Assembly (NCBI RefSeq): GCF_031127875.1
Contig: NZ_JARXIA010000010.1
Span: 1 to 64,000, forward strand
Reading direction: 5' to 3'
Source of the DNA: Pelagicoccus sp. SDUM812005
GTDB lineage: Bacteria > Verrucomicrobiota > Verrucomicrobiia > Opitutales > Opitutaceae
Length of the DNA stretch: 64,000 nt
Shown here: positions 1 through 64,000 of the stretch, piece by piece
How positions within the stretch are numbered: the first letter of the stretch is position 1
How the letters are laid out: each line of letters starts with the position of its first letter
Made by a program: the position numbers and the translations under genes
Notes under the pieces: generated by a model
Told to the model about the DNA's origin: nothing
The model's database searches: none
What the model saw: the letters and a program-made list of their open reading frames with translations, nothing else

Positions 1-6
1 GTTCAA

Positions 7-76
7 AGACGCTGTTTTTGGTTTGATCACACAACTTCCTTAACAGGAAGCATTTGCCAATGCAGCGTCTTTTTTC
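7..76 (+). terminator. Nested stem-loop followed by T-run (terminator or 3' end of a structured RNA)
   Basis: An outer stem AGACGCTG (7-14) pairs perfectly with CAGCGTCT (63-70) and runs directly into a T-run. Inside it lies a second hairpin, CTTCCT (35-40) with AGGAAG (45-50) and a TAAC loop. The long 48-nt internal region makes this more elaborate than a simple terminator, so it may be the end of a small structured RNA that begins outside the window. No family was recognised. Confidence 0.5.
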
Positions 77-80
77 GTGA

Positions 81-883
81 ATTATTCAGGCTAGGTCTCT
101 TTTTTTTGCATGCGTGTTTTGTGAGGTTTTGTCGTGTGGTGCAGTTCTGTTTTTCTGGTTCCTTGGCGAGCAGGTGTTTGGGGATGCCTGTGTGTGTTGA
201 GCGGGTGTGTATTGTTCACGTGGGCAGTGATGTGATGCCGGCAGTGTGATGTAGGTGCGAGGTGTTCTGCTTTTTTTCGCAGTGTCTTGATATTGTGCGT
301 AGCTTTTTTGGGTTCAGAGTCTTGGGTTGTTTCAATTTTAGATCTATTCGATCAAGGGGGATTAAGGGGGGTATTGTAAGATGTTTTGGATCTTCTTGTT
401 TTGGTGACGTTGTGGTACGTTGGGATTACTTATGGTCTCTGTAAGGTCGGTAAGTCCTTACCGTAGAAGGTCTACTAAAGCGAGGGGCCCAATCGATATT
501 AAGAATGAGCCTAGGGATTCGATTTGTTAAATATTCACGGGTGCCTAGAACCGCCGATCGGGAGCGTATTTTTTTCTTTCTTTGACTGGAAATTGAATGC
601 TATGGATTCCAAAACTGGTTTCCGTTCTGTAGCTGTTAAACGCTTCGACTCGATTGAGTTCAGTAGATGCATCGCTTGCGGAGCTAGTGTGTTGGACGTT
701 TTGCCAAGGTTTGGTTGCGGATTCGAACGGCACGGAGCTAGGCAGTAAAGTGCTGACCGTGAGGGTGGCACGGTTAGTTCTCATGGGTAGGGGCGATATA
801 AGTACAAAAGGATTGCTACACCTCTAGTCCAAGTGAAACGCTGTTTACACTGTCTAGCAGCTAACGGAGCTGTCGAGTTTCTC
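81..883. other. Non-coding stretch, no convincing gene
   Basis: Only short open frames on both strands are seen, with no recognisable protein, no signal peptide and no ribosome-binding site. Bases 81 to about 470 are strongly G+T rich on the plus strand. From about 840 there are promoter-like words (TTTACACTG, GTCTAGC) that resemble the region upstream of the GH29 gene near 50.87 kb. Nothing else can be supported. Confidence 0.5.
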
Positions 884-1080
884 GCTTCGGTCCTTGCGGA
901 CGCAGTCGGATCATCGCCGCGAAGGGGGGCTAGCTACGATAGGGGCGATGTTGATTAGAATCTCGAAACGAGGTTGTATTTAACAACGCTACGCTTGATC
1001 CCTTCGCAAGCTCAGGGTGAGGATCCCCTCGCAAGCTCGGTGCGAGGACCTTACTAAGGGGATCTGTGGATTTTTCTGTT
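884..1080. repeat. Tandem ~200-bp repeat, copy 1
   Basis: Begins GCTTCGGTCCTTGCGGACGC and ends with a CTGTT word. It carries an internal 22-bp duplication not present in copy 2 (CCCTTCGCAAGCTCAGGG-type word followed by CCCCTCGCAAGCTCGG). The second unit forms a perfect hairpin, CCTCGCA (1027-1033) with TGCGAGG (1041-1047). These words resemble the widespread REP-type palindromes of the CTTCGACAAGCTCAGG class. Confidence 0.75.
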
Positions 1081-1083
1081 CAA

Positions 1084-1257
1084 GCTTCGGTCCTTGCGGA
1101 CGCAGTCGGATCATCGCCGCGAAGGGGGGGGTAGCGACGATAGGAGCGATATTGATTTTTGTCTCTCGAATCGAGGTTGTATTAACAACGCTGCGCTTGA
1201 TCCCCTCGCAAGCTCGGGGCGAGGACTTTGCTGAGGGGAGTTGTGGGGCTCTCTGTT
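1084..1257. repeat. Tandem ~200-bp repeat, copy 2
   Basis: Direct repeat of the preceding unit, offset by 200 bp and diverged by scattered substitutions and small indels. It keeps the GTCC/GGAC mini-hairpin and the CCTCGC (1204-1209) / GCGAGG (1219-1224) hairpin. It ends about 8 bp beyond the stop codon of the adjacent minus-strand esterase gene, so it may serve as a 3' structural element of that transcript. Confidence 0.75.
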
Positions 1258-1264
1258 TATCGGA

Positions 1265-2863
1265 TTACTCCGTGGTGAAGACGGAGGCGGGGAGGCCTTC
1301 TTTGTTGTAGAGGTTAGCTTCTTCTGGGTTGGCTTCCCAGGCGTAGCGGGCCTTGACGGGCTTCTTAATCTCCGGATGGGTGAGCTCCACTTTGTTCTTG
1401 GAGACGATTCTCGCTTGCGCGTTTTTCCAGACTCCGTCCTTGCCGGCGATTTCGAATTGCTGGAGGGCTTCGTCAACGGGAACGGTCTCGTTCATGAGCT
1501 CCTTCTTGCCTACCATGAGGCCGGAGCCGACCTCGTCGAAGGTGAGGATGAGCTTGCGGCCTTTGACCTTCGAATTCTTGTAGAGTGGACCGCTGATGGC
1601 GGGTACGGATACGCCATAGTCTTTGCCGAGCGCCCAGAGGGAGAGGCGTTTGCCTACGTCGTATTTGTTGTGCGGGTGGATATCTTTGGCTTCGCCGATA
1701 TCGTAGGCCACGGCCATGCCGGTATTCGGCAGCTGGAGGCCGCGGCGGAGTTGGTCGTTGATCTCGGCCCATCCGATATCGCGAAGTTCGCCCGCGTTGT
1801 AGCCAGCGAGTTGGACCCAGTAAAAGGGAAAGGCTCCTTGGCCCCACTCTTCGCGCCAGCTATTCACGAGGGCGGCGAGGTATTGCTCGTATTCATCTGT
1901 CATATACGAGGCATTGGATTCTCCTTGGTACCAAAGGGCTCCTTTTATCTTGTAAGGGATAACGGCGGAAAGCATGCCGTTGTACAAGGTTGCTGGGGTT
2001 TGCCGGTCTTTGCGTGGGTCGGTGGTGGGGCTGGGCTTGCGGCCTTTGCTGCCGTTTTCCTTCCAGCGCTTGAGCGCCTTTTCGTAGGCTGTGTCAACAT
2101 AGCCCGGGGCGTCCATCGTATCGATCTGGGCCTGGTTCTTGGCCAGTTCCTCGTCGAAGTAGGCGCTCATGCTCGGGTCCTTTCGATAGGTTTCCTCGGA
2201 AATCCAAGGTTGGATGCGGGTCCCGCCCCAAGAGCATTCCACGAGCCCGATGGGGACGTTCAGCTCCTTGCGCAGCTCTTTGGCGAAGAAGTAGCCGGTG
2301 GCGGTCATGACTTCGGTTTGGCCCGGTTTCACGCTTAGCCATTGGCCATCGAAGTCGCTTTTCTTTTCGAATAGCGAAGGTGTCTGGGGAACTTCGATGT
2401 GGCGTATCCAATTATCCACTGCGGTGGCGACTTCCTTTCGCATGAACTCGACGACGGGTTGGTACTCCGCTTCGCGAGCGTCGTTAAGGTAGCGGTTCAT
2501 TGCGAAGTCCATGTTGGACTGCCCGCCGCAGAACCAAACCTCGCCGGAAAGAACGTCGTCGAGAACGATTTCGTTTTCTCCAGCGATAGTGATTTCGAAG
2601 GGTCCGCCGGCGGCCGGAGTTGCGAGGCTGGTTTTCCAGGTGCCGTCCGCGTTGGTGGTGGTTTGCGCGCTCGCTCCCCAGCTGGCGGTGATGGAAACGG
2701 TTTCGCCCGCGTCCGCCCATCCCCAGATCGGTATTTCGGTTTCTCGCTGCACGACCATGCCGTCTGAGAAAAGCGAATTGAGCCGAACCTCCGCTTGGAG
2801 CGCTTGGAGGGCGGCTAGTGCCAATGAGGCTGAGCAGAGGATACTTTTGATGGGAGTGGGCAT
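1265..2863 (-). CDS. Sialate O-acetylesterase-type SGNH esterase (SASA domain), secreted
   Basis: Predicted carbohydrate O-acetylesterase of 532 aa. An N-terminal signal peptide (about residues 1-24) precedes an Ig-like beta domain and a SASA/SGNH hydrolase domain. The nucleophile block GQSNM lies at residues 114-118, followed by the family motif ALWYQGESNA, and a late D-x-x-H pair (AKDIHPHN) completes the triad. In sulfatase-rich polysaccharide loci such enzymes usually remove acetyl groups from sugars rather than from sialic acid; the true substrate is inferred. It is the last gene of a nine-gene minus-strand cluster, 42 bp after the upstream lipoprotein gene. Confidence 0.88.
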   Translation of the reverse strand: MPTPIKSILCSASLALAALQALQAEVRLNSLFSDGMVVQRETEIPIWGWADAGETVSITASWGASAQTTTNADGTWKTSLATPAAGGPFEITIAGENEIVLDDVLSGEVWFCGGQSNMDFAMNRYLNDAREAEYQPVVEFMRKEVATAVDNWIRHIEVPQTPSLFEKKSDFDGQWLSVKPGQTEVMTATGYFFAKELRKELNVPIGLVECSWGGTRIQPWISEETYRKDPSMSAYFDEELAKNQAQIDTMDAPGYVDTAYEKALKRWKENGSKGRKPSPTTDPRKDRQTPATLYNGMLSAVIPYKIKGALWYQGESNASYMTDEYEQYLAALVNSWREEWGQGAFPFYWVQLAGYNAGELRDIGWAEINDQLRRGLQLPNTGMAVAYDIGEAKDIHPHNKYDVGKRLSLWALGKDYGVSVPAISGPLYKNSKVKGRKLILTFDEVGSGLMVGKKELMNETVPVDEALQQFEIAGKDGVWKNAQARIVSKNKVELTHPEIKKPVKARYAWEANPEEANLYNKEGLPASVFTTE

Positions 2864-2905
2864 TTGCTTTGGGTTGGGATTTTTATCGGGACGGAGGTGG
2901 CTCGT

Positions 2906-3811
2906 CTAGTTTTTGCGGTCGAGACGGTAGATTTTCAGGTCTTTGTAGAGGTGGTGGGTGCGGACCATGCGGAGGCCGAAGTAGCCTTCGTTGTGCACTG
3001 GGAATTCGTCGAAGGTGTAAGTGCCTTGCTTGAGGGGCTCGGAACCCTTGCCGATGGAGATGGGGTCGCCTTCCTTGAGTTCGTAGACGACTTTGCCGTC
3101 CACGATGTATTGGGTGAGACCGTTGTAGGCCACGAGCTGGACGGTGTGCCACTTGTCGGGGGTGATGAGGTAGCCTTCCTTGCCGTCGCGTTCGTTGAGG
3201 GCGATGTGGGCGAGGTCGTTGCCTTGATAGTCTTGCCGCGGATAGCGACGGAAGCGGGTGGTGTAGTTGCTCTGATTGGGACCTCCGCCGCCGGTGCTGG
3301 CGTAGTAGCCGTGCATCTTGTGGTAGCTGCCGAAGCCTCCGTGGTAGAGTTCGCTATCGAAGAGCCTGTCCTGAGCGACGGGGTCGGTGGCGTGCCAGAA
3401 ATTGTTGATGTCGCGCACCTGGATCTCGTCGCCGTCGACGTATTCAGTCGGACACTTCACTTGGTAGACGATTGCGATAGGGCCCTCGAACTTTTGCTTG
3501 AGCCAAGCGGTGCAGCCGCGAGCGGGCATATAGGCGTCGAGCACTCCGTTTGCGAATTCGGCCTTTGGCTCGTTGTTGGACTTATCGTTTTGCTCGATCT
3601 GGATTACCCAGTCTTCGGGCTTGTTGAAGCTGTCGGCGTATAGGACTTCGCCGATGGTGAAGGTGTCGGCGCCATAGCCGATGGCCACAGCTGTCGGGGC
3701 TTCCTTTTGCGAACAAGCGGAGCCGAGGAGTCCGACTAGGGCGAGTAGGCCGAGGTGGAGGCCGCGGTTCCAGGATTTAGGGGAGTGAGTTGTTTTCGTT
3801 TCTGAATACAT
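2906..3811 (-). CDS. DUF6250/DUF1961-like lectin-fold lipoprotein
   Basis: The protein has an N-terminal hydrophobic segment with lipobox LGSAC, so it is predicted to be an exported lipoprotein. The body (YADSFNKPEDWVIQ..., DAYMPARG, CTAWLKQKF, NNFWHATDP, a TGGGGPNQSNYTTRF segment) matches my memory of DUF6250-type concanavalin A-like proteins found in polysaccharide loci of Bacteroidota and Verrucomicrobiota. The internal Met start (MYSETK) is chosen over an upstream Met 15 codons earlier: it avoids overlap with the preceding sulfatase gene (13 bp gap) and gives a normal signal sequence. Biochemical activity is unknown; glycan binding or a hydrolase/lyase role is possible. Confidence 0.7.
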   Translation of the reverse strand: MYSETKTTHSPKSWNRGLHLGLLALVGLLGSACSQKEAPTAVAIGYGADTFTIGEVLYADSFNKPEDWVIQIEQNDKSNNEPKAEFANGVLDAYMPARGCTAWLKQKFEGPIAIVYQVKCPTEYVDGDEIQVRDINNFWHATDPVAQDRLFDSELYHGGFGSYHKMHGYYASTGGGGPNQSNYTTRFRRYPRQDYQGNDLAHIALNERDGKEGYLITPDKWHTVQLVAYNGLTQYIVDGKVVYELKEGDPISIGKGSEPLKQGTYTFDEFPVHNEGYFGLRMVRTHHLYKDLKIYRLDRKN

Positions 3812-3824
3812 GGCTGTGGTTATG

Positions 3825-5234
3825 TTATTTCCAAATGGGCATTTGTTTTTCGTCAAGGCCGGCGCAGGTGGGACGTGGCAAATGTTCTGGGGCTTGCCCC
3901 TGGCAAAGCAAGCGTTGGGTGAGGCGTTGGGAGAGGGCTTGGAGTGTGGTGGCGTTTTCCGGTCGTTGGGCCACGTTGCTATTTTCGTAGGGGTCGTTTT
4001 CGAGGTCGAATAGTTCCCACTGGTCGAAGCTATGGGCGCAAAGCTTCCATTTGCGAGTACGGATCATGGCCCCGGGGCCGAATTGGCTGGGGCCGTGCGG
4101 GGCTCGGAGGTTTATGCCGGGGATGGGGGCGTCCAAGGGCGCGAGATAAGTACCGCCTTCTGCGAACACGTCGACGCGAGCTTGGTATCCGTCGGTAAGA
4201 AGTGAATACGCATGGCTGCCGGTGGGTTGCTCGATGCCGCAGAGCTCGAGTACGGTGGCCATGAGGTCGGGAGCTTCGACGAGGGAGTCGCAGTTGCCCT
4301 TTCGGATTCGGCCGCTCGGATCCCAGATAAGGGCCGGGATGCGCACGAGCGAATCGTAGAACGTGGCCTGCTTATGGGTGACGCCGTAGTCGCCGAGGTA
4401 CTCTCCGTGGTCGCTCCAGAACAGGACGATGGTTTTGTCCAGGATCCCCAACGTTTCCAACTTGTCGAGCACGCGGCCGACTTGGTCGTCGACGTAGCGG
4501 ATCTGGCCGCAGTACATGGCCATGGCCTTTTTGAAGTCGGTTTCTCTCGCTTCGGGAGAGCGGGAGTTTTGTCGCCAGTGGCTGAGGCGATCCGGTTCCC
4601 CGTCGACGGGAGCGCGGCGGAAGTTTTCGGGTAGCTCGAATTGTTCGGGAGAAAAGAGGGTGTCGTAGGGAGCGGGAGCGGTGAAGTAGGGGTGCGGGTC
4701 TTGGTAGTTGAGGGTGAGGTAGAAGGGCTCGCCCGTTGCGTTGCGGCGTTCGATGTAGTCGAGACCGGCGGTGGTGAAGCGTTCGGTTAGGTTCCAAGGG
4801 CTGCCGCTTTCCAGCGTACCCGAACTCCAACTACGCGTATAGGACGGGTGATCGTCCATGTTGCCGATGCAGAGGTCTTCGCCTTCGTGGTAGTTGACGC
4901 CGATGGAATCGCCTTGGCGGACGTGGTCCTTGCCGAAAAGGGCGGTGTGGTAACCGGCCTTCTGGAGTTGCTTGAGGGCGTCGGGCGCTTCGTGAGGGAG
5001 GGTGCCGCCGTAGTCGCGAACGCCGTGTTCGCAAGGGTACTTGCCGGTAAGGAAGGAAGTCCGGCTGGGGCCGCACATCGGCGAGGAGCAGAAGGCGTGG
5101 CTGAAGTTGGTGCCCATCGCCGCGAGTCGAGAGAGGTTTCGAGTTGCGATGAAGGGGTGTCCGTTCGGCGTGAGGTAGTCCCAACGCATTTGGTCGGGAT
5201 TGATGATAACAATGTTGTATCGTTCGTTTGCCAT
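3825..5234 (-). CDS. Sulfatase without signal peptide (predicted cytoplasmic)
   Basis: Type I (formylglycine) sulfatase of 469 aa. The FGly motif CGPSR is at residues 54-58, followed by TSFLTGKYP. Metal-binding segments include an N-terminal NPDQMRWD and LFWSDHGEYLGDYG near the middle. The protein begins directly with the sulfatase core (MANERYNIVIINPDQ) and has no signal peptide. The upstream gene ends 18 bp away, so there is no room for a missed leader. It probably desulfates imported oligosaccharides or monosaccharides, unlike its exported neighbours. Confidence 0.9.
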   Translation of the reverse strand: MANERYNIVIINPDQMRWDYLTPNGHPFIATRNLSRLAAMGTNFSHAFCSSPMCGPSRTSFLTGKYPCEHGVRDYGGTLPHEAPDALKQLQKAGYHTALFGKDHVRQGDSIGVNYHEGEDLCIGNMDDHPSYTRSWSSGTLESGSPWNLTERFTTAGLDYIERRNATGEPFYLTLNYQDPHPYFTAPAPYDTLFSPEQFELPENFRRAPVDGEPDRLSHWRQNSRSPEARETDFKKAMAMYCGQIRYVDDQVGRVLDKLETLGILDKTIVLFWSDHGEYLGDYGVTHKQATFYDSLVRIPALIWDPSGRIRKGNCDSLVEAPDLMATVLELCGIEQPTGSHAYSLLTDGYQARVDVFAEGGTYLAPLDAPIPGINLRAPHGPSQFGPGAMIRTRKWKLCAHSFDQWELFDLENDPYENSNVAQRPENATTLQALSQRLTQRLLCQGQAPEHLPRPTCAGLDEKQMPIWK

Positions 5235-5252
5235 GCTTGGCCGTTTGGGACT

Positions 5253-7079
5253 CTAAGACTTTTGAGGGGCGCGTCGTCCGTAGCTGGGATCGTAGCGCGG
5301 AACGTTCATGCCCTCGGGCGTTTGCCAGCCTTCGAAGGGCCGGTGAGTGATGTAGGCGTAGTAGGGGGTCGCTTGCAAGTCGTCGCCGATGAAAAGCGGA
5401 GCTAGCTGGGTGAGCCCTTTTTCGAGGTAAACCTTAAACGTTACTTCCTTCGCTCCGTTTGGAATGTCCTTCGTTGTATCGGTGTCACCGATACGAAGGC
5501 GAGCTTGCTTGTAGTTGAAAGCCTTTCCGTAGGTGCCGTCGTTGATACCCTTGTCGGCTTCGACGGGCCAACGCCTTAGGGAAATTTCGTATTCGCCTGC
5601 CCGTTCTACCTCGATGGCCCAATGGGTCTCGACAGCGACTGCTCCCTTGATGACGTGGGTCTGGTCCCAGGCGGGGAGCTCGTGGTAGAGCCAGTCGTGG
5701 GAGGAAAGGGCGACGATGGGGGACTTGTCGGAACCGATAGCCATGTAGCTGGTTAGGTCGTGTTCGCTGGATACGTCGGCCCAGAAGGCTTCGTATTCGG
5801 ATTTCAAGCGCGTGACGACTTCGGGGAACTGGGCTGCGAGGTCGTTTGCTTGCTTGGGATCGTTGCGTAGGTCGTAGAGTTCCTTGCCGTCGACGAGTCG
5901 CCAGTGGTTGGTCATGACGGCGTTGTTACGCCATTTGATGGGGTCGATGACGCGTTGGTTCTCGACGATGAGGGTTCTGTCTTCCCAGTCCTGGGCGTCG
6001 GTGTACAGGAGATCTTTTACGCTGGTTCCGTCGAAGGCGATATCGGGAGCGCGTAGGTCGCAGAGCTCGATCAAGGTGGGGAGGACATCGAGGTGGGCGG
6101 TGAGTTCTTCGACCGTTTCGCCGGCTTCGATGTTACCTGCGGGCCAGCGGATGAGGAAGGGGACGCGGTGTCCGCCCTCGTACTGGGAGCCTTTCTTGCC
6201 CCGCATGCCGCCGTCGTAGCCCCGATTGCCCTTGATGCCCCCGCCGGTTCCGTTGTCGGTCATGAAGATGACGATGGTGTTGTCGGCGAGTCCTTCGGCT
6301 TCGAGGAATTCGAGGAGCTTGCCCACGTTGTCATCGATGTTTTCGACCATGCCGTAGAATTCGGGAATGGATACGCGTGGATCGTTTTCGTAGGGGTCGC
6401 TGTATTCGGTGGGGCAGTAGAAGGGGCCGTGCGGCGCGTTGGTGGATATGTAAGCGAGGAAAGGAGCTTTCGCCTCTTTGCTTTCTTTGATGAATTTCAT
6501 GCCTTCGTCGAACCAGATATCGGTACAGAAGCCTTCGAAGCGCTTGTATTCGCCGTTAACGATATAGGTGTCGTCGAAGTAGTCGTTTTCCCAGTAGTCC
6601 GGGGCTTGGGAGACTCCGCCCGCCGCATGGTAGACGGTATGTTGAAAGCCCCGGTCTTCAGGGCGGTAGGGGTAGACGTCGCCGAGGTGCCACTTGCCGA
6701 AGAGGCCGGTGGCGTATCCATTTTCCGAGAACACGTCAGCTAGTGTGACCTCGCGTTTGCGCAGCATGTTGCGGCCTTGCACGGTGTGCCAGACTCCGAC
6801 TCGCCCGGAATAGCGTCCGGTCATGAGGGCGGAACGCGTCGGAGCGCAGGTGGGGTCGACGTGGAAATTGTCCAGCAGGGTTGCTTGTGAGCGCAGCCGG
6901 TCGAGATGGGGAGTCTTGATGGCTGGGTTTCCGGTGAAGCCCAGGTCGCCGTAGCCTTGGTCGTCGGTGATGACGATTACAACGTTCGGTTTGCTCTCGG
7001 CGGCTTGGCTGTACGCTAGGAGGTTTGCGAAAAGCGCGAGTGCGGTCAGAAGCTTGAGGGGAAGGTGAGAGCGGATCAT
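5253..7079 (-). CDS. Secreted arylsulfatase-type sulfatase with C-terminal beta domain
   Basis: Formylglycine sulfatase of 608 aa with a signal peptide (about 1-27), the metal segment [14 protein letters not shown] and FGly motif CAPTR (78-82) in [17 protein letters not shown]. The C-terminal ~150 residues (from about 450) form an extra beta-rich domain that also occurs in the sulfatase encoded two genes upstream, so the two are paralogues of one architecture. Substrate is unknown; a sulfated algal glycan is inferred from context. It lies 39 bp after the beta-helix gene and 18 bp before the cytoplasmic sulfatase. Confidence 0.92.
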
Positions 7080-7118
7080 TTTCTTTTTTTGGGGATTTCG
7101 TTTAGGGATAATAAGGGT

Positions 7119-8504
7119 TTAAAGCTTACTGAAGGTGTTTCCGGTTCCTTCGTCTAGGAGAAGCTCGCCTTTGCTTTCGATGCGACAGTCCGTGGAGTAG
7201 GAGCTGAAAACTGTGGGGTGGGGTGATTGGTTCGTCACTACGATGCCGTGGGCCTTATTGTTTTGGTCCAGCTTTTCCGAATCGCTGTTCTCGGTGGTGT
7301 ATCGTTCGCCGGTGGTGCCGAGGATGATGGGGCGAAGCTTGCGGATGGGTAGCTCCGTAGAGGCGAAGATTTTGATCTTGTGGTGGGAGCCAGTGATACG
7401 AGCCAGAGGATGGTCGCCTAGTTCGTGCGGGGCATCGAGGAGTTCGATTTCGATATCAGAATTGGATTTGGAAGCGTAGGGCAGGGACAGCAGCGGGCCA
7501 TAGGCGGCGTTCCCCTTGCAATGGCGCACGGTGGAGTTGGAGGGCAGCGAGAAGGCGTGGGAGCAATTGATAGCGATGCTGTTCGTTACGGTCGCCTGAC
7601 GAGCCAGGGCGAGGGTGATGCCGCCTCGCATGGCGTCGACGGTGCAGTTTTCGACAGTGATGTGACCGGTGTTGCGAGTGTTGCCGTGCTTGTCGGTTCC
7701 GCGGGTGTAGGCTCGGATGCCGTCCTCGGTGAGGCCGATGACTTGTCCGCGCGGGATGGGCTGGCCCTTCATCCAAGACGGATACTGGATCTTGTATTTG
7801 AATTGCTTGGCAAGCGGATCCTTGGAGGCGTAGATGTCGTCGGTTTTGCGTTGGTCGCCTACGACCTTTGTATTTCGGATCACGACGTCTTGCGAGCCGT
7901 GGATATGGATGCCGTGTCCGAAGGTATGGATACGAAAGTAGCAGTTCTCGATAAGCGGGCGATCGCCGGTGATGGCCATGGCACTGTGCTTTTGCAGCCT
8001 AACGGCTGAGCCTCGGCCTTTGCCAAGGTAGTCGCCCATTCCGTAGGGGGCGGAGCCGCGTACGATGAATTCGCAATCGGTGAAGGTAACGTCGTTTCCG
8101 GAAACGTAGAAGTCTTGTATGCTGATACGTGGCGGGTGGTCGCCTGTATCTTCGAAGCGGCCTCCTTTAAACTGCAAGTTGTCTCCGGAGACGAGGTAGG
8201 CCTTGATTCCGTGAGCTTTGGTCTTTTCGAGGTCCCGCAGTATTTTTGTGGGCAGTTCGATGGTGACGTCGGTGAAGTCGAAGACGTTGTTCGATCCTGA
8301 AAATTCGAATACGGTGACGTTGCCGGGTTCCGTTTCCTTGATGGTGTAGCGGCCGGGAGCGAGTCGGATTTTTTGGTCGTTCCGTGTCGCCAGTTTTCGG
8401 AGTTCCTTGAGGGAGCTGATTTCGACGTATTCGGAATTTGCGGTCGCGAAGGAGTAGGCGAATAGGCTCGCGATGATTGCGGCTAGGGTGCGGGGGATTT
8501 GCAT
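7119..8504 (-). CDS. Secreted right-handed parallel beta-helix protein (putative polysaccharide lyase-like)
   Basis: A 461-aa protein with signal peptide MQIPRTLAAIIASLFAYSF and repeated beta-helix rungs (VIRNTKVVG, ITVENCTVDAM, VTNSIAINCS). The start at the MQIPRT codon is preferred over a longer upstream frame because it supplies the signal peptide. It shares conserved blocks with the protein encoded at 23.5-24.9 kb: GSxPYGxGDxLGKG, KHS, FGHxxxxxG, RxTxD and LTEDGxRxYxxG. Beta-helix proteins in such loci are often lyases, epimerases or hydrolases; I did not recognise a named CAZy family, so activity is unassigned. Confidence 0.8.
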   Translation of the reverse strand: MQIPRTLAAIIASLFAYSFATANSEYVEISSLKELRKLATRNDQKIRLAPGRYTIKETEPGNVTVFEFSGSNNVFDFTDVTIELPTKILRDLEKTKAHGIKAYLVSGDNLQFKGGRFEDTGDHPPRISIQDFYVSGNDVTFTDCEFIVRGSAPYGMGDYLGKGRGSAVRLQKHSAMAITGDRPLIENCYFRIHTFGHGIHIHGSQDVVIRNTKVVGDQRKTDDIYASKDPLAKQFKYKIQYPSWMKGQPIPRGQVIGLTEDGIRAYTRGTDKHGNTRNTGHITVENCTVDAMRGGITLALARQATVTNSIAINCSHAFSLPSNSTVRHCKGNAAYGPLLSLPYASKSNSDIEIELLDAPHELGDHPLARITGSHHKIKIFASTELPIRKLRPIILGTTGERYTTENSDSEKLDQNNKAHGIVVTNQSPHPTVFSSYSTDCRIESKGELLLDEGTGNTFSKL

Positions 8505-8593
8505 GGGGGATCGAGCGGATGAAGGAAGGGAAGCCCAAGCGATGGCGATCGCTTGGGCGTATTCGCGGCCCGAATATGGGGGCGCTTTTTCCG

Positions 8594-10381
8594 TTAAAGC
8601 TTTTGGACTTCGGTGAAGTAGGCGCCTCCGGCTTCGCCGTTTTCGTCGTAAAGGTAGGTCCAGAGTTCGGTTTCGCCGACGGGAAGGCTGAGGTCGATGA
8701 CGACGCCGCTGGTGCCCGGGGTGACTTCGACCTCCTTCTCGATACCGGCGACGCGAATCTTGGCCCGTACCGCTACGAGCGGCTTGTTGGCGAGAGCTGG
8801 GTATTGGCGGAGCGTGAAGCGGTAGAAGCCGGCTCGCTTGACGTTGATCATCCAGGGCGCAGTGACGCGAGGCAGGGCGCTGATGAGCCGGAAGTTCCAA
8901 GGTGGATTGCCTTGGGGCATGTACCAGTCTTGCGAGCAAAGTTCGACCGGGTTTTCGCTTGGGTTGCCGATGTCGAGGCGTACGGGACGCATGCCTTCCT
9001 TGACCGACTGCCAGTAGGGTTCGTAGTGGGCCCAGAGTTCCTTGACGACTTCGGGATACTGGGCGGCGACGTCGTTCCGCTGCGCGGGGTCGGCTTGGAT
9101 GTCGTAGAGCTCCCGGCCGTGGATGAGGCGCCAGCGTTCGGTCATGATATAGGAAAATTCGGTCTTGAGCCGATCTTCAGGGAAGGCGGGACCGCCATGG
9201 AATTGCATGACGATGGGGCCGCGTTCCCAGGTTGGGTTTTCTTCTTCGAGAAGCGGCGCGAGAGACATTCCATCGAGTATCCGGTCCGTGGGTACAGGAA
9301 TGTTGCAGAGTTCGGCGAGGGTTGGGAAGAAGTCGACGTGGGCGGATAGGGTGTCGATGTCCTTGCCGCCTTCGATGCCGCCCTTGGGCCAACGAACGAA
9401 GAAGGGAACGCGATGTCCGCCTTCGTAGACGGAGGCTTTACGGCCGCGCATGCCTGCATTGAATCCCCAGGTGGCTTCCGAGTTGTTCTTGTCGTTCTTG
9501 TCGAACTCGGCGCCTAGGTAGGTGCCGTTGTCGGTCATGAAGATGAGGATGGTATTCTCTTCCAGGTCTAGTTCCTTAAGCTTCTGGCGCAGGAGGCCGA
9601 AATTGTAGTCGATGTTGGCGATCATGCCGAAGTAGTCCGCGCGGATGGGCTTGTCGACTTGGTCCTTGTAGGGGGCCGACCATTTCTCGTCGACGACGAT
9701 AGGGGTGTGGGGGGCGTTGAGCGGGAGGTAGAGGAAGAAGGGCTTGTCCTGGTTCTCCTCGATGAAGCGCATGCCTTCGCGGAACCAGATATCGGTGCAG
9801 TAGCCTTCGAAGCGTTCCAGCTCGCCGTTGCGTTCGTAGACGTCGTCGAAGAGGTCATTTCCCCAGTAGTCGGACACTTGGCCGATACCGCCGCAGCGGT
9901 GCCAGACTACGTCCTGAAAACCGTAATCTTGGGGGCGGTGCGGAGCGCTGTCGCCGAGGTGCCATTTTCCGTAGAGGGCGGTCGCGTATCCATTTTCTGA
10001 AAACAGGTGAGCGAGGGTGCGTTCGTCCTCGTGCAGCATGGTGCGACCGGCGCTGGTGCGGTAAGCTCCGTTGCGGGCAGGGTCGCGGCCGGTGAGCAGG
10101 GCTCCTCGGGTGGGGGTGCAGAGGGGGGAGACGTGGAAGTCCGTGAAGCGGACCGACTCGGCGTGGAAGCGGTCGAGCTCGGGCGTTTTGAGGATTGGGT
10201 TTCCGTGGGCCCCGAGATCGCCGTAGCCTTGGTCGTCGGTAAGGACGAAGATTACGTTCGGCTTTTGTGGGTTGGTGGCTGCCAGCGACAAGCTCGTTAT
10301 GCAGACGAGCAGAATCGCTTTGGCCCAGGCCGGGCAGGAAGAAGGTCGAAAAAAATGCGGGATGAAAGCGGGTGTATTCAT
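8594..10381 (-). CDS. Secreted arylsulfatase-type sulfatase with C-terminal beta domain
   Basis: Formylglycine sulfatase of 595 aa. A long N-terminus with a hydrophobic signal segment (about 18-35) precedes [15 protein letters not shown] and the FGly motif CTPTR (88-92). The C-terminal ~130 residues form a beta-rich extension like that of the 608-aa sulfatase two genes downstream. Its ATG overlaps the stop of the preceding esterase gene as ATGA, a strong sign of translational coupling between a deacetylase and a desulfatase. Confidence 0.92.
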   Translation of the reverse strand: MNTPAFIPHFFRPSSCPAWAKAILLVCITSLSLAATNPQKPNVIFVLTDDQGYGDLGAHGNPILKTPELDRFHAESVRFTDFHVSPLCTPTRGALLTGRDPARNGAYRTSAGRTMLHEDERTLAHLFSENGYATALYGKWHLGDSAPHRPQDYGFQDVVWHRCGGIGQVSDYWGNDLFDDVYERNGELERFEGYCTDIWFREGMRFIEENQDKPFFLYLPLNAPHTPIVVDEKWSAPYKDQVDKPIRADYFGMIANIDYNFGLLRQKLKELDLEENTILIFMTDNGTYLGAEFDKNDKNNSEATWGFNAGMRGRKASVYEGGHRVPFFVRWPKGGIEGGKDIDTLSAHVDFFPTLAELCNIPVPTDRILDGMSLAPLLEEENPTWERGPIVMQFHGGPAFPEDRLKTEFSYIMTERWRLIHGRELYDIQADPAQRNDVAAQYPEVVKELWAHYEPYWQSVKEGMRPVRLDIGNPSENPVELCSQDWYMPQGNPPWNFRLISALPRVTAPWMINVKRAGFYRFTLRQYPALANKPLVAVRAKIRVAGIEKEVEVTPGTSGVVIDLSLPVGETELWTYLYDENGEAGGAYFTEVQKL

Positions 10382-11328
10382 TTTTTGGAGAGTTTGGAGA
10401 TCAAGTAGTCAGTCGCGTTTTGATGAACGGCGTTAGGGGATTCCGGGTAGTAGAGTTCGCTAGGGACCTCGAGCTCTTGCAAGCGTTCCAGCAGGCCGGT
10501 TCCGAAGGAGGCGGAGTGGGTGTAGTCGCCCTTGTTTTTTCCCGTTCCCGGCTTGATGGTGTAGTAGAGGTAGGTCGCTGGGTCGTCCGCAGTGAGAAGG
10601 GCATAAGGTGAGTACTCCTCGATCCAAGGCAGGATGTTTTCGCGTTCGGCGAGGAAGGTTTCGAAGCTGTCCAATCCGAAGGCATGAGCTCCGTAGGTGA
10701 CCTTGGGGATCCACGTTTTCATCTGGACTGGATCGAGGGAGGTTTGGGCTCGCAGGGCGGCAACGCAGCTCAAGCGGGTAGACTCGCGGAGCACGGGGTC
10801 CTTGCTATTCGGATCGGCCAGGTCGTCGTGGTAAGCGAGCCAAAGGCTCGTGCAGGCGCCGGCGGAGCCGCCTGCGGCAGCGACGCGGGACTTGTCGAAA
10901 TTGAGTTCGTCAGCCCTGCTGCGCAGGTACTGCACGGCGCGGGCGGCGTCGTAGAGGGGGCCTCGGACGGGAGGCTCCAGTTCGCGGGAGTGCTTCATCA
11001 ATCGGTAGTTGATGGCGGCGACGGATATACCGGCGTCGAGGAGCTGCTGCGTATCCACGAATTTGTGCAGGAGCTCCTTTGATCCACCGTTCCAACCGCC
11101 GCCATGGATAACGACTACGAGGGGCGTGGGCTCGTCGGAGGAAGCTTGCCAGAAGTCGAGAACGTTGCGTGGACCGTCGCCGTAGCGGATATCGCTGAAG
11201 GTCGGAGCCGGGACGGACTCGTGGTAGGCGGCTGGTTTTGACTGCGCCTTTACGGGTTGTACGGAAAAACTGGTTACAACGAGCGAAAGCAGGCCTGTTA
11301 AGGCGGTTTTGGATGGATGGGGGATCAT
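10378..11328 (-). CDS. Secreted alpha/beta-hydrolase esterase (BD-FAE/lipase-like)
   Basis: A 316-aa alpha/beta hydrolase with a signal peptide (about 1-29), oxyanion motif HGGGW (75-79) and nucleophile elbow GGSAG (Ser155). The fold and size match the esterase/lipase family often found in polysaccharide loci as carbohydrate esterases. Its stop overlaps the start of the downstream sulfatase by ATGA, and it starts 17 bp after the upstream sulfatase gene. It could remove acetyl or other ester groups from the glycan before desulfation; the substrate is inferred. Confidence 0.85.
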   Translation of the reverse strand: MIPHPSKTALTGLLSLVVTSFSVQPVKAQSKPAAYHESVPAPTFSDIRYGDGPRNVLDFWQASSDEPTPLVVVIHGGGWNGGSKELLHKFVDTQQLLDAGISVAAINYRLMKHSRELEPPVRGPLYDAARAVQYLRSRADELNFDKSRVAAAGGSAGACTSLWLAYHDDLADPNSKDPVLRESTRLSCVAALRAQTSLDPVQMKTWIPKVTYGAHAFGLDSFETFLAERENILPWIEEYSPYALLTADDPATYLYYTIKPGTGKNKGDYTHSASFGTGLLERLQELEVPSELYYPESPNAVHQNATDYLISKLSKK

Positions 11329-11345
11329 GGTAGGGCTGTTGGCTG

Positions 11346-12728
11346 CTATTTGTAGAATTGGCGCACGGGGAGCGTGGGATAAGGGGAGTCGGCTTTGGTT
11401 TCGCTTAGGAAGCTGGTGTAGGTCTTGTACATCCCGCTGACACGCTCGGGGAAGTTGGTTGCTAGGTCTGTGGTTTCCTGCGGGTCGTCTTCCAAGTTGA
11501 AGAGGAGTTTGCGCTCAGCTTGCACTACCAGTTTCCAAGGGCCTTCTCTGAGGGCTCCGCCGTTCCACATACTCCAGAAACGGGTGGTTTGGGGGAGCGG
11601 TTCGTTTTCGAAGAGGGCGGGGGCGACGTCGATGCCGTCTAGGATGTGGCCAGCGGGCGCGCTCGCTCCAGCGAGGGCCATGCTGGTAGGCATGATGTCG
11701 AAGGTGAGTATTGTCTCGTCGGATACGGAACCGGGAGCGACGCGGCCCGGGGCCCAAACGATGCCGGGAACGCGGATGCCGCCTTCGAAGAAGTCGACCT
11801 TGCCGCCTCGGGTATTCGGGCTGGTAGTGTAGTTCTTTTCCGTGCCGCCGTTGTCGGAGATGAACCAGATGACGGTATCGTTCTCGAGACCGAGGGCTTC
11901 GACCTTGGAGCGGATCTGGGCGACGCTTTCGTCCAGCGGGAGCATGAAGTGGCGGATGAGCCAATCCTCGTCTCCCGGCGTTTTGGAATATTCCTCATCG
12001 GGCGCCCAATCGGGACGCTTGCCCTTGTCGGGACCGCGCTGGATGAGCGAGCCACGAGCTTGGTGGGGAGAGTGGGGAGTTCCGTGGGCGACGTAGAGGA
12101 AGAAGGGCTTGTCTTGGTGGCGCTCGATGAAGTCGACGGCGTTTTGGGTGATGACGTCGGTGTGGTAGCCTGGCTGGTCCTTGAGCTCGGTGCCGTCCCA
12201 CCAGTCGGCTACGCCCATGCGATCGCGGTGCGAGTGGGCGTCGATGTTGCCGCTGACGAAACCTTTGAACTCGTCGAAGCCGTGCAAGGTTGGGTTGAAG
12301 TTGGGTTTGTATCCAAGATGCCACTTCCCGAGGATTCCGGTAGCGTAGCCAGCGGATTTCATGGCTTCGGGGAAGGTCCATTCGTCGTCGTGAATGCCGA
12401 CGTGGTGCATCGGTTCGGCGGGGTCGGCGTTGACCACTTCGTCGCAGCCGCTGCGTTGCTGGTAGCGGCCGGTCATGAGGGCGGCCCGCGTGGGAGAGCA
12501 GAGGGAGCCGTTGCTGTAGAAGGAGGTGAGCTTGATGCCGTCGGCGGCGAGGCGGTCGATCTCGGGGGTCTTGAAATAGGGATTGTCGAAGCAGCTCACG
12601 CCGCCGTAGCCCATGTCGTCGGCCATGATGACGATGACGTTGGGCGGGCGTTGTTCCGTGGTTCGGGCGATCGCCGCGGTCGCGAGAAATGCAGCTGCCA
12701 GATGAAGTACGAGTTTTTTGGGAGTCAT
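11346..12728 (-). CDS. Secreted sulfatase
   Basis: Formylglycine sulfatase of 460 aa with a signal peptide (about 1-21), metal segment VIVIMADDMGYGGVS and FGly motif CSPTR (77-81) in LCSPTRAALMTGRYQQR. The later WFISDNGGTEKNY segment holds the second Asp-Asn metal pair. It lacks the beta extension of its longer neighbours. It is the second gene of the minus-strand cluster, 76 bp after the first sulfatase gene. Confidence 0.92.
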   Translation of the reverse strand: MTPKKLVLHLAAAFLATAAIARTTEQRPPNVIVIMADDMGYGGVSCFDNPYFKTPEIDRLAADGIKLTSFYSNGSLCSPTRAALMTGRYQQRSGCDEVVNADPAEPMHHVGIHDDEWTFPEAMKSAGYATGILGKWHLGYKPNFNPTLHGFDEFKGFVSGNIDAHSHRDRMGVADWWDGTELKDQPGYHTDVITQNAVDFIERHQDKPFFLYVAHGTPHSPHQARGSLIQRGPDKGKRPDWAPDEEYSKTPGDEDWLIRHFMLPLDESVAQIRSKVEALGLENDTVIWFISDNGGTEKNYTTSPNTRGGKVDFFEGGIRVPGIVWAPGRVAPGSVSDETILTFDIMPTSMALAGASAPAGHILDGIDVAPALFENEPLPQTTRFWSMWNGGALREGPWKLVVQAERKLLFNLEDDPQETTDLATNFPERVSGMYKTYTSFLSETKADSPYPTLPVRQFYK

Positions 12729-12804
12729 TTAGTGGAGAGGTGTGGGTTGTGGCGGCCTGGGGCCGCGCGACGCCGTTGGCTTTGGTGGGGAGGCTGATGG
12801 CGCT

Positions 12805-14316
12805 CTATTTGCCGCTTTTCCAGAGCACGATGTTGTCGACGTCGTTTTTGAGCTTGGGGCCGGCGGTGCTGCGACCGTTTTCCACGTCCTTCTTTAGCTG
12901 GGCGAGGAGGCGTTCGGCGATCTCGGGGTGAGTTGCGTAAAGGTTGGTGGTTTCGCCGGGGTCTGCTTCCATGTCGTAAAGCTGGGCAATGGGGGCGTCG
13001 GCGGGCGCGTCGTTTTCCGTTGGATACGTCCAGCCGCCGGAGGCTTTGGCGAGGCAGAGCTTCCATTTGCCGAGGCGGTAGGCGAAGTGTCCGGAGAAGG
13101 AGTGGTGCACGATGCCGGCTCGTGAGGATTGGATTGGTTCGCCGACGATGGCCGGGAGGAAGCTCACGCTGTCTTCGCCAGCGTCTTGCGGAAGGGGTAC
13201 GCCGGTGAGTTCGGCGCAGGTGGCGATGAGGTCGTTGAGCACGATGGTTTGCTCGCTGAGGGAGCCGGGCTTTATTTTCGCAGGCCAGCGGACGATGTGC
13301 GGAACGCGGTGGCCGCCTTCCCAGATGTCGGACTTGGAGCCGCGGAAATGGGCGCTGACGGTGTGGCCCGCTTCTTCGAGCTTCTTGAGTCCGCCCCATT
13401 TCGAAAAGCCGTTATCGCTCGTGACGATGACGACGGTGTTTTGGGCGAGGCCCTTTTCTTCGAGCGCGTCGAGCATTTCGCCGATGATCGCGTCGGTATG
13501 CATCACGAAATCCGCGTAGCCGCTAATGCCGCTTTTGCCTTCCCATTCAGGAGTGGGGACGATGGGAGTATGCGGAGAGGTGAGGGAGACGTAGGCGAAG
13601 AAGGGGGTAGAGGCGTCCTGCTGCTTGATGTAGTCGACGGTCTTTTGGGTGAGGATGGGCAGGGTGTCTACGGCTTCGAAGTCTTCCGTGGAAGGGCCTT
13701 TGCGGTTGAAGCCTTTGATGGTGGTGCATTCGCCGACGAATCGGTCGTTCTCCATGTAGATGTAAGGGGCGATGTTGAGGGAGGCGGAGATGCCGTAGAA
13801 GTAGTCGAAGCCGAGGTCGACGGGGCCTCCGGCGATGCGTCCGTTCCAGTCGATATTGGTGAGGCCTTCGGTGGAGAGTTCTTGGTCGTCGATGGTGGGG
13901 AAGCCGAGGCCGAGGTGCCATTTGCCGATGCAGGCGGTGTTGTAGCCGGCCTGCTTGAGGAGGTCGGCTACGGTGAAGCGGTCCTCTTCGATGAGCGGCT
14001 TGTCGAAGCCCATTAGGACTTGGGCTTGGAGGGGGGTGCGCCAGTTGTAGCGTCCGGTAAGGATGCTGTAGCGGCTAGGGGTGCAGACGGAGGAGCTGGT
14101 GTGGGCGTCGGTAAAGATCATCCCGTCCTCCGCGAGCTTGTCCATGACGGGAGTCTTGATGAGCCCGTTTTCGGGGTTGAGAATCTGTACATCCCCGTAT
14201 CCGAGGTCGTCGGCTAGGATGTAGAGGATGTTGGGCTTTCCGGGTTGCTCGGCCGTGCAGGCTGTTGCAAAAATAACGAGGGCGAAGGCGGTGAATCGTA
14301 CGAGGTCTTTAATCAT
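12805..14316 (-). CDS. Sulfatase with lipoprotein-type signal
   Basis: Formylglycine sulfatase of 503 aa. The N-terminus has a hydrophobic stretch ending in the lipobox FATAC (Cys20), suggesting membrane anchoring. ILADDLGYGDVQ and FGly motif CTPSR (78-82) in CTPSRYSILTGRYNWR are clear, as is VTSDNGFSKWGG. It is the promoter-proximal gene of the nine-gene cluster, preceded by an 8-bp inverted repeat about 35 bp upstream of the start. Confidence 0.92.
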   Translation of the reverse strand: MIKDLVRFTAFALVIFATACTAEQPGKPNILYILADDLGYGDVQILNPENGLIKTPVMDKLAEDGMIFTDAHTSSSVCTPSRYSILTGRYNWRTPLQAQVLMGFDKPLIEEDRFTVADLLKQAGYNTACIGKWHLGLGFPTIDDQELSTEGLTNIDWNGRIAGGPVDLGFDYFYGISASLNIAPYIYMENDRFVGECTTIKGFNRKGPSTEDFEAVDTLPILTQKTVDYIKQQDASTPFFAYVSLTSPHTPIVPTPEWEGKSGISGYADFVMHTDAIIGEMLDALEEKGLAQNTVVIVTSDNGFSKWGGLKKLEEAGHTVSAHFRGSKSDIWEGGHRVPHIVRWPAKIKPGSLSEQTIVLNDLIATCAELTGVPLPQDAGEDSVSFLPAIVGEPIQSSRAGIVHHSFSGHFAYRLGKWKLCLAKASGGWTYPTENDAPADAPIAQLYDMEADPGETTNLYATHPEIAERLLAQLKKDVENGRSTAGPKLKNDVDNIVLWKSGK

Positions 14317-14350
14317 AAGAATCCCTTAGGGGCTAAGGTTTGTTATGATG

Positions 14351-14385
14351 CCTAGCGGTTTCTCGAGCTGCTAGATTCCGCTAGG
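14351..14385. promoter_or_regulatory. Inverted repeat upstream of the sulfatase cluster
   Basis: CCTAGCGG (14351-14358) and CCGCTAGG (14378-14385) form a perfect 8-bp inverted repeat with a 19-bp spacer, 35 bp upstream of the first sulfatase start. Position and symmetry suggest an operator or a leader hairpin. A second small hairpin, GTTCGC-GAGT-GCGAAC, lies at 14430-14445. No regulator can be assigned. Confidence 0.4.
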
Positions 14386-14594
14386 TTACCCTATTAAACA
14401 AAACGGGAGGTCGCTCGGTAGATGCGCAAGTTCGCGAGTGCGAACCTGCATCCCAATTCCGCAATAAGGACGGATGTGTTTAACTTTTGGGCGTATGCCT
14501 TGGAAAGGCACGGTGGTTTAGCGGGTGCGAATGAGTTTTTCGCTTCGCGACTCAGGCGAAATCGAATCAGCGGAGCGGTTCGTCGAGGCTCAAG

Positions 14595-15191
14595 CTAGGG
14601 CTTAGGTTTCAGCGTTCGGCAGACCATGGTGGCAAAGGCAGTGGTCGCTAAGTCGCGATCGATCTGGGTATCAGCTTGATCAGCGACGCGAAGTCCGGTC
14701 ACGCAGGCAATGATAACGGTGGCGAACCCGAGGGCATCGACGTTTCTGTCGATCGAACCTTGATCCTGTCCAAATGCGATGACTTTGGCGAAACGATCTC
14801 GTAGGCGGATTTCGTGCTGTCGGATGACGGCGGCCGCTTCTGGGCTCCGACTGGCTTCGGCCATGATCTCCGAGTAAAGGACTGCATCGAGGTCCTTGTC
14901 CTTTTGCCAGATTTCGTCGATGCAGCTAAGCATGGTCTCCAAGGTGTTGCCTCCCTCTACGAGCGATGCGAGTTTCTCTTCGTGGTAGGCGGAGTCGGAT
15001 TCGACTATGGCTTTGATGAGCTCGTTCTTGCTCTTGAAGTAGTGGTAGAGGTGGCCTGGGCTCATTTTCGCCTTTTTGCAGATCGAGGACATGGAGGCCC
15101 CGTGGAATCCTTTTTCTCGGAAGCATACGAGGGCAGCTTCAAGGATCTGGCGGCGACGTTCCGTTACGAGGTTGGGATTTACGGTTCTCAT
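14595..15191 (-). CDS. TetR/AcrR family transcriptional regulator
   Basis: A 198-aa regulator with a classic N-terminal TetR helix-turn-helix (about residues 10-60: RRRQILEAALVCFREKGFHG, then MSSICKKAKMSPGHLYHYFKSK). The C-terminal half is the ligand-binding helical domain. It is divergent from the RND efflux operon, the usual arrangement for a local repressor. Two matching palindromes, one 7 bp from its own start and one next to the efflux promoter, support autoregulation and control of the pump. Confidence 0.93.
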   Translation of the reverse strand: MRTVNPNLVTERRRQILEAALVCFREKGFHGASMSSICKKAKMSPGHLYHYFKSKNELIKAIVESDSAYHEEKLASLVEGGNTLETMLSCIDEIWQKDKDLDAVLYSEIMAEASRSPEAAAVIRQHEIRLRDRFAKVIAFGQDQGSIDRNVDALGFATVIIACVTGLRVADQADTQIDRDLATTAFATMVCRTLKPKP

Positions 15192-15197
15192 TTATCG

Positions 15198-15213
15198 TAG
15201 AACGTGAATTCTA
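15198..15213. promoter_or_regulatory. Candidate TetR operator O1
   Basis: TAGAACGTGAATTCTA is an inverted repeat of form TAGAA-N6-TTCTA, seven bases upstream of the tetR start. It closely matches a second site at 15281-15296. Confidence 0.6.
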
Positions 15214-15280
15214 ACAATTAGCGTAGCAAGTGCAAATAAGAGTTGGCGCTTGGCGAGCAGGATGTTGCGAGAATGTAAAA

Positions 15281-15296
15281 TAGAATGAGTATTCTA
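15281..15296. promoter_or_regulatory. Candidate TetR operator O2
   Basis: TAGAATGAGTATTCTA has perfect 6-bp arms (TAGAAT / ATTCTA). It sits 8 bp upstream of the putative -35 of the efflux operon and shares the TAGAA-N6-TTCTA pattern with O1. A larger imperfect dyad, AATGTA / TACATT, surrounds it. Confidence 0.6.
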
Positions 15297-15304
15297 CATT
15301 GTTC

Positions 15305-15333
15305 TTGACGGTTTGGCTCGGTAATTAGATAGA
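15305..15333 (+). promoter_or_regulatory. Putative sigma-70 promoter of the RND efflux operon
   Basis: -35 TTGACG (15305-15310), a 17-bp spacer and a weak -10 GATAGA (15328-15333). It lies directly downstream of candidate operator O2 and about 100 bp upstream of the membrane-fusion gene. Confidence 0.45.
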
Positions 15334-15438
15334 GCGTTCGTACTAATAAAAGTTCCGTATCGCCGAACCTATGGTTTGGACCTGTAAGCGAGTGGCGATG
15401 CGGTGAGGTTTCAGGGTAAGCATACGTCACATACTACG

Positions 15439-16554
15439 ATGAACACGGAATTGAATTTGGATAACGCCAAGAAGAAGCGCAGTCTGATCGCTCTTGCGGT
15501 TGGCTCTGTTGCTGCGATCGGAGCTGGGCTCACAATGCTCGGGTGTTCCGAGACAGAAGCGGAGGTTGCTAAGGAGGATGCGGCGCGGTACGTGGAGACG
15601 TTTACGGTCGAGAAACATTCTGACGTGAAGGAAGGCGTGTACGTGGGCCGGGTGCGGGCTCCCAAGGAAGTGGAGTTGGCCTTCGAGCTGTCGGGGCGGG
15701 TCGATGCGATCGCTGAAACGACGGGGACGTTGTTTCGAGCGGGTGAGGAATTGGGCCGTCTGGATTCCCGCCGTTACCAATTGGCATTGGACGAAGCGGC
15801 GCAGCGTTTGGCTTACGCGGAGAAGGAGCTGGCGCGTATGCGGACATTGCTGGATGGGGGAAGCTCTACCCAGGCTGAGTTCGACCGAGTTGAGAATTCC
15901 TCGGTATTGGCTCGCATCGCATGGGAGAGAGCCAAGGAAGATCTGGAGGATACGGTTCTTGTGGCGCCCTTCGACGGCAAGCTTGCGAGCAAGCGGGTGG
16001 AGAAGGGGAGTTTCGTAATGCCAGGGCAATCCGTCTTGGTATTCCAACAGAGTGGAAAGACCGAGGTCGATTTTTACCGAACCGAGAGCCAGTTGGCCAG
16101 TTTGCTGAGCGGGATAGAAAACGACGTTTCCTCAGTTCGAATTGCTGATGGAAAATTGTCAGGTACGGAGTTGCATTTGAAGGACTATGCGACATCGCCG
16201 GATCCGCTGAGCGGCGCCTATCGAGTGACTTTCAGGCTCGATAACGGCAACGCGAGAGCTCTTTTGCCGGGATCGCCAGTTCGGCTCTCGATCGTAGAGA
16301 GGCTAGATGCTCGGGGCAATCGTCCGGTTGAGATCCCTTCGGATGCATTGGTCACATTGCCCGATGGCGGTTTCCGAGTCTGGGTCTTGGCAGATGGGGC
16401 GGCGCTCCCAGTCGAACGATCCGTGGAAGTCGGGAGGGTCAAAGGGAAAAAGGTTGAAATCGTGCGCGGCCTGGACGTCGGAGACCGGGTCGTGACTAGC
16501 GGCGCCGCTATGCTTCGCGAGCACACCTTGGTGACCACTCTTGGAGGAGCCTAA
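15439..16554 (+). CDS. RND efflux membrane fusion protein (HlyD family lipoprotein)
   Basis: Periplasmic adaptor of a tripartite RND pump, about 371 aa. The ATG at MNTELN is preferred to an upstream in-frame GTG; it gives a signal with lipobox MLGC. Barrel-sandwich halves (VELAFELSGRVDAIAE and VLVAPFDGKLASKRVEKGSF) flank a coiled-coil hairpin (LDEAAQRLAYAEKELARMRT), the expected order for this family. It is followed within 4 bp by the pump gene, whose ribosome-binding site lies inside this gene's end. Confidence 0.9.
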   Translation: MNTELNLDNAKKKRSLIALAVGSVAAIGAGLTMLGCSETEAEVAKEDAARYVETFTVEKHSDVKEGVYVGRVRAPKEVELAFELSGRVDAIAETTGTLFRAGEELGRLDSRRYQLALDEAAQRLAYAEKELARMRTLLDGGSSTQAEFDRVENSSVLARIAWERAKEDLEDTVLVAPFDGKLASKRVEKGSFVMPGQSVLVFQQSGKTEVDFYRTESQLASLLSGIENDVSSVRIADGKLSGTELHLKDYATSPDPLSGAYRVTFRLDNGNARALLPGSPVRLSIVERLDARGNRPVEIPSDALVTLPDGGFRVWVLADGAALPVERSVEVGRVKGKKVEIVRGLDVGDRVVTSGAAMLREHTLVTTLGGA

Positions 16555-16558
16555 GAAG

Positions 16559-19500
16559 ATGGATTTCGCAAGAGTTTCTATACAAAAGCCGGTTTTGACC
16601 TGGCTTTTGATTCTATCCTCGTTGCTTGGTGGGTACTGGGGATTCCAAAATGTTGGTCGCCTAGAGGACCCAGCGTTCACGATTAAGGAGGCTGTGCTCT
16701 TTACTTCCTATCCGGGCGCGAGCGCCGAGGAGGTGGAGCGTGAGGTTACCGACAAGATCGAAGCCGCGATCCAACGCCTGGACATGGTTAAGGAGATACG
16801 TTCGCAGTCTTACGCGGGGCGTTCCGTAATACAAGTGGAGTTGTTCGGTACCGCCGGACCGGACGTGATTCCGCAGATTTGGGACGAGCTACGCCGAAAA
16901 GTAGGCGACGTCCAAGCCATGCTGCCGCCGGGGGCGGGGCCGACGTTGGTCGATGACGACTTTGGGGATGTCTACGGTTTGCTCTACGCGGTCAACAGTT
17001 CGCAAATCGAGCACGCGGATTTGCATCGCTATGTGAAACGGCTGAAGACTCAGCTAATGCAGGTGCAAGATGTGGCGGATGTTCAAATTCTCGGCGACAT
17101 CGGGGAAGAGCTGCATATCGATGTTTCGCCCGAGCAGCTGGCGACTTTCGGCATCGGTCCTCAAGAACTGTTAAGTGGTATCGTTACCCAAAACGCGGTG
17201 ACCGATGCGGGGGGATTTCAAGTTGGAGGGCGCTTCGCTCGTCTGCAGCCGACAGGCATGTACCGCGATGTCGACGATTTGGCGGACCTGCCTATTGGGC
17301 GAAAGGCGGGCGAGGCGTATTTGAAGCTTGGTGACGTATCGGAAGTAAGCCGCGGCTACGAAGAGCGTCCCACTCGAATTGTTCGTTACAATGGAAACGA
17401 CACGATTCTCCTAGGTGTCGCTGGGCGTCCGAAGGTCAACATAGTTGAAGTAGGGTATCGAGTTGAGGATAGGATCAACGAGCTCGAAACCGAACGTCCG
17501 CTTGGCGTCGAAATTTCGCCGATTTACCAGCAGCATTCGGTCGTAGACGAGTCAGTGAACGGTTTCGTGCTCAATCTGGCCCTTTCGGTCCTGATCGTTG
17601 TGGGCGTTCTATTTATTTTTATGGGATGGCGGTCTGGATTGATCGTCGGAGTTGTGCTGTTTCTCTCGGTGGCTGCTACTGTATTCGGAATGAAGATACT
17701 GGGTATCGAGATGGAGCGTATATCGCTCGGCGCCTTGATCATCGCCATGGGAATGCTGGTCGATAACGCGATTGTGGTTGCAGAAGGGATGCTGGTACGC
17801 GTTCAGCGTGGTATCAGCAAAATCGAAGCGGCCAGCGAAGCGGTGCGTTCGACTTGGCTACCCTTGCTGGGCGCCACAGTTGTGGGGATCTTAGCTTTCT
17901 CTGGTATCGGTCTCTCGAGTGATGCGACAGGGGAATTCACTTTTTCGCTTTTCGTCGTGGTTACCGTCTCGCTCTTGCTTAGCTGGGTGTTTGCCGTCAC
18001 TGTAACGCCGCTCCTTGGCAACTACATTCTTGAGAAGCCGAAAGCGCAAACCGAGAGCGTCGATCCGTACAAAGGCGTATTGTACGCGGTCTATCGATTT
18101 GTACTCAAATTAACCCTACGCTTCAAGCTGGTTACGGTTCTGATTCTAACCTTCATGACTCTAGGGAGCTTGGTTGGATTCAGTAAAGTGAAGCAGAGCT
18201 TCTTTCCTGATTCGAATACACCTATCTTTTATCTCAATGCCTGGCAGCCTTACGGTGCAGATATTCGGGCGACTGATGAAATCGCTCGCGAGGTTGAGCA
18301 ATTGCTATTGGAAGACGAGCGAATCGAATCGGTTGCCACCTTGGTAGGAGCCGGGGCTCAACGCTTCATGTTGGTCTATGCGCCGGAACTGCCGGATCCA
18401 AGCTACGTGCAATTCATCGTCCGAACTCGCGCTGTAGAAGATATCGATGCGATCATCGAGGAGTATGTTCCAAAGGTGGAGAAGTCGCATCCCGATCTCT
18501 TCGTCAAAACCGATCGTGTAAGGCTTGGGCCCGGAGGTGGCGCGAAAATCGAAGCCCGTATTATCGGTTCCGATGCGGAGCGCTTGCGGGAAATCGCAGG
18601 CGAGGTACAAGCGGTGCTTAGCCAAGATGACGAGCTGGAGGCGATTCGCACAAACTGGCGGGAGTTGGAGCCAACCTTGCGTCCGCATTTCGATACCGAA
18701 CGCGCTCAGTTGCAGGGCTTGTCGCGTGAAGACTTTATAGCTCAGCTGAAGATGTTGAGCGAAGGGTCGGTCTTTGGAATGTACCGCGAGAACGATGAAC
18801 TGCTTCCGATCCGCGTCCGACTGCCGCAGGCGGATCGAGAGAATCCGGATGAGCTTTCCCAGCGCTTGATCTGGAGCCCGGGCCGGAGTGGTTGGGTACC
18901 GATGGAAAGTGTCGTTTCTAGTATCGAACTGGTTAGCGAGGAAGGTTTGATTCACCGGAAGAACCGGGAGCGTACCTTGACGGTTCAGGCAGAACCTGTG
19001 GCGGGCGTTCTTGCGAGCGCCGCGTTCGCGAGAAATCGTCCTCTGGTTGAAGCCATAGAGTTGCCTGATGGATACAGACTTGAATGGGGTGGAGAATATG
19101 AAAGTTCTACCGACGCCCAGAAGGCGCTCTTTGCGGGATTGCCTGTCGGTTACCTCGGAATGCTCATAATCGTGATTCTGCTGTTCGGGAAAGTGCGTCA
19201 ACCGATTGTCGTTTGGAGTGTCGTGCCAATGTCTGTGATCGGCGTGACCTGGGGACTGCTAGGGACTGGAGTCGCTTTCGGTTTCATGGCTCTACTAGGA
19301 ATCATAAGTCTGACTGGGATGCTTTTGAAAAACAGCATCGTGCTCGTCGACGAAATCGATGCCCGAATTACAAGCGGACAGGCACGTTATGACGCGTTGG
19401 TAGAAGCCAGCGTGAGTCGGGCGCGGCCAGTTGTTTTAGCTTCGGTTACGACCATTCTCGGAATGGCTCCGCTCGTGTTCGATGCGTTTTTCATCGGCAT

Positions 19501-19615
19501 GGCGATAACCATCATGGCGGGCTTGGCCTTTGCCACCTTGCTTACATTGGTCGTAGTACCGGCGGTCTACTCGATTCTCTTCCGTATCCGGGAGACCGAG
19601 AGGGGATCAGCTTAA
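16559..19615 (+). CDS. RND efflux inner-membrane pump (AcrB/HAE family)
   Basis: Proton-driven efflux transporter of about 1018 aa, normal family length. The ATG at MDFARV is chosen over an upstream TTG because a strong GGAGGAG (16543-16549) lies 9 bases before it. The N-terminal helix, large periplasmic loop (PGASAEEVEREVTDKIE), TM4 motif MGMLVDNAIVVAEG with a conserved Asp, and the second loop and TM bundle are all present. VDNA rather than VDDA in TM4 indicates a subgroup distinct from AcrB itself. Substrate is unknown; the local TetR regulator suggests induction by a toxic compound. Confidence 0.95.
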   Translation: MDFARVSIQKPVLTWLLILSSLLGGYWGFQNVGRLEDPAFTIKEAVLFTSYPGASAEEVEREVTDKIEAAIQRLDMVKEIRSQSYAGRSVIQVELFGTAGPDVIPQIWDELRRKVGDVQAMLPPGAGPTLVDDDFGDVYGLLYAVNSSQIEHADLHRYVKRLKTQLMQVQDVADVQILGDIGEELHIDVSPEQLATFGIGPQELLSGIVTQNAVTDAGGFQVGGRFARLQPTGMYRDVDDLADLPIGRKAGEAYLKLGDVSEVSRGYEERPTRIVRYNGNDTILLGVAGRPKVNIVEVGYRVEDRINELETERPLGVEISPIYQQHSVVDESVNGFVLNLALSVLIVVGVLFIFMGWRSGLIVGVVLFLSVAATVFGMKILGIEMERISLGALIIAMGMLVDNAIVVAEGMLVRVQRGISKIEAASEAVRSTWLPLLGATVVGILAFSGIGLSSDATGEFTFSLFVVVTVSLLLSWVFAVTVTPLLGNYILEKPKAQTESVDPYKGVLYAVYRFVLKLTLRFKLVTVLILTFMTLGSLVGFSKVKQSFFPDSNTPIFYLNAWQPYGADIRATDEIAREVEQLLLEDERIESVATLVGAGAQRFMLVYAPELPDPSYVQFIVRTRAVEDIDAIIEEYVPKVEKSHPDLFVKTDRVRLGPGGGAKIEARIIGSDAERLREIAGEVQAVLSQDDELEAIRTNWRELEPTLRPHFDTERAQLQGLSREDFIAQLKMLSEGSVFGMYRENDELLPIRVRLPQADRENPDELSQRLIWSPGRSGWVPMESVVSSIELVSEEGLIHRKNRERTLTVQAEPVAGVLASAAFARNRPLVEAIELPDGYRLEWGGEYESSTDAQKALFAGLPVGYLGMLIIVILLFGKVRQPIVVWSVVPMSVIGVTWGLLGTGVAFGFMALLGIISLTGMLLKNSIVLVDEIDARITSGQARYDALVEASVSRARPVVLASVTTILGMAPLVFDAFFIGMAITIMAGLAFATLLTLVVVPAVYSILFRIRETERGSA

Positions 19616-19639
19616 TCTTTAAGAGAGGAGTTTCTCAAG

Positions 19640-20950
19640 ATGAAGAATTTAGATCTAATTGGAATGTTGCTGCTTGCGACGCTTGTATTGTCGCAAGCAG
19701 TCGTGGGGAGTGAAAAACGTGTTCTTTCGCTAGAGTCCGCTCTGATGGAGGTGGAGAATACCAATTTAAGTTTGCTCGCAGCCCGTGAAGGGCTGGAGCA
19801 GGCGGTGGAAGGGGTAAGGCGGGCACGCGCTGGCTTGCTTCCAACTGTAACGGCGGTAGCAGGCCAGTCCCGCAACCAGTCGGTCACGGTAGGACTCGGG
19901 TTGGAGCAATTTGGCATTTCTCGTCAAAGTGATCCGTTTAGTCGGTTCAACGCTGGAGTGACGGTGGATCTTCCCTTGGTCGACCTTGCCAGCATTGCTG
20001 CGTACCGTGAATCAAGGTATGTGAACGAGATTTCTGAATACGAGTATCAGGCAGTCCTTGAGGATATTAAATTGGCTGTGGCTGAAACCTATGTGGGCGT
20101 GCTGCGAGCGCGGCGCGCTTTGGAACTCGGGCATGAAGCCTTGGCGCGAGCGGAAGAGTTACGCGATATCACACAAAATCGGGTCGATGCTGGAGCGGCG
20201 AACCGAATCGATTTGATGCGCGCTAAGTTGGAAGTCAGCAGCGCGAAACAAGTTGTGGTGTCGCGGGAGACGACAGTCTTTGAAAGCGAGCATCTCTTGA
20301 AGCTATTGCTCGATATGGATTTGGGTACTGCATTGGAGCTGTTGCCTGTGAAGTCTGCTGGGCTCCCTCCCGCAACGTTTCAGGACTATAAAGCGATACT
20401 GCTAAAGAGGGAGGACTATCTCGCACGATTGACCGAAGAGGATCGTGCTCGGTTGTTGGTCAAGGCAGCCGGCTGGCAGCGTTTGCCATCGCTCAACGCG
20501 TATGGAGATTATGGATATGTGAGCGAGGAGGCCTTCGATGGGGAAGAGGAAGAGGACTGGGCAGTGGGAATAGCGCTTTCAGTACCGCTTTTTGAAGGTG
20601 GAAAGAACAAGGCGGACAAGGCGATGGCCCGGTCGAATCTCGCTGCTGTTGAAGTGCGTTTACGGGAGGTTGAGCAGCAAGTAAGGAATGAAGTAGATGT
20701 TTCAAGCCGGCGTTTGCAAGAGGCGGAATCGAGGCTAGGACTAGCTGAGGAAACATTCGCTTTAGCGCGAGCTACCTTCGACTACGCATTGGATCGATTC
20801 CAAAACGGTGTCGGAGATAATCGCGAGCTAATCGAGGCTCAGCTTGGTTTAGCATCTGCGGAAACGAATAGGACTGAAGCGCAACTTTTATTAGAGTTGG
20901 GGAGATTGCGCTACGCGAGCGCTACAGGAGAGCTTGAGATCGCTCTGTAA
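19640..20950 (+). CDS. TolC-family outer-membrane efflux protein
   Basis: 436-aa outer membrane factor with a signal peptide (about 1-24) and two long coiled-coil/TolC repeats (VENTNLSLLAAREGLEQAVEGV and the C-terminal ARSNLAAVEVRLREVEQQVRN). A GAGAGGAG ribosome-binding site precedes the start. It is the third gene of the efflux operon, 24 bp after the pump, and should form the exit duct with the two upstream products. Confidence 0.92.
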   Translation: MKNLDLIGMLLLATLVLSQAVVGSEKRVLSLESALMEVENTNLSLLAAREGLEQAVEGVRRARAGLLPTVTAVAGQSRNQSVTVGLGLEQFGISRQSDPFSRFNAGVTVDLPLVDLASIAAYRESRYVNEISEYEYQAVLEDIKLAVAETYVGVLRARRALELGHEALARAEELRDITQNRVDAGAANRIDLMRAKLEVSSAKQVVVSRETTVFESEHLLKLLLDMDLGTALELLPVKSAGLPPATFQDYKAILLKREDYLARLTEEDRARLLVKAAGWQRLPSLNAYGDYGYVSEEAFDGEEEEDWAVGIALSVPLFEGGKNKADKAMARSNLAAVEVRLREVEQQVRNEVDVSSRRLQEAESRLGLAEETFALARATFDYALDRFQNGVGDNRELIEAQLGLASAETNRTEAQLLLELGRLRYASATGELEIAL

Positions 20951-21071
20951 AGTTGGATGAATCCGTTTATCTCACTTGGAACTTCGCGATCCAGGTGGAT
21001 GATCGCTACGGAAGGGTAGGCGATAGCATGGGATTCGCCTTCTCTACAAAGCGAAAGGGGCGCGGTTTTAA

Positions 21072-23399
21072 TTAGGGGGCGAAGGTGTCGGTGCGGAAGG
21101 GGTAGGCGGGGAGTCCGGCGGCGTTGACGAGATTGACCTCGGGTTTGCCGGCGAAGGCGTAGCGCACGTAGCGTGGTTGCTTGACCTTGGGAGAGCTGAG
21201 GACGACGGTTTCCCCTTCGATCCTAGCGTCGGCTTGTATCCACTTTCCGGATTTGTCGGCAATCCAGAAGCCAGCGGGCGCTTTGCCGTCGGTGGTTGTG
21301 AGGCCTTGGGCGTGCTCGAAGGTGAGGACGAGCTGCTTTCCTTTTCGGCTGCTTTTCTGAAGGGTCGGGCCTTGGGCTTCGATGTCTTGGCCGAGGGTGT
21401 CGCGGGCGGCGAGAAGAGCGAGGCGCTGGCCGATGGGGAGCTTGTCCTTGGGGTGGATGTTTTTGACGTCGCCGAGATCGATGGTGTTGGCGACGCTGGT
21501 GTGGGGAAGTTCGAGCGCTTTGAGCTGGGACTCGCGCATCCAAGCCCAGGAGTGGGCGTTGGGGCTTAGCTCGTCCTGGCCCGGCTGGGGGTCAAGCAGC
21601 TTTCCGTATCCGGGGAGCATGACGATGAGGAAGTGGAGGTCGTCGCTCTGCCATTCCTGGCGGTAGCGTTGTATCCACTTTTTAAGGGTGTCGCCGTATT
21701 TGAGCATGCCAGAGTTTCGCGAGAACCAGGGCTCTTCGATCATGCCGTGCACGGATTGGGTATTGCGTTCGCCTTGGTACCAGACGATGCCGCGGCAAGC
21801 GTAGGGAGCGAGCGGGGCCATCATGGCATTGTAGAGTATATTGGATTGGCGGCGCAGGAAGACGTCGTCCTGACGGCTCCAGGGGCGAGGGCCGTCGAGG
21901 ATGGCTTGGATGCGGGACTTGGTTTCGGAGTCGGCGTCGAACTCGTCCATCATCGTTTTGAAGTGGGGGACGCTCCGGGTTAGGTCGCGGGGCATCCAGG
22001 CTTCGAGGGAGGAGGAGCCCCAGGAGGTTTGTATGATGCCGACGGGTACGCCTGCATGTTGTTCGAGATAATAGGCGAAGGCGGCTGCTACGGCGCTTTC
22101 GGGGCGGGCGCTGGCCCAATTGCCTTCGCAGAACTCTTGTTCTTCGAAGGCGACGGCATTGGCGACCTTGAAGCTGCGCACGGGGGCTTCGGAGAAGTCG
22201 AGGGCGGCGATTTCCGGAATTCCCTTGGCTCCCATTTGCATGTTGGATTGGCCGGAGCAAATCCAGACGTCTCCGACGAGTACGTCGTTGACTACGATGG
22301 CTTCGAAGGGGGCGTCGGTCGAGACGGTGAGGGAGCTGAGAAAGGCGCTTGCCGGACTTGGTTCGAGGCTGAGGATCCATTTGCCGCGGGCGTCGGCTTG
22401 GGTGGTTTTTCGTTGCTGCTGGAATGCGACGGTGACTTTCGAGCCCGGCTTGGCCAGTCCCCAGACGGGGAGATCTTGGTCGCGTTGGAGGACCATGTGG
22501 TCAGTGAAGGGGGAAGCGAGGCGCAGGCTGAGGGGAGCGTTCGCGTCGGGAAGGTAGCCGTATTCGCGCAGGAAGGACACGGTTCTTTCCATGCTCTGGT
22601 GGTAGGCGCTTGTATCCTTGCTTTTAGGACGGAAGAACTTGCCGTTGAAGAAGCCGTGGCCTTTGCCTTCGAAGGGCATGAGTTCGCAGTCGTTGCCTGC
22701 TTCTTGCATGAGGCGGGCGAAGCGTTCCGCGTTTTCGTAAGGTACGGTGGTGTCGGCGGTACCGTGGAATACGAGGGTGGGAACGATGCCGGGGCGTACG
22801 TGGTGGGCGGGCGAGATTTCAAATTTGCGCGCTTCGCCGACCCGACTGACTCCGTAACCCTTTTCGGTGGTATCGATGACGGGGTTGAAGAGAACCATGG
22901 CGTTGGGGACGGAGGAGATGGAGAGGTCCTCGCCTGGCTCGTCGTAGCCTGCGATAACGCCCGTGCAGGCGGCGACATGTCCGCCAGCGGACCCGCCGGA
23001 GGCGATGACTTGCTCGGGGTCGATGCCGAGACGGGCGGCGTTTTGGCGAATCCAGCGTACGGCGGATTTTCCGTCGGCCACGGCTTCGAAGGGGGAAGTG
23101 CCTTGGCGGCTCTTGACGCGGTAGTCGGCGGAGATGGCGACCATGCCGAGGTCGGCGAGGTGCTGGGCTTGCTCGTAGAACTGGGCGGGGGTGCCGCTAT
23201 TCCAGCCGCCGCCGAAGAAGAATACGATGGCGGGGCGCTGGTCTTGGGAGTCGTGTCCTGGCGGGGTGAATACGTGGAGTTCTAGTTCGGTGTCGCCGAC
23301 GGTTTTATAGACGTGGCTCTCGTTTGGTTCGAAGGCGGACGCGACGAGGGTCGCGGCGAGCGCTGTGAGCAAGGCAAAGGTATTTTTTAGGGCAATCAT
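21072..23399 (-). CDS. Bifunctional secreted esterase: alpha/beta hydrolase fused to SASA-type acetylesterase
   Basis: A 775-aa two-domain carbohydrate esterase. After a signal peptide (about 1-22) the first domain (about 30-285) is an alpha/beta hydrolase with GGGW (63-66), GGSAGG nucleophile Ser137 and plausible Asp216 and His248. The second (about 288-775) is a sialate O-acetylesterase/SGNH domain with GQSNM at 383-387 and GIVWYQGERN. Both catalytic centres look intact. Separate versions of both enzymes occur in the 1.3-14.3 kb cluster, so this gene joins two activities that work on the same kind of substrate. Confidence 0.9.
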   Translation of the reverse strand: MIALKNTFALLTALAATLVASAFEPNESHVYKTVGDTELELHVFTPPGHDSQDQRPAIVFFFGGGWNSGTPAQFYEQAQHLADLGMVAISADYRVKSRQGTSPFEAVADGKSAVRWIRQNAARLGIDPEQVIASGGSAGGHVAACTGVIAGYDEPGEDLSISSVPNAMVLFNPVIDTTEKGYGVSRVGEARKFEISPAHHVRPGIVPTLVFHGTADTTVPYENAERFARLMQEAGNDCELMPFEGKGHGFFNGKFFRPKSKDTSAYHQSMERTVSFLREYGYLPDANAPLSLRLASPFTDHMVLQRDQDLPVWGLAKPGSKVTVAFQQQRKTTQADARGKWILSLEPSPASAFLSSLTVSTDAPFEAIVVNDVLVGDVWICSGQSNMQMGAKGIPEIAALDFSEAPVRSFKVANAVAFEEQEFCEGNWASARPESAVAAAFAYYLEQHAGVPVGIIQTSWGSSSLEAWMPRDLTRSVPHFKTMMDEFDADSETKSRIQAILDGPRPWSRQDDVFLRRQSNILYNAMMAPLAPYACRGIVWYQGERNTQSVHGMIEEPWFSRNSGMLKYGDTLKKWIQRYRQEWQSDDLHFLIVMLPGYGKLLDPQPGQDELSPNAHSWAWMRESQLKALELPHTSVANTIDLGDVKNIHPKDKLPIGQRLALLAARDTLGQDIEAQGPTLQKSSRKGKQLVLTFEHAQGLTTTDGKAPAGFWIADKSGKWIQADARIEGETVVLSSPKVKQPRYVRYAFAGKPEVNLVNAAGLPAYPFRTDTFAP

Positions 23400-23475
23400 A
23401 AGGGGGATTCTTGACTAAACTCACAACGCTCGTTCCTCGCGTGGATCCTTTCGCCTGGCAGCAAGCGAGGATCCT

Positions 23476-23497
23476 ACTGCGTCGGCTAGGACGCAGT
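23476..23497. promoter_or_regulatory. Intergenic hairpin between beta-helix and bifunctional esterase genes
   Basis: ACTGCGTC (23476-23483) pairs perfectly with GACGCAGT (23490-23497) across a GGCTAG loop. No T-run follows on either strand, so it is more likely an mRNA-processing or stability element, or a partial attenuator, than a terminator. Confidence 0.4.
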
Positions 23498-23530
23498 GTG
23501 ACGTCGAACGATGGATACGTTCGCTGGGAG

Positions 23531-24919
23531 TTATTTGACTGGGTCGGAGAAGTCGACGGAGTCGGGGTGTGGAGGTTGGGCAAGGTTGCTGGATACGATC
23601 GGGCTTTGGGTTTCGTTGATGAGGGTGATGTTCTTGGCCTCTTCGGGAAGGATGGGCGAGGACATTTCGGCGTGGGCGGGCATGCCGTAGCCGAGCATGA
23701 TGGGGAGTTCGGGCAGCGGGCCTTCGGGTTCCCAGCGGGTGAGCTTCACGCGGTGGTTTTCGCCGGAAATGGTGGCGAGGGAGTGGACCGTGTAGTCGGA
23801 GCCTTGGCCGGCCACTTCGAGTTCGACGTCGGCGTTGGCGCCGCGCCAGAGGTAGAGGAGGGGGCCGTGCTTGATGTCGCCGCGGCACTTGCGGGTGACG
23901 ATGTTCCCATTAATGAGGAGGAAGGCTCGTTCGGCTCCGAGCGAGGTGCAGTTGGTAAGGGTCGTCTTCTCGGCGCCGTCTTCCGGTCCGATGATTTCGA
24001 AGCCGGCCCGCGTGTTGATGGCGGTGCAGTTAATGAGAGTGGTCTTGCCGGTCTTTTGTTTGCGTGGTCCGCCGCTTCCGTAGGTGCGGAAGCCGTCTTC
24101 GGTAAGGCTTTTTCGGTAGCCCGGAGTGATCTTGAACTGACCGGACCGGTTTTCGTAGACGGACTTGAAATCGACTTCCGCAGCGGGACCCTCGCTGTCG
24201 CGCAGCATGTCGCTAGTAGAGCGGTTGATGCCTTCGGCGTAGCAGTCTTCGATGAGGGTGTTGTGGGCGCCTTGCACGTAGAAGCAATGTCCGAAGGCGC
24301 GGCTGATGACGCGGCAGCGTCGGAGGGTGGTGTGGTCGCCGCCTACCATGAGGCCGCTGTGCTTCTCGAGACGCGTGATGCGGCTGTGCCCTTTGCCGAG
24401 CAGGTCGCCGTATCCATAGGGCTGTGACCCGTGCACGAAGAGGGATACGTCTTCCAAGGTGTTGTGATCTCCCCAAACGGTAAGCGCGGTGCCGTTGCAG
24501 CCCTGTTGCGGGCCGTTGTAGCGAATCGTGAGGCCGTTTATCTTGTTGCGATGGCCGTTTATGAAAAAGAAGCGGTGGTAGGCGATGAGGCTGATTTCGT
24601 CGAAGAGGCCGGTATCGATTTCGATCGTGACGCCGTCGAGATGGTAGGTGTTGTCGCTGCCGCTGAAAGTGAGGACGGGATTGGGGGGACGCTTGTCGAA
24701 GCTGTAGTCGAGGTTTTTTCCCACGGCAGCGATGCGTTCCGGAGTGAGGTAGTCGCGCACTTTGTAGGTGCCGGGGGCCATGGTGATTTCGTTGCCGTCC
24801 TGTGAGGCGAGCTCCATGAGCTCTTCTAAGCTGGAAATGGAGTGCGAGGCGGCTTGGGCGCTGAGGGCGGCGACTGCGAGGCCGATGACGGCGCTGATAA
24901 TTCGGTAACTTAGCTTCAT
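23531..24919 (-). CDS. Secreted right-handed parallel beta-helix protein (paralogue of the 7.1-8.5 kb protein)
   Basis: A 462-aa protein with a signal peptide (about 1-24) and many beta-helix rungs (NKINGLTIRYNG, NTLEDVSLFVHG, TTLRRCRVIS, TLIEDCYAEG, TTLINCTAINT). It has nearly the same length as its paralogue and shares the blocks GSQPYGYGDLLGKGHS, RLEKHS, FGH, NRSTSD and LTEDGFRTYGSG. The strict conservation of Lys, His, Arg and Asp residues in exposed motifs hints at a shared active site. Family and substrate are not assigned. It is divergent from an Asp-box lipoprotein gene. Confidence 0.8.
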   Translation of the reverse strand: MKLSYRIISAVIGLAVAALSAQAASHSISSLEELMELASQDGNEITMAPGTYKVRDYLTPERIAAVGKNLDYSFDKRPPNPVLTFSGSDNTYHLDGVTIEIDTGLFDEISLIAYHRFFFINGHRNKINGLTIRYNGPQQGCNGTALTVWGDHNTLEDVSLFVHGSQPYGYGDLLGKGHSRITRLEKHSGLMVGGDHTTLRRCRVISRAFGHCFYVQGAHNTLIEDCYAEGINRSTSDMLRDSEGPAAEVDFKSVYENRSGQFKITPGYRKSLTEDGFRTYGSGGPRKQKTGKTTLINCTAINTRAGFEIIGPEDGAEKTTLTNCTSLGAERAFLLINGNIVTRKCRGDIKHGPLLYLWRGANADVELEVAGQGSDYTVHSLATISGENHRVKLTRWEPEGPLPELPIMLGYGMPAHAEMSSPILPEEAKNITLINETQSPIVSSNLAQPPHPDSVDFSDPVK

Positions 24920-25005
24920 CTTATTTTCGGGGGAGTTCTGTATTATGCAGGAAAAGTACGCGTTTGCATATCCCCTATCTATGTAGGGCGCCTATGGAGA
25001 CGCGC

Positions 25006-25019
25006 CTTACACTGGTAAG
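25006..25019. promoter_or_regulatory. Palindromic element CTTACACTGGTAAG
   Basis: CTTAC-ACTG-GTAAG is a perfect 5-bp inverted repeat between the divergent beta-helix and Asp-box genes. The same TTACACTGG word occurs at 44957 and 53779, both also upstream of genes. It is preceded by CCCTATCTATGTAG (24974-24986), which resembles the 19-bp element of the fucan promoters. Confidence 0.4.
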
Positions 25020-25090
25020 CAGCGAACGATCGGTCTGCAAAACGCGCCGCGGGTTTGTCTTTCGCGTCATTTCCCTCTGAGTTGCTTGCC

Positions 25091-26230
25091 ATGACTGTTG
25101 AGAATACCCCTAAGCTTCTTTCCTGCCTCGCCGCTTCGACCCTGGCCTTCCTGCTGGCCGCCTGCACGCCCTCCGAGGAGGCGGCAGTCGGGTATGTCGA
25201 GCCAGGTGTCGAGGCGCCGCTTTCGATTTCGGACGCGGCGCCGGGACGGTTTCCCGAGGTCTCGATCGCTAACGTGTTCGAGCCGCCGGGCGAATCGAAC
25301 GTGCGTTCCTCTTTCAGGCTTGCCGAGAACGTAGCGTTGATCGGAACGGAAGAGACGGGTGACGTATTCAAAAGCTCTGACGGGGGCGAAACGTGGACGA
25401 AGCAGATCGACGGCGGGGACTTGTGGGGCTTGGACGACGTTCGCAACTACCTGCGCGCGGACGACGGAAATCTTTACATCACGACTTCGGAGCCGGCCCT
25501 CGTTTGCCGCTCGGAGGACGAAGGCGCGAGCTGGGAGGTGCTGGCCCGTCCCCAGTCCTCGCGCACGGTGGGGATCGTGCAGCTCGATAACGGGGACCTG
25601 CTGGTTGGCTTGCGGCGAGCGGAGCAGTTGCAGACCAGCATCGTGCGGTCGGACAATTATTTCGAGAGTTTCGAATGGGTACCGGTTTCGGACGAAAAGC
25701 CTCCGCAAAACACGACCTGCTTCCACAATTTGGGTGGGCCCAACGTCCTCGTAGGAGTCGGCTACGAAGCTTCCGGAAAAATCTACAAGTCGACGGACCA
25801 CGGCCGGACTTGGGAGAAGAAGGCCGACTATCCAGAGGCTCGGGACATGATGTGGTTTTTCGAGTCGGACGGGAAGGTGTATCTTTTGGCCTCAGGGGTG
25901 GCGACGCTCTACGTCAGCGATGACGAAGGGGAGAGCTGGCGGAAGCATCGCCAGTTTTGGGAAAAGGGTTTTCTCGGCATGGCTCAATCCTACCAGAAGG
26001 GCGGGAAGGATTACCTGCTGTTGACGGCGACGGACCAGACGAAGAAGCCGTATCGCCATGTGGTTCTGATTTCGGACGACCAGACCAAGACCTGGTACGA
26101 GTGGATCGAGCTCGACCAAGACGTGACGGGGGGAGCGAGCAACCTGGCGGTGCTCTCCGAAACGCGGATCGTAGCGGGCACGGGCAATCACTCCGCCCAA
26201 GGCAAGGCTTTTACCTTGCAGGTGGAATAG
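25091..26230 (+). CDS. Exported lipoprotein with Asp-box (BNR) beta-propeller
   Basis: A 379-aa lipoprotein (lipobox LLAAC, Cys25; the start at MTVENT gives a proper leader). Four clear Asp boxes of form S-x-D-x-G-x-T/S-W are at about 95-102, 141-148, 234-241 and 276-283, and a degenerate fifth (SDDQTKTW) is near 330. This is the fold of sialidase-like and other BNR-repeat proteins. I see no sialidase FRIP/arginine triad that would prove glycosidase activity, so it may be a glycan-binding or unassigned hydrolase. It sits beside polysaccharide-degrading genes. Confidence 0.8.
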   Translation: MTVENTPKLLSCLAASTLAFLLAACTPSEEAAVGYVEPGVEAPLSISDAAPGRFPEVSIANVFEPPGESNVRSSFRLAENVALIGTEETGDVFKSSDGGETWTKQIDGGDLWGLDDVRNYLRADDGNLYITTSEPALVCRSEDEGASWEVLARPQSSRTVGIVQLDNGDLLVGLRRAEQLQTSIVRSDNYFESFEWVPVSDEKPPQNTTCFHNLGGPNVLVGVGYEASGKIYKSTDHGRTWEKKADYPEARDMMWFFESDGKVYLLASGVATLYVSDDEGESWRKHRQFWEKGFLGMAQSYQKGGKDYLLLTATDQTKKPYRHVVLISDDQTKTWYEWIELDQDVTGGASNLAVLSETRIVAGTGNHSAQGKAFTLQVE

Positions 26231-26296
26231 ATTGGGCAGGCCGCGCGCCGATTCGGTGACAATGTCCGGCTGGCGACCTTTGCGAGGTGTTTCTGT

Positions 26297-26337
26297 TTGA
26301 CTGAATATTCCGACAAAGGAATATGCAAATGTCGGAA
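26297..26337 (+). promoter_or_regulatory. arsC promoter with nested operator palindromes
   Basis: -35 TTGACT (26297-26302) is followed by a 17-bp spacer and a weak -10 AATATG. The spacer contains ATATTCC (26305-26311) / GGAATAT (26318-26324). Overlapping this is TTCCGACA (26308-26315) / TGTCGGAA (26330-26337). The first half is nearly identical to the site upstream of acr3 at 38830-38854, so arsC and acr3 probably share a regulator. Confidence 0.6.
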
Positions 26338-26432
26338 TTCTTAACTGCAAGTTGAACCTTGCGGGGAGGGAGACCGCTTGTCGCGTTTTGGAAGCGACGC
26401 TCTTGGTAAACGGAACTTAGCACCTAACTCTG

Positions 26433-26942
26433 ATGGATAAACTGAACGTTCTCTTTCTGTGCACTGGCAACAGCGCCCGCAGCATTCTCGCTGAATACAT
26501 CCTGCGCAAGCGGGACCCGCTTCGTTTCGCGGCCTACAGCGCGGGGGCCAGCCCGAAGGACGAGCCGCACCCGATGGCTCTGAAGGTCTTGAAGGAGCAA
26601 TTCCATGTGGACGTGTCGGAAGCCCGGAGCAAGTCGTGGGACACCTTTGCGGGGAAGCGTTTCGACATCGTGATAACAGTTTGCGACAACGCCCGTGAGA
26701 CTTGTCCCGTTTGGCCGGGGCAGCCGATCGTGGCTCACTGGGGGTCGCCCGATCCGGCGGCGTTTGTCGGGAGCGAGGAGGATACGTATCGATTTTTCAA
26801 GGACGTCGCGATCCAGATTTCTCGTCGCATCGATTTGTTGACGGCCTTGCCCTACGAAAAGCTTTGGCAGAACTACCGTCTCAAGTTCGAGGAAGACGTG
26901 AAGCGGATCGGCGAGCAAGCGACCTTCGGAACTGTGTCCTGA
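26433..26942 (+). CDS. arsC: Arsenate reductase, LMW-phosphatase/thioredoxin-coupled type
   Basis: Cytoplasmic reduction of As(V) to As(III), 169 aa. The P-loop CTGNSARS (Cys10-Ser17) and the redox pair Cys84/Cys91 in VCDNARETCPVWPG match the pI258-type ArsC layout (Cys10, 82, 89). A plain LMW phosphatase would lack that pair. It stands apart from the minus-strand ars genes but carries the same GAATATTCC-type operator as acr3, so it likely feeds arsenite to that exporter. Confidence 0.93.
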   Translation: MDKLNVLFLCTGNSARSILAEYILRKRDPLRFAAYSAGASPKDEPHPMALKVLKEQFHVDVSEARSKSWDTFAGKRFDIVITVCDNARETCPVWPGQPIVAHWGSPDPAAFVGSEEDTYRFFKDVAIQISRRIDLLTALPYEKLWQNYRLKFEEDVKRIGEQATFGTVS

Positions 26943-26971
26943 TCGTAGATGAGTTTTAGCTGGGCTGGTGG

Positions 26972-27000
26972 CGCCTCGGTTTGAGGGCGTTCCTCTTTTT
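26972..27000 (+). terminator. Probable arsC terminator
   Basis: CGCCTC and GAGGGCG form a short stem with one bulged G, followed by TTCCTCTTTTT, 30 bp after the arsC stop. It lies between convergent genes. Confidence 0.4.
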
Positions 27001-27014
27001 GGGGCAGCTTGTCC

Positions 27015-28307
27015 TTAGTATTGGAGCTGCAGCATGGTGCGGGCGCCGAAGGATTCGGCTTTCGCTTCAGTGCCGTCGAGGGCGTCCTGGCTTTTTCCAT
27101 ACACGAGCCCGAATTGCAGCTTGAGGTTGTCGCCATGGAAGAAGTAGTTGCCGCCAAAATAGGCTTCTTTCAGTGTATCCATAGTTCCACCACTTGGTGC
27201 TGAGCGTACTGCGTCGGAGAGGTTTATGCCACGTCCGTCGCTGTCGACATAGCTGTAGCGAAAGACGCCTTCCCACTTTTCGGAGAAGCGGTAGCTAGGC
27301 TGGATGAAGTATCCCCACGAATTGGAATCCTGTCCGGGGGCGGCGCCTTGCTCGTTGTCGCTGCTCATGATTTCGGAGCTTACGCGGAAGTTGTTTTGGG
27401 AGTAGTCGAAGAAAAGGGATCCGACGAGGAGATCGTCGCCTGCTCCCAGAACGGTTCCTCCTTGGTCGGGCAGGTAACCGAAGGAAACGCCGCTGTGCAG
27501 GTAGCCGTCGCCGATCGCTTGCTTGTAGCCAGCGTAGGCCCAAGGGGCGATGCCGTTGTTGGAGTCGTTTCCGGCGCTGGTGGGGCTGCTGATGCGTTCC
27601 GGATTGGTGAGCGCTATTTGGTAGTCCCAGTTGCCGTTCTTGCCCTTGAGAAAGACGCCGTTACGGTAGACGCCTGCTCCGAGGCGGCGCCCGTTGTTGG
27701 GTTCGACGAAGAAGCGGGTGACGGCGGAACGTTCGATGGCCTTGAGGCTGCCGCTGGAGGTTTGAAATTCCTCGAAGCCGAAGGGGACCTTGGTGAGGCC
27801 GACGTTGAGGCTATTCCGGTCGTTGAGTTCCCAGTCGATGTAGGCTGCGTCGAAGTTGGACGAAGCGAAATCGTAGGTTATGACCGCGGTGGCGTTGTCG
27901 ACGAGCTGGCCTTTGATTCCGAAGTAGGCGCGGCGTATGAAGAGGTGGTTGGTATCCGCGGGGTCGCCAGCGTTGTCGATATCGGTGCCGATGGCTGCGT
28001 ATTGGGCTTGAAGCCGCGTAGAGAAGGCCAGTTTTTCCAGGGCTCCGGCCTTTGCGGTAGGGATTACGGCCGTGGGTTTGGGAGCAGGCTGGGCTGCGGG
28101 GGGCGGCTCGTTTTTCTGTCGGGCTTCGGCGACGAGCGACTCGGCCTCGGCTTTGGTGATGACGCCTTTTTCAACGAGGAGGTTGAGAATGTCGGCGTTG
28201 CTTTGGGCGTGCGTTAGGGTTGCGGCAGTGAGGCTGGCGAGGGTCGCGAGCAGCTTGGCGGCGCTCGCGAGTCGTGAGCCCATACGGGGGGATGGGATCG
28301 CGTTCAT
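27015..28307 (-). CDS. OprO/OprP-type phosphate-selective porin
   Basis: 430-aa outer membrane protein with a signal peptide (about 1-34), a short coiled segment (ILNLLVEKGVITKAEAESLVAEAR) and a 16-strand-type porin barrel (LQAQYAAIGTDIDNAGDP, HLFIRRAYFGIKGQL) ending in an aromatic-rich YGKSQD...TMLQLQY terminus. OprO/P porins pass phosphate and polyphosphate, and arsenate is a phosphate analogue. It is the last gene of the arr-like operon, 28 bp after the chaperone gene, so arsenate entry is a reasonable inference. Confidence 0.85.
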   Translation of the reverse strand: MNAIPSPRMGSRLASAAKLLATLASLTAATLTHAQSNADILNLLVEKGVITKAEAESLVAEARQKNEPPPAAQPAPKPTAVIPTAKAGALEKLAFSTRLQAQYAAIGTDIDNAGDPADTNHLFIRRAYFGIKGQLVDNATAVITYDFASSNFDAAYIDWELNDRNSLNVGLTKVPFGFEEFQTSSGSLKAIERSAVTRFFVEPNNGRRLGAGVYRNGVFLKGKNGNWDYQIALTNPERISSPTSAGNDSNNGIAPWAYAGYKQAIGDGYLHSGVSFGYLPDQGGTVLGAGDDLLVGSLFFDYSQNNFRVSSEIMSSDNEQGAAPGQDSNSWGYFIQPSYRFSEKWEGVFRYSYVDSDGRGINLSDAVRSAPSGGTMDTLKEAYFGGNYFFHGDNLKLQFGLVYGKSQDALDGTEAKAESFGARTMLQLQY

Positions 28308-28335
28308 AATGGATCGTTATGTATTTGGATTTTGA

Positions 28336-28944
28336 TTACGGTTTGACGATGCGAAGGCAAAATTTGGCCAGGGCTTGGTAGAATGGGTGGAGGGCTTCGA
28401 CGGCTAGAATGGTGTCGGCGAAGTCGGCCACCCAAGGGTCGAAATGGCCTTGGCGAAAGTCGTGATAGCGCTGGAGCCAAGTTGCGTCCTTGGTAGTGAG
28501 GAACTGATGGGCGAGAAAGTAGAGGAACTCGCATTCCGACACGATGTGGTCGGGCGCATCGCAGGGACCTTCGGCGGGAGCGAGGCCGGCTGCAGCGTAG
28601 TGGCGGGCCACCTCTTGGCTGACGGTTCCCATGAGGCGTTGCTCGGGATCGAGATAGAAGGAGGCGTAGGGGGCGGCCTTGATCTCGAAGGGGCCGAGAA
28701 AGAGTCGAGCGTAGTCGCGCAGTGCTGCGGTACGGTCTGCCGTGGGGACGAGCTGCCATTGGCGGGCGAGCTCGAGTCCGATTGCGTTCAGGTCTAGGTC
28801 GCTTGCAGCTAGCGTTTCCCTTAGCAATCGTGGCTCGTCTTCCGTGAACTCGCTGGGGCTTTTGAAGGCGTTGGCGAGCAGAAGGAAGAGGTTGGCGGTG
28901 GGAGCGTCGAGCTGAGGCTTAGTAGTCACGGATGTAGTGGACAT
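28336..28944 (-). CDS. arrD: TorD/DmsD-family chaperone (ArrD-like)
   Basis: 202-aa all-helical cytoplasmic chaperone for a molybdoenzyme. The N-terminal helices and the motif EFLYFLAHQF with the preceding DAPDHIVSECE (family D-H-x-x-x-E block) are typical of TorD/DmsD. It would hold the Tat-exported catalytic subunit until cofactor insertion. It overlaps the ferredoxin gene by 26 bp, showing tight coupling. The gene symbol depends on the arrA assignment. Confidence 0.85.
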   Translation of the reverse strand: MSTTSVTTKPQLDAPTANLFLLLANAFKSPSEFTEDEPRLLRETLAASDLDLNAIGLELARQWQLVPTADRTAALRDYARLFLGPFEIKAAPYASFYLDPEQRLMGTVSQEVARHYAAAGLAPAEGPCDAPDHIVSECEFLYFLAHQFLTTKDATWLQRYHDFRQGHFDPWVADFADTILAVEALHPFYQALAKFCLRIVKP

Positions 28945-29623
28945 TGGGACGGGTTCCTTTTTCTGGTTTTAGGACGCGGGACGCGTGATCGCGCAGGGCT
29001 ATTGAGACGGGGCTTTCCGGATCTTTCTTGTCGCCGAAGATGCGGGCGTCGGCAGGGCAGGCCTCCACGCAAGCCGGTTGTTCGCCGACCGCGAGTCGGT
29101 GGTCGCAGAAGGTGCATTTCTCGACAATGCCTTGGGGGCGTATTCCCGGATAGGTGGTCGCGCGGGTCGGGTTGTAGACGGGAATCGGAACGTCTGCGGC
29201 TTGGGCGGCTTCCGGTCCGGTGGAGGTGCAGCCCGCGATCGCTGGCTTGAGGTATTCGCGGTAGTGGCGGTGCGGGCGTTCCTGGTTGAAATAGATGACG
29301 CCGTAAGGGCAGGCTTGCTGGCAGGCGCGGCAGCCGATGCATTTGTCGGCGTCGTGCATGGTGAGCCCGTTGTCGTCCTTGTGCATGGCGGTGGTCGGGC
29401 AGTGGGCCACGCAAGGGGCATCTTCGCAGTGGTTGCAAAGGGTTGGGATGTAGCGGAAGGAGGTGTTGGGAAAGGTGCCTCGGGTTTCCAGGATATGGTT
29501 GGACCAGGCGAAGCTGTGCTGGACGTTGTTCTCGCGCTTGCAGGCGATGTCGCAAGCGGAGCAGCCGACGCAGCGGTGCAGGTCGATGACCATGGAGTAC
29601 TGTCTTTTGGTGGCCGTTTTCAT
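28919..29623 (-). CDS. arrB: Four-cluster ferredoxin subunit (ArrB-like)
   Basis: 234-aa electron-transfer subunit with four [4Fe-4S] binding sets: C18-C21-C24-C28, C63-C66-C71-C75, C95-C98-C101-C105 and a C-terminal CTFC...C...C set. It belongs to the DmsB/PsrB/TtrB/ArrB group and carries no signal, consistent with export alongside the Tat-bearing catalytic subunit. To my recollection ArrB of Shewanella has the same length. It follows the catalytic gene by 20 bp and should pass electrons from the NrfD-type membrane subunit to it. Confidence 0.9.
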   Translation of the reverse strand: MKTATKRQYSMVIDLHRCVGCSACDIACKRENNVQHSFAWSNHILETRGTFPNTSFRYIPTLCNHCEDAPCVAHCPTTAMHKDDNGLTMHDADKCIGCRACQQACPYGVIYFNQERPHRHYREYLKPAIAGCTSTGPEAAQAADVPIPVYNPTRATTYPGIRPQGIVEKCTFCDHRLAVGEQPACVEACPADARIFGDKKDPESPVSIALRDHASRVLKPEKGTRPNVHYIRDY

Positions 29624-29643
29624 TTTTCCGAAAAGGGTTTAGG

Positions 29644-32256
29644 TTAAACTTTCTCGACCTTTACGCGGGCCGGGCCTCCGTGACGTGCGGTGGCACCGGA
29701 GAGACGCTCGTACTCGGGCGGAAGGATAATGTTGTTGTTGCCGCCGCGGGGAAGCTTCTTGTCGAAGTCGGCTGCGGCGACGCGACCGTAGGCCCAATGG
29801 CCTTGGCCATAGCATTTCGCCACGGTTCCCGGCCGTACGCCTTCCCAGAGCTTGAGGGTGACGGTGATGGCTCCGGTAGTGGAGGTTACCTTGACTTGGT
29901 CCTTGTTGCTTAGGCCGAGTCGGCGGGCGTCGACCGGGTTCATCTTGAGTACGTCGTCCCAGTTTTCGTCGCCAGGGTCGGCGTTTTTGTGGGCCTGGTA
30001 CCAGGTGCAATTGGCAGAACGACCTTCGCGGTTGAGACGGCTGCGGTGCTCGAAGAAGATGAAGGGAAATTCCTTTTCGTCGCCGTGTCGCAGGGCTGGC
30101 TCGAAGTGCGGGACGAACGCTTGCTCGCCGCGGGCCGTGTAGTTGGTGGCGGCCAGAACCTCGTCGATAGAGGCGTCGTTTTTCGTCGCATGGCCATCGA
30201 GGGCCTTCTTGAGGGTCTCGCTGTAGAATTCGAACTTGCCGGTGGCGGTGCCGAAGTTGCCCCACTTGGTTTGGCACTCGTAGCGTTTAGAGTTCCAGAC
30301 TCCTTTGGCCACGAAATCGTCCCAGCCGCCGAGCTTGTCGCCGTACTTTCCGTAGTCCTTATGGGAGGCGTCCCAGCAGGGACGAGTGAGCATTTTCGTA
30401 GCGTAGAGGGCGAATTCCTCGCCGTTGGCCGGCTGCTTGCCGGTTTCCGGATCAGCGAACTCGTCGTTGAAATATCGATACAAATTGTCCCAGCCTTTCT
30501 CCGCCAGCTTTTCGGCGAGCATCCAGGGAATCTCCGTCTCGTCTTGCCGTACGTCCCAGATGGGCTTCACGACCGGCGCCGTGAGGGTATTGTAGCCGTA
30601 GAGGTTTTGCTTGCTCTTGAGGAAGCTCCACTTTTCGGCGATTTGGTGGGCGGCCGGCAGCACCACGTCGGCGAAGTGGGACATTTCCGACGCGTTGGTG
30701 GTGATGTGAACGAAGAAGGGGATTTTGGTCAGGGCCCGTTCCCAGCGTTCGGCGCCGGAGCAGGAGAATGCGAAGTTGGCCCAGTTGGCTATGGCCACCT
30801 TGATGTCGTAGGGATCCTCGTTGAGGATAGCGTCGGCGGTATTGTTGGTGACAACTCCACTTCCGCTCTTCCCTTCCTTCAAGGATGGGAAGGCGAGGGT
30901 TCCGCGGTGATCGATCTTCTTTTGCTTAGCGTTCTTCTTGGCCAACTCGTCCTGGTAGGCGGAAAAGTCGGGGATCGAATCGGCGACGACTTTGGTCTTT
31001 TGCACCGTGCCGCCGATGTGGTCGGCCGAGCCCACCAGTCCGTTGAGGGCGTGGGCGGCCATGGCCGAGTAGCCGCCGCGGGCTTGCATGGCAGCCCCCG
31101 GAGAAAGCCAGCTAATCGCCCGAGGAGCAGCTTCAGCGAACTCGATCGCGACCTGACGGATTTGGCTCGCCGGGATCCCGGTGCGTTCGGCGGCCCATTC
31201 GGGGCTGCGGTCCTTGAGCTCGAGGTTCCACCATTTGACCACTCCGTGGCTATGGATTTCGTTGAAAAGATCGGGGTCGACTTCCTTGCCAGCGACGAAG
31301 CGATTGTCCTTGTCGGTGAAGTCGCCGACGAATTCCTTGCTCCACATGCCTTCGGTGAGGATGACGTGGGCCATGGCGACGGCTAGGGCGCCGTCTTCGC
31401 CTGGAATGACGGGCAGCCAGTGGTTTGCTTTCGCCGCGGTGGCGGAGAGGCGCGGGTCGATGACGGCGATTTTCGCTTGGTCTCGGACCTTGCCCCAAAT
31501 GTTTATGGCGTGAGGCACTTGGCGATTGGACGAGAGCGGATCGGCGCCCCAGCAAAGAACGTAGCGCGTGTGCTCCAAGTCGTAGTCCCGGTAGTCCCAG
31601 TACCCTTCGGTGTAGTAGGCTCCGAACTTTTCGGCTTCGGCGCAGATGGCGGAGTGGCTGATGCCGTTGGGGGAACCGTAAATTTTCGGGAGGGCGGAGT
31701 AGAGCAGGTCGCGCAGGTAGCTGTATCGACCACGCAAATACAAGAACTTGTGGGTTTCATCGTTCGCCCTCAGTTCAAGCATCTTGTCCGCGATCATGTC
31801 CATGGCTTCATCCCAGGATATGGGGACGAAACCGGGGTCTTCGTGCCGTCCTTTTTTCGGATTGGTCCGTTTCATGGGGACCTTGACGCGGTCGGGGTCG
31901 TAGAGCTGTTGCAGAGAAAGGTGCGGACGCGGGCAGATCTTGCCGTGGTTGGCCAAGCTGAAGGGATTGCCGCGCACGTCGGTGACCCGGTTGTTGATCA
32001 CCTTGAGTTGGACGGGGCACCACGAGGTGCAGCCTTGGCAGGTGGAGGCTAGCCATTTTCCGGCAAGCGCGGCAGCGGATGCGGCAGAGGCGGCGGAACC
32101 CGGTACGGCGGCTTGGGCGAAACGACTGAGGACCGGGCCCCCGCCCACGGCGCAAAGCAGGGAGCTTCCGATGACGTTGCGCAGAAAGTGGCGCCGGCTG
32201 AGGCCTGCGGCGGACTCTGTGGTTGTCGTTTCGTCTGTAGAAAGCAGATCTTTCAT
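29644..32256 (-). CDS. arrA: Molybdopterin oxidoreductase, probable respiratory arsenate reductase catalytic subunit
   Basis: 870-aa periplasmic DMSO-reductase-family enzyme. A Tat signal with SRRHFLRN (20-27) sets the start at MKDLLS; the frame is open much further upstream but that part overlaps the NrfD gene. The [4Fe-4S] motif is C73-x2-C76-x3-C80-x27-C108. Active-site residues LRGRY (Arg177, Tyr178) and HSAICAEAEK (His201, Ser202, Cys205, Lys210) plus Tyr222 have exactly the spacing I remember for Shewanella ArrA (R165, Y166, H189, S190, C193, K198, Y210). The GRGWG-type word associated with ArxA is absent. Alternatives are tetrathionate, thiosulfate or polysulfide reductases, but the Cys ligand context and the ars genes favour ArrA. 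Confidence 0.82.
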   Translation of the reverse strand: MKDLLSTDETTTTESAAGLSRRHFLRNVIGSSLLCAVGGGPVLSRFAQAAVPGSAASAASAAALAGKWLASTCQGCTSWCPVQLKVINNRVTDVRGNPFSLANHGKICPRPHLSLQQLYDPDRVKVPMKRTNPKKGRHEDPGFVPISWDEAMDMIADKMLELRANDETHKFLYLRGRYSYLRDLLYSALPKIYGSPNGISHSAICAEAEKFGAYYTEGYWDYRDYDLEHTRYVLCWGADPLSSNRQVPHAINIWGKVRDQAKIAVIDPRLSATAAKANHWLPVIPGEDGALAVAMAHVILTEGMWSKEFVGDFTDKDNRFVAGKEVDPDLFNEIHSHGVVKWWNLELKDRSPEWAAERTGIPASQIRQVAIEFAEAAPRAISWLSPGAAMQARGGYSAMAAHALNGLVGSADHIGGTVQKTKVVADSIPDFSAYQDELAKKNAKQKKIDHRGTLAFPSLKEGKSGSGVVTNNTADAILNEDPYDIKVAIANWANFAFSCSGAERWERALTKIPFFVHITTNASEMSHFADVVLPAAHQIAEKWSFLKSKQNLYGYNTLTAPVVKPIWDVRQDETEIPWMLAEKLAEKGWDNLYRYFNDEFADPETGKQPANGEEFALYATKMLTRPCWDASHKDYGKYGDKLGGWDDFVAKGVWNSKRYECQTKWGNFGTATGKFEFYSETLKKALDGHATKNDASIDEVLAATNYTARGEQAFVPHFEPALRHGDEKEFPFIFFEHRSRLNREGRSANCTWYQAHKNADPGDENWDDVLKMNPVDARRLGLSNKDQVKVTSTTGAITVTLKLWEGVRPGTVAKCYGQGHWAYGRVAAADFDKKLPRGGNNNIILPPEYERLSGATARHGGPARVKVEKV

Positions 32257-32267
32257 GGCTGGCAAAG

Positions 32268-33218
32268 TTAGAAGATTGAAGTTGCGGCGGGTGGTACTTG
32301 ACCGGCGAGGACGAGGGCCAACCGGAAGAAGAAGGCGCCGACGACGATCAGGGCGCTGCTGGTGGCGATGACGCGGATTTGCTGACGGCGGTGGCTGGCC
32401 TCTCCCTGCAGGATTGACCAAAGGCCGAGGAGCAAGGGAAGGATGAGGCCGATGCCGATGCCGATGCCCCAGAAAACCGGGCCGTAGGCGCGATTGGCTG
32501 CTTCGAGCGCTTGCTGGGCATGCATGCCGCCAAGCCGAAGATCGAGCCACCAGAGCACGAAGGTACCGAGCTGGAGAATCAGGAGGGCCCCCATGACGTT
32601 CCGAACCATGGCGAGATCGTTGAGAAAGGTGGCTATGTGGTCCTGTTGGTCTAGGCGGCCAGCCCATTTCATGCGGGCCAGGTGGACCAGCAAGACGATG
32701 GCGATGCCGCTGGTAGCAAAGCTGAGCAAGGCGGCGATGACGGTCGGCCCGGTATTCCAAAGCGGATGGGATACCATGGTGGAAAGCAACATGCCATGAT
32801 AGGAGCCGACGATCAGGGTTAGCGGAGCAAGCGCCCAACCGAGACCGCGGCGCAGGGAGACGTTCTGGTCGGGCCGGTTCCAAAGGAATGCGTAGACGAC
32901 TCCGCCTCCCACCACGAGCGGTTGGAAGATGCCGCCCCACCAGAGTGGAGAGGTTAGGTTGGCGTTGAGGTAGGTATGGTAGGCGTGGAAGGGCCGACCC
33001 ATTTTTATCATGATCAGGAGCAAGCCGGCCGAAACGAGTACAGGTGAGAGCCAAGCGGCCGTGTGGCAGATGCGTCGGTATTTGCCATGGAGGACGGCAT
33101 CGAGGAGGATGGCGAAGAGGAGGGCTCCGACTCCGGCCCCTCCGAGGAAGAGGTCGAGGGCGACTTTCCAGTCCCAATAGGGACCGGACTGGGTGAGGTA
33201 GACGATTTCGTCAGACAT
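32268..33218 (-). CDS. arrC: NrfD/PsrC-family membrane quinol-interacting subunit (ArrC-like)
   Basis: 316-aa polytopic membrane protein with about eight to nine TM helices (WKVALDLFLGGAGVGALLFA, AWLSPVLVSAGLLLIMIKMG, WALAPLTLIVGSYHGMLLS). This is the NrfD/PsrC fold that oxidises quinol and passes electrons to a ferredoxin subunit. The ATG at MSDEIV is chosen because it follows the regulator gene with an 8-bp overlap. It lies 11 bp before the catalytic gene. Some arr operons use such an anchor in place of CymA. Confidence 0.88.
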   Translation of the reverse strand: MSDEIVYLTQSGPYWDWKVALDLFLGGAGVGALLFAILLDAVLHGKYRRICHTAAWLSPVLVSAGLLLIMIKMGRPFHAYHTYLNANLTSPLWWGGIFQPLVVGGGVVYAFLWNRPDQNVSLRRGLGWALAPLTLIVGSYHGMLLSTMVSHPLWNTGPTVIAALLSFATSGIAIVLLVHLARMKWAGRLDQQDHIATFLNDLAMVRNVMGALLILQLGTFVLWWLDLRLGGMHAQQALEAANRAYGPVFWGIGIGIGLILPLLLGLWSILQGEASHRRQQIRVIATSSALIVVGAFFFRLALVLAGQVPPAATSIF

Positions 33219-33690
33219 GGTTTTTCCTTTCCTTGCAGGCACAGGATGCCTCGTTTTCTGGGGGTGAAACTGAATTGAGGTGAGTCTCGTGGGCGATGAC
33301 GTCGGCCAATGTTGTCTGCTTGAGATGCTCGCGAATGCGCTCTCGCTCCACGCTCCAAAATTCGTGGACGGGGCAGCTTCGCTCGTCGCTGCAGGTCGCC
33401 ATGCCAAGCAGGCAGCGATCGAGGGTATGCGGACCGTCGATCGCGTCGTTAATATCCAAGACGGAGAGGCTGCAGGCGGAGCGGTGGAGCCAAGCGCCGC
33501 CGTTGGGACCGGGCTTGGAGGCCAGAATCTCGGCTTTGACCAGCTTCTTGACGAGCTTTGCCAAGTAGGAGGCGGGGACGCCTGAACAGCTTGCGATCTC
33601 CTTGACAGTTCGAGGCTGGCCAGAACAGGAGCCCTCGAGGCAAGCGAGCGCTTGGATTGCGTAACCGACGCTTTGGGAAAGACAGAACAT
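33211..33690 (-). CDS. Rrf2-family regulator with Fe-S cysteine triad
   Basis: About 159 aa from the MFCLSQSVGYAIQAL start, which matches the canonical Rrf2 N-terminus better than the Met 12 codons upstream. A winged helix (TVKEIASCSGVPASYLAKLVKKL) is followed by Cys93, Cys100 and Cys106, the pattern that binds an iron-sulfur cluster in IscR/NsrR relatives. It is the first gene of the arr-like operon and overlaps the NrfD gene, so it probably regulates arsenate respiration in response to redox state, oxygen or NO. Two matching palindromes lie just upstream. Confidence 0.9.
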   Translation of the reverse strand: MFCLSQSVGYAIQALACLEGSCSGQPRTVKEIASCSGVPASYLAKLVKKLVKAEILASKPGPNGGAWLHRSACSLSVLDINDAIDGPHTLDRCLLGMATCSDERSCPVHEFWSVERERIREHLKQTTLADVIAHETHLNSVSPPENEASCACKERKNHV

Positions 33691-33721
33691 GGCTGGAACT
33701 GCCTTCTGTTCTGCAAAAAAA

Positions 33722-33759
33722 GACAAACATGTCTATAATTAATAAAGGACAAGTATGTC
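33722..33759. promoter_or_regulatory. Paired Rrf2-type operators
   Basis: GACAAACATGTC (33722-33733) and GACAAGTATGTC (33748-33759) share the form GACAA-N2-ATGTC and are spaced 26 bp apart, about 2.5 helical turns. They bracket an AT-rich TATAAT-like hexamer upstream of the Rrf2 gene. They are the best candidates for the regulator's own binding sites. Confidence 0.55.
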
Positions 33760-33856
33760 TTTAAATAAGAATGAATGCGGTGGATTAGAAGGTTTTATGA
33801 CTAACTCCTCTTGTGTTCTCGTCGTCGTAGGCAGCAAGTGGTGGCCTGGGCTGTTG

Positions 33857-34564
33857 CTAGCCTGTGGTCGCAATCAGGTAGGCGCCTCCTGCCAGGAGCA
33901 GGGCTCCGCAGATCCGACGGAGCCATTTGCCTCCAGGGCTGGAACCTTGCCAGGCTAGCCAACGTTGTACCCATTGGCTTGATACGCCGGCTATCGCAAT
34001 AACGATGCAGTGTCCGAGTCCGAATGCGGCAAGGAGAGCGAAAGCGTAGGCAGGAGCTGTGGGAGCAATCTGAAAAGTGAGCCCGAGTACGGGAGCCATG
34101 AATCCGAAGGTACACGGACCGAGAGCGATGCCGAAGAGAAGTCCGAAAATGAGGGCGCCCCAGGGACCGCGGCGGGATTGGTTGGGCGCGGGTCGCCAGG
34201 CGTCGGGAAGCGGCAGGAAGTCCAGCAAGTGGAAGCCGAAGATAATGAAGACGGCGGCGACCGCGTAGTTTCCCCAGTAACCGAGGTCACCGAGCATACG
34301 ACCTGCCGCGGCGGTAATGCCCCCGATCGCTGCGATGGAAGCTAGTATGCCGACGGCAAAGAGGATGGATAATCCGGCAGCTCTTCGTGGCGAGGTTATC
34401 CGTTGCCCATCCTGGAGGAATCCGACAATTAGGGGGATGCTGGCAAGATGGCAGGGGCTTAGGACGATGCTGAGAACGCCCCAGGCGAAGGCGGCCGCTA
34501 GGGCTGCTGTTGGCGCTCCGGCCAGGGCTTCGCTAAGCGAGGTGAAGACTGATTCGAGTGTCAT
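33857..34564 (-). CDS. CcdA/DsbD-type transmembrane thiol transporter
   Basis: 235-aa membrane protein with six or so TM helices and a cysteine in each symmetric half: VLSPCHLASIP and ALGPCTFGFM. This is the CcdA/DsbD core, which carries reducing equivalents from cytoplasmic thioredoxin to the periplasm. Its start overlaps the stop of the thioredoxin lipoprotein gene by ATGA, so the two very probably work as a pair. It is the last gene of the arsR operon. Confidence 0.88.
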   Translation of the reverse strand: MTLESVFTSLSEALAGAPTAALAAAFAWGVLSIVLSPCHLASIPLIVGFLQDGQRITSPRRAAGLSILFAVGILASIAAIGGITAAAGRMLGDLGYWGNYAVAAVFIIFGFHLLDFLPLPDAWRPAPNQSRRGPWGALIFGLLFGIALGPCTFGFMAPVLGLTFQIAPTAPAYAFALLAAFGLGHCIVIAIAGVSSQWVQRWLAWQGSSPGGKWLRRICGALLLAGGAYLIATTG

Positions 34565-35010
34565 GCTCGATCTGGTCTGTTCGGGCTCGAAGGAGGGGCG
34601 AGAAGCTTGAGTCGCTTTAGCGTCTCAACGACTTCCTCCTTCGGCCAATGGCCTTCGTGCCGGAAGCGTTCGACGCCATCGGCATCGAGGATTATTTGCG
34701 TAGGGATGATGCGGATACCGAATTTGGCGCCAGCGGAGCGATCGGCCCAAACGTCTATAAAGCTATCTTGGATTTGTCCCGAATACTCTTCGGCTATGGC
34801 ATTGCGCACAGGGATCATTTGTTTGCAAGGGATGCACTTGTCGGCTCCGAAGTTGACCATTTGAGGCAAGGGTTCTGAGTTTGCAGAAACTTCGGTAGTG
34901 ACCTCGGGGGTCGCTGCGGACGCTTTTGCCAGATCGGTCTGGGGCTCGCTTGAGCAGCTCGCGAAAACGAATACAGAAAGAATTGAGAGTACCTGTATTG
35001 GAAACTTCAT
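34561..35010 (-). CDS. Thioredoxin-fold lipoprotein
   Basis: 149 aa with lipobox FASC and a thioredoxin domain holding the redox motif CIPC (about 59-62, in DKCIPCKQM) and the cis-proline segment RIIPTQIILD. It is exported and anchored. Together with the translationally coupled CcdA protein it makes a complete periplasmic reductant relay. Its place in an arsR operon suggests it reduces disulfides or an arsenic-handling partner outside the cytoplasm. Confidence 0.88.
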   Translation of the reverse strand: MKFPIQVLSILSVFVFASCSSEPQTDLAKASAATPEVTTEVSANSEPLPQMVNFGADKCIPCKQMIPVRNAIAEEYSGQIQDSFIDVWADRSAGAKFGIRIIPTQIILDADGVERFRHEGHWPKEEVVETLKRLKLLAPPSSPNRPDRA

Positions 35011-35019
35011 GACGAAAGA

Positions 35020-35256
35020 TTATTGTCCAATGAGTTTTTGAAGTTCTTCGAGATTTGGAACGCGTCCTGCGACTTTAAGCTCGCCGTCGACGGCGAGAGC
35101 CGGGGTGTACATGACGCCAAAGTCGGCGAAGCGCATCATGTCGGTGATCTTCTCGACCTCATAGTCGATGCCGAGCGCGTTGGCGGCCGCTTTAGCGGCT
35201 TCTGTGAGTTGGTTGCATTTGGTGCAGCCTGTTCCTAGGATTTGGATCGTTTTCAC
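35020..35256 (-). CDS. Glutaredoxin-like thioredoxin protein (TM0996/MTH895 family)
   Basis: 78-aa cytoplasmic mini-thioredoxin with CTKC in ILGTGCTKCNQL and the cis-Pro region GVMYTPALAVDGE. This family is frequently encoded beside arsR and ars-type permeases, which fits here. It begins 9 bp before the thioredoxin lipoprotein gene. The exact electron donor or target is unknown. Confidence 0.9.
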   Translation of the reverse strand: MKTIQILGTGCTKCNQLTEAAKAAANALGIDYEVEKITDMMRFADFGVMYTPALAVDGELKVAGRVPNLEELQKLIGQ

Positions 35257-35342
35257 TTTGTTTTGGTTGCTGGATACGTATTGGTGAAGTGGTTACAGAG
35301 ACTTTTCGTATGTTTTTTTGACGGCTAGGATTCGTGCCGGTC

Positions 35343-35696
35343 CTATTGCTGGGTGACGGGCAAAAGAGCGAGGACGAGGACCAGTAAGATTCCCGTTCCG
35401 AGACCGCCGACCAGCCATAGCGAGCGTTTTTTGGATGCGGCTTGCCAGAGCCAGCGCCAATGCATGAGGAGGTGAGCGAAGACGAGGGCTATTAACGCAT
35501 AGCCGAGCCAAGTGTGGAGTTCTCCCCATTGGTGGCGCGTTAGGCCTAGGGCGGAGAGGCCTCGTCCGCCGTGGGATCCAGGAGGCAAGCGGAAGGCGAT
35601 AAGCAGGCCGAGGCCGCTGAGGGCGCAGAAGACAAACCAGAGGGAGAAGTTGAGGGCTCGGTTTATCGTGAGATTGGAGAGTTTCGGCTGTTTCAT
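35343..35696 (-). CDS. DUF4405-like small membrane protein
   Basis: 117 aa with three TM helices and several conserved His residues (TRHQWGELHTWLGYAL, AHLLMHWRWLW), the pattern of DUF4405 / cytochrome b561-like proteins that may bind heme. It sits between the permease and the thiol-redox genes, suggesting a link between membrane redox and the arsenic operon. Its function is not established. Confidence 0.7.
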   Translation of the reverse strand: MKQPKLSNLTINRALNFSLWFVFCALSGLGLLIAFRLPPGSHGGRGLSALGLTRHQWGELHTWLGYALIALVFAHLLMHWRWLWQAASKKRSLWLVGGLGTGILLVLVLALLPVTQQ

Positions 35697-35715
35697 GTTT
35701 GTATTCTTTGTTGCT

Positions 35716-36146
35716 TTAATTGACGGCGAAGAAAGATCCGTAGAACCAACCCGAGAGGGTGGCCATGACGACGACGAGACCGACGTAGGCGGCAGTTTTC
35801 TTAGGGCCGATCACAGTGTTGATGACCAGCATGTTGGGTAGGCTGAGCGCAGGGCCGGCGAGAAGGAAGGCAAGGGCGGGGCCGGACCCCATGCCGCTGC
35901 CAAGTAGGCCTTGCAGAATGGGAATCTCGGTGAGGGTTGCGAAATACATGAGAGCGCCGGCTACGGAGGCGAAGGCATTGGCGGCGAGTGAATTGCCTCC
36001 CACGGACTCGCTGATCCACGTAGCGGGAATCAGCCCTTCGTGGCCGGGACGACCGAGCAGGAGTCCGGCGACCAGAACGCCGCCAAGCAGCAAGGGCATG
36101 ATCTGCTTGGTGTAGGTCCAGGTTTGGGAAAACCATTCATTTGCTT
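35716..36146 (-). pseudogene. C-terminal part of the split permease (second frame)
   Basis: This frame encodes the C-terminal membrane half of the permease (QTWTYTKQIMPLLLGGVLVAG through ALAFLLAGPALSLPNML). It has no plausible start where it joins the first half; the first Met is at 36099, inside a TM helix. Removing one G from the run of eight G (plus-strand C 36147-36154) fuses it in frame with the upstream part through GEANEWFSQTW. It is therefore part of one protein, made by frameshifting or slippage, or broken by a mutation or sequencing error. Confidence 0.75.
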
Positions 36147-37024
36147 CCCCCCCCAGCTCCGACGGTGAGCCAAGCCAGCCCGAGCGTGGCGACCAGGAAA
36201 GGCCATATGGGTTGTCCGGGTACGAGGAGCGCTACGCTTAGCGTTGCCGTGACGACGACGCTTAGCTTGGCGATGTTCAGTCCAAACCATTTCCAAAGTT
36301 CGAGGACGAAGCTTGCCGCGAGGATCGTCACCAGCAGCCACTTGATTCGGTAGATTGCCGAGAAAAAATCATGGCCCTCCGGTTCGCCGCCCCAGTTGGC
36401 GAAAACGAGGATTCCGACCATGGTGGCGAAGAATGTCGCCGTTTGCCAGAGTGGACGTGTCGCTTCCGGCAGGGGAAGGTCGGCTGCCTTGGCTGTCTTT
36501 TCCTTTTCTTCTTTGCGGAAGAGCCATGCCATGGCGAGGCCAATGAAAATGCTAAAGACGATTGCTCCGATCGCTCGAGCCAGTCCAAGCTCGAAGCCTA
36601 GCACCTTGGAGGTAAGAATGATGGCCAAGGCGTTGATGGCAGAGCCGGAGTAGAGAAACGCTGCGGCCGGTCCGAGCCCTGCTCCCATGCGATAGATGCC
36701 CGCGAAGAGAGGGAGTACGGTGCAAGAGCAAACGGCCAGGATAGTGCCGGAAACGGACCCCACTCCGTAGGCAAGTGGCTTGGAGGCCTTGGGTCCTAGG
36801 TATCGCATGACCGAGGCTTGGGAGACGAAGGCGGCGATTCCGCCTGCGATCCAGAAGGCCGGAAGCAGGCAAAGCACCACATGCTCGCGGGCGTACCACT
36901 TGCTGAGTTCAAGGGCCTCGGTCAGGGCCGCGTCGAATCGAACTTGTCCGACTGGTAGGAAGTAGAAACCGAGGAAGGCTGCCGCCAGTATCAAGAAGAT
37001 CTTTGTTTCCCGTTTTCGGTTCAT
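36137..37024 (-). CDS. ars-associated permease (UPF0718/ArsP-like), N-terminal part
   Basis: About 295 aa of a polytopic permease with the motif AVCSCTVLPLFAGIYRMGAGLGPAAAFLYSG, characteristic of the YraQ/ArsP permease superfamily that exports metalloids or metals. The Met at MNRKRE is chosen because the more upstream Met lies inside an 18-bp operator. The frame ends abruptly in GGGSK after a poly-G run, and the rest of the transporter continues in another frame directly downstream. It is the second gene of the arsR operon. Confidence 0.82.
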   Translation of the reverse strand: MNRKRETKIFLILAAAFLGFYFLPVGQVRFDAALTEALELSKWYAREHVVLCLLPAFWIAGGIAAFVSQASVMRYLGPKASKPLAYGVGSVSGTILAVCSCTVLPLFAGIYRMGAGLGPAAAFLYSGSAINALAIILTSKVLGFELGLARAIGAIVFSIFIGLAMAWLFRKEEKEKTAKAADLPLPEATRPLWQTATFFATMVGILVFANWGGEPEGHDFFSAIYRIKWLLVTILAASFVLELWKWFGLNIAKLSVVVTATLSVALLVPGQPIWPFLVATLGLAWLTVGAGGGSK

Positions 37025-37031
37025 GATTGTA

Positions 37032-37049
37032 TTTCGTAAATATGCGAAA
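37032..37049. promoter_or_regulatory. ArsR-type operator upstream of the permease
   Basis: TTTCGTAAATATGCGAAA is an 18-bp near-palindrome that differs at few positions from the perfect palindrome upstream of arsR. It ends 7 bp before the permease ATG, within the arsR-permease gap, so the regulator may also act inside the operon. Confidence 0.65.
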
Positions 37050-37066
37050 TAATAAGCCAAAAAAAG

Positions 37067-37390
37067 CTAGCTGCAGCAGTTCGCTTTTGAAGTGGAGAGC
37101 AGGTCGGGAAATTCGCCCGGGCTTTCCAGGCAGGCGATGAAGCGGCCGACGCATGGGAGCGTGAGGCGGTAGTAGACCTGCAGTCCGCGCTTGTCGTCCG
37201 CTACGATTCCGGCCTCTCGCAGCACGGAAAGGTGGCGAGAAACGGTTGACCAACCCAGTCCCGCCGCTTCGACAAGCTCGCAAACGCAGCGCTCCTGTTC
37301 GGACAGCGCCTTGACGATCGTAACGCGGGCGGGATGTCCGAGAGCTTTGAATACCTCGTGAGGGGGGACTGCAACTTGGCTTGTTCTCAT
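37067..37390 (-). CDS. arsR: ArsR/SmtB-family metalloid-responsive repressor
   Basis: 107 aa from MRTSQVAV; two earlier in-frame Met codons fall in or beyond the operator and are rejected. The winged helix contains ERCVCELVEAAGLGWSTVSRHLSVLREAGIV. The CVC pair in the helix is the classic As(III)/Sb(III) sensing site of ArsR, and the C-terminus ends in NCCS, a second cysteine pair. A perfect 18-bp palindrome 13 bp upstream implies autoregulation. It heads an operon with the permease and thiol-redox genes. Confidence 0.93.
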   Translation of the reverse strand: MRTSQVAVPPHEVFKALGHPARVTIVKALSEQERCVCELVEAAGLGWSTVSRHLSVLREAGIVADDKRGLQVYYRLTLPCVGRFIACLESPGEFPDLLSTSKANCCS

Positions 37391-37403
37391 GTGCTGGATA
37401 GTG

Positions 37404-37428
37404 TTTCGCATAAATGCGAAATAGTCAA
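37404..37428 (-). promoter_or_regulatory. arsR promoter and 18-bp operator
   Basis: TTTCGCATAAATGCGAAA (37404-37421) is a perfect palindrome. On the minus strand it directly follows a -35 TTGACT (37423-37428), so it fills the promoter spacer. The same -35 word occurs at the arsC and acr3 promoters. A second copy of the palindrome is at 37032-37049. Confidence 0.72.
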
Positions 37429-37485
37429 GGTCGCATTTGCTAGGCTCTGGCGAGCTTGTTCGCAGCATGCGAAAGGGAGGGCGCT

Positions 37486-37508
37486 AAAAAGCGGGCGAAG
37501 TCGCCCGC
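37486..37508 (-). terminator. Rho-independent terminator of acr3
   Basis: On the minus strand GCGGGCGA pairs with TCGCCCGC (37491-37508) across a two-base loop and is followed by TTTTT. It lies about 48 bp after the acr3 stop and before the arsR promoter, separating the two ars transcripts. Confidence 0.8.
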
Positions 37509-37555
37509 CTTTCGGGAGAACGGTAGCGACCTCGCGGTGATACCGTGGGGTTATC

Positions 37556-38629
37556 TCAGGCGAAGAGCCGTTTGCGGAACCAGAAGGCCAGGTTGACGAG
37601 GGCGATCATGACGGGGACTTCCACGAGCGGGCCGATGACGGCGGCGAAGGCTACGCCGGAGCCGATTCCGAAGACTGCCACGGCCACCGCGATGGCCAGT
37701 TCGAAGTTGTTGCTGGCTGCCGTGAAGCTGAGGGTGACGCTCTGGCGGTAGTCGGCTCCCACCATTTTGCCCATCAGGAAGCTGACCACGAACATGATGA
37801 GGAAGTAGATCGTCAGGGGCACGGCGATGCGCAGGACGTCGAAGGGAAGTTCGAGGATGGTGTCGCCCTTGAAGGTGAACATCAGCACGATGGTGAAGAG
37901 CAGGGCGATCAAGGTGATGGGGCTGATCTTCGGGATGAAGACGGTTTCGTACCACTCGCGTCCCTTGAGCTTAACGCCGACGAAGCGGGTAAGCATGCCG
38001 GCGATGAAGGGGATGCCCAAGTAGATGAAGACGCTTTTGGCGACGTCGCCCATGGTGATGGCGACCACGCTGCCCTCCAGGCCGAATACGCCCGGTAGCC
38101 AAGTTATGAATACCCAAGCGTAGATGCTGAAGAAGATGATTTGGAAGACGCTGTTGAAAGCGACCAGTCCGGCGGCGTATTCGTTGTCGCCTTCGGCCAA
38201 CTCGTTCCAGACGATGACCATGGCGATGCAGCGGGCCAGCCCGATCAGGATGACGCCGGTCATGTACTCCGGGTGTCCGCTCAGAAAGGCGATTGCCAGT
38301 CCGAACATGAGGACCGGGCCGATGATCCAGTTTTGGATCAGCGAGAGGCCGAGGACCTTCACGTTGCGGAAGACCCGGTGCATTTCCTCGTAGCGAACCT
38401 TGGCGAGCGGCGGGTACATCATGAGCACGAGTCCGATCGCGATGGGGATGTTGGTAGTGCCGACCTGGAATTGGTCGAGGAATCCGGTGGCTCCGTCCCA
38501 GGTGGCTCCGAGGGCGACTCCGGCAGCGATGGCGAGGAAGATCCAGAGCGTTAGGAATCGGTCGAGGAAACCGAGTTTCTTGCGGGCGGGATCGCAGGCT
38601 CCGGGAATGGATTGGCTGGCAGGTTTCAT
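37556..38629 (-). CDS. acr3: ACR3-family arsenite efflux transporter
   Basis: 357-aa membrane protein of normal ACR3 length with about ten TM helices. Family motifs include [18 protein letters not shown], the conserved TM4 cysteine in [19 protein letters not shown] and [17 protein letters not shown]. It extrudes arsenite made by ArsC or entering from respiration. It is preceded by a 32-codon membrane ORF and its own promoter with a GAATATTC operator, separate from the arsR operon. Confidence 0.95.
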
Positions 38630-38651
38630 GTGTTAGGTGCGATTGTCGTGT

Positions 38652-38750
38652 TCAGGAAACTAAAGCTGAGAAAAGGACGATGAGTAAGACCACGGTGGCT
38701 GAGACTGCTAGTTCGAAAGGAGAAATTTCAAGCGGCCATTTATAGTTCAT
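38652..38750 (-). CDS. Small single-TM membrane protein upstream of acr3
   Basis: An ATG-initiated 32-aa frame encodes MNYKWPLEISPFELAV followed by a hydrophobic helix (SATVVLLIVLFSALVS) and a TGA stop 22 bp before acr3. It lies between the acr3 promoter and acr3, so it must be transcribed with it. The charged N-terminus and single TM segment look like a real small membrane protein, though no Shine-Dalgarno is evident and no family was recognised. Confidence 0.5.
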   Translation of the reverse strand: MNYKWPLEISPFELAVSATVVLLIVLFSALVS

Positions 38751-38798
38751 TTTCGGTAGGTGCAAAGGGTTGGTGATTCCGTTTCGTTGGTTCACTCG

Positions 38799-38854
38799 AA
38801 TAGACCCGCCTAAAGAAAGTCAGTCAATAGAATATTCCGAAAAGAGAATATTGC
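38799..38854 (-). promoter_or_regulatory. acr3 promoter with GAATATTC operator
   Basis: On the minus strand a -35 TTGACT (38822-38827) and -10 TCTATT (38799-38804) are separated by 17 bp. Just upstream is the inverted repeat AATATTC (38831-38837) / GAATATT (38846-38852). In plus orientation it reads GAATATTCCGA then AAAGAGAATATTGC, almost the same as the arsC site. Confidence 0.65.
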
Positions 38855-39004
38855 TTTCCCGTCGCGTTCCCGCCAAGGCCGGTACTGGCCCCTTTTCCTA
38901 ATGGCACGAGGTGGCGTGGGTAAGCCGGAGGCGCTTTTGCTGGCTGCGTGCGCCGGGGGCGAACGCTTCGATCGAAAGGGGATCGAAGCGATCGCGGGCG
39001 AAAT

Positions 39005-41374
39005 TCAGTCGACGATCCGTATGAGAGGCGTTTCGTCCTCGCCGAGGCGGGTGATCTCGACCTGGGTTGCGTGCGAAGGCAGGGAGATCGACTGGTCGCG
39101 GTAGCGGACTTGGAAGCGTTCCCAGCGTTCGCCGGCGATGTGGGCGGTGATTTTTTCGGGAGACCATTTCAGGTCGATGGTGGCGCCGCCGCGGGCTTTC
39201 AATCCCTTGACTTCGCCGGTGGGCCAGGCTGCGGGCAGGGCCGGGAGGAGCCAGAGCACGCGTTCGCCGGAATCGAGCTGGATCTGGCTTTGCAGCAGCA
39301 TGGTGACCACGCCGCTGGTGTATCCAAAATTTCCATCGATCTGGAAGGGGGGATGCATGTCGAAGAGGTTCGGGTTGATGAGCTTCGAGAGCATGGTTCT
39401 GATATTGGCGTAGGCGGCTTCGGGGCGCAGCAGGCAGGCCTCGATGTTGATCAGCCAGGCGCGGCTCCAGCCGGTGCGTCCGCCGCCATTGGCGAGGCGG
39501 TAGTCGAGAGATTTGCGGACGGCGTCGACTTGTACTGGGTTTTCGATGATATTGTACTGGCGGCTGGGGAAGAAGCCGTAGGCATGGCTGACGTGGCGGT
39601 GGCCGGGGTTGGGCTCCTTGTGCGGAAGGCTCCATTCCAGGAGGCGACCGTCTTCGCCGATTTTTCCTTCGGCGAGGTCGGGGAGAACCGTTTTCGCTTG
39701 GGCAACCAAATCGTTTTCGATGCCGAGCTCCGCGGCGGCTTCGACGAGGTCGGAGAGGGATTCCCATGCGAGCATAAGGTCGTGGGTAGTTCCGGTGGAT
39801 ACGGCGGCCTTGATCTCCTTGCCGTCGACGGTATAGATGAATTCGTTTTCGGGGGAGTTGCCGGGACCGGTTATCCATTTTCCGGATACGGGATCGCGTT
39901 TGAGCCAGCTGAGGATGAAGCGAGCATTGTCGCTGATGGCGGGCCAAGCCTGGTTCTTAAGGAACTCCTTGTCGGCGGTGAAGCGGTAGTGCTCCATCAT
40001 GTGGGCGGTGATCCAGGCTCCGTTCATCAGGCTCGCGCCCCAGAGCGGCTTGCCGCCGGAGAACCAGGTGTTCATCCAGGCGTTGACGGCGTGTCCGCTG
40101 GCGAATCCTTCGTAGCCGAGGGCCTTTGCCAATCGCTTGCCCCCCGGTTGCATGGCAGTGACGAAGTCGAGAAAGGGTTGGTGGAACTCGGAAAGGCCGG
40201 TCGTTTCGGAGGGCCAGTAGTTCATCTGGAGATTGATGTTCAGATGGTAGTCGCCGGACCAGGGGGCGACCAGGCCTTCGCTCCAGATGCCTTGCAGATT
40301 GTTGGGAAGTCCGGAGGTGCGGTTGCTGGCGATGAGGCAGTAGCGTCCGAACTGGAAGAGCAGTTCTTCGTAGTCGGGGTCGGCTTTGCCGGTCGCGTAA
40401 CGTTGGATACGTTCCGCGGTGGTAAGCTGGGCGACTTCCGGATCGCTTTCTCCGAGGTCGATGGAGAAGCGGTCCATGTAGGGCTTCATCTCGCTTTGGC
40501 CTTCGGCGAGCAAGGTGGCCCAGGTGGCGTCTTCGGCTTGGGAGAGCCATTGGCCGGCTTTCTTTTGCCAGTTGGTGAGGGGCTGTTCGGGATTGGAGAA
40601 GTTGTAGTCGGTTGCGGTGGTGTAGAGGATGATGGCCTCATTTCCTCCGGTGAGGCGGAGGGCGTTTGTATCCGTTTTTTGGAGCTTCCCGTTTTTGGAT
40701 AGGAGTTGCAGGTGGGTTTCGAAACGGGTGCCTCCAGTCGCGGCTTGGGCGGCGAGGACGAGTTTGTTTTGGGAAGCGGAGACGTTTCCGTTGGGATGGA
40801 GGAGGGCGAGTTCGAAGTTCAAGCCGTCGGGGCGCGTGGTCGAGAGGCGGATCGCGATGACGTCGCGTTGGCGAAGGGCGATGGCTTCGCGGGTGATAAC
40901 GCCGTCGCCGTAGATGGCGACGGAGCGGCTGAGTCCGGTTTCCAGGTCAAGGGTGTTGCGGATGGCTTCGGGCTGGTCGACGCCGCGGTGCGTTAGCGTG
41001 GCGTGCCCAGCGTATTCGTAGCTTGCCGGACGCCAGGCCGGCTGGAGGAGCTTGCGGGTATAGAGGGCGTCGGCTTCCTTGAACTTGCCGGCTTCGGCGA
41101 GGGCGCGGATTTGGGCCATCGATTCCGCGGCATCGGCGGGGAAGTTAACTTCCTGTTTCGCCCAGATGGAGTTCTCGTTGAAGTAGAGCGTGTCCTGCGG
41201 GTAGGTTCCGAGGGTGAGGAGGCCGATGCGGCCGTTGCCGATGGGGTATCCTTCGTCCCAGGACGGGGCGCCTTTGTCGGAGACGATTTGCAGGGTGGGT
41301 TTCCCGGAGGTCGTGGCCACGAGCAGGAGGGAGGATAAAGCGAGGGAAGCGAGTTTTAGAAGTGCGGGGCGCAT
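39005..41374 (-). CDS. GH95 alpha-L-fucosidase (or alpha-L-galactosidase), secreted
   Basis: 789-aa glycoside hydrolase with a signal peptide (about 1-24). The GH95 N-terminal domain (APSWDEGYPIGNGRIGLLTLG, LYFNENSIW) is followed by the (alpha/alpha)6 catalytic barrel (NLQGIWSEGLVAPWSGDYHLNINLQMNYW, HAVNAWMNTWFSGGKPLWGA, HRHVSHAYGFFPS, HPPFQIDGNFGYTSG). These are hallmark GH95 motifs. GH95 enzymes release terminal alpha-1,2-fucose or galactose. It lies 12 bp after a sulfatase gene and likely acts after desulfation. Confidence 0.95.
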   Translation of the reverse strand: MRPALLKLASLALSSLLLVATTSGKPTLQIVSDKGAPSWDEGYPIGNGRIGLLTLGTYPQDTLYFNENSIWAKQEVNFPADAAESMAQIRALAEAGKFKEADALYTRKLLQPAWRPASYEYAGHATLTHRGVDQPEAIRNTLDLETGLSRSVAIYGDGVITREAIALRQRDVIAIRLSTTRPDGLNFELALLHPNGNVSASQNKLVLAAQAATGGTRFETHLQLLSKNGKLQKTDTNALRLTGGNEAIILYTTATDYNFSNPEQPLTNWQKKAGQWLSQAEDATWATLLAEGQSEMKPYMDRFSIDLGESDPEVAQLTTAERIQRYATGKADPDYEELLFQFGRYCLIASNRTSGLPNNLQGIWSEGLVAPWSGDYHLNINLQMNYWPSETTGLSEFHQPFLDFVTAMQPGGKRLAKALGYEGFASGHAVNAWMNTWFSGGKPLWGASLMNGAWITAHMMEHYRFTADKEFLKNQAWPAISDNARFILSWLKRDPVSGKWITGPGNSPENEFIYTVDGKEIKAAVSTGTTHDLMLAWESLSDLVEAAAELGIENDLVAQAKTVLPDLAEGKIGEDGRLLEWSLPHKEPNPGHRHVSHAYGFFPSRQYNIIENPVQVDAVRKSLDYRLANGGGRTGWSRAWLINIEACLLRPEAAYANIRTMLSKLINPNLFDMHPPFQIDGNFGYTSGVVTMLLQSQIQLDSGERVLWLLPALPAAWPTGEVKGLKARGGATIDLKWSPEKITAHIAGERWERFQVRYRDQSISLPSHATQVEITRLGEDETPLIRIVD

Positions 41375-41386
41375 GGGGCGTGTCTC

Positions 41387-42829
41387 TTAGTTGGTTTGGT
41401 GAAGGGAGCTTTCTTGGAGGAGCAGTTGTTTGTAGGTTTTGACGAGTTGCGGATTTTGCTCGGCGATGTTCTGGGTTTCTTTGAGGGGCGAGGTGTGGTC
41501 GTAGAGTTCGGCGTATCCATCTTCATGGAGCGTGAAGCGATGGGTCTCGGTGCGGATCGTTTTCGCGTTTTTGTAGTAGGAGTAGGCGGGATGGCCTGAG
41601 GCGCTGGCATCTTCGAGGATCGGGAGGAGGGATTCTCCGTGGACGAAGTCGGGAACCGGGAGGCCGTTTAGCTCGCACAAGGTCGGGAAAATGTCGGTGG
41701 TTTCGACGATGGCGTCGGTTTTTTGGCCGGCCTGTTCCATGCGGGGCAAGGAGATGATGAGCGGGGAGCGGAGGGCTTCTTCGAAGAGGTTGTGCTTCCC
41801 CCAGATGGCGTGTTCGCCGAGGTTCCAGCCGTGGTCGCCCCAGAGCACGACAATGGTTTCGTCGGCCTTGCCGCTGGCTTCGAGGGATTCGAGGATGTCG
41901 CCTACGAGCTTGTCGGCGTAGGTGACGCAGGCGGCGTAGTGTCGGCGAACTTGGTCCGCGTAGTCGCTATTCTGGCGAGGGTCTTGTTCGTGGTGGTTGT
42001 ATTGGCCGAAGAACTCGCCCGACTTGTGCCAGGTGGTTCTCCAGTCGGGCTTTTCTGGATACGGGATCGGCGGCAGTTCGCTGTCCCGGTAGGGTTCCAT
42101 GTACTTCGCGGGGGAACCGAAGGGGAGGTGGGGCTTGATCAGGCCGATGGCCAGGAAGAAGGGGGTGTCGGATTGGGCGAGGTCCTTTAGTTGATGGATG
42201 CCGGCTTCGGCGATGAGACCGTCGTGGTAGGAGGTGTCGTCGACGTCGGCGCTTTGAAAGGCGTCCATCTTGTTTTCCGTGAAGGAGCGTCCCATGCGGA
42301 TTTCGCCGTCGGCCAAGCTGTGCATGGCGCCGCGCGGGTGTCGCCATTGGCCTGTGGGCATGAGTTGGCGATCCCAGGCGCCGGGCATTTCGAGGATGTT
42401 GTTGTCGTACCAGTCTTCGCCTCCCCAGCCGCCGGGGTGGTGGGAAACTTTTCCGACCGATACGGTGGTGTATCCATTTTTTCGGAACCATTCCGGGAGG
42501 CTCGGGGTGACGGAAGCGTCGGAAGCCTCCAATTGCTTGGCTCTGGCGAAGAGGGCTTGGTTGTTGGAGGAGCCGTATTGGCCAGTGAGCAAGCTGTAGC
42601 GCGAGGCGCCGCAGGTCGGAGCGTTGACGTAGTGGCGGTGGAAGGCGCGTCCGGATGCGGCGAGACGGTCGATGTTGGGCGAGTGGATGTAGTCGACCCC
42701 GAATGACTTGAGCTCGGGGCGGAGGTCGTCGATGCAGAGGAGCAGGACGTTTTTCTTGAGTGTCGATTCTGCTTCAGCGTGAAGGGCCAAAGCTAGAAGG
42801 ATCGGGAGCAGCAGTATCTTGGGTCTCAT
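41387..42829 (-). CDS. Secreted iduronate-2-sulfatase-like sulfatase
   Basis: 480-aa sulfatase with a signal peptide (about 1-20) and the metal segment [18 protein letters not shown] typical of iduronate-2-sulfatase relatives. The FGly motif is CGASR (73-77) with Ala in place of the usual Pro, a variant known in this subgroup. [20 protein letters not shown] supplies the second metal site. It precedes GH95 by 12 bp and probably desulfates the sugar that GH95 then removes. Confidence 0.92.
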
Positions 42830-43012
42830 TTTTCGGGTGGGGGGTAGCCTTAGAACGCTAAGGGTTGGTTCGGTAGCAAGAGACTATGGTTTTGGGACGA
42901 GAGACAAGCTTAGGTTGCTCGATTCGTTCGCTCGGCGCTTGGCCTGCGGCTGGGGCCGAAACGTAAAGGGGGAGCGTGTTGGGCATCTTGAAGAGATCGG
43001 AGGCGTTCGCGT

Positions 43013-44764
43013 TTAATCGGCCGCTTGGGAGCTCTTCAGCGCGCGACTGAAGAAGTTGTCGGATTTCAGGAGGTTTTGCGGGGTGTCGCAGGCGACGAGG
43101 TGGCCAGCTTCTAGGATGGCGACGCGGTCGGCGTTTTCGACGGTGGAGATGCGGTGGGCGACGATGAAGGTGGTGCGGCCCTGCATGACGTTTTCGAGGG
43201 CGGCTTGTACGTGCCGTTCGGATTCGGTGTCGAGGGCGGAGGTGGCTTCGTCGAGGATGAGGACCTGGGGGGCGCGTACGATGGCGCGGGCGATGGCGAG
43301 GCGTTGCATTTGTCCTCCCGAGAGTCGGGTGCCCTCGATGCCGATGCGTGTATTCAAACCTTGGGGAAGGCTTTCGACGAATTCGTGGGCGTGGGCTTGC
43401 TGGAGGGCGTTCCAAATCTTCTCGTCGCTGAGGCTTTCGTTTCCGTAGGCGACGTTTTCGCGGATGCTGCCCGAGAAGAAGACGGGGTCTTGGCTGACGA
43501 CTCCGACGCTTCGGCGGTAGCTGCGCAGGTCCATCTCCGCGATGTTCTTTCCGTCGAGGAGGACCTTGCCTTGGACGGGATGGATGAAGCCGATGACCAG
43601 GGAAAGAAGGGTGGACTTGCCGCTGCCGCTGGGTCCGGTGATGGCGAGAGAGGTTCCGGGCGGGACTTCCAGGGATAGGTCGGCGATGACGGGGGTGTTG
43701 GCTTCGCCGTAGCTAAAGGACACGTTTTCGAATCGGAAGCTGCCGCGGATATTTGGGAAGGTTGGCTTGCCGTTGTTTGTTTCCAGGTCCGGGGCTCTGA
43801 GGATTTCGATGACGGAGTCTAGCGATTCCCGGGTTTGGAAGACTTGCGGCACGACCACGAGGAAGTTGGAGAGACTGTTCGAGAGCGTGACGAAGAAGGA
43901 GTTGAACATGACCACGTCGCCTACGGTGATTTCCCCTTGGAAGCAGGCGTACATGGATCCGCCGAGGAAGAGGATTTGCATGACGCCGAGGGCAACCCAG
44001 CTGGTAGCGGCGAAGAGCTGGGTCAGCTTGTCGAAACGTACCCCTTTTTTGAATACTCCAACGATGCCGGTGGTGACGTTGCGGAGCTGGTGCTCCTCGA
44101 GGCCGTGGGCTCGGGTGACGGGGAGCAGGGAGACCATCTCGTTGAGGTGCGTGCTCATGCCTTCCATGCTCTTGCGGTAGTCGTTCACGCTGTTGCTCAT
44201 GCGCTTGCGGAAGATCCCCGATATGATTGCCGCTACGGGTACGACGACGGCGAAGAAGATGAGGGCCTCGGGCTTGCGGTAGGCGATGGCGATGCTGGAA
44301 ACGGTGATTCCGAAGAGAAAGGTGTAGCCCTGCTCGATGACGAGCTTGGGCATTTGCTCCAGGATCTCGATATCGCGTATCGCCTTGGTGTGGAGCGAGC
44401 CCACGCTGTTGCGGCTGTGGTAGCAGAGCGAGAGGGCCTGCAGCTGTTTGCAAATCTTGATACGGAGATCCTGGCCGATGCCTCGCGTGATGTGCACGAG
44501 GTTGTTCATGTAGGCGATGGCCGCGGGGAGATTTTGCAGGTAGAGGAACGCTCCGATGGAAACGTAGAGGAGGAGCTCTGATACGCTCGGAGTCTCCTCG
44601 TCGCCGAGGTCGATGATGCGAGCGATGACGACCGGGACGAGCCAGACGGGGGCAGCTTTGAGCGTGATGAAGAAGATCGCTTTGGCAGTGCGACCTTTCT
44701 TGTCGGCGAAAAGTTGGCCGATCAGCTCTTTTTCTTGTTGGATACGGGAATCCGGGAGGGACAT
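43013..44764 (-). CDS. ABC exporter, fused permease/ATPase (MsbA-like)
   Basis: 583 aa with an N-terminal six-helix exporter domain (about 25-330) and a C-terminal nucleotide-binding domain. Walker A GPSGSGKST, signature LSGGQMQRLAIARA, Walker B VLILDEATSALD and the H-loop IVAHRIST are intact. It would act as a homo- or heterodimer to export lipid, peptide or glycan. No partner half-transporter lies beside it. Its position upstream of the sulfatase/GH95 pair may be incidental. Confidence 0.92.
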   Translation of the reverse strand: MSLPDSRIQQEKELIGQLFADKKGRTAKAIFFITLKAAPVWLVPVVIARIIDLGDEETPSVSELLLYVSIGAFLYLQNLPAAIAYMNNLVHITRGIGQDLRIKICKQLQALSLCYHSRNSVGSLHTKAIRDIEILEQMPKLVIEQGYTFLFGITVSSIAIAYRKPEALIFFAVVVPVAAIISGIFRKRMSNSVNDYRKSMEGMSTHLNEMVSLLPVTRAHGLEEHQLRNVTTGIVGVFKKGVRFDKLTQLFAATSWVALGVMQILFLGGSMYACFQGEITVGDVVMFNSFFVTLSNSLSNFLVVVPQVFQTRESLDSVIEILRAPDLETNNGKPTFPNIRGSFRFENVSFSYGEANTPVIADLSLEVPPGTSLAITGPSGSGKSTLLSLVIGFIHPVQGKVLLDGKNIAEMDLRSYRRSVGVVSQDPVFFSGSIRENVAYGNESLSDEKIWNALQQAHAHEFVESLPQGLNTRIGIEGTRLSGGQMQRLAIARAIVRAPQVLILDEATSALDTESERHVQAALENVMQGRTTFIVAHRISTVENADRVAILEAGHLVACDTPQNLLKSDNFFSRALKSSQAAD

Positions 44765-44955
44765 GGGAGGGAGACGCTTGCAGCAGCTGCTGGAGGGAGG
44801 CGAGGGCTAGCGATAGGATCGATTGTATGGGAGCGGAATTTTGTTGGGCGCCTCGCTTCCGCTTTTCTCGGGCAGCGAGAGAGGGGCGGCCGCGAAGCCA
44901 ATAATCGGTGTGGCAAGCTAGGTGGGAAGCGTCCCGCGCGACACTGTCGGGGACG

Positions 44956-44969
44956 ATTACACTGGTAAG
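44956..44969. promoter_or_regulatory. ATTACACTGGTAAG element
   Basis: Second copy of the TTACACTGGTAA palindrome seen at 25006-25019, here about 150 bp upstream of the sulfatase operon and 190 bp upstream of the ABC exporter gene. Confidence 0.35.
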
Positions 44970-45008
44970 CTGTGGGCGGTTGGGTCGAACGGCGCCGGAC
45001 TCTTTGCC

Positions 45009-45056
45009 TACCTATCTAATCGTGTAGTACCGCTCGAGTTGTTTGCTTGCTATACT
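45009..45056 (+). promoter_or_regulatory. Shared 19-bp element and -10 of the plus-strand sulfatase operon
   Basis: TACCTATCTAATCGTGTAG (45009-45027) is followed after exactly 23 bases by TATACT (45051-45056). The same arrangement with 16 of 19 identical bases occurs before the GH29 gene. No good -35 is present, which suggests activator-dependent transcription. Confidence 0.5.
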
Positions 45057-45119
45057 TAGGCTTTACCTTGAGCGGTTTTGTCGAGTAGGTCTGAACCAAG
45101 CCCCCCAAAAATCTAAGTA

Positions 45120-46544
45120 ATGAAATTTTCAGTACTCTTTCTTCGCGGCGTTGCGTCTGTCTTCGCTGCGACCCTTGTAGGAGCGTTTGTCGCGCATGCG
45201 GAAACCCGTGCCGAGAAGCCGAATTTCGTATTCATCTTTGCGGATGACCTTAGCTACGAGGCGCTCGGTTCGGCCGGTCGCCTCGATATCGATACGCCGC
45301 ACTTGGATCGCTTGGCCGAGCGAGGGACTGTATTCACCAACGCTTACAACATGGGCGCTTGGAACGGTGCGGTTTGCGTGGCTAGCCGTACCATGCTCAA
45401 TACGGGAAGCTTCGTTTGGAAGGCGATGCAAACGGATCTGGCGGAGTCGGTGTCGCAGGGGCGCTTTTGGTCCCAGCAGATGAAGGAAGCCGGTTACGAT
45501 ACTTACATGACGGGAAAGTGGCACGTGAAGGCGAATGCGGCGGAGGTTTTCGACGAAGCCCTGAACGTCCGCAAGGGCATGCCCAACCAGACTCCGGAGG
45601 GGTACAATCGCCCGAAGGATCCGGAGGACTACGAGCAGGGCTGGAAGCCGTGGGAAACGAAGTACGGCGGATTCTGGGAAGGCGGCACGCATTGGAGCGA
45701 GGTGGTGGCCAACGACAGCTTAGGCTTTATAGATAAGGCGAGCCGGAAGGAGACTCCGTTCTTCATGTACCTCGCCTTCAGCGCGGCTCACGATCCGCGT
45801 CAGTCTCCCAAGGAATACGTGGACCGCTACCCGCTGGACCGCATCGAGATGCCGGAGAACTTTTTGCCCGAGTATCCCTATGCCGATCAGATCTGCGGCA
45901 AGAAGCTGCGCGACGAGAAGTTGGCTCCGTATCCCCGTACCGAATACTCGGTGAAGGTGAATCGCCAGGAGTACTTTGCTCTGATCACCCATATGGACGA
46001 CCAGATCGGCCGTATCCTGGATGGCCTCGAGGAAGCGGGCGTATCCGAGAATACCTACATCGTTTTCACGGCCGACCATGGCCTGTCGGTGGGGCACCAC
46101 GGATTGATTGGAAAGCAGAACATGTACGACGACAGCGTTCGGGTGCCGTTCTTTATCGTGGGACCGGATGTCGAGGCGGGACGTAAGATCGAGACGCCGA
46201 TCTACCTGCAGGACGTGATGCCGACCGCATTGGAAGTGGCTGGTATCGAGAAGCCGGACTACGTCGATTTCAAGAGCGTGCTGCCTTTGCTGCGAGGCGA
46301 GGTGGAGAAAAGCTACGACGCGATTTACGGCTCCTACATTGACCGTCAGCGCATGGTTACGAAGGACGGATGGAAGCTGATCCATTATCCGACGGTTCCG
46401 AAGCTGCGGCTTTTCAACCTCGAAGAGGATCCCGAGGAGATGAACGACTTGGCGGAAAATCCGGAATACGCGAGCGTGTTGAAGCGGATGCGAAAGGAAC
46501 TCGACGCGCTCAACCAGGAGCTCGGCGATCCGTACGAATTTTAG
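45120..46544 (+). CDS. Secreted sulfatase
   Basis: 474-aa sulfatase with a signal peptide (about 1-27), metal segment FVFIFADDLSYEALGS and FGly motif CVASR (86-90), again with Ala instead of Pro. VFTADHGLSVGHHGLIGKQN is the second metal-binding block. It heads a plus-strand run of three sulfatase genes and is separated by 7 bp from the next. The CxAxR motif and short length place it near iduronate/choline-sulfatase-like subgroups. Confidence 0.9.
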   Translation: MKFSVLFLRGVASVFAATLVGAFVAHAETRAEKPNFVFIFADDLSYEALGSAGRLDIDTPHLDRLAERGTVFTNAYNMGAWNGAVCVASRTMLNTGSFVWKAMQTDLAESVSQGRFWSQQMKEAGYDTYMTGKWHVKANAAEVFDEALNVRKGMPNQTPEGYNRPKDPEDYEQGWKPWETKYGGFWEGGTHWSEVVANDSLGFIDKASRKETPFFMYLAFSAAHDPRQSPKEYVDRYPLDRIEMPENFLPEYPYADQICGKKLRDEKLAPYPRTEYSVKVNRQEYFALITHMDDQIGRILDGLEEAGVSENTYIVFTADHGLSVGHHGLIGKQNMYDDSVRVPFFIVGPDVEAGRKIETPIYLQDVMPTALEVAGIEKPDYVDFKSVLPLLRGEVEKSYDAIYGSYIDRQRMVTKDGWKLIHYPTVPKLRLFNLEEDPEEMNDLAENPEYASVLKRMRKELDALNQELGDPYEF

Positions 46545-46551
46545 TCGCCCC

Positions 46552-48075
46552 ATGAGACTGCCAGCCTTTCTCGCCCTGTGGTGCTTCGTTGCGACCTTGC
46601 TTTGGGGCGAGGGAGCGACGCAGGATCGGCCCAACGTTATTCTCATCTACGCCGACGACTTGGGAATCGGCATGTTGGGCTGCTATGGGCAGAAGATCGT
46701 GACGACTCCGAACATCGATCGGTTGGCGTCGGAAGGGATCAAGTTCAACAACTACTACGGGGGCGTCTTTTGCGCTTCGGCCCGCTGGTCTTTGCTGACG
46801 GGGATGCATGACGGTCGCATCGGCGGCTGGGGGCACAATCGAGGGGGGCTGCCGATCCCACGGGATTCAGGCAAAATGTCCGAGGAGGAATACCGGCGGC
46901 AGCAGGAAAAGCTGAAGGCGAACTCCAGTCCGATCGCCGACGACGAGGTGTTTCTGGCTCAGGTGGCACAGGCGGCGGGTTATACGACGGCTCAGTTCGG
47001 AAAGATCGACCACGGCTTCACGACCTGGAAGGAACGGGTCGAACGCTACGGTTGGGACCACCATGTCGGCTTTTACGATCACACCCGAGCCCATGGCTTC
47101 TATCCTCCCTACCTCTGGCGGGACGGGGAGCGCTTCGAACTGGCGGGAAACTACGATCCGCATTGCGGCAAGATGTCGGAAAAGGGCGACGAACCGGTGG
47201 GGTCGGGCGGGGAGACCTACTCGCAAAACGTATTCATCGAGGGGATACTTGAATTCATACGCGAACACAAGGAGGAGCCTTTCTTCATCTATCACCCGAC
47301 CCAGCTGCCGCACGGTCCGGTCGCCATCCCTAAGCTGCATCCCGACTTCGCGGAGCATCCCAGCCTTTCCTTGGCTGAAAAGAAATACGCTTCCATGGTG
47401 AAGATGTTGGACGAGCATGTGGGCTTGATCCTGAAGGAACTCGAGGAGCAGGGCTTGGCGGAGAAGACGGCGGTATTCTTCGCTTCGGACAACGGTCACG
47501 AGCTCTATTACGGTCCCAAGCCTAACTATCCCACTCGCGCGCCGAACGGGGAGCGGACGAACCTAACCGACAAGAAATGGCGGACCTCGGAGCACGGAGA
47601 CGTTTTTGACGGAGCGGGCGGAAGGGCAGGCTTGAAGCGTTCCGGCTACCAAGGCGGGATGCAATGTCCCCTGATCGTGAAGTGGCCCGGCCGGGTCGAG
47701 GCTGGGAGCGAAACGAGTGTATTGAGTTCCCACTACGACTTTATGGCGACGCTCGCGGAGATGGTGGGCGGCGAGGTTCCGCCCGGAAAGGACAGCGTTT
47801 CCTACTTGCCGACCTTGCTCGGGAAGGAGCAACGCGAGCTGCACGACTATATCGTGGTGAACAATCGCTTCAACAAGATGGCACGTTCCGCCTTGATAAC
47901 GAAGGAAGGCTGGAAGCTCGTAGAAATCGATCGCGGCAAGGATCGTTTCCAGCTCTACGACCTGAATTCCGACAATTTGGAATTCGAGGACCTTGCGAGC
48001 CAGTATCCCGAACGTGTGCTAGAACTGAAAACGATCCTGCTGCGCGAGCTCGATTCGGAGCGTCCCGACTTGTAG
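46552..48075 (+). CDS. Secreted sulfatase with atypical CASAR motif
   Basis: 507-aa sulfatase with a signal peptide (about 1-22), metal segment VILIYADDLGIGMLGCYGQ and later FFASDNGHELYYG. The FGly site reads CASAR (74-78) in VFCASARWSLLTG: Cys and Arg are kept, but the Pro that formylglycine-generating enzyme normally recognises is Ser. It may still be matured, or use an unusual maturation route. It is the middle gene of three consecutive sulfatase genes. Confidence 0.88.
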   Translation: MRLPAFLALWCFVATLLWGEGATQDRPNVILIYADDLGIGMLGCYGQKIVTTPNIDRLASEGIKFNNYYGGVFCASARWSLLTGMHDGRIGGWGHNRGGLPIPRDSGKMSEEEYRRQQEKLKANSSPIADDEVFLAQVAQAAGYTTAQFGKIDHGFTTWKERVERYGWDHHVGFYDHTRAHGFYPPYLWRDGERFELAGNYDPHCGKMSEKGDEPVGSGGETYSQNVFIEGILEFIREHKEEPFFIYHPTQLPHGPVAIPKLHPDFAEHPSLSLAEKKYASMVKMLDEHVGLILKELEEQGLAEKTAVFFASDNGHELYYGPKPNYPTRAPNGERTNLTDKKWRTSEHGDVFDGAGGRAGLKRSGYQGGMQCPLIVKWPGRVEAGSETSVLSSHYDFMATLAEMVGGEVPPGKDSVSYLPTLLGKEQRELHDYIVVNNRFNKMARSALITKEGWKLVEIDRGKDRFQLYDLNSDNLEFEDLASQYPERVLELKTILLRELDSERPDL

Positions 48076-48094
48076 GGCATCGATGGGACGGGGG

Positions 48095-49666
48095 ATGAAC
48101 ACTATAATAAACGAAGTGATGAAAAGGAAAGCGAAGTTGTTTGGAGCGGTGGCAGGAATATGGTTTTGGGCGGCCGGAAGTTGGGCTGAGAGCGTTCCGC
48201 CCAACGTGGTTATCATATACGGCGACGACGTGGGCTACGGCGACGTGGGCGCCTACGGTTCGGAGCTGATTCCGACGCCTCATATCGACCAGCTCGCCGC
48301 CGAGGGCTTGCGCTTTACCGATGGGCATTGTTCCGCTGCAACCTGTACGCCGTCGCGCTATTCGCTGCTGACTGGGATTCACGGATTTCGGGATGGAGTG
48401 AGCATTCTCCCGCCCAACGCTCCGCTGAGCATCTCGACGGAGATCCTTACTTTGCCGAAACTGTTCCAGCAGGCCGGCTACGAAACGGGCGTGGTGGGCA
48501 AGTGGCACTTGGGAATTGGGCAAGCGGAAACGCCGACAGACTGGAACGGCGCGGTGAAGCCAGGGCCCTTGGAAATAGGATTCGTCTCGTCCTTCCTCTT
48601 GCCTTCCACCAACGATCGGGTGCCCTGCGTGTATTTGGATGGTCACTACGTGGTGGGGCTGGATCCCAAGGATCCGCTCTTCGTGGGGCGGACCCCCGAA
48701 GAGGTGAATCGTCCCGGGAGCACGGTTTATCCGGATGGGCGCCAGGATCGCTCCGCTATGACCTATTACCCGAGTACGCATGGGCATAACAACAGCGTGA
48801 TCAACGGGATCGGAAGAATTGGATACATGGCTGGCGGGAAGTCCGCTCTTTGGGACGACGAAACCATGGCGGATCGCTTCGTGGACGAAGCGAAAGCGTT
48901 TATCGCCCGCAACAAAAGCCGCCCCTTCTTCCTGTATTTCGCTTCTCAGGACATCCATGTTCCGCGAGCGCCGCACCCACGTTTCCAAGGGGCGACGACG
49001 CTCGGCAAGCGGGGCGACGCGATGGTGCAGTTCGATTGGTCCACGGGAGCGATTATGGAGGCCCTCGAAGAACATGGCTTGGCCGACAATACGATCGTCA
49101 TCTTTTCCAGCGACAACGGTCCGGTCTACGATGATGGATACGAGGACGGGACGAGCGTGTTCACCTCCGCGGAAGAGGCGGACGGCGGGCATGACGGTTC
49201 AGGCATCTTTCGGGGCGGCAAGTACCAGATCTACGAAGGCGGGACGCGGGTTCCGTTTATCATACGCTGGCCGGCTCGCATCAAGCCGGGCGTCTCGGAT
49301 GCCTTGGTCAACCAGATCGATTTTCTGACGTCCTTCTCCCGCCTGCTGAAGCAGGATCTGCCCGCGGGCGAAGCTCGCGATAGCCGCGACACCTTGGATG
49401 CCTTTCTCGGCGAAGACTCTGTCGGCTTGCCGTACATGGTCGAAGAGGCGGGGCCATGGCGCCGCGCCTTGCGGGAGGGCGACTGGAAGTACATCGCTGC
49501 CGGAAAGGCCCACCCGAGGCGGGGGGCGCCGGCGCACGCGACGCTCTACAACCTCAAGTCCGATCCAGGCGAAGAGAACAATCTCATCGAAGAGTATCCG
49601 GAGAAGGCGGCCTCGATGGAGAAGCGCCTGAAGGAGTTGCTGGAAGGTCCGGGGGTACGTTTCTGA
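48095..49666 (+). CDS. Secreted sulfatase
   Basis: About 523-aa sulfatase with a signal segment (KLFGAVAGIWFWAAGSWAE), metal segment VVIIYGDDVGYGDVGAYG and canonical FGly motif CTPSR (84-88) in [33 protein letters not shown] forms the second metal block. The start is uncertain: ATG codons occur at 48083, 48095 and 48119 and none has a strong ribosome-binding site. It is the third gene of the sulfatase operon. Confidence 0.9.
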   Translation: MNTIINEVMKRKAKLFGAVAGIWFWAAGSWAESVPPNVVIIYGDDVGYGDVGAYGSELIPTPHIDQLAAEGLRFTDGHCSAATCTPSRYSLLTGIHGFRDGVSILPPNAPLSISTEILTLPKLFQQAGYETGVVGKWHLGIGQAETPTDWNGAVKPGPLEIGFVSSFLLPSTNDRVPCVYLDGHYVVGLDPKDPLFVGRTPEEVNRPGSTVYPDGRQDRSAMTYYPSTHGHNNSVINGIGRIGYMAGGKSALWDDETMADRFVDEAKAFIARNKSRPFFLYFASQDIHVPRAPHPRFQGATTLGKRGDAMVQFDWSTGAIMEALEEHGLADNTIVIFSSDNGPVYDDGYEDGTSVFTSAEEADGGHDGSGIFRGGKYQIYEGGTRVPFIIRWPARIKPGVSDALVNQIDFLTSFSRLLKQDLPAGEARDSRDTLDAFLGEDSVGLPYMVEEAGPWRRALREGDWKYIAAGKAHPRRGAPAHATLYNLKSDPGEENNLIEEYPEKAASMEKRLKELLEGPGVRF

Positions 49667-49706
49667 GTTTAGAGAAGGCCTTCTTGATCGGAGGAGAAAA
49701 TGGAAA

Positions 49707-50774
49707 ATGCGTATGTTTCGTTTTAAAAAGCTATTGGTTTGGGTAGGCCTTCTTTCCGCATTGGTTTCGGATGGATTCTGTGATTTCGATTACGAATACA
49801 TAGGACCGGCCGTGCAGCAGGAGGGCATGCACGTTTGGGGCTCTTCGCCGGTGATCGGTCCGGACGGGAGGGTCCACCTGTATGTCGCTCAATGGCCGAT
49901 GGATACGCGTCCAAATTTCAGCGGTTGGTACAAGGATTGCGAGATCGCCCATTACGTGGGAGATGCTCCGGAAGGGCCGTTCGAGTTTGTCTGCGTTGCG
50001 GTACCGGATGAAGGCGGGCTCTTTAATTCTCCGCACAATCCAACTGTCCAGAAGATAGACGACCAGTATGTTTTGTGCTTCATCGTAAACGAGAACAGCC
50101 AGCTGAAGAGCCAACGTATCGTCATGTATGTGGCTGACGACCTAGAGGATACCTGGCGGCCGGCGGCTGGCGCGGAGGCGGATGGCACGATCTTGAGGAA
50201 GTCTACGAATCCGACTGATTGGAATTATACGGCGCAGTTGGGCGTTTCCAATCCGACCTTGATAAAGCATGATGGAAAATACCTGTTGTACGATAAATCG
50301 GTTATTAAGACGGACCCTGCAGCCAAGCGCGGCCGCTATACCTACGGTGTTGCGATTTCGGATACGCTTGAAGGGCCTTACGCCCATTTTCCGGAACCAG
50401 TGACGGAGGTGGGCATGGGGATCGAGGATGCCTACGCGTTTAGCATGAACGATTCGGTTTATCTCATCAGCCGTGACTTCGGGAGCAAGAGAGGCTCTCA
50501 CGGAGGCGGACTTCTGTGGAAATCCTCGGACGGCTTACGTTTTCCGAGCCGTGACGTAACTCGGTCCTTCGAGCACCTTTCGCACTACGTCGGCGAGGAT
50601 ACCTTGAGCGGCGCCACGGTGTATCGGGGCGATCTCAGCGGTCGCTTGGAGCGTCCTCAAGTCCTGATGGTAGACGGGAAGCCGGCCTACCTCTATGTGG
50701 CGACAGGGACGAACGCCACGCCGGGGCACGGGAGTTGTTCGCACGTTTTTCGGATCAAGGCTCGCGGGCAATGA
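49707..50774 (+). CDS. Five-bladed beta-propeller glycosidase-like protein (GH43/GH117-like)
   Basis: 355 aa with a signal peptide (about 1-25). Repeated blade openings (GSSPVIGPDGRVHLYVAQW, NSPHNPTVQKIDDQYVLCF, GVSNPTLIKHDGKYLLYDKS, IEDAYAFSMNDSVYLISRD) match five-bladed beta-propeller glycoside hydrolases of the GH43/GH117 type. The exact family is not certain. A GGAGGAG precedes the start; it also precedes an 8-codon frame (ATG at 49700) that overlaps this start. It follows three sulfatase genes and likely acts on the same glycan. Confidence 0.75.
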   Translation: MRMFRFKKLLVWVGLLSALVSDGFCDFDYEYIGPAVQQEGMHVWGSSPVIGPDGRVHLYVAQWPMDTRPNFSGWYKDCEIAHYVGDAPEGPFEFVCVAVPDEGGLFNSPHNPTVQKIDDQYVLCFIVNENSQLKSQRIVMYVADDLEDTWRPAAGAEADGTILRKSTNPTDWNYTAQLGVSNPTLIKHDGKYLLYDKSVIKTDPAAKRGRYTYGVAISDTLEGPYAHFPEPVTEVGMGIEDAYAFSMNDSVYLISRDFGSKRGSHGGGLLWKSSDGLRFPSRDVTRSFEHLSHYVGEDTLSGATVYRGDLSGRLERPQVLMVDGKPAYLYVATGTNATPGHGSCSHVFRIKARGQ

Positions 50775-50828
50775 GTGGCTCGGTCGAGTACGTTCCTCGG
50801 GCGTGCTCATTTCGTGGCCGCTTGCGCT

Positions 50829-50876
50829 TACCTACCTGTTCGTGTAGCTTCACCGATGGTGCCGAACTGGTGTAGT
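50829..50876 (+). promoter_or_regulatory. Shared 19-bp element upstream of GH29
   Basis: TACCTACCTGTTCGTGTAG (50829-50847) matches 16 of 19 bases of the element at 45009 and is again 23 bases before a -10-like hexamer, TGTAGT (50871-50876). Downstream, GTCTAGC and CGAGTTTCTCGCTTTGG resemble words at 852-890. Confidence 0.5.
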
Positions 50877-50985
50877 CTAGCGTCTACGAGTTTCTCGCTT
50901 TGGCGTCGTCGAGATGGACGGCGACATCTTCGCGGAACCGTTCCGTTCAGACCCTATTAACCCCTTTCTGGAAAATTATTCTATT

Positions 50986-52131
50986 ATGGATCGCAGAACC
51001 TTTGTTCAACTTGCTGGCCTCGGCGCCTCTTCACTTATGGCGGGAGGCCTCTTCGGCTGTCGCCAGTCCTACGGAAACTCGGTTCCGAGCTTTCTCAAGG
51101 GGTACGAGTCGGGCTATCGTCAGGATCCGCTAGCAGGCACACTGGACTGGTTTCGCGACGCCAAGTTCGGTCTCTTCATCCACTATGGCCTGTACAGCTT
51201 GCTCGGCCGCGGGGAGTGGGTGCAGCTCTCCGAAAAGATACCGGTCAAGGAATACGAGAAGCTAAAGGACCGTTTCACGGCGGAGAACTTCGATACGGAT
51301 TTCATCACCGACCTCGCCCTGGAAGCGGAGATGAAGTACTTGAACATCACCACTCGCCACCACGACTCGTTCTGCTTGTTCAACACCAAGACGACTGACT
51401 TCAACAGCGTCAATTCGCCCGCCAAGCGCGATTTGGTGGAAGAGCTGGCTACGGCTTGCGACAAGAAGGGCCTGGGCCTCTGCCTCTATTTCTCGCACGG
51501 CCGGGACTGGCGCCACCCGCATGCGCCCAACAACGACAATTGGGGCGGATACGCGCGGCCGAAGTACGATCCGAAGGATCCGTATTACAAATATGGAGAC
51601 GAGCATGACTTGGACATTTATATTGCGTACATGCACGACCAGCTCACGGAGCTGCTGACGCAGTACGGTCCTGTGGCCAATATCTGGCTAGACGGGCACG
51701 CTACGCCCATGAGCGGCGATATCGATGCCTTCAGGATCGACGAGACCTACGCTTTGATTCGCAAGCTGCAGCCCGGAGCCATGATCTCCGCCAAGTGGGG
51801 CTACAATGGCGAAGAAGACTTTTACGCTCCCGAAATCCATTGGCTGAAGAAGCAGAAGGAGGAAGTTGAAAAGATGGTCGCTTCTGGAAAGCCGGTGGAA
51901 ATCTGTACCGCGATCGCAGGCTGGGGCTACACCGCTAAGCACGACGGCAAGCACCGCGGCGTCGACTCGGTACTCGATAATCTGCGTTATGCCAACCAGT
52001 ACAACGGTAACCTACTTTTGAATACAGCGCCTTTGCCGGACGGATCGATCGACAAGCAAGATATCGCCACCTTGCGCGAAGTCGGCAAGATCGTGCGCGA
52101 GTCTGGCTGGCCGAAGTGGGAGCAGTCGTAG
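50986..52131 (+). CDS. GH29 alpha-L-fucosidase lipoprotein
   Basis: 381-aa alpha-L-fucosidase. The start at MDRRTF gives an Arg-Arg leader with a lipobox (GLFGC, Cys25), suggesting a Tat-exported, membrane-anchored enzyme; an earlier ATG 24 codons upstream lacks this logic. GH29 motifs are clear: DWFRDAKFGLFIHYGLYS, YLNITTRHHDSFCLF, and the nucleophile Asp236 in NIWLDGH. It has its own promoter element and ends convergently with the repeat-protein gene. It should remove fucose from oligosaccharides made by the sulfatases. Confidence 0.95.
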   Translation: MDRRTFVQLAGLGASSLMAGGLFGCRQSYGNSVPSFLKGYESGYRQDPLAGTLDWFRDAKFGLFIHYGLYSLLGRGEWVQLSEKIPVKEYEKLKDRFTAENFDTDFITDLALEAEMKYLNITTRHHDSFCLFNTKTTDFNSVNSPAKRDLVEELATACDKKGLGLCLYFSHGRDWRHPHAPNNDNWGGYARPKYDPKDPYYKYGDEHDLDIYIAYMHDQLTELLTQYGPVANIWLDGHATPMSGDIDAFRIDETYALIRKLQPGAMISAKWGYNGEEDFYAPEIHWLKKQKEEVEKMVASGKPVEICTAIAGWGYTAKHDGKHRGVDSVLDNLRYANQYNGNLLLNTAPLPDGSIDKQDIATLREVGKIVRESGWPKWEQS

Positions 52132-52230
52132 CTGGCTCCGCACCTCGGTGAGGCGCCTGACAATAGGCAGCCGTTCTCGTCTAAGACTGTTCAAGGTTGG
52201 GAAATTCGCTATTCGGGCCGTTGGCCGCTA

Positions 52231-53676
52231 TTATCGATTTAGAACCGAATCCTTTAGCTTTTGCTTAATGTTTGGATCCGCCTCGACCATTGCTTTGAGT
52301 GTTTCGATTAGCGGGGTAGGAGTCGAACGGTTTTGCGAGACAGCCATTGTAACGGTGATGAGTGCACCTCCTCTTACTTTTGGGTCTTCGAAACCGTCTA
52401 GCAAGGCTAGGATTCTGTCTTGATTGGCTTCTTTTGAAGCCAAACCTCTTGCAATGCTGTAAGCGGATCGAGAGCGGAGTTTGTCATCGGTCATGCTGTG
52501 GTAGTAATTCTCAGCGTCGTTAATGTTGGATCGCGCCCAAGATGACATTGTAGCACTCACTGCATTCGCTCTTGCTGATTCGTCTGGCGTATTTGTGGCC
52601 CAATCCATTGCCAGTTGTGGATTGGCTCTGGCGACTTCGTGAATCATGGATTGCATAAGTTTCGAGCTGCTATCGGCTGTAGAAACTTGGCTCATCATGT
52701 TCTCCATTTCGTTAGCCGTAACGCTACGGGCCCATGTTTTTGCGATCGATTCGAGGGATTCCTCCATGCCCGGTTGGTCGCGGTTCTCGATTGCGTAGGC
52801 GAAGGCTCCGGCCCCGTCGACCGCCGCCCAGCCTCCCATGAGCCCTTCCACCGCGTAGCGTGAGATCGTTGGATCCGAGATGGTCGCCATGAGCTGGTTG
52901 GGAGCGTCGGTCTCGTACCTTCCCCAGGTTTCGAAGATATCCTTAACGAGACTGCTCTTGTCGTGCGGGTTTTCCAAGGTGTTGGCGATCTCGAAGAGTT
53001 CTTCGTAGTTGCCGTGGAAGGACACGTCTCTGACCAGTGAGGAAAAGTGGCTGGCTCGCCGTCTGTCGTCCTTGATTTCCAACGACAGGTCGACCGCCAG
53101 TTGCAGGTCGTCTTTAGAAATCGCATTGAGCACGTTGTAAGTGGAGATGCCGTACATGGAACCGTTGTTGCTGATATCCATGACGGCGCCCCATGCTTCG
53201 ATGGGTTGCGTTTCAGCCCATCCGGCTGCGGCAGCGGAAAGGTATCCCAGACGGTCGCGTCCCCTAAGGTTCTTGGCGTACTCGAAGGCTGCGAGTCCGT
53301 CCGACTTTCCCCAGCTCGAGAAAAACTGGCGCATGATGCCGTTTGTCTTGGGACCTGGAGGCAGGGCTTCGATCTCCGCCAGGAATAGGTGCGCGTTTTC
53401 GCTGTCGAGATCCTTGAAGTATTCTTTCAGGGCAGCCCAGCGGGCGTTGTAGTCGGGCGTCTCGAAGAGGTCGCTCAGGCTTGTCCGAGCGGCGGATTGG
53501 CCGGGATCCTCGTTCGGTAGGAGCGGGGCGGCGTTTTCGAGTCGTTGCGGATTCGAGAGCGCCGGTTCAGCGGAAGGTGTCTCGGATTCTGCGGGGGGCA
53601 GGTTTTGATGGGTCCCGAATTGGTACGCTCCGAGCGCTACCGCCGCGTAGGCGAGGCCGTGTATCAGTTTTTTCAT
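52231..53676 (-). CDS. Exported helical-repeat protein, function unknown
   Basis: 481 aa with an N-terminal membrane/signal segment (MKKLIHGLAYAAVALGAYQFG) and a low-complexity Pro/Glu linker. It then has about nine ~35-residue helical repeats with a W-A/G signature: GWAETQPIEAWGAV, TWGRYETDAPNQL, GWAAVDGAGAFAYAIEN, TWARSVTANEMENM, SWARSNINDAENYY. This resembles alpha-helical repeat proteins often seen in Verrucomicrobiota. A scaffold or protein-interaction role is likely, but nothing specific can be said. Confidence 0.8.
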   Translation of the reverse strand: MKKLIHGLAYAAVALGAYQFGTHQNLPPAESETPSAEPALSNPQRLENAAPLLPNEDPGQSAARTSLSDLFETPDYNARWAALKEYFKDLDSENAHLFLAEIEALPPGPKTNGIMRQFFSSWGKSDGLAAFEYAKNLRGRDRLGYLSAAAAGWAETQPIEAWGAVMDISNNGSMYGISTYNVLNAISKDDLQLAVDLSLEIKDDRRRASHFSSLVRDVSFHGNYEELFEIANTLENPHDKSSLVKDIFETWGRYETDAPNQLMATISDPTISRYAVEGLMGGWAAVDGAGAFAYAIENRDQPGMEESLESIAKTWARSVTANEMENMMSQVSTADSSSKLMQSMIHEVARANPQLAMDWATNTPDESARANAVSATMSSWARSNINDAENYYHSMTDDKLRSRSAYSIARGLASKEANQDRILALLDGFEDPKVRGGALITVTMAVSQNRSTPTPLIETLKAMVEADPNIKQKLKDSVLNR

Positions 53677-53777
53677 ACAGTCGAGGGATTCTTGAGGTAG
53701 GGGGCCTGAGATGTGAGGCTCCGTTATCAGTAGAATTCTCTACGCTGTAATGGAAGAAAAAGAGTGGGGCGAGTACG

Positions 53778-53790
53778 CTTACACTGGAAA
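53778..53790. promoter_or_regulatory. CTTACACTGGAAA element
   Basis: Third copy of the TTACACTGG word, about 100 bp upstream of the helical-repeat gene on the minus strand; the right arm is degenerate here. Confidence 0.25.
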
Positions 53791-53811
53791 ATTTCGTGAC
53801 GTTGTGACTCA

Positions 53812-53831
53812 GCGGGTCCTTTCCGACCCGC
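53812..53831. terminator. Hairpin downstream of the mannitol-dehydrogenase-family gene
   Basis: GCGGGTC (53812-53818) pairs perfectly with GACCCGC (53825-53831) around CTTTCC, 25 bp after the stop of the minus-strand gene. There is no T-run, so it may protect the 3' end rather than terminate. Confidence 0.35.
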
Positions 53832-53856
53832 CTGGGAAAGGGGGGAGTGCCTCTCG

Positions 53857-55371
53857 CTATTCCCGGCCGAAGAGCAGGACTTGCATCTGGCGGGCGACGT
53901 CGGGGTTCTCGTAGAGAGCGCCGACCATGCCGGTATAGGTTTTGGCGAAGGTCTCGTTATGGGCGAGGTCGCCGAAAACGCTTTCCAGCTTGAGGAAGGA
54001 GAGGGGATCCGCGTCAGTGCCCTTGGCGGCCTGGTAGAGCTCCGCTTTCATGTCGTCGACGATGTCGAGCGCTACGCCATCCTTGTTCTTGCCGGTGTCG
54101 CTGTAGTAGCACCAGGCGGCAATGACCAGGGTTGCGTATTCGATGCTGCCACCTCGCTGCAGGTTTTCGCGGATGGTAGGGATGAGAAATTTGGGGAGCT
54201 TGGAAGAGCTTTCCAAGCAGATGCGGGAGAGCTTGTCCTTGATGTTGGGATTGCCGAAGCGTTCGATGAGGCAGTCCTTGTACTGGTCGAGGTCGATTCC
54301 AGGAACGGGGTCGAGCACGGGTGTGGCCTCGAAGTCCATGAAGCGGCTGAGGTAGGATTCGAAGAGCGGATCGGAAACGCAGCCGTCGATGGTCTGGTGC
54401 CCATGGATGGAGCCGAGCAATCCCAGTACTGAGTGTCCTGCGTTGAGCAGGCGGATCTTCATGGTTTCGTAAGGGGTGACGTCCGGTACGAATTGGGCTC
54501 CTGCCTTTTCCCAGGACGGTCGCCCGGCGCTGAACTTGTCTTCGATCACCCACTGGACGAAAGGTTCGCAGGTGACGGGCCATTCGTCTTCGATGCCGAT
54601 CTTGGTATCCAGGAATTGAATATCCTCCGGCGTAGTGACCGGCGTGATACGATCGACCATGGCATTCGGGAAGGCAACGGAAGCGGCGATCCAGGAGGCG
54701 AGATCCTTGTCCTGCTTTTGGGCGAAGGTGAGCAGTACCTCGCGGGCGACGTTGCCGTTGTGCTGGATATTGTCGCAGGATTGCACGGTGAAGGGGGCGA
54801 GCCCCGCTTCGCGTCGCCGTTTGAGGGCGGCGGTGAGGAATCCGAATACGGTTTGCGGGCGGGACGGATTGGCTAGGTCGTTTTGGATGCCCGGGTTGGA
54901 GAAGTCGAATTCGCCGGTGGCCGGATTGAAGTTGTAGCCACCTTCGGTGATGGTGAGGGAGACGATCTTGGTGTCCGGGTGGGCCATCTTGGCGATGACG
55001 GCCTCGGGATCGTCGCAGCCGAGCAGGAAGTCGACGATGGAGCCGATGACGCGGTTCTCCACTTTGCCGTCCGGGTGCCTGACGATGAGGGTGTAGAGGT
55101 AGTCCTGCTGGGCGAGGACGTCGCCGATCTTGCGGTCCGCTTCGCGCAGGCCGACTCCGCAGATGCCCCAGTCCAGCGATTCGCCCGCGTTCATGAGCTC
55201 GTCGGTGTAGAAGGCTTGGTGGGAGCGGTGGAAGCCGCCGACGCCGACGTGTACGATGCCGGTCTTGACCTTGCTGCGATCGTAGCTCGGGCAGATGGCC
55301 CTGTTTTGAAGGAGGGAGAGATTCTTTTGCTTGAGAGCGATGGGCTCGTTCATAACGGGGTAGGGGCTCAT
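53857..55371 (-). CDS. Mannitol dehydrogenase-family polyol/uronate oxidoreductase
   Basis: 504-aa NAD-dependent long-chain dehydrogenase. The Rossmann start GIVHVGVGGFHRSHQAFYTDEL, TITEGGYNFNPATGEFDF, FTVQSCDNIQHNGNVAREV and the C-terminal active-site segment with KIRLLNAGHSVLG are standard for mannitol dehydrogenase/fructuronate reductase relatives. The start at MSPYPV overlaps the permease stop by ATGA. With a sugar kinase and permease in the same operon, mannitol to fructose to fructose-6-phosphate is the most natural reading; D-arabinitol or fructuronate are alternatives. Confidence 0.9.
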   Translation of the reverse strand: MSPYPVMNEPIALKQKNLSLLQNRAICPSYDRSKVKTGIVHVGVGGFHRSHQAFYTDELMNAGESLDWGICGVGLREADRKIGDVLAQQDYLYTLIVRHPDGKVENRVIGSIVDFLLGCDDPEAVIAKMAHPDTKIVSLTITEGGYNFNPATGEFDFSNPGIQNDLANPSRPQTVFGFLTAALKRRREAGLAPFTVQSCDNIQHNGNVAREVLLTFAQKQDKDLASWIAASVAFPNAMVDRITPVTTPEDIQFLDTKIGIEDEWPVTCEPFVQWVIEDKFSAGRPSWEKAGAQFVPDVTPYETMKIRLLNAGHSVLGLLGSIHGHQTIDGCVSDPLFESYLSRFMDFEATPVLDPVPGIDLDQYKDCLIERFGNPNIKDKLSRICLESSSKLPKFLIPTIRENLQRGGSIEYATLVIAAWCYYSDTGKNKDGVALDIVDDMKAELYQAAKGTDADPLSFLKLESVFGDLAHNETFAKTYTGMVGALYENPDVARQMQVLLFGRE

Positions 55372-57122
55372 GATGATTTTTGGTTGAGTGCTTTCAGGCG
55401 ACGCAGGGCCCAGTAGGATGCGCCGAAGTAAAGAAGGGTGCAGACGAAGGCCCAGCGATAGAAGGTCTCGCGGTTGAATTCGTAGGCTTGTAGGTCCGGG
55501 CTGCCGAACATGGTCCATGCGGCGAGGCCGATCGTGGCCAGCAAGCTGGCGCGCGAAACGAAGCGTAGGGTCTTCGTAAGTGTCGACTTATCGGATACAG
55601 GGTCCGGTTCGGCGGCGGACTGGGCGGCTTGCTGTGCCGCGATGGATTCGTCGCGAATCCGAGCTTCTTCCTGCTCGACGGGATACTTCTGGTCGGCTCC
55701 GGACTTTTTGGCCAACACGGTGTAGAGGGCGATGGTAAAGATCCAAGTCGGGATGAACAGGTAGTAGAAGGAGATGAGGTCGAGGGCATTCAATCCGAAA
55801 CCGAAGACGAGGCCTGCAATCCAGGAGGTGACTGCTGGGGCGCTGTGGGTCAGTTTTCGGTAGGAGACCCAGTAGCGGGTCAAGCCGATGCGAGGGAAGA
55901 TCACGTGCTCGGCGAAGACGATGGCGCCTACGGGAACGACCAGCAGTCCGGCATAGGTCAGCATCGGTAGCATTTTTGTGAATACGAAGGGAAAGCAAGC
56001 GACCAATACGGTAACGATGCCGACTGCGAGGGTGGTCTTGCGGCGGGAGTGCTTGTGGAAGATGGCTTGGGCGGCGAGGCCGGCTCGGTAGAGGTTGGCG
56101 TTGGCGGTGGTCCAGCCCGCGACGATGACGATGACGAAGCCCGAAAGGCCGAGGGCGTGGAAAGCGACGTCGCCGGGGTCGAGCGTGGCGATGGAGGTTT
56201 TCAGGAAGACGGCGGTTCCTGCTCCCATGATGCCGGCGGCGATCCAGGCGATGTAATGGCCGAAGAGCATGCCGGAGGCGGTGCAGAGTCCGTAGGCGCT
56301 CTTCTTGGCGTAGCGAAAGAGAGCCATGTCGATCAAGCCGAAGTGGGTGATGGTATTGGCGGCCCAGGCGAAGCCGATGACTTCCAGCAGGCCGATGCCC
56401 GGCTCGCCAAAGACGTTGACCCCGGTCCAGATCGATTGGTCGCCGATGGCGATGAAGTCGTCCCAGCCTTGCAGCAAGGTGTAGCCCAGTACGCCTTCGG
56501 TGAGGCCCGGCATCATGACGAGGGCCCCGGCTGCGAACATGACGAATAGCCAGGGACCGCACAGTCCTGAAAATTCGGATACGGCGTTGAAGCCGTACAT
56601 GGCGACGAGCACCACGATGATTCCGACAACCAGCACCACGCCTACGAAGGCGGCGCTGGTCGGGTACCAGCTAAGCTGGGCAGGGATGCCGAAGAGAAAG
56701 CGTACCGCCGTGGACGAGACGGTGATCATGGCGGCGGAGATGACGGTGAAGATGATGACGTTGGCCCAGTTGTAGAGCTTGGTCATGGAGTCGCCCGCGA
56801 TCTTGTGCAGGTAAGTGTAGAGGCTGAGGCGGGTCTTGACCGCGATGGGGGCGGTGATGAGGGTCCAACTGGCGATGGCGAGCAAGTTGCCGATGAGGAG
56901 ACCGAGGAGGATGTCGATGGTCTTGGCTCCGAGGGCGACGAAGGTGGCTCCGATGACGAACTCGGTGGCGGCCACGTGTTCGCCGGCGTAGAGGCCGAGG
57001 AAGTGTCGCCAGCCGTGCAGCTTGTGCTGCGGGATGGGGAGTTGTTCGGAGCTGACGTTAGCGATGGAAGGGGCCGACGCGCGGGGACTCGCGCTGGGGG
57101 GCGGGGCGGCAACTAGACTCAT
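55368..57122 (-). CDS. NCS1-type permease (purine-cytosine permease family)
   Basis: 584-aa transporter with about twelve TM helices. The segment GWRHFLGLYAGEHVAATEFVIGA, SWTLITAPIAVKTRLSLYTYL and WTTANANLYRAGLAAQAI match the nucleobase-cation-symport-1 fold. The start at MSLVAAPPP follows the kinase with an ATGA overlap. NCS1 proteins usually carry nucleobases or vitamins; here the gene is locked between a sugar kinase and a polyol dehydrogenase, so the substrate may be the polyol or sugar. Confidence 0.85.
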   Translation of the reverse strand: MSLVAAPPPSASPRASAPSIANVSSEQLPIPQHKLHGWRHFLGLYAGEHVAATEFVIGATFVALGAKTIDILLGLLIGNLLAIASWTLITAPIAVKTRLSLYTYLHKIAGDSMTKLYNWANVIIFTVISAAMITVSSTAVRFLFGIPAQLSWYPTSAAFVGVVLVVGIIVVLVAMYGFNAVSEFSGLCGPWLFVMFAAGALVMMPGLTEGVLGYTLLQGWDDFIAIGDQSIWTGVNVFGEPGIGLLEVIGFAWAANTITHFGLIDMALFRYAKKSAYGLCTASGMLFGHYIAWIAAGIMGAGTAVFLKTSIATLDPGDVAFHALGLSGFVIVIVAGWTTANANLYRAGLAAQAIFHKHSRRKTTLAVGIVTVLVACFPFVFTKMLPMLTYAGLLVVPVGAIVFAEHVIFPRIGLTRYWVSYRKLTHSAPAVTSWIAGLVFGFGLNALDLISFYYLFIPTWIFTIALYTVLAKKSGADQKYPVEQEEARIRDESIAAQQAAQSAAEPDPVSDKSTLTKTLRFVSRASLLATIGLAAWTMFGSPDLQAYEFNRETFYRWAFVCTLLYFGASYWALRRLKALNQKSS

Positions 57123-58039
57123 ATCGATGTGAATTGGGGGTGGTTTTTCAGGGAAAATTGCAGGGGCAATTCGGGAGTGGCGCCTGGTTGGGTGCAGACG
57201 AAAGAGGCTACCTTGTTGGCAAATTCGTTGATGCGATGGAGCGGCCATTGGTGAAGGGCGCCCATGCAGATCGCGGCGGTGAAGGAGTCGCCGGCGCCTA
57301 CCGAGTCGAAGGCGTCGCAGGGCAAGCCGGCGTGCTCGTCGCAATCGCTTTCGTCGAGCAGGATGCTGCCGTCGGCTCCGCGTGTGTAGACCAGAAGTTT
57401 TAGGTCGAAGCGGGAGCGAAGCTGTTCCAACTGTTCGACGACGCTGCCCTCGAGCTCGAAGTAGGCTGCCAGTGTAGGAAGTTCTTCGTCGCTCAGCTTA
57501 AGCGCGCTCGCTATCTGGAGGGAGCTTTCGAGCAACTCGCGGTCGTGGTAGGCTTGGCGCAGGTTGACGTCGAGGATCTTGAGCGAGCCTACCGGCATCA
57601 GCTCGAGGATTTCTCGGATGGTTCGACGCGAAGCGGCGGAACGCTGGCAAAGGGTGCCGAAGCAGGCGGCGTCGAGTCGGGCAGCCAAGGTCTCCAGGGA
57701 TTTCGTAAGCGTGAGGTTATCCCACGCCACGTCCTTGACGATGTCGTAGGAGGGTTTGCCGTTGCTGTCTATGGTGACCTTTGCCTGACCGGTTGGGAGG
57801 CTGGGGTCCTGATCAATGTAGTAGGTGTTGACGTTGCGCAGGTCCAGTTCCCGGCACATGCGGAAGCCTAGGGCGTCGGCGCCTACGCGGCTGATCGGAT
57901 AGGAGGTGGCTCCCAGCTGCGAGCAATGCCAAGCGAAGTTGGCCGGGGCCCCGCCGAGTTTCATGCGGTGGGGAAATACGTCCCATAGGAGCTCGCCGAT
58001 ACCGGCAACGGCGAAAGAAGGGGGAGTTTGGGTATTCAT
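57119..58039 (-). CDS. PfkB-family sugar kinase (fructokinase-like)
   Basis: 306-aa ribokinase-fold kinase. The N-terminal GELLWDVFPHRMKLGGAPANFAWH and C-terminal signature DSVGAGDSFTAAICMGAL with the catalytic Asp are intact. The GELLWD...GGAPANF block is typical of fructokinases. The Met at MNTQTP is preferred to one 22 codons upstream. It is the first gene of a three-gene operon coupled by two ATGA overlaps, downstream of a GntR-type operator. Confidence 0.9.
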   Translation of the reverse strand: MNTQTPPSFAVAGIGELLWDVFPHRMKLGGAPANFAWHCSQLGATSYPISRVGADALGFRMCRELDLRNVNTYYIDQDPSLPTGQAKVTIDSNGKPSYDIVKDVAWDNLTLTKSLETLAARLDAACFGTLCQRSAASRRTIREILELMPVGSLKILDVNLRQAYHDRELLESSLQIASALKLSDEELPTLAAYFELEGSVVEQLEQLRSRFDLKLLVYTRGADGSILLDESDCDEHAGLPCDAFDSVGAGDSFTAAICMGALHQWPLHRINEFANKVASFVCTQPGATPELPLQFSLKNHPQFTSI

Positions 58040-58123
58040 AAAATTCAAGGGGCGAGAGGGGGTGCGACGCTCTCTACGATGCTTCCAATTTCCCACAACG
58101 AGCAAAGTTGTAAACTTGTAACT

Positions 58124-58159
58124 TTACCTTAAAAAGTAATTAGGTTTACATTAAGGTAA
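58124..58159. promoter_or_regulatory. Candidate operator of the GntR-LacI regulator
   Basis: TTACCTTAA (58124-58132) and TTAAGGTAA (58151-58159) form a perfect 9-bp inverted repeat with an 18-bp spacer, just before the regulator start and in the divergent promoter region of the kinase operon. A TTGTAA-N4-TTGTAA-like direct repeat lies just upstream (about 58108-58120). Confidence 0.55.
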
Positions 58160-58169
58160 CAATAAACGC

Positions 58170-59270
58170 ATGAGCTCCTCTAAACCAAGGTACTTACAGA
58201 TTTACGACGAACTGAAGCGGAAGATTCAGGATCGAAGCTACGAGCCGGGGGATTTGCTGCCACCCGAGTCGCAGCTATGCGCGACCTATGGGACGTCCCG
58301 TCCGACCGTGGCGAAGGCGATCGCTCGGCTTTGCGAGGAAAAGCGGGTGACGCGGCGGGCAGGATTTGGCACGCTCGTGCTCGAGTCGCCGACCAAGGCG
58401 TTCAAGGTGGGGCTCTTGTTGCCGCAGCTGAAGCAAACGGAGATATTCGAACCGATTTGCGCCAGCATCGCAGCGACCGCGGTGGAGGATGAGGTGCGGA
58501 TCGTTCGTCCCTTGGAGCTCGGAAGCGATCAGGACCCGAAGCTTCTGGCCGAGGTGCTGACGGAGCGTTTCATAGCGATGCAGGTAAACGGGGTTTTCTT
58601 CACGCCGGTGGAGCATGTTGAGGATCAGGAGCGCTTTAACCTAGGCATCATCGAGCGCCTGCAGGCTGCAGGTATCCAGGTCGTCTTGCTGGACCGGGAC
58701 GTCTACCCCTGGCCGCGCCAGACGCCATTCGACTTGATCGGAATCGATAACATAGAGGCCGGGTACATCATGGCGGGTCACTTGATCGCGAATGGTTGCG
58801 AGCGCCTGGCATTCGTAGCGGAAGCGAACCCGGCCGCCACAGTGCAGCTAAGGGGAATTGGCGCCCGCGAGGCCATGCTGCAAAACGGGTTTAGCCCTCG
58901 GAGCCTCCAGAACGTGATCTTCGATCCGGCGAGGCCGGAGCTTGCGATGGAACAGTTGAGGAGCCAGAAGGCGACCGGCGTCGTTTGCGCGAACGACGTT
59001 ACGGCTGCGGCCCTGCTGCGAACGATGATCGACAGCGGGGTTCGCGTACCGGAGGAAGTGCAAGTCTGCGGTTTCGACGACGTGCAGTACGCTTCCCTGC
59101 TCAGCGTGCCGCTTACCAGTTACCGGCAGCCCTGCGCGGATATCGGCAGGGTGGCCATGAAGACGATGGTGGTGCGTATCCAAAAGCCTTATGTACCCGC
59201 TAAACGAATTACCTTGAGAGGGAGTCTCGTGGCTCGGCGTTCAACGGTCGGGAGGGAAGCGGCAGGGTGA
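58170..59270 (+). CDS. GntR-LacI hybrid regulator (AraR-like)
   Basis: 366 aa. An N-terminal GntR winged helix (YLQIYDELKRKIQDRSYEPG, GTSRPTVAKAIARLCEEKRV) is joined to a C-terminal periplasmic-binding-protein-like LacI sensor domain (KVGLLLPQ, VVLLDRDVYPW, TGVVCANDVTAAALLR, VCGFDDVQYASLL). This is the AraR arrangement. It is divergent from the kinase/permease/dehydrogenase operon and probably represses it until the sugar binds. Confidence 0.93.
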   Translation: MSSSKPRYLQIYDELKRKIQDRSYEPGDLLPPESQLCATYGTSRPTVAKAIARLCEEKRVTRRAGFGTLVLESPTKAFKVGLLLPQLKQTEIFEPICASIAATAVEDEVRIVRPLELGSDQDPKLLAEVLTERFIAMQVNGVFFTPVEHVEDQERFNLGIIERLQAAGIQVVLLDRDVYPWPRQTPFDLIGIDNIEAGYIMAGHLIANGCERLAFVAEANPAATVQLRGIGAREAMLQNGFSPRSLQNVIFDPARPELAMEQLRSQKATGVVCANDVTAAALLRTMIDSGVRVPEEVQVCGFDDVQYASLLSVPLTSYRQPCADIGRVAMKTMVVRIQKPYVPAKRITLRGSLVARRSTVGREAAG

Positions 59271-59350
59271 CTTGCCTTTGGCGCGCGGCTGCCCCTTGGA
59301 GGCTTGTTGCCGCTGCCGTAGGAGCGCGTCGGAGTGAGCGATGGACGTAT

Positions 59351-60094
59351 TTAGAAGTAGCCGCCCTTTTCTGTGATTTCGGTAGCGGTTTTGCCCGATT
59401 CCACCCATCCGAAAATCTTTTTCTCGTTTTCGCGGATCTCTTCGGCCCGCACTAGGATGTCGTAGGCTTTATCTCGGGGAATGCATAGAACGCCGTCGAT
59501 GTCGCCCATGAGGATGTCGCCAGGCTTTATATCCACTTTTCCGATACGGATCGGAATTTGGTAATGCGTTATTAAGCAGCGTCCCAAAGACCCGTTGGGA
59601 CTGCGGTTCTTGTAGTAGACGGGGAATTTCTTGGCGTTGATCTGGTGGGTGTCGCGTATGCAGCCGTCCACGCAGGCCGCTTTCACTTTTTTGGAAACGG
59701 CGGTTGCGGTCATGACCCCGCCCCACATGGTGGCTTCCTCGTCGCCGCTGGTGTCGTAGATGACGAAGGCGTCCTCGTGCATGGCTTCCAGCATCTTGGT
59801 GCGGAACTCCATTTCGCCCCGCACGAGCGTAGAGGGGGCGCTCTTGACAGTGAAAGCGATTCCCGCGACGGCTACGTCTTCGCGCAGCGGGCGAAGGTAG
59901 GAGGGAAGGGATTGGTCGAGAAGGCAGAACTCGCGCATGACATCGCTGATGGCCCCCGTGTAAAGTTGCTCGAACCGGGCGAGCAGCTCCTTTTCTGGGA
60001 TCGGAAATACAGCCTTGGAAAGGCTTTCTCGATATTCGATTAGGGCTTCGAGATTCATCATCCCGACTTCTTTTTTGTATTGGTCAGTAGACAT
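59351..60094 (-). CDS. RraA-like family protein
   Basis: 247 aa with the RraA/demethylmenaquinone-methyltransferase-like fold: AISDVMREF, GDEEATMWGGVMTATAVSKKVKAACVDGCIRD (the Gly-rich site with Arg-Asp) and GDILMGDIDGVLCIPRD. Proteins of this group include 4-hydroxy-4-methyl-2-oxoglutarate and related aldolases/decarboxylases. It lies 13 bp after mannonate dehydratase, suggesting a role in handling a uronate-derived 2-keto acid; the reaction is not proven. Confidence 0.85.
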   Translation of the reverse strand: MSTDQYKKEVGMMNLEALIEYRESLSKAVFPIPEKELLARFEQLYTGAISDVMREFCLLDQSLPSYLRPLREDVAVAGIAFTVKSAPSTLVRGEMEFRTKMLEAMHEDAFVIYDTSGDEEATMWGGVMTATAVSKKVKAACVDGCIRDTHQINAKKFPVYYKNRSPNGSLGRCLITHYQIPIRIGKVDIKPGDILMGDIDGVLCIPRDKAYDILVRAEEIRENEKKIFGWVESGKTATEITEKGGYF

Positions 60095-60107
60095 GGCGTT
60101 GTAATGC

Positions 60108-61091
60108 TTATGCGTTGTTGCCGGAGGTTGAATTGATTGTATCCAAAATCCCTTTCAGGTAGCCTGTCGCGAAAAGACGTCCCTGAGCGCCGTAGCCCGG
60201 GTCCTTGTTGTCCTCGCCGATCAGGGTAGGAACGTGATCGACGCGAATGGGCCCCTTGAACCCGAGACTGTGGTAAAGCTTGAGCAGGGCAGGCATATCG
60301 GTAGGTCCGTTGTCGTGGAAGGTTTCCCTGAAGTTGCTGGGGGTGCCGACGACATCGCGAAAGTGGAGGAAGAACAGTTTGTTCTTTTCTGAGAAGTAGC
60401 GGGCAAGTTCCGGAACGTTCGCTCCCATGGTGGTATAGCAGCCTTGGCAAAAGGTGACGCCGTGCGAGGAGCTATCGACCAGGTCGAGGGCCCGCTTGAC
60501 GTTCTCTGGCGTTGAGAAGATGCGACCGATACCCCTCAGCGGGCTGACGGGAGGGTCGTCGGGGTGGAGTCCCATTTGTACCCCCGCCTCCTCGGCAACG
60601 GGCATGACGGCTCGGATGAAGTATTCATAGTTTTCCCACATGGCCGCTTCGGAAATCTCGCCCGCCTCGGTGAGGGGAAGTCCGTCGAGGTCCGCGGCGT
60701 TGAAGCCGCTTACCAGGGCGCCTCCGCGTTCGGCGATAGCATGTCGGGTGCGAAACCATCCGACCTGGGCCATAAAGTTGTAGCAAAGCAAGGGGATGCC
60801 CAGCTTGCCCATGTTTCGCAGCATTCTTTGGTAGGCCTCGATGTCCTCGTCTCGACCGGGCAGTCCTTGCTTGATGCGTTCCATGTCCATCTGGTCGCCT
60901 TCTAAGCCGTGAAGCTCAAGGCCACGCTCCGCGAATCTGTCCTGAGCTTCTTTGAGAACGGAGAAGTCGCTAGGAGCTGCGTTTCCAGTGAGCTTGGGAT
61001 GCAGCTTTACGATGGCGCGCTGAACACCCATCTGCAGGGCGTAGTCCCAGCGGATGTCAGGGCGGGCGGGCAGGAAATCGACAATGTACAT
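60108..61091 (-). CDS. uxuA: Mannonate dehydratase
   Basis: 327-aa TIM-barrel enzyme converting D-mannonate to 2-keto-3-deoxy-gluconate. Family segments MGVQRAIVKLHP, PLLCYNFMAQVGWFRTR, MGLHPDDPPVSPLRGIGRI, VTFCQGCYTTMGA and FFLHFRDVVGTPSNFRETFHDNG are clear, with the His/Cys/Asp residues that bind the metal. It is shorter than the E. coli enzyme (394 aa) but retains the core. It follows the IclR gene by 22 bp. Confidence 0.93.
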   Translation of the reverse strand: MYIVDFLPARPDIRWDYALQMGVQRAIVKLHPKLTGNAAPSDFSVLKEAQDRFAERGLELHGLEGDQMDMERIKQGLPGRDEDIEAYQRMLRNMGKLGIPLLCYNFMAQVGWFRTRHAIAERGGALVSGFNAADLDGLPLTEAGEISEAAMWENYEYFIRAVMPVAEEAGVQMGLHPDDPPVSPLRGIGRIFSTPENVKRALDLVDSSSHGVTFCQGCYTTMGANVPELARYFSEKNKLFFLHFRDVVGTPSNFRETFHDNGPTDMPALLKLYHSLGFKGPIRVDHVPTLIGEDNKDPGYGAQGRLFATGYLKGILDTINSTSGNNA

Positions 61092-61113
61092 GATCGCTTC
61101 TTTTGGGGAGGGG

Positions 61114-61851
61114 CTAGCGAAGGGCTGCGGCGAGCTCGAGGGCGGATTGTTTCAGCTCCTCGCGGCAGCGCGGCAAGTTGCGTTCGGTAAGTTCGCCGCG
61201 CAAGGCGACGAGTGTCAGGGCAGACGGTGTCGAGTCTGTATCCAACTTGACGGATACAGTATCGATACTCAGGTAGTGTTCACCGATGCTTTTGCAGGAC
61301 CCCGTTTTATGGAGCTCTTGCAGGCGCTTCTTGAGGGCTTTCGGCGTTTCGTGTTTCCAGCTGTCCTCTGGGATGCGTTCGATGAGCAGGTCTATTTCTT
61401 TTTTGGATAGCCCCGCCAGCAGGCAGGCCCCGGGAGATCCCCAGACAATTGGGAATCGCCCCCCGAGCGGAACGGATACGCTGAACGGCTTTCGCGGGTG
61501 CGAGGTTGCTACGATAATTTGTTCGAGTCCTTGTCGGAGGGAAAACTTTACGGTTAGCTCGAGGGACCGTGAAAGCCCGTCGAGAATCGGTTGGGCGATG
61601 CGGCGGTAACGAGTGAAGTCGTCAAGGTGGGTGAGCAGCGGTAGCATGCCGATGGAGAGGCGGTAACCTCCGCTCTCGTCGGCACGTATCCAATCGGCGG
61701 ATTCAAGGGTCTTCAGGATCCGGTAGGTGGTCGGCTGGCTCGCCCCCAAGCGGCGCGCTAAAGCGCTGGAAGTGGTTTCGCCTGATTTTTCGGCAATCTC
61801 GTGTAGGATGCGGATCGCGTTCTCGACTGCGGGTACGTTCGGTTTATTCAT
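61114..61851 (-). CDS. IclR-family regulator
   Basis: About 245 aa from MNKPNV. The N-terminal winged helix (AVENAIRILHEIAEKSGETT, LARRLGASQPTTYRILKTLES) is followed by the IclR effector domain (VPLGGRFPIVWGSPGACLLAGLS). It is the first gene of the minus-strand uronate operon and likely senses a uronate intermediate. A palindrome just upstream may be its own site. Confidence 0.92.
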   Translation of the reverse strand: MNKPNVPAVENAIRILHEIAEKSGETTSSALARRLGASQPTTYRILKTLESADWIRADESGGYRLSIGMLPLLTHLDDFTRYRRIAQPILDGLSRSLELTVKFSLRQGLEQIIVATSHPRKPFSVSVPLGGRFPIVWGSPGACLLAGLSKKEIDLLIERIPEDSWKHETPKALKKRLQELHKTGSCKSIGEHYLSIDTVSVKLDTDSTPSALTLVALRGELTERNLPRCREELKQSALELAAALR

Positions 61852-61854
61852 AGT

Positions 61855-61871
61855 TGAATAACAAATATTCA
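61855..61871. promoter_or_regulatory. Palindrome upstream of the IclR gene
   Basis: TGAATA (61855-61860) and TATTCA (61866-61871) form an inverted repeat with a 5-bp spacer, three bases from the chosen start codon. Confidence 0.4.
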
Positions 61872-62099
61872 TGAGATCTTGACGGATGCTTTGAGTCAAG
61901 GTTTTAGTCGCTCCGGTTTTGCCCCCCAGTACCCCAAAAACCTTCCGCTTCGGCCATCGCAGGCCTGGGTATTGAGGAGAAAGGGACCGAGAGAGAGCCG
62001 ATGAATTTACTCCTGAAATATCATGACTATAAAGGCACGCCCTTGTGCCCTTTTCGGCAAGGCGCTGTGTTTGGGCAGTCGCCTCGCATAGCTCGGCTG

Positions 62100-62119
62100 T
62101 TTTGCGGCGTTTCGCAAAA
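62100..62119. promoter_or_regulatory. Inverted repeat upstream of uxaC
   Basis: TTTTGCG (62100-62106) and CGCAAAA (62113-62119) are perfect 7-bp arms around GCGTTT, 28 bp before the uxaC start. This is a likely operator. Confidence 0.45.
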
Positions 62120-62147
62120 TGGATACGGACGAGAGGCGCGAATTTAG

Positions 62148-63557
62148 ATGAAAGTGAGGAACGAGTTTTTGGACGATCGGTTCTTGTTGCCGACTGATTT
62201 TGCGGTGGAGCTGTATGAAGGGCATGCCAAGGAGCTGCCCATCGTTGACTTCCATTGTCACCTCGATCCGGTGGAGGTCGCGGACAATGCCGTGGCTGAA
62301 GATATCGTTGAGCTCTGGATCGAAAAGGATCCTTACAAGTGGAGAGCGATGCGCATGAACGGGGTTCCAGAGGCCTTGGTCACCGGGACGGGCCAGCGCG
62401 CGGAGAAGATGGCAGCTTGGGCGGAGGTCTTGCCGCGGCTGTTGGGGAGCCCGCTCTACCAGTGGTCGATGCTGGAGCTGAAACGCTGTTACGGGATTGA
62501 GGAGGCGCTGCGACCGGAGAACGCCGCAGCGATTCGGGAAACTTGCAACGAGCGGCTTCGAGCGGGCGGTCTGGGGACCGGCGATATTCTGCGTCGATTC
62601 AAGGTAGAAACGCTTTGCACTTCCGACGCGTGGCTGGATGATTTGGCTCCGCACAAACGCTCGCGCGACCTTCGGCTGAGGCCCTCGTTGCGGGGCGATG
62701 CAGCCCTCGACCTGGAGTCGTCGAGCTATGGCGACTGGGCGAGTCGCGTTTGTTCGCTGGCTGGAGGCGAGAGCCCCAGTTTGGATGGATTGAAAGCGGG
62801 CTTAGCGGTTTTGATGGATCGATTTATTGAAGCGGGTTGCTGTCTTGCCGATCACGGCTTGAGCGATTTTCGGATTCAGTTGCAGGACGCCGCCAATCTC
62901 GAGGAGAGCTTCGCCAAGCTGCTGGCGGGCGAAGCGCTTGAGGAGGTGGATCGAGAGGCGTTGCATGGGCACCTGCTGCTGTATCTGTTCGAAGAATACA
63001 GCAAGCGAGGATGGACCTTGCAGTTGCATGTCGGAGCGTGTCGCTACACGAGCAGCCGACTCCGCGAACTCGCGGGTCCGGCTGGCGGATACGCGTGTAT
63101 TGGCGATTCGGTTTCGGTGGCAGACCTGTGCCGACTGTTCGATTGTCTGGAAAAGCGAGGTGGCTTGCCCCGCGTGATTCTCTTTCCGATGAACCCTTCC
63201 GATTACGAGAAGTTTGCCACGGTGAGCGGTTCTTTCGTCGAAGGAGGGGTTGCCGCGAAGGTGCAGCTCGGCCCCGCTTGGTGGTATAATGACCACCTCG
63301 AGGGCATTCGACGTCAGCTGAAGGCCACGGCCCATCACGGTTTGCTCGGACGCTTCGTAGGCATGACGACCGATTCCCGGAGCGCCTTGTCTATGACGCG
63401 GCACGAGTATTTTCGCCGAACGTTCTGCGGTTTGTTAGGGGAATGGGCGGATCTTGGCCTCGTTCCCCGTGACGCGGCGAGCTTGGGAAGCGTGATCGAA
63501 GACGTGTGTTATGGGAACGCGGCTCAGCTGATGGCAGGAAACCCTGTCAGGGGCTAA
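62148..63557 (+). CDS. uxaC: Glucuronate isomerase
   Basis: 469-aa uronate isomerase of normal length that converts D-glucuronate to D-fructuronate (or galacturonate to tagaturonate). It has the amidohydrolase-like metal site VDFHCHLDP, and ETLCTSDAWLDDLAPHK, LQLHVGACRY and VGMTTDSRSALSMTRHEYFRR in family order. It is divergent from the uxuA operon and is followed directly by an SDR gene, giving the first two steps of the pathway. Confidence 0.94.
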   Translation: MKVRNEFLDDRFLLPTDFAVELYEGHAKELPIVDFHCHLDPVEVADNAVAEDIVELWIEKDPYKWRAMRMNGVPEALVTGTGQRAEKMAAWAEVLPRLLGSPLYQWSMLELKRCYGIEEALRPENAAAIRETCNERLRAGGLGTGDILRRFKVETLCTSDAWLDDLAPHKRSRDLRLRPSLRGDAALDLESSSYGDWASRVCSLAGGESPSLDGLKAGLAVLMDRFIEAGCCLADHGLSDFRIQLQDAANLEESFAKLLAGEALEEVDREALHGHLLLYLFEEYSKRGWTLQLHVGACRYTSSRLRELAGPAGGYACIGDSVSVADLCRLFDCLEKRGGLPRVILFPMNPSDYEKFATVSGSFVEGGVAAKVQLGPAWWYNDHLEGIRRQLKATAHHGLLGRFVGMTTDSRSALSMTRHEYFRRTFCGLLGEWADLGLVPRDAASLGSVIEDVCYGNAAQLMAGNPVRG

Positions 63558-63599
63558 TTGAGCGAATTGAAGGTAGTTGAAAACCAACGACAGATAATT

Positions 63600-64000
63600 G
63601 TGAGAAACGATAGATTAGCAGGAAAAGTAGCGGTGGTGACCGGAGCCGGTGGGGTTTTGTGTTCGGCAATGGCCAAGGACCTGGCAGCCCAAGGGGCGGC
63701 GGTAGCGGCTCTCGGTCGGACGCGCGATAAGCTGGATCGCGTGGTCGGCGAGATCGAGAAGGCGGGCGGCAAGGCCATGGCCGTAGCTGTCGACGTAAAC
63801 GATTTGCCTTCCTTGAAGGCAGCCCGACAGCAGGTGGCTGATTCCTTAGGCCCTTGCGATTTCCTGATCAATGGAGCCGGCGGAAATCAGGCGGAGGCCA
63901 TCACCAGGACGAACGTCTTCGATCCTAAGGAGCTGGAGGATGAAGCGACCAAAGGCTTTTTCAACCTGGACATGGTTGCTTTCCACAGCGTGGTGGAGAC
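63600..64000 (+). CDS. SDR-family oxidoreductase, probable fructuronate reductase (partial, runs off the window)
   Basis: N-terminal 133 aa of a short-chain dehydrogenase: GKVAVVTGAGGVLCSAMAKDL (TGxxxGxG-like cofactor site), AALGRTRDKL, VDVNDLPSLKAA and NGAGGN. SDR-type D-mannonate oxidoreductases of this kind are often encoded beside UxaC and UxuA. The GTG at 63600 gives a normal-length N-terminus; an in-frame TTG at 63558, directly after the uxaC stop, is an alternative start. Confidence 0.8.
   Translation, partial: MRNDRLAGKVAVVTGAGGVLCSAMAKDLAAQGAAVAALGRTRDKLDRVVGEIEKAGGKAMAVAVDVNDLPSLKAARQQVADSLGPCDFLINGAGGNQAEAITRTNVFDPKELEDEATKGFFNLDMVAFHSVVE

Follow-up and report, generated by a model that had tools for sequence, protein, structure and literature searches.

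An intact arrCABD gene set, predicted to encode a respiratory arsenate reductase, in a verrucomicrobial genome

The genome of Pelagicoccus sp. SDUM812005 carries a gene set that sequence comparisons identify, with good support, as a complete and intact ArrCABD set in a verrucomicrobial genome. These genes very probably encode a complete respiratory arsenate reductase, which would enable facultative menaquinol:arsenate respiration. The window, by which we mean the whole 64,000-nucleotide stretch that was analysed (positions 1 to 64,000 of NZ_JARXIA010000010.1), lies on a 218-kb contig of a 6.65-Mb genome that is 99.5% complete, with 1.4% contamination. This genome shares its order with Coraliomargarita sp. 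SDUM461004 (genome G121, locus L009), a member of another family, which supports the verrucomicrobial origin suspected in the first-pass annotation. The arr genes are the following.

32268..33218, minus strand: arrC, NrfD/PsrC-type membrane anchor, 316 aa (PF03916, E 5.6e-30)
29644..32256, minus strand: arrA, catalytic molybdopterin subunit with Tat signal, 870 aa (NF041714, 1137.6 bits)
28919..29623, minus strand: arrB, ferredoxin-type iron-sulfur subunit, 234 aa (NF041715, 307 bits)
28336..28944, minus strand: arrD, TorD-family maturation chaperone, 202 aa (PF02613, E 2.1e-25)

The open reading frames show that the operon spans exactly positions 28336-33218, as first annotated. Read along the minus strand from 33218 to 28336, the gene order is arrC-arrA-arrB-arrD, and all four genes are open and full length. 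By their coordinates, arrC and arrA are separated by 11 bases and arrA and arrB by 20 bases, while arrB and arrD overlap by 26 bases, a spacing that is operon-like. The transcription unit is probably larger than arrCABD, with an Rrf2 gene that overlaps arrC and a porin gene that follows arrD. The accessory subunits are those that had been proposed: the ferredoxin subunit is of the ArrB type (match to 6cz7_B, E 1.3e-80), and the NrfD anchor and TorD-type chaperone are both present, with the Pfam matches given above. The Arr clade is defined by an arrCAB or arrAB gene order (PMC2500031), and the window has arrC upstream together with an ArrB-type ferredoxin gene, though the NF041715 score of the latter is below the cut-off.

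As for the catalytic subunit, its best NCBIfam model is ArrA, far ahead of PhsA (244.6 bits) and TtrA (76.5 bits), and the best model of the small subunit is ArrB, in a comparison that listed 25 of 26 families and had no AioA model among the matches listed. Both scores are under the respective equivalog cut-offs, 1600 bits for ArrA and 450 bits for ArrB. The ArrA cut-off nevertheless looks narrow, since seven other Arr-clade proteins also score short of it, at 1097-1291 bits; it was reached by no scanned protein and so has no positive control here. The ArrA of Mesobacillus selenatarsenatis SF-1, which respires arsenate, scores 1119.9 bits on the same model, while two ArxA proteins score 438 (Cereibacter) and 431 bits, and PhsA 170 bits. 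The phmmer match to Shewanella ArrA (6cz7; E 1.6e-299) is far above chance, and residues 65-870 align with that protein. Over aligned columns, identity is 53.6% to Shewanella ArrA and 63.1% to SF-1 ArrA, but 33-34% to three ArxA proteins, 26.3% to PhsA and 24.5% to a TtrA-like protein. The fold, which was predicted from 24 sequences (own plus loci) with a pLDDT of 79.3 and with low confidence for stretch 818-832 and some others, has 6cz7 as its top match (TM 0.88, E 4.8e-99), the next protein being the polysulfide reductase PsrA (E 1.3e-37). These comparisons identify the catalytic subunit of the window as ArrA. For the ArrC model (pLDDT 85.6), the lowest E-value in the PDB is that of PsrC chain 2vpw_C (7.7e-6, TM 0.52), followed by alternative complex III subunits with a higher TM (0.69-0.74); both kinds of protein are counted as NrfD-like (PMC8076601). 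Chain 2vpw_C is the PsrC of a menaquinone-bound polysulfide reductase.

The first-pass annotation had called for a phylogeny, in which the window ArrA indeed groups with ArrA, apart from ArxA and from single PhsA and TtrA-like outgroups. Sequences were drawn from a pool of the best 80 of 370 relatives from named genomes, six ArxA, one PhsA, one TtrA-like protein, the window, Shewanella ArrA and a partial sequence from a genome of the same family (G042). The ArxA rows include Cereibacter azotoformans ORIO, Sulfuricella denitrificans skB26 and four others, and the two outgroups were assigned by best model. In the careful tree (35 rows, 24 of the 80 loci), the window lies inside ArrA (support 100/98) and ArxA is separate (100/100), and the quick tree (64 rows, 53 of the 80 loci) gives the same split. 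Because the outgroups are few and on long branches, and with no AioA or PsrA row, these trees address the split between ArrA and ArxA rather than the relations of ArrA, PsrA and TtrA. Membership in ArxA, PhsA or TtrA was rejected on model scores, the RGRY motif, the tree and identities of 24.5-34%. Likewise, the marks of ArxA, XGRGWG and a neighbouring arxB2, are not those of the window, which has RGRY and no second ferredoxin gene among the scanned neighbours. A missing arxB2 is weak by itself, since PMC6549141 describes four bacterial arx genomes that also lack it.

The Tat signal and iron-sulfur motif read from the sequence at the outset are found in ArrA as SRRHFL and Cys73/76/80/108, the latter forming the [4Fe-4S] cysteine set. 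Its active site comprises RGRY at 175-178, HSAIC at 201-205, Lys210 and Tyr222, with Cys205 assigned as the Mo ligand, so that this ligand, the [4Fe-4S] cysteines and the Tat signal expected of an ArrA are all in place. When aligned with 6cz7, the listed residues pair one-to-one with Shewanella residues, and the correspondence holds in full alignments; the numbering behind the offset of +12 noted earlier, and the roles of these residues, we take to be those of Shewanella ArrA. We compared these positions in an alignment of the window, 82 further Arr rows and six ArxA rows. Arg177, His201, Cys205 and Tyr222 are identical in all covered Arr and ArxA rows, Ser202 is conserved in 80 Arr rows and three of five ArxA rows, and Lys210 in 78 Arr rows (three have Asn) and again in three of five ArxA rows. 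In contrast, at position 178 a Tyr is found in 80 of the 82 other Arr rows (Ser in L068, a gap in L007) and a Gly in five of the six ArxA rows (a gap in L107). Tyr178 is thus the only listed residue that cleanly separates ArrA from ArxA, in keeping with the distinction between an ArrA motif, (R/K)GRY, and an ArxA motif, XGRGWG (PMC6549141); the window has RGRY, not GRGWG. For the most part, the listed set characterises the whole ArrA/ArxA family. Therefore, while every residue advanced in the first-pass annotation is present, the set is weaker evidence for ArrA than was claimed there because it is largely common to ArxA, and the case for ArrA identity rests on the tree and overall identity.

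The operon is surrounded by the following genes.

26433..26942, plus strand: arsC-type cytoplasmic arsenate reductase, detoxification (TIGR02691, E 3.1e-23, under cut-off; PF01451)
27015..28307, minus strand: porin of the phosphate-selective O/P family (PF07396, E 9.8e-19)
33211..33726, minus strand: Rrf2-family regulator (PF02082, E 3.3e-28)
33857..34564, minus strand: CcdA-like protein (PF02683)
34561..35010, minus strand: thioredoxin-like protein (PF00085)
35716..37060, minus strand: ArsP-type permease, frameshifted into two ORFs, 36137..37060 and 35716..36099 (PF03773)
37067..37468, minus strand: ArsR-family regulator (PF01022, E 7e-18)
37556..38629, minus strand: acr3 arsenite efflux transporter (TIGR00832, 448.1 bits, over cut-off)

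The first 8 bases of arrC lie within the Rrf2 gene, whose product carries a CX6CX5C motif, which suggests an Fe-S sensor; the Cys triad is also present in L009, L012 and L017 and incomplete in L019. In a linkage set of 14 loci (the window and L009-L021), an Rrf2 relative lies upstream of arrC in six: the window, L009, L012, L013 (partial frame), L017 and L019. Sigma-54-type regulators are found upstream in L010 (by Pfam) and in L018 and L020 (by eye), no regulator was recognised upstream of arr in L014, L015 and L016, and the contigs of L011 and L021 begin about 250-310 bases before arrC. The porin gene begins 28 bases past arrD. Four of the 14 loci have a Porin_O_P gene beside arr, namely the window, L009 and L019 (directly after arrD) and L013 (1.5-2 kb on); matches to this family occur in all 13 other genomes searched, and in ten of them none adjoins arr by position and strand. 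The porins of the loci are 25-36% identical over stretches only, a similarity too partial to prove common descent of the linkage; a phmmer search with the window porin was too weak for this purpose, since it missed all family matches, even that of L009. Since arsenate resembles phosphate, entry through the porin is a reasonable guess, and we regard the window porin as a possible arsenate channel. The Coraliomargarita genome (L009) also has both Rrf2 and porin flanking arr. A keyword literature search found no report of Rrf2 with arrA, a weak result for a search missing subscription papers.

Consistent with the ars island initially described, the operon has the arsC-type gene on one side and arsR and acr3 on the other. 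The frameshift in the ArsP-type permease splits PF03773 positions 10-150 and 179-292 over two ORFs, and the relative in L017 aligns in two frames. Genes similar to the CcdA-like and thioredoxin-like ones of the island are found near arr in L017, and in L089 they lie near its arx genes. The GC content of the arr stretch (57-61%) is not set apart from that of the flanks (53-62%), the window contains no tRNA, and a search of viral contigs gave 33 pattern matches, with no relative encoded on any of them. Near the operon lie a GH95 gene, which we take to belong to a fucosidase family, and four sulfatases. The sulfated-fucan setting initially noted is thus credible on gene content, while a lifestyle combining it with arsenate respiration is a reading of the genome. 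The best matches of the GH95 gene in other species of the genus are at most 41% identical, so no orthologous empty site can be demonstrated in the genus.

The arr trait is patchy. A search with window ArrA matched four of 141 relatives, which are the own genome, G042 of the same family (partial contig), G121 of Coraliomargarita and G136, where the copy is decayed; among these relatives are seven further genomes of the genus, and they gave no match. In a sample of the class, three of 384 genomes gave a match, again the own genome, G121 and G136 with its decayed copy. Among the best 80 of 370 relatives, the closest ArrA is that of Coraliomargarita sp. SDUM461004, at 79% identity. Since the clade of window ArrA mixes several phyla and groups, with Planctomycetota, Gemmatimonadota, Acidobacteriota, Halieaceae, Halomonadaceae, Azohydromonas and Elioraea, the sequences suggest horizontal spread of arr. 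The arr stretch of G136 consists of pieces 93-99% identical to G121, compared with 72-80% farther along the contig, which points either to recent transfer followed by loss or to an assembly artefact at the contig end; a decayed copy in a relative implies that the trait is dispensable. The kind of enzyme is known, and the new parts are the host lineage and the linkage to regulator and porin. A soil survey attributes arrA to Proteobacteria and Firmicutes (PMC6543643), and our keyword search found no report of ArrA in Verrucomicrobiota, again weakly, as subscription papers were missing and "arra" also matches "array". A survey of NrfD-like subunits assigns ArrC to no groups but Gammaproteobacteria, Betaproteobacteria and Euryarchaeota (PMC8076601). 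We counted that distribution against an ArrCABD reading for this host.

The window genome contains menD (over cut-off) and seven COX1-type matches, including two aa3-like fragments and one cbb3-type match over cut-off. Because of menD and several terminal oxidases, the host is probably a menaquinone-containing facultative aerobe. In Coraliomargarita, the major quinone is MK-7 (PMC11165907), Coraliomargarita akajimensis is described as obligately aerobic (PMC3035286), and so are two comparison strains (PMC11165907). With obligately aerobic relatives and several haem-copper oxidases in the genome, anaerobic growth is not assured. Menaquinone is argued in PMC2500031 to supply the driving force for arsenate reduction, an argument by which a menaquinone host would energetically favour arsenate reduction over arsenite oxidation.

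The ArrA clade, the residue correspondence and the 6cz7 fold support the original reading of the operon as a respiratory arsenate reductase, for which the following mode of action is likely. ArrD would assist maturation of ArrA, which the Tat system would then export in folded form to pair with ArrB and dock on ArrC. Menaquinol would be oxidised by ArrC, where quinol oxidation has been proposed (PMC2500031), and electrons would pass through the ArrB clusters and the [4Fe-4S] cluster of ArrA to the Mo-bisPGD centre, at which periplasmic arsenate would be reduced to arsenite. The Rrf2 protein probably gates expression according to redox state, and the porin probably admits arsenate to the periplasm. 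A facultative marine Verrucomicrobium would employ ArrCABD once oxygen is exhausted, with a presumed benefit for growth.

The direction of catalysis is the point on which an alternative deserves most weight. The enzyme might run mainly in reverse in the cell, as an ArxA-like periplasmic arsenite oxidase that supplies the quinone pool with electrons while the cell grows aerobically or microaerobically. Such a role would fit the several terminal oxidases, the fact that most active-site residues are common to ArxA, and the presence of sister ArrA rows in Halomonas, Azohydromonas, Elioraea and Haliea, which are Proteobacteria generally considered to use ubiquinone. We nonetheless consider it unlikely in view of the ArrA motif and clade, of a menaquinone pathway gene, a low-potential quinone disfavouring arsenite oxidation (PMC2500031), and of neighbours that, scanned over 25055-38629, include no second ferredoxin gene or ArxXSR-like set, unlike L089 and L116.

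Patchy distribution, the decayed copy in G136 and the frameshifted permease in the same island would all suit arr genes that are intact but silent or in the course of loss, without a present role. Four open, full-length genes and an ArrA 79% identical to that from the genome of another family make this very improbable. Least probable of all is a related reductase that acts mainly on a different substrate, such as polysulfide, thiosulfate, tetrathionate or selenate: despite a common enzyme superfamily and the resemblance of ArrC to PsrC, identity to PhsA (26.3%) and to the TtrA-like protein (24.5%) is low, the trees place the protein with ArrA, and arsenic genes lie on both flanks.

A complete operon with this probable role in arsenate respiration is now placed in a phylum whose members are known chiefly as polysaccharide degraders, and in genomes that are nearly complete; Coraliomargarita sp. 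SDUM461004 is a named relative suited to testing it. If active, the operon could let carbon from sulfated algal sugars drive arsenate reduction, releasing the more mobile and more toxic arsenite. The ArrA of this clade in presumed ubiquinone-using Proteobacteria offers a natural test of whether the quinone sets the direction of the enzyme. More tentatively, and with the odds against it, there may be a distinct marine arsenate-respiration module, spread among Verrucomicrobiota, Planctomycetota and other phyla, that joins arrCABD to an Fe-S Rrf2 redox switch and, in some lineages, to a phosphate-type porin of its own that lets arsenate cross the outer membrane. With such a module, degraders of seaweed polysaccharides would be able to turn to arsenate inside anoxic particles or sediment.

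Known systems resemble the window to different degrees. The ArrA of Mesobacillus selenatarsenatis SF-1 (L037, Bacillota) is 63.1% identical, and this locus has the same C-A-B-D order and an NrfD-type anchor; no Rrf2 gene was seen upstream, where only about 125 bases of contig precede the arrC frame, and a Gram-positive host would not be expected to have an outer-membrane porin. Shewanella sp. ANA-3 ArrAB (6cz7) shares the ArrA and ArrB subunits, the active-site residues and the fold, with an ArrA identity of 53.6%, but it consists of ArrA and ArrB only and uses CymA (PMC2500031), whereas the window encodes ArrC upstream. The ArxB2ABCD systems of Cereibacter pORIO3 and Sulfuricella pSCD have paralogous subunits and a TorD protein and, in pORIO3, arsenic genes nearby as in the window. 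In contrast to the window, they have GRGWG, an anchor gene after A and B, an extra ferredoxin gene before A and adjoining sensor-kinase and binding-protein genes, and their A subunit is 33-34% identical. Closest are Coraliomargarita L009 and the Planctomycetota MAGs L011-L013 and L017, with an ArrA 72-79% identical and the same C-A-B-D order; Rrf2 lies upstream as in the window in L009, L012, L013 (partial) and L017, and a Porin_O_P gene comes immediately after arrD in L009 and 1.5-2 kb further on in L013, but none adjoins arr in L011, L012 and L017.

A decayed arr operon was found in G136 (contig 5; locus L136, positions 1-7330, compared with L137 and L138), which belongs to the same genus as G121, the Coraliomargarita genome with the ArrA closest to that of the window. 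The G136 remnants are fragments 93-99% identical to G121, and most adjacent fragments have ~8-15 bases in common at their joints. The fragments adjoin 4.5 kb at 97% identity, beyond which identity drops to 72-80%. This arrangement may reflect either a recent transfer followed by decay or an assembly artefact.

In the ars island of the window itself, one gene is split:

35716..37060, minus strand, ArsP-type permease, in two ORFs by frameshift, matching PF03773

In a domain profile search, the ORF pair covers PF03773 positions 10-150 and 179-292. The counterpart in a Planctomycetota MAG (L017) aligns across two frames. The split could be a sequencing error or a broken gene.

On a plasmid of Raoultella planticola, only the C-terminal portion of an ArrA relative is present (L119 5061-5474; 59.7% identity across query residues 712-860), close to IS21-family genes and followed by a ferredoxin gene and, farther along, a permease and an ArsR gene. 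On a Citrobacter freundii plasmid, tetrathionate-reductase-like genes adjoin arsenic resistance genes (L118 1007-6402); TtrA is the top-scoring model for their large subunit, at 663 bits, under the 1750 cut-off.

ArrA-type enzymes bearing the RGRY motif also occur in Halomonas, Azohydromonas and Elioraea (L022-L024, L027, L028, L030). These genera are Proteobacteria, with ubiquinone as their usual quinone, and their enzymes provide a test case for enzyme direction. Directly 5' of arrC in the Halomonas and Azohydromonas operons lies a polyferredoxin gene:

L022 4025-5971, polyferredoxin gene
L023 3980-5884, polyferredoxin gene
L024 3905-5620, polyferredoxin gene

The L023 product has a TatA/B match at its N-terminus (domain profile search) and looks like a Tat-ferredoxin fusion.
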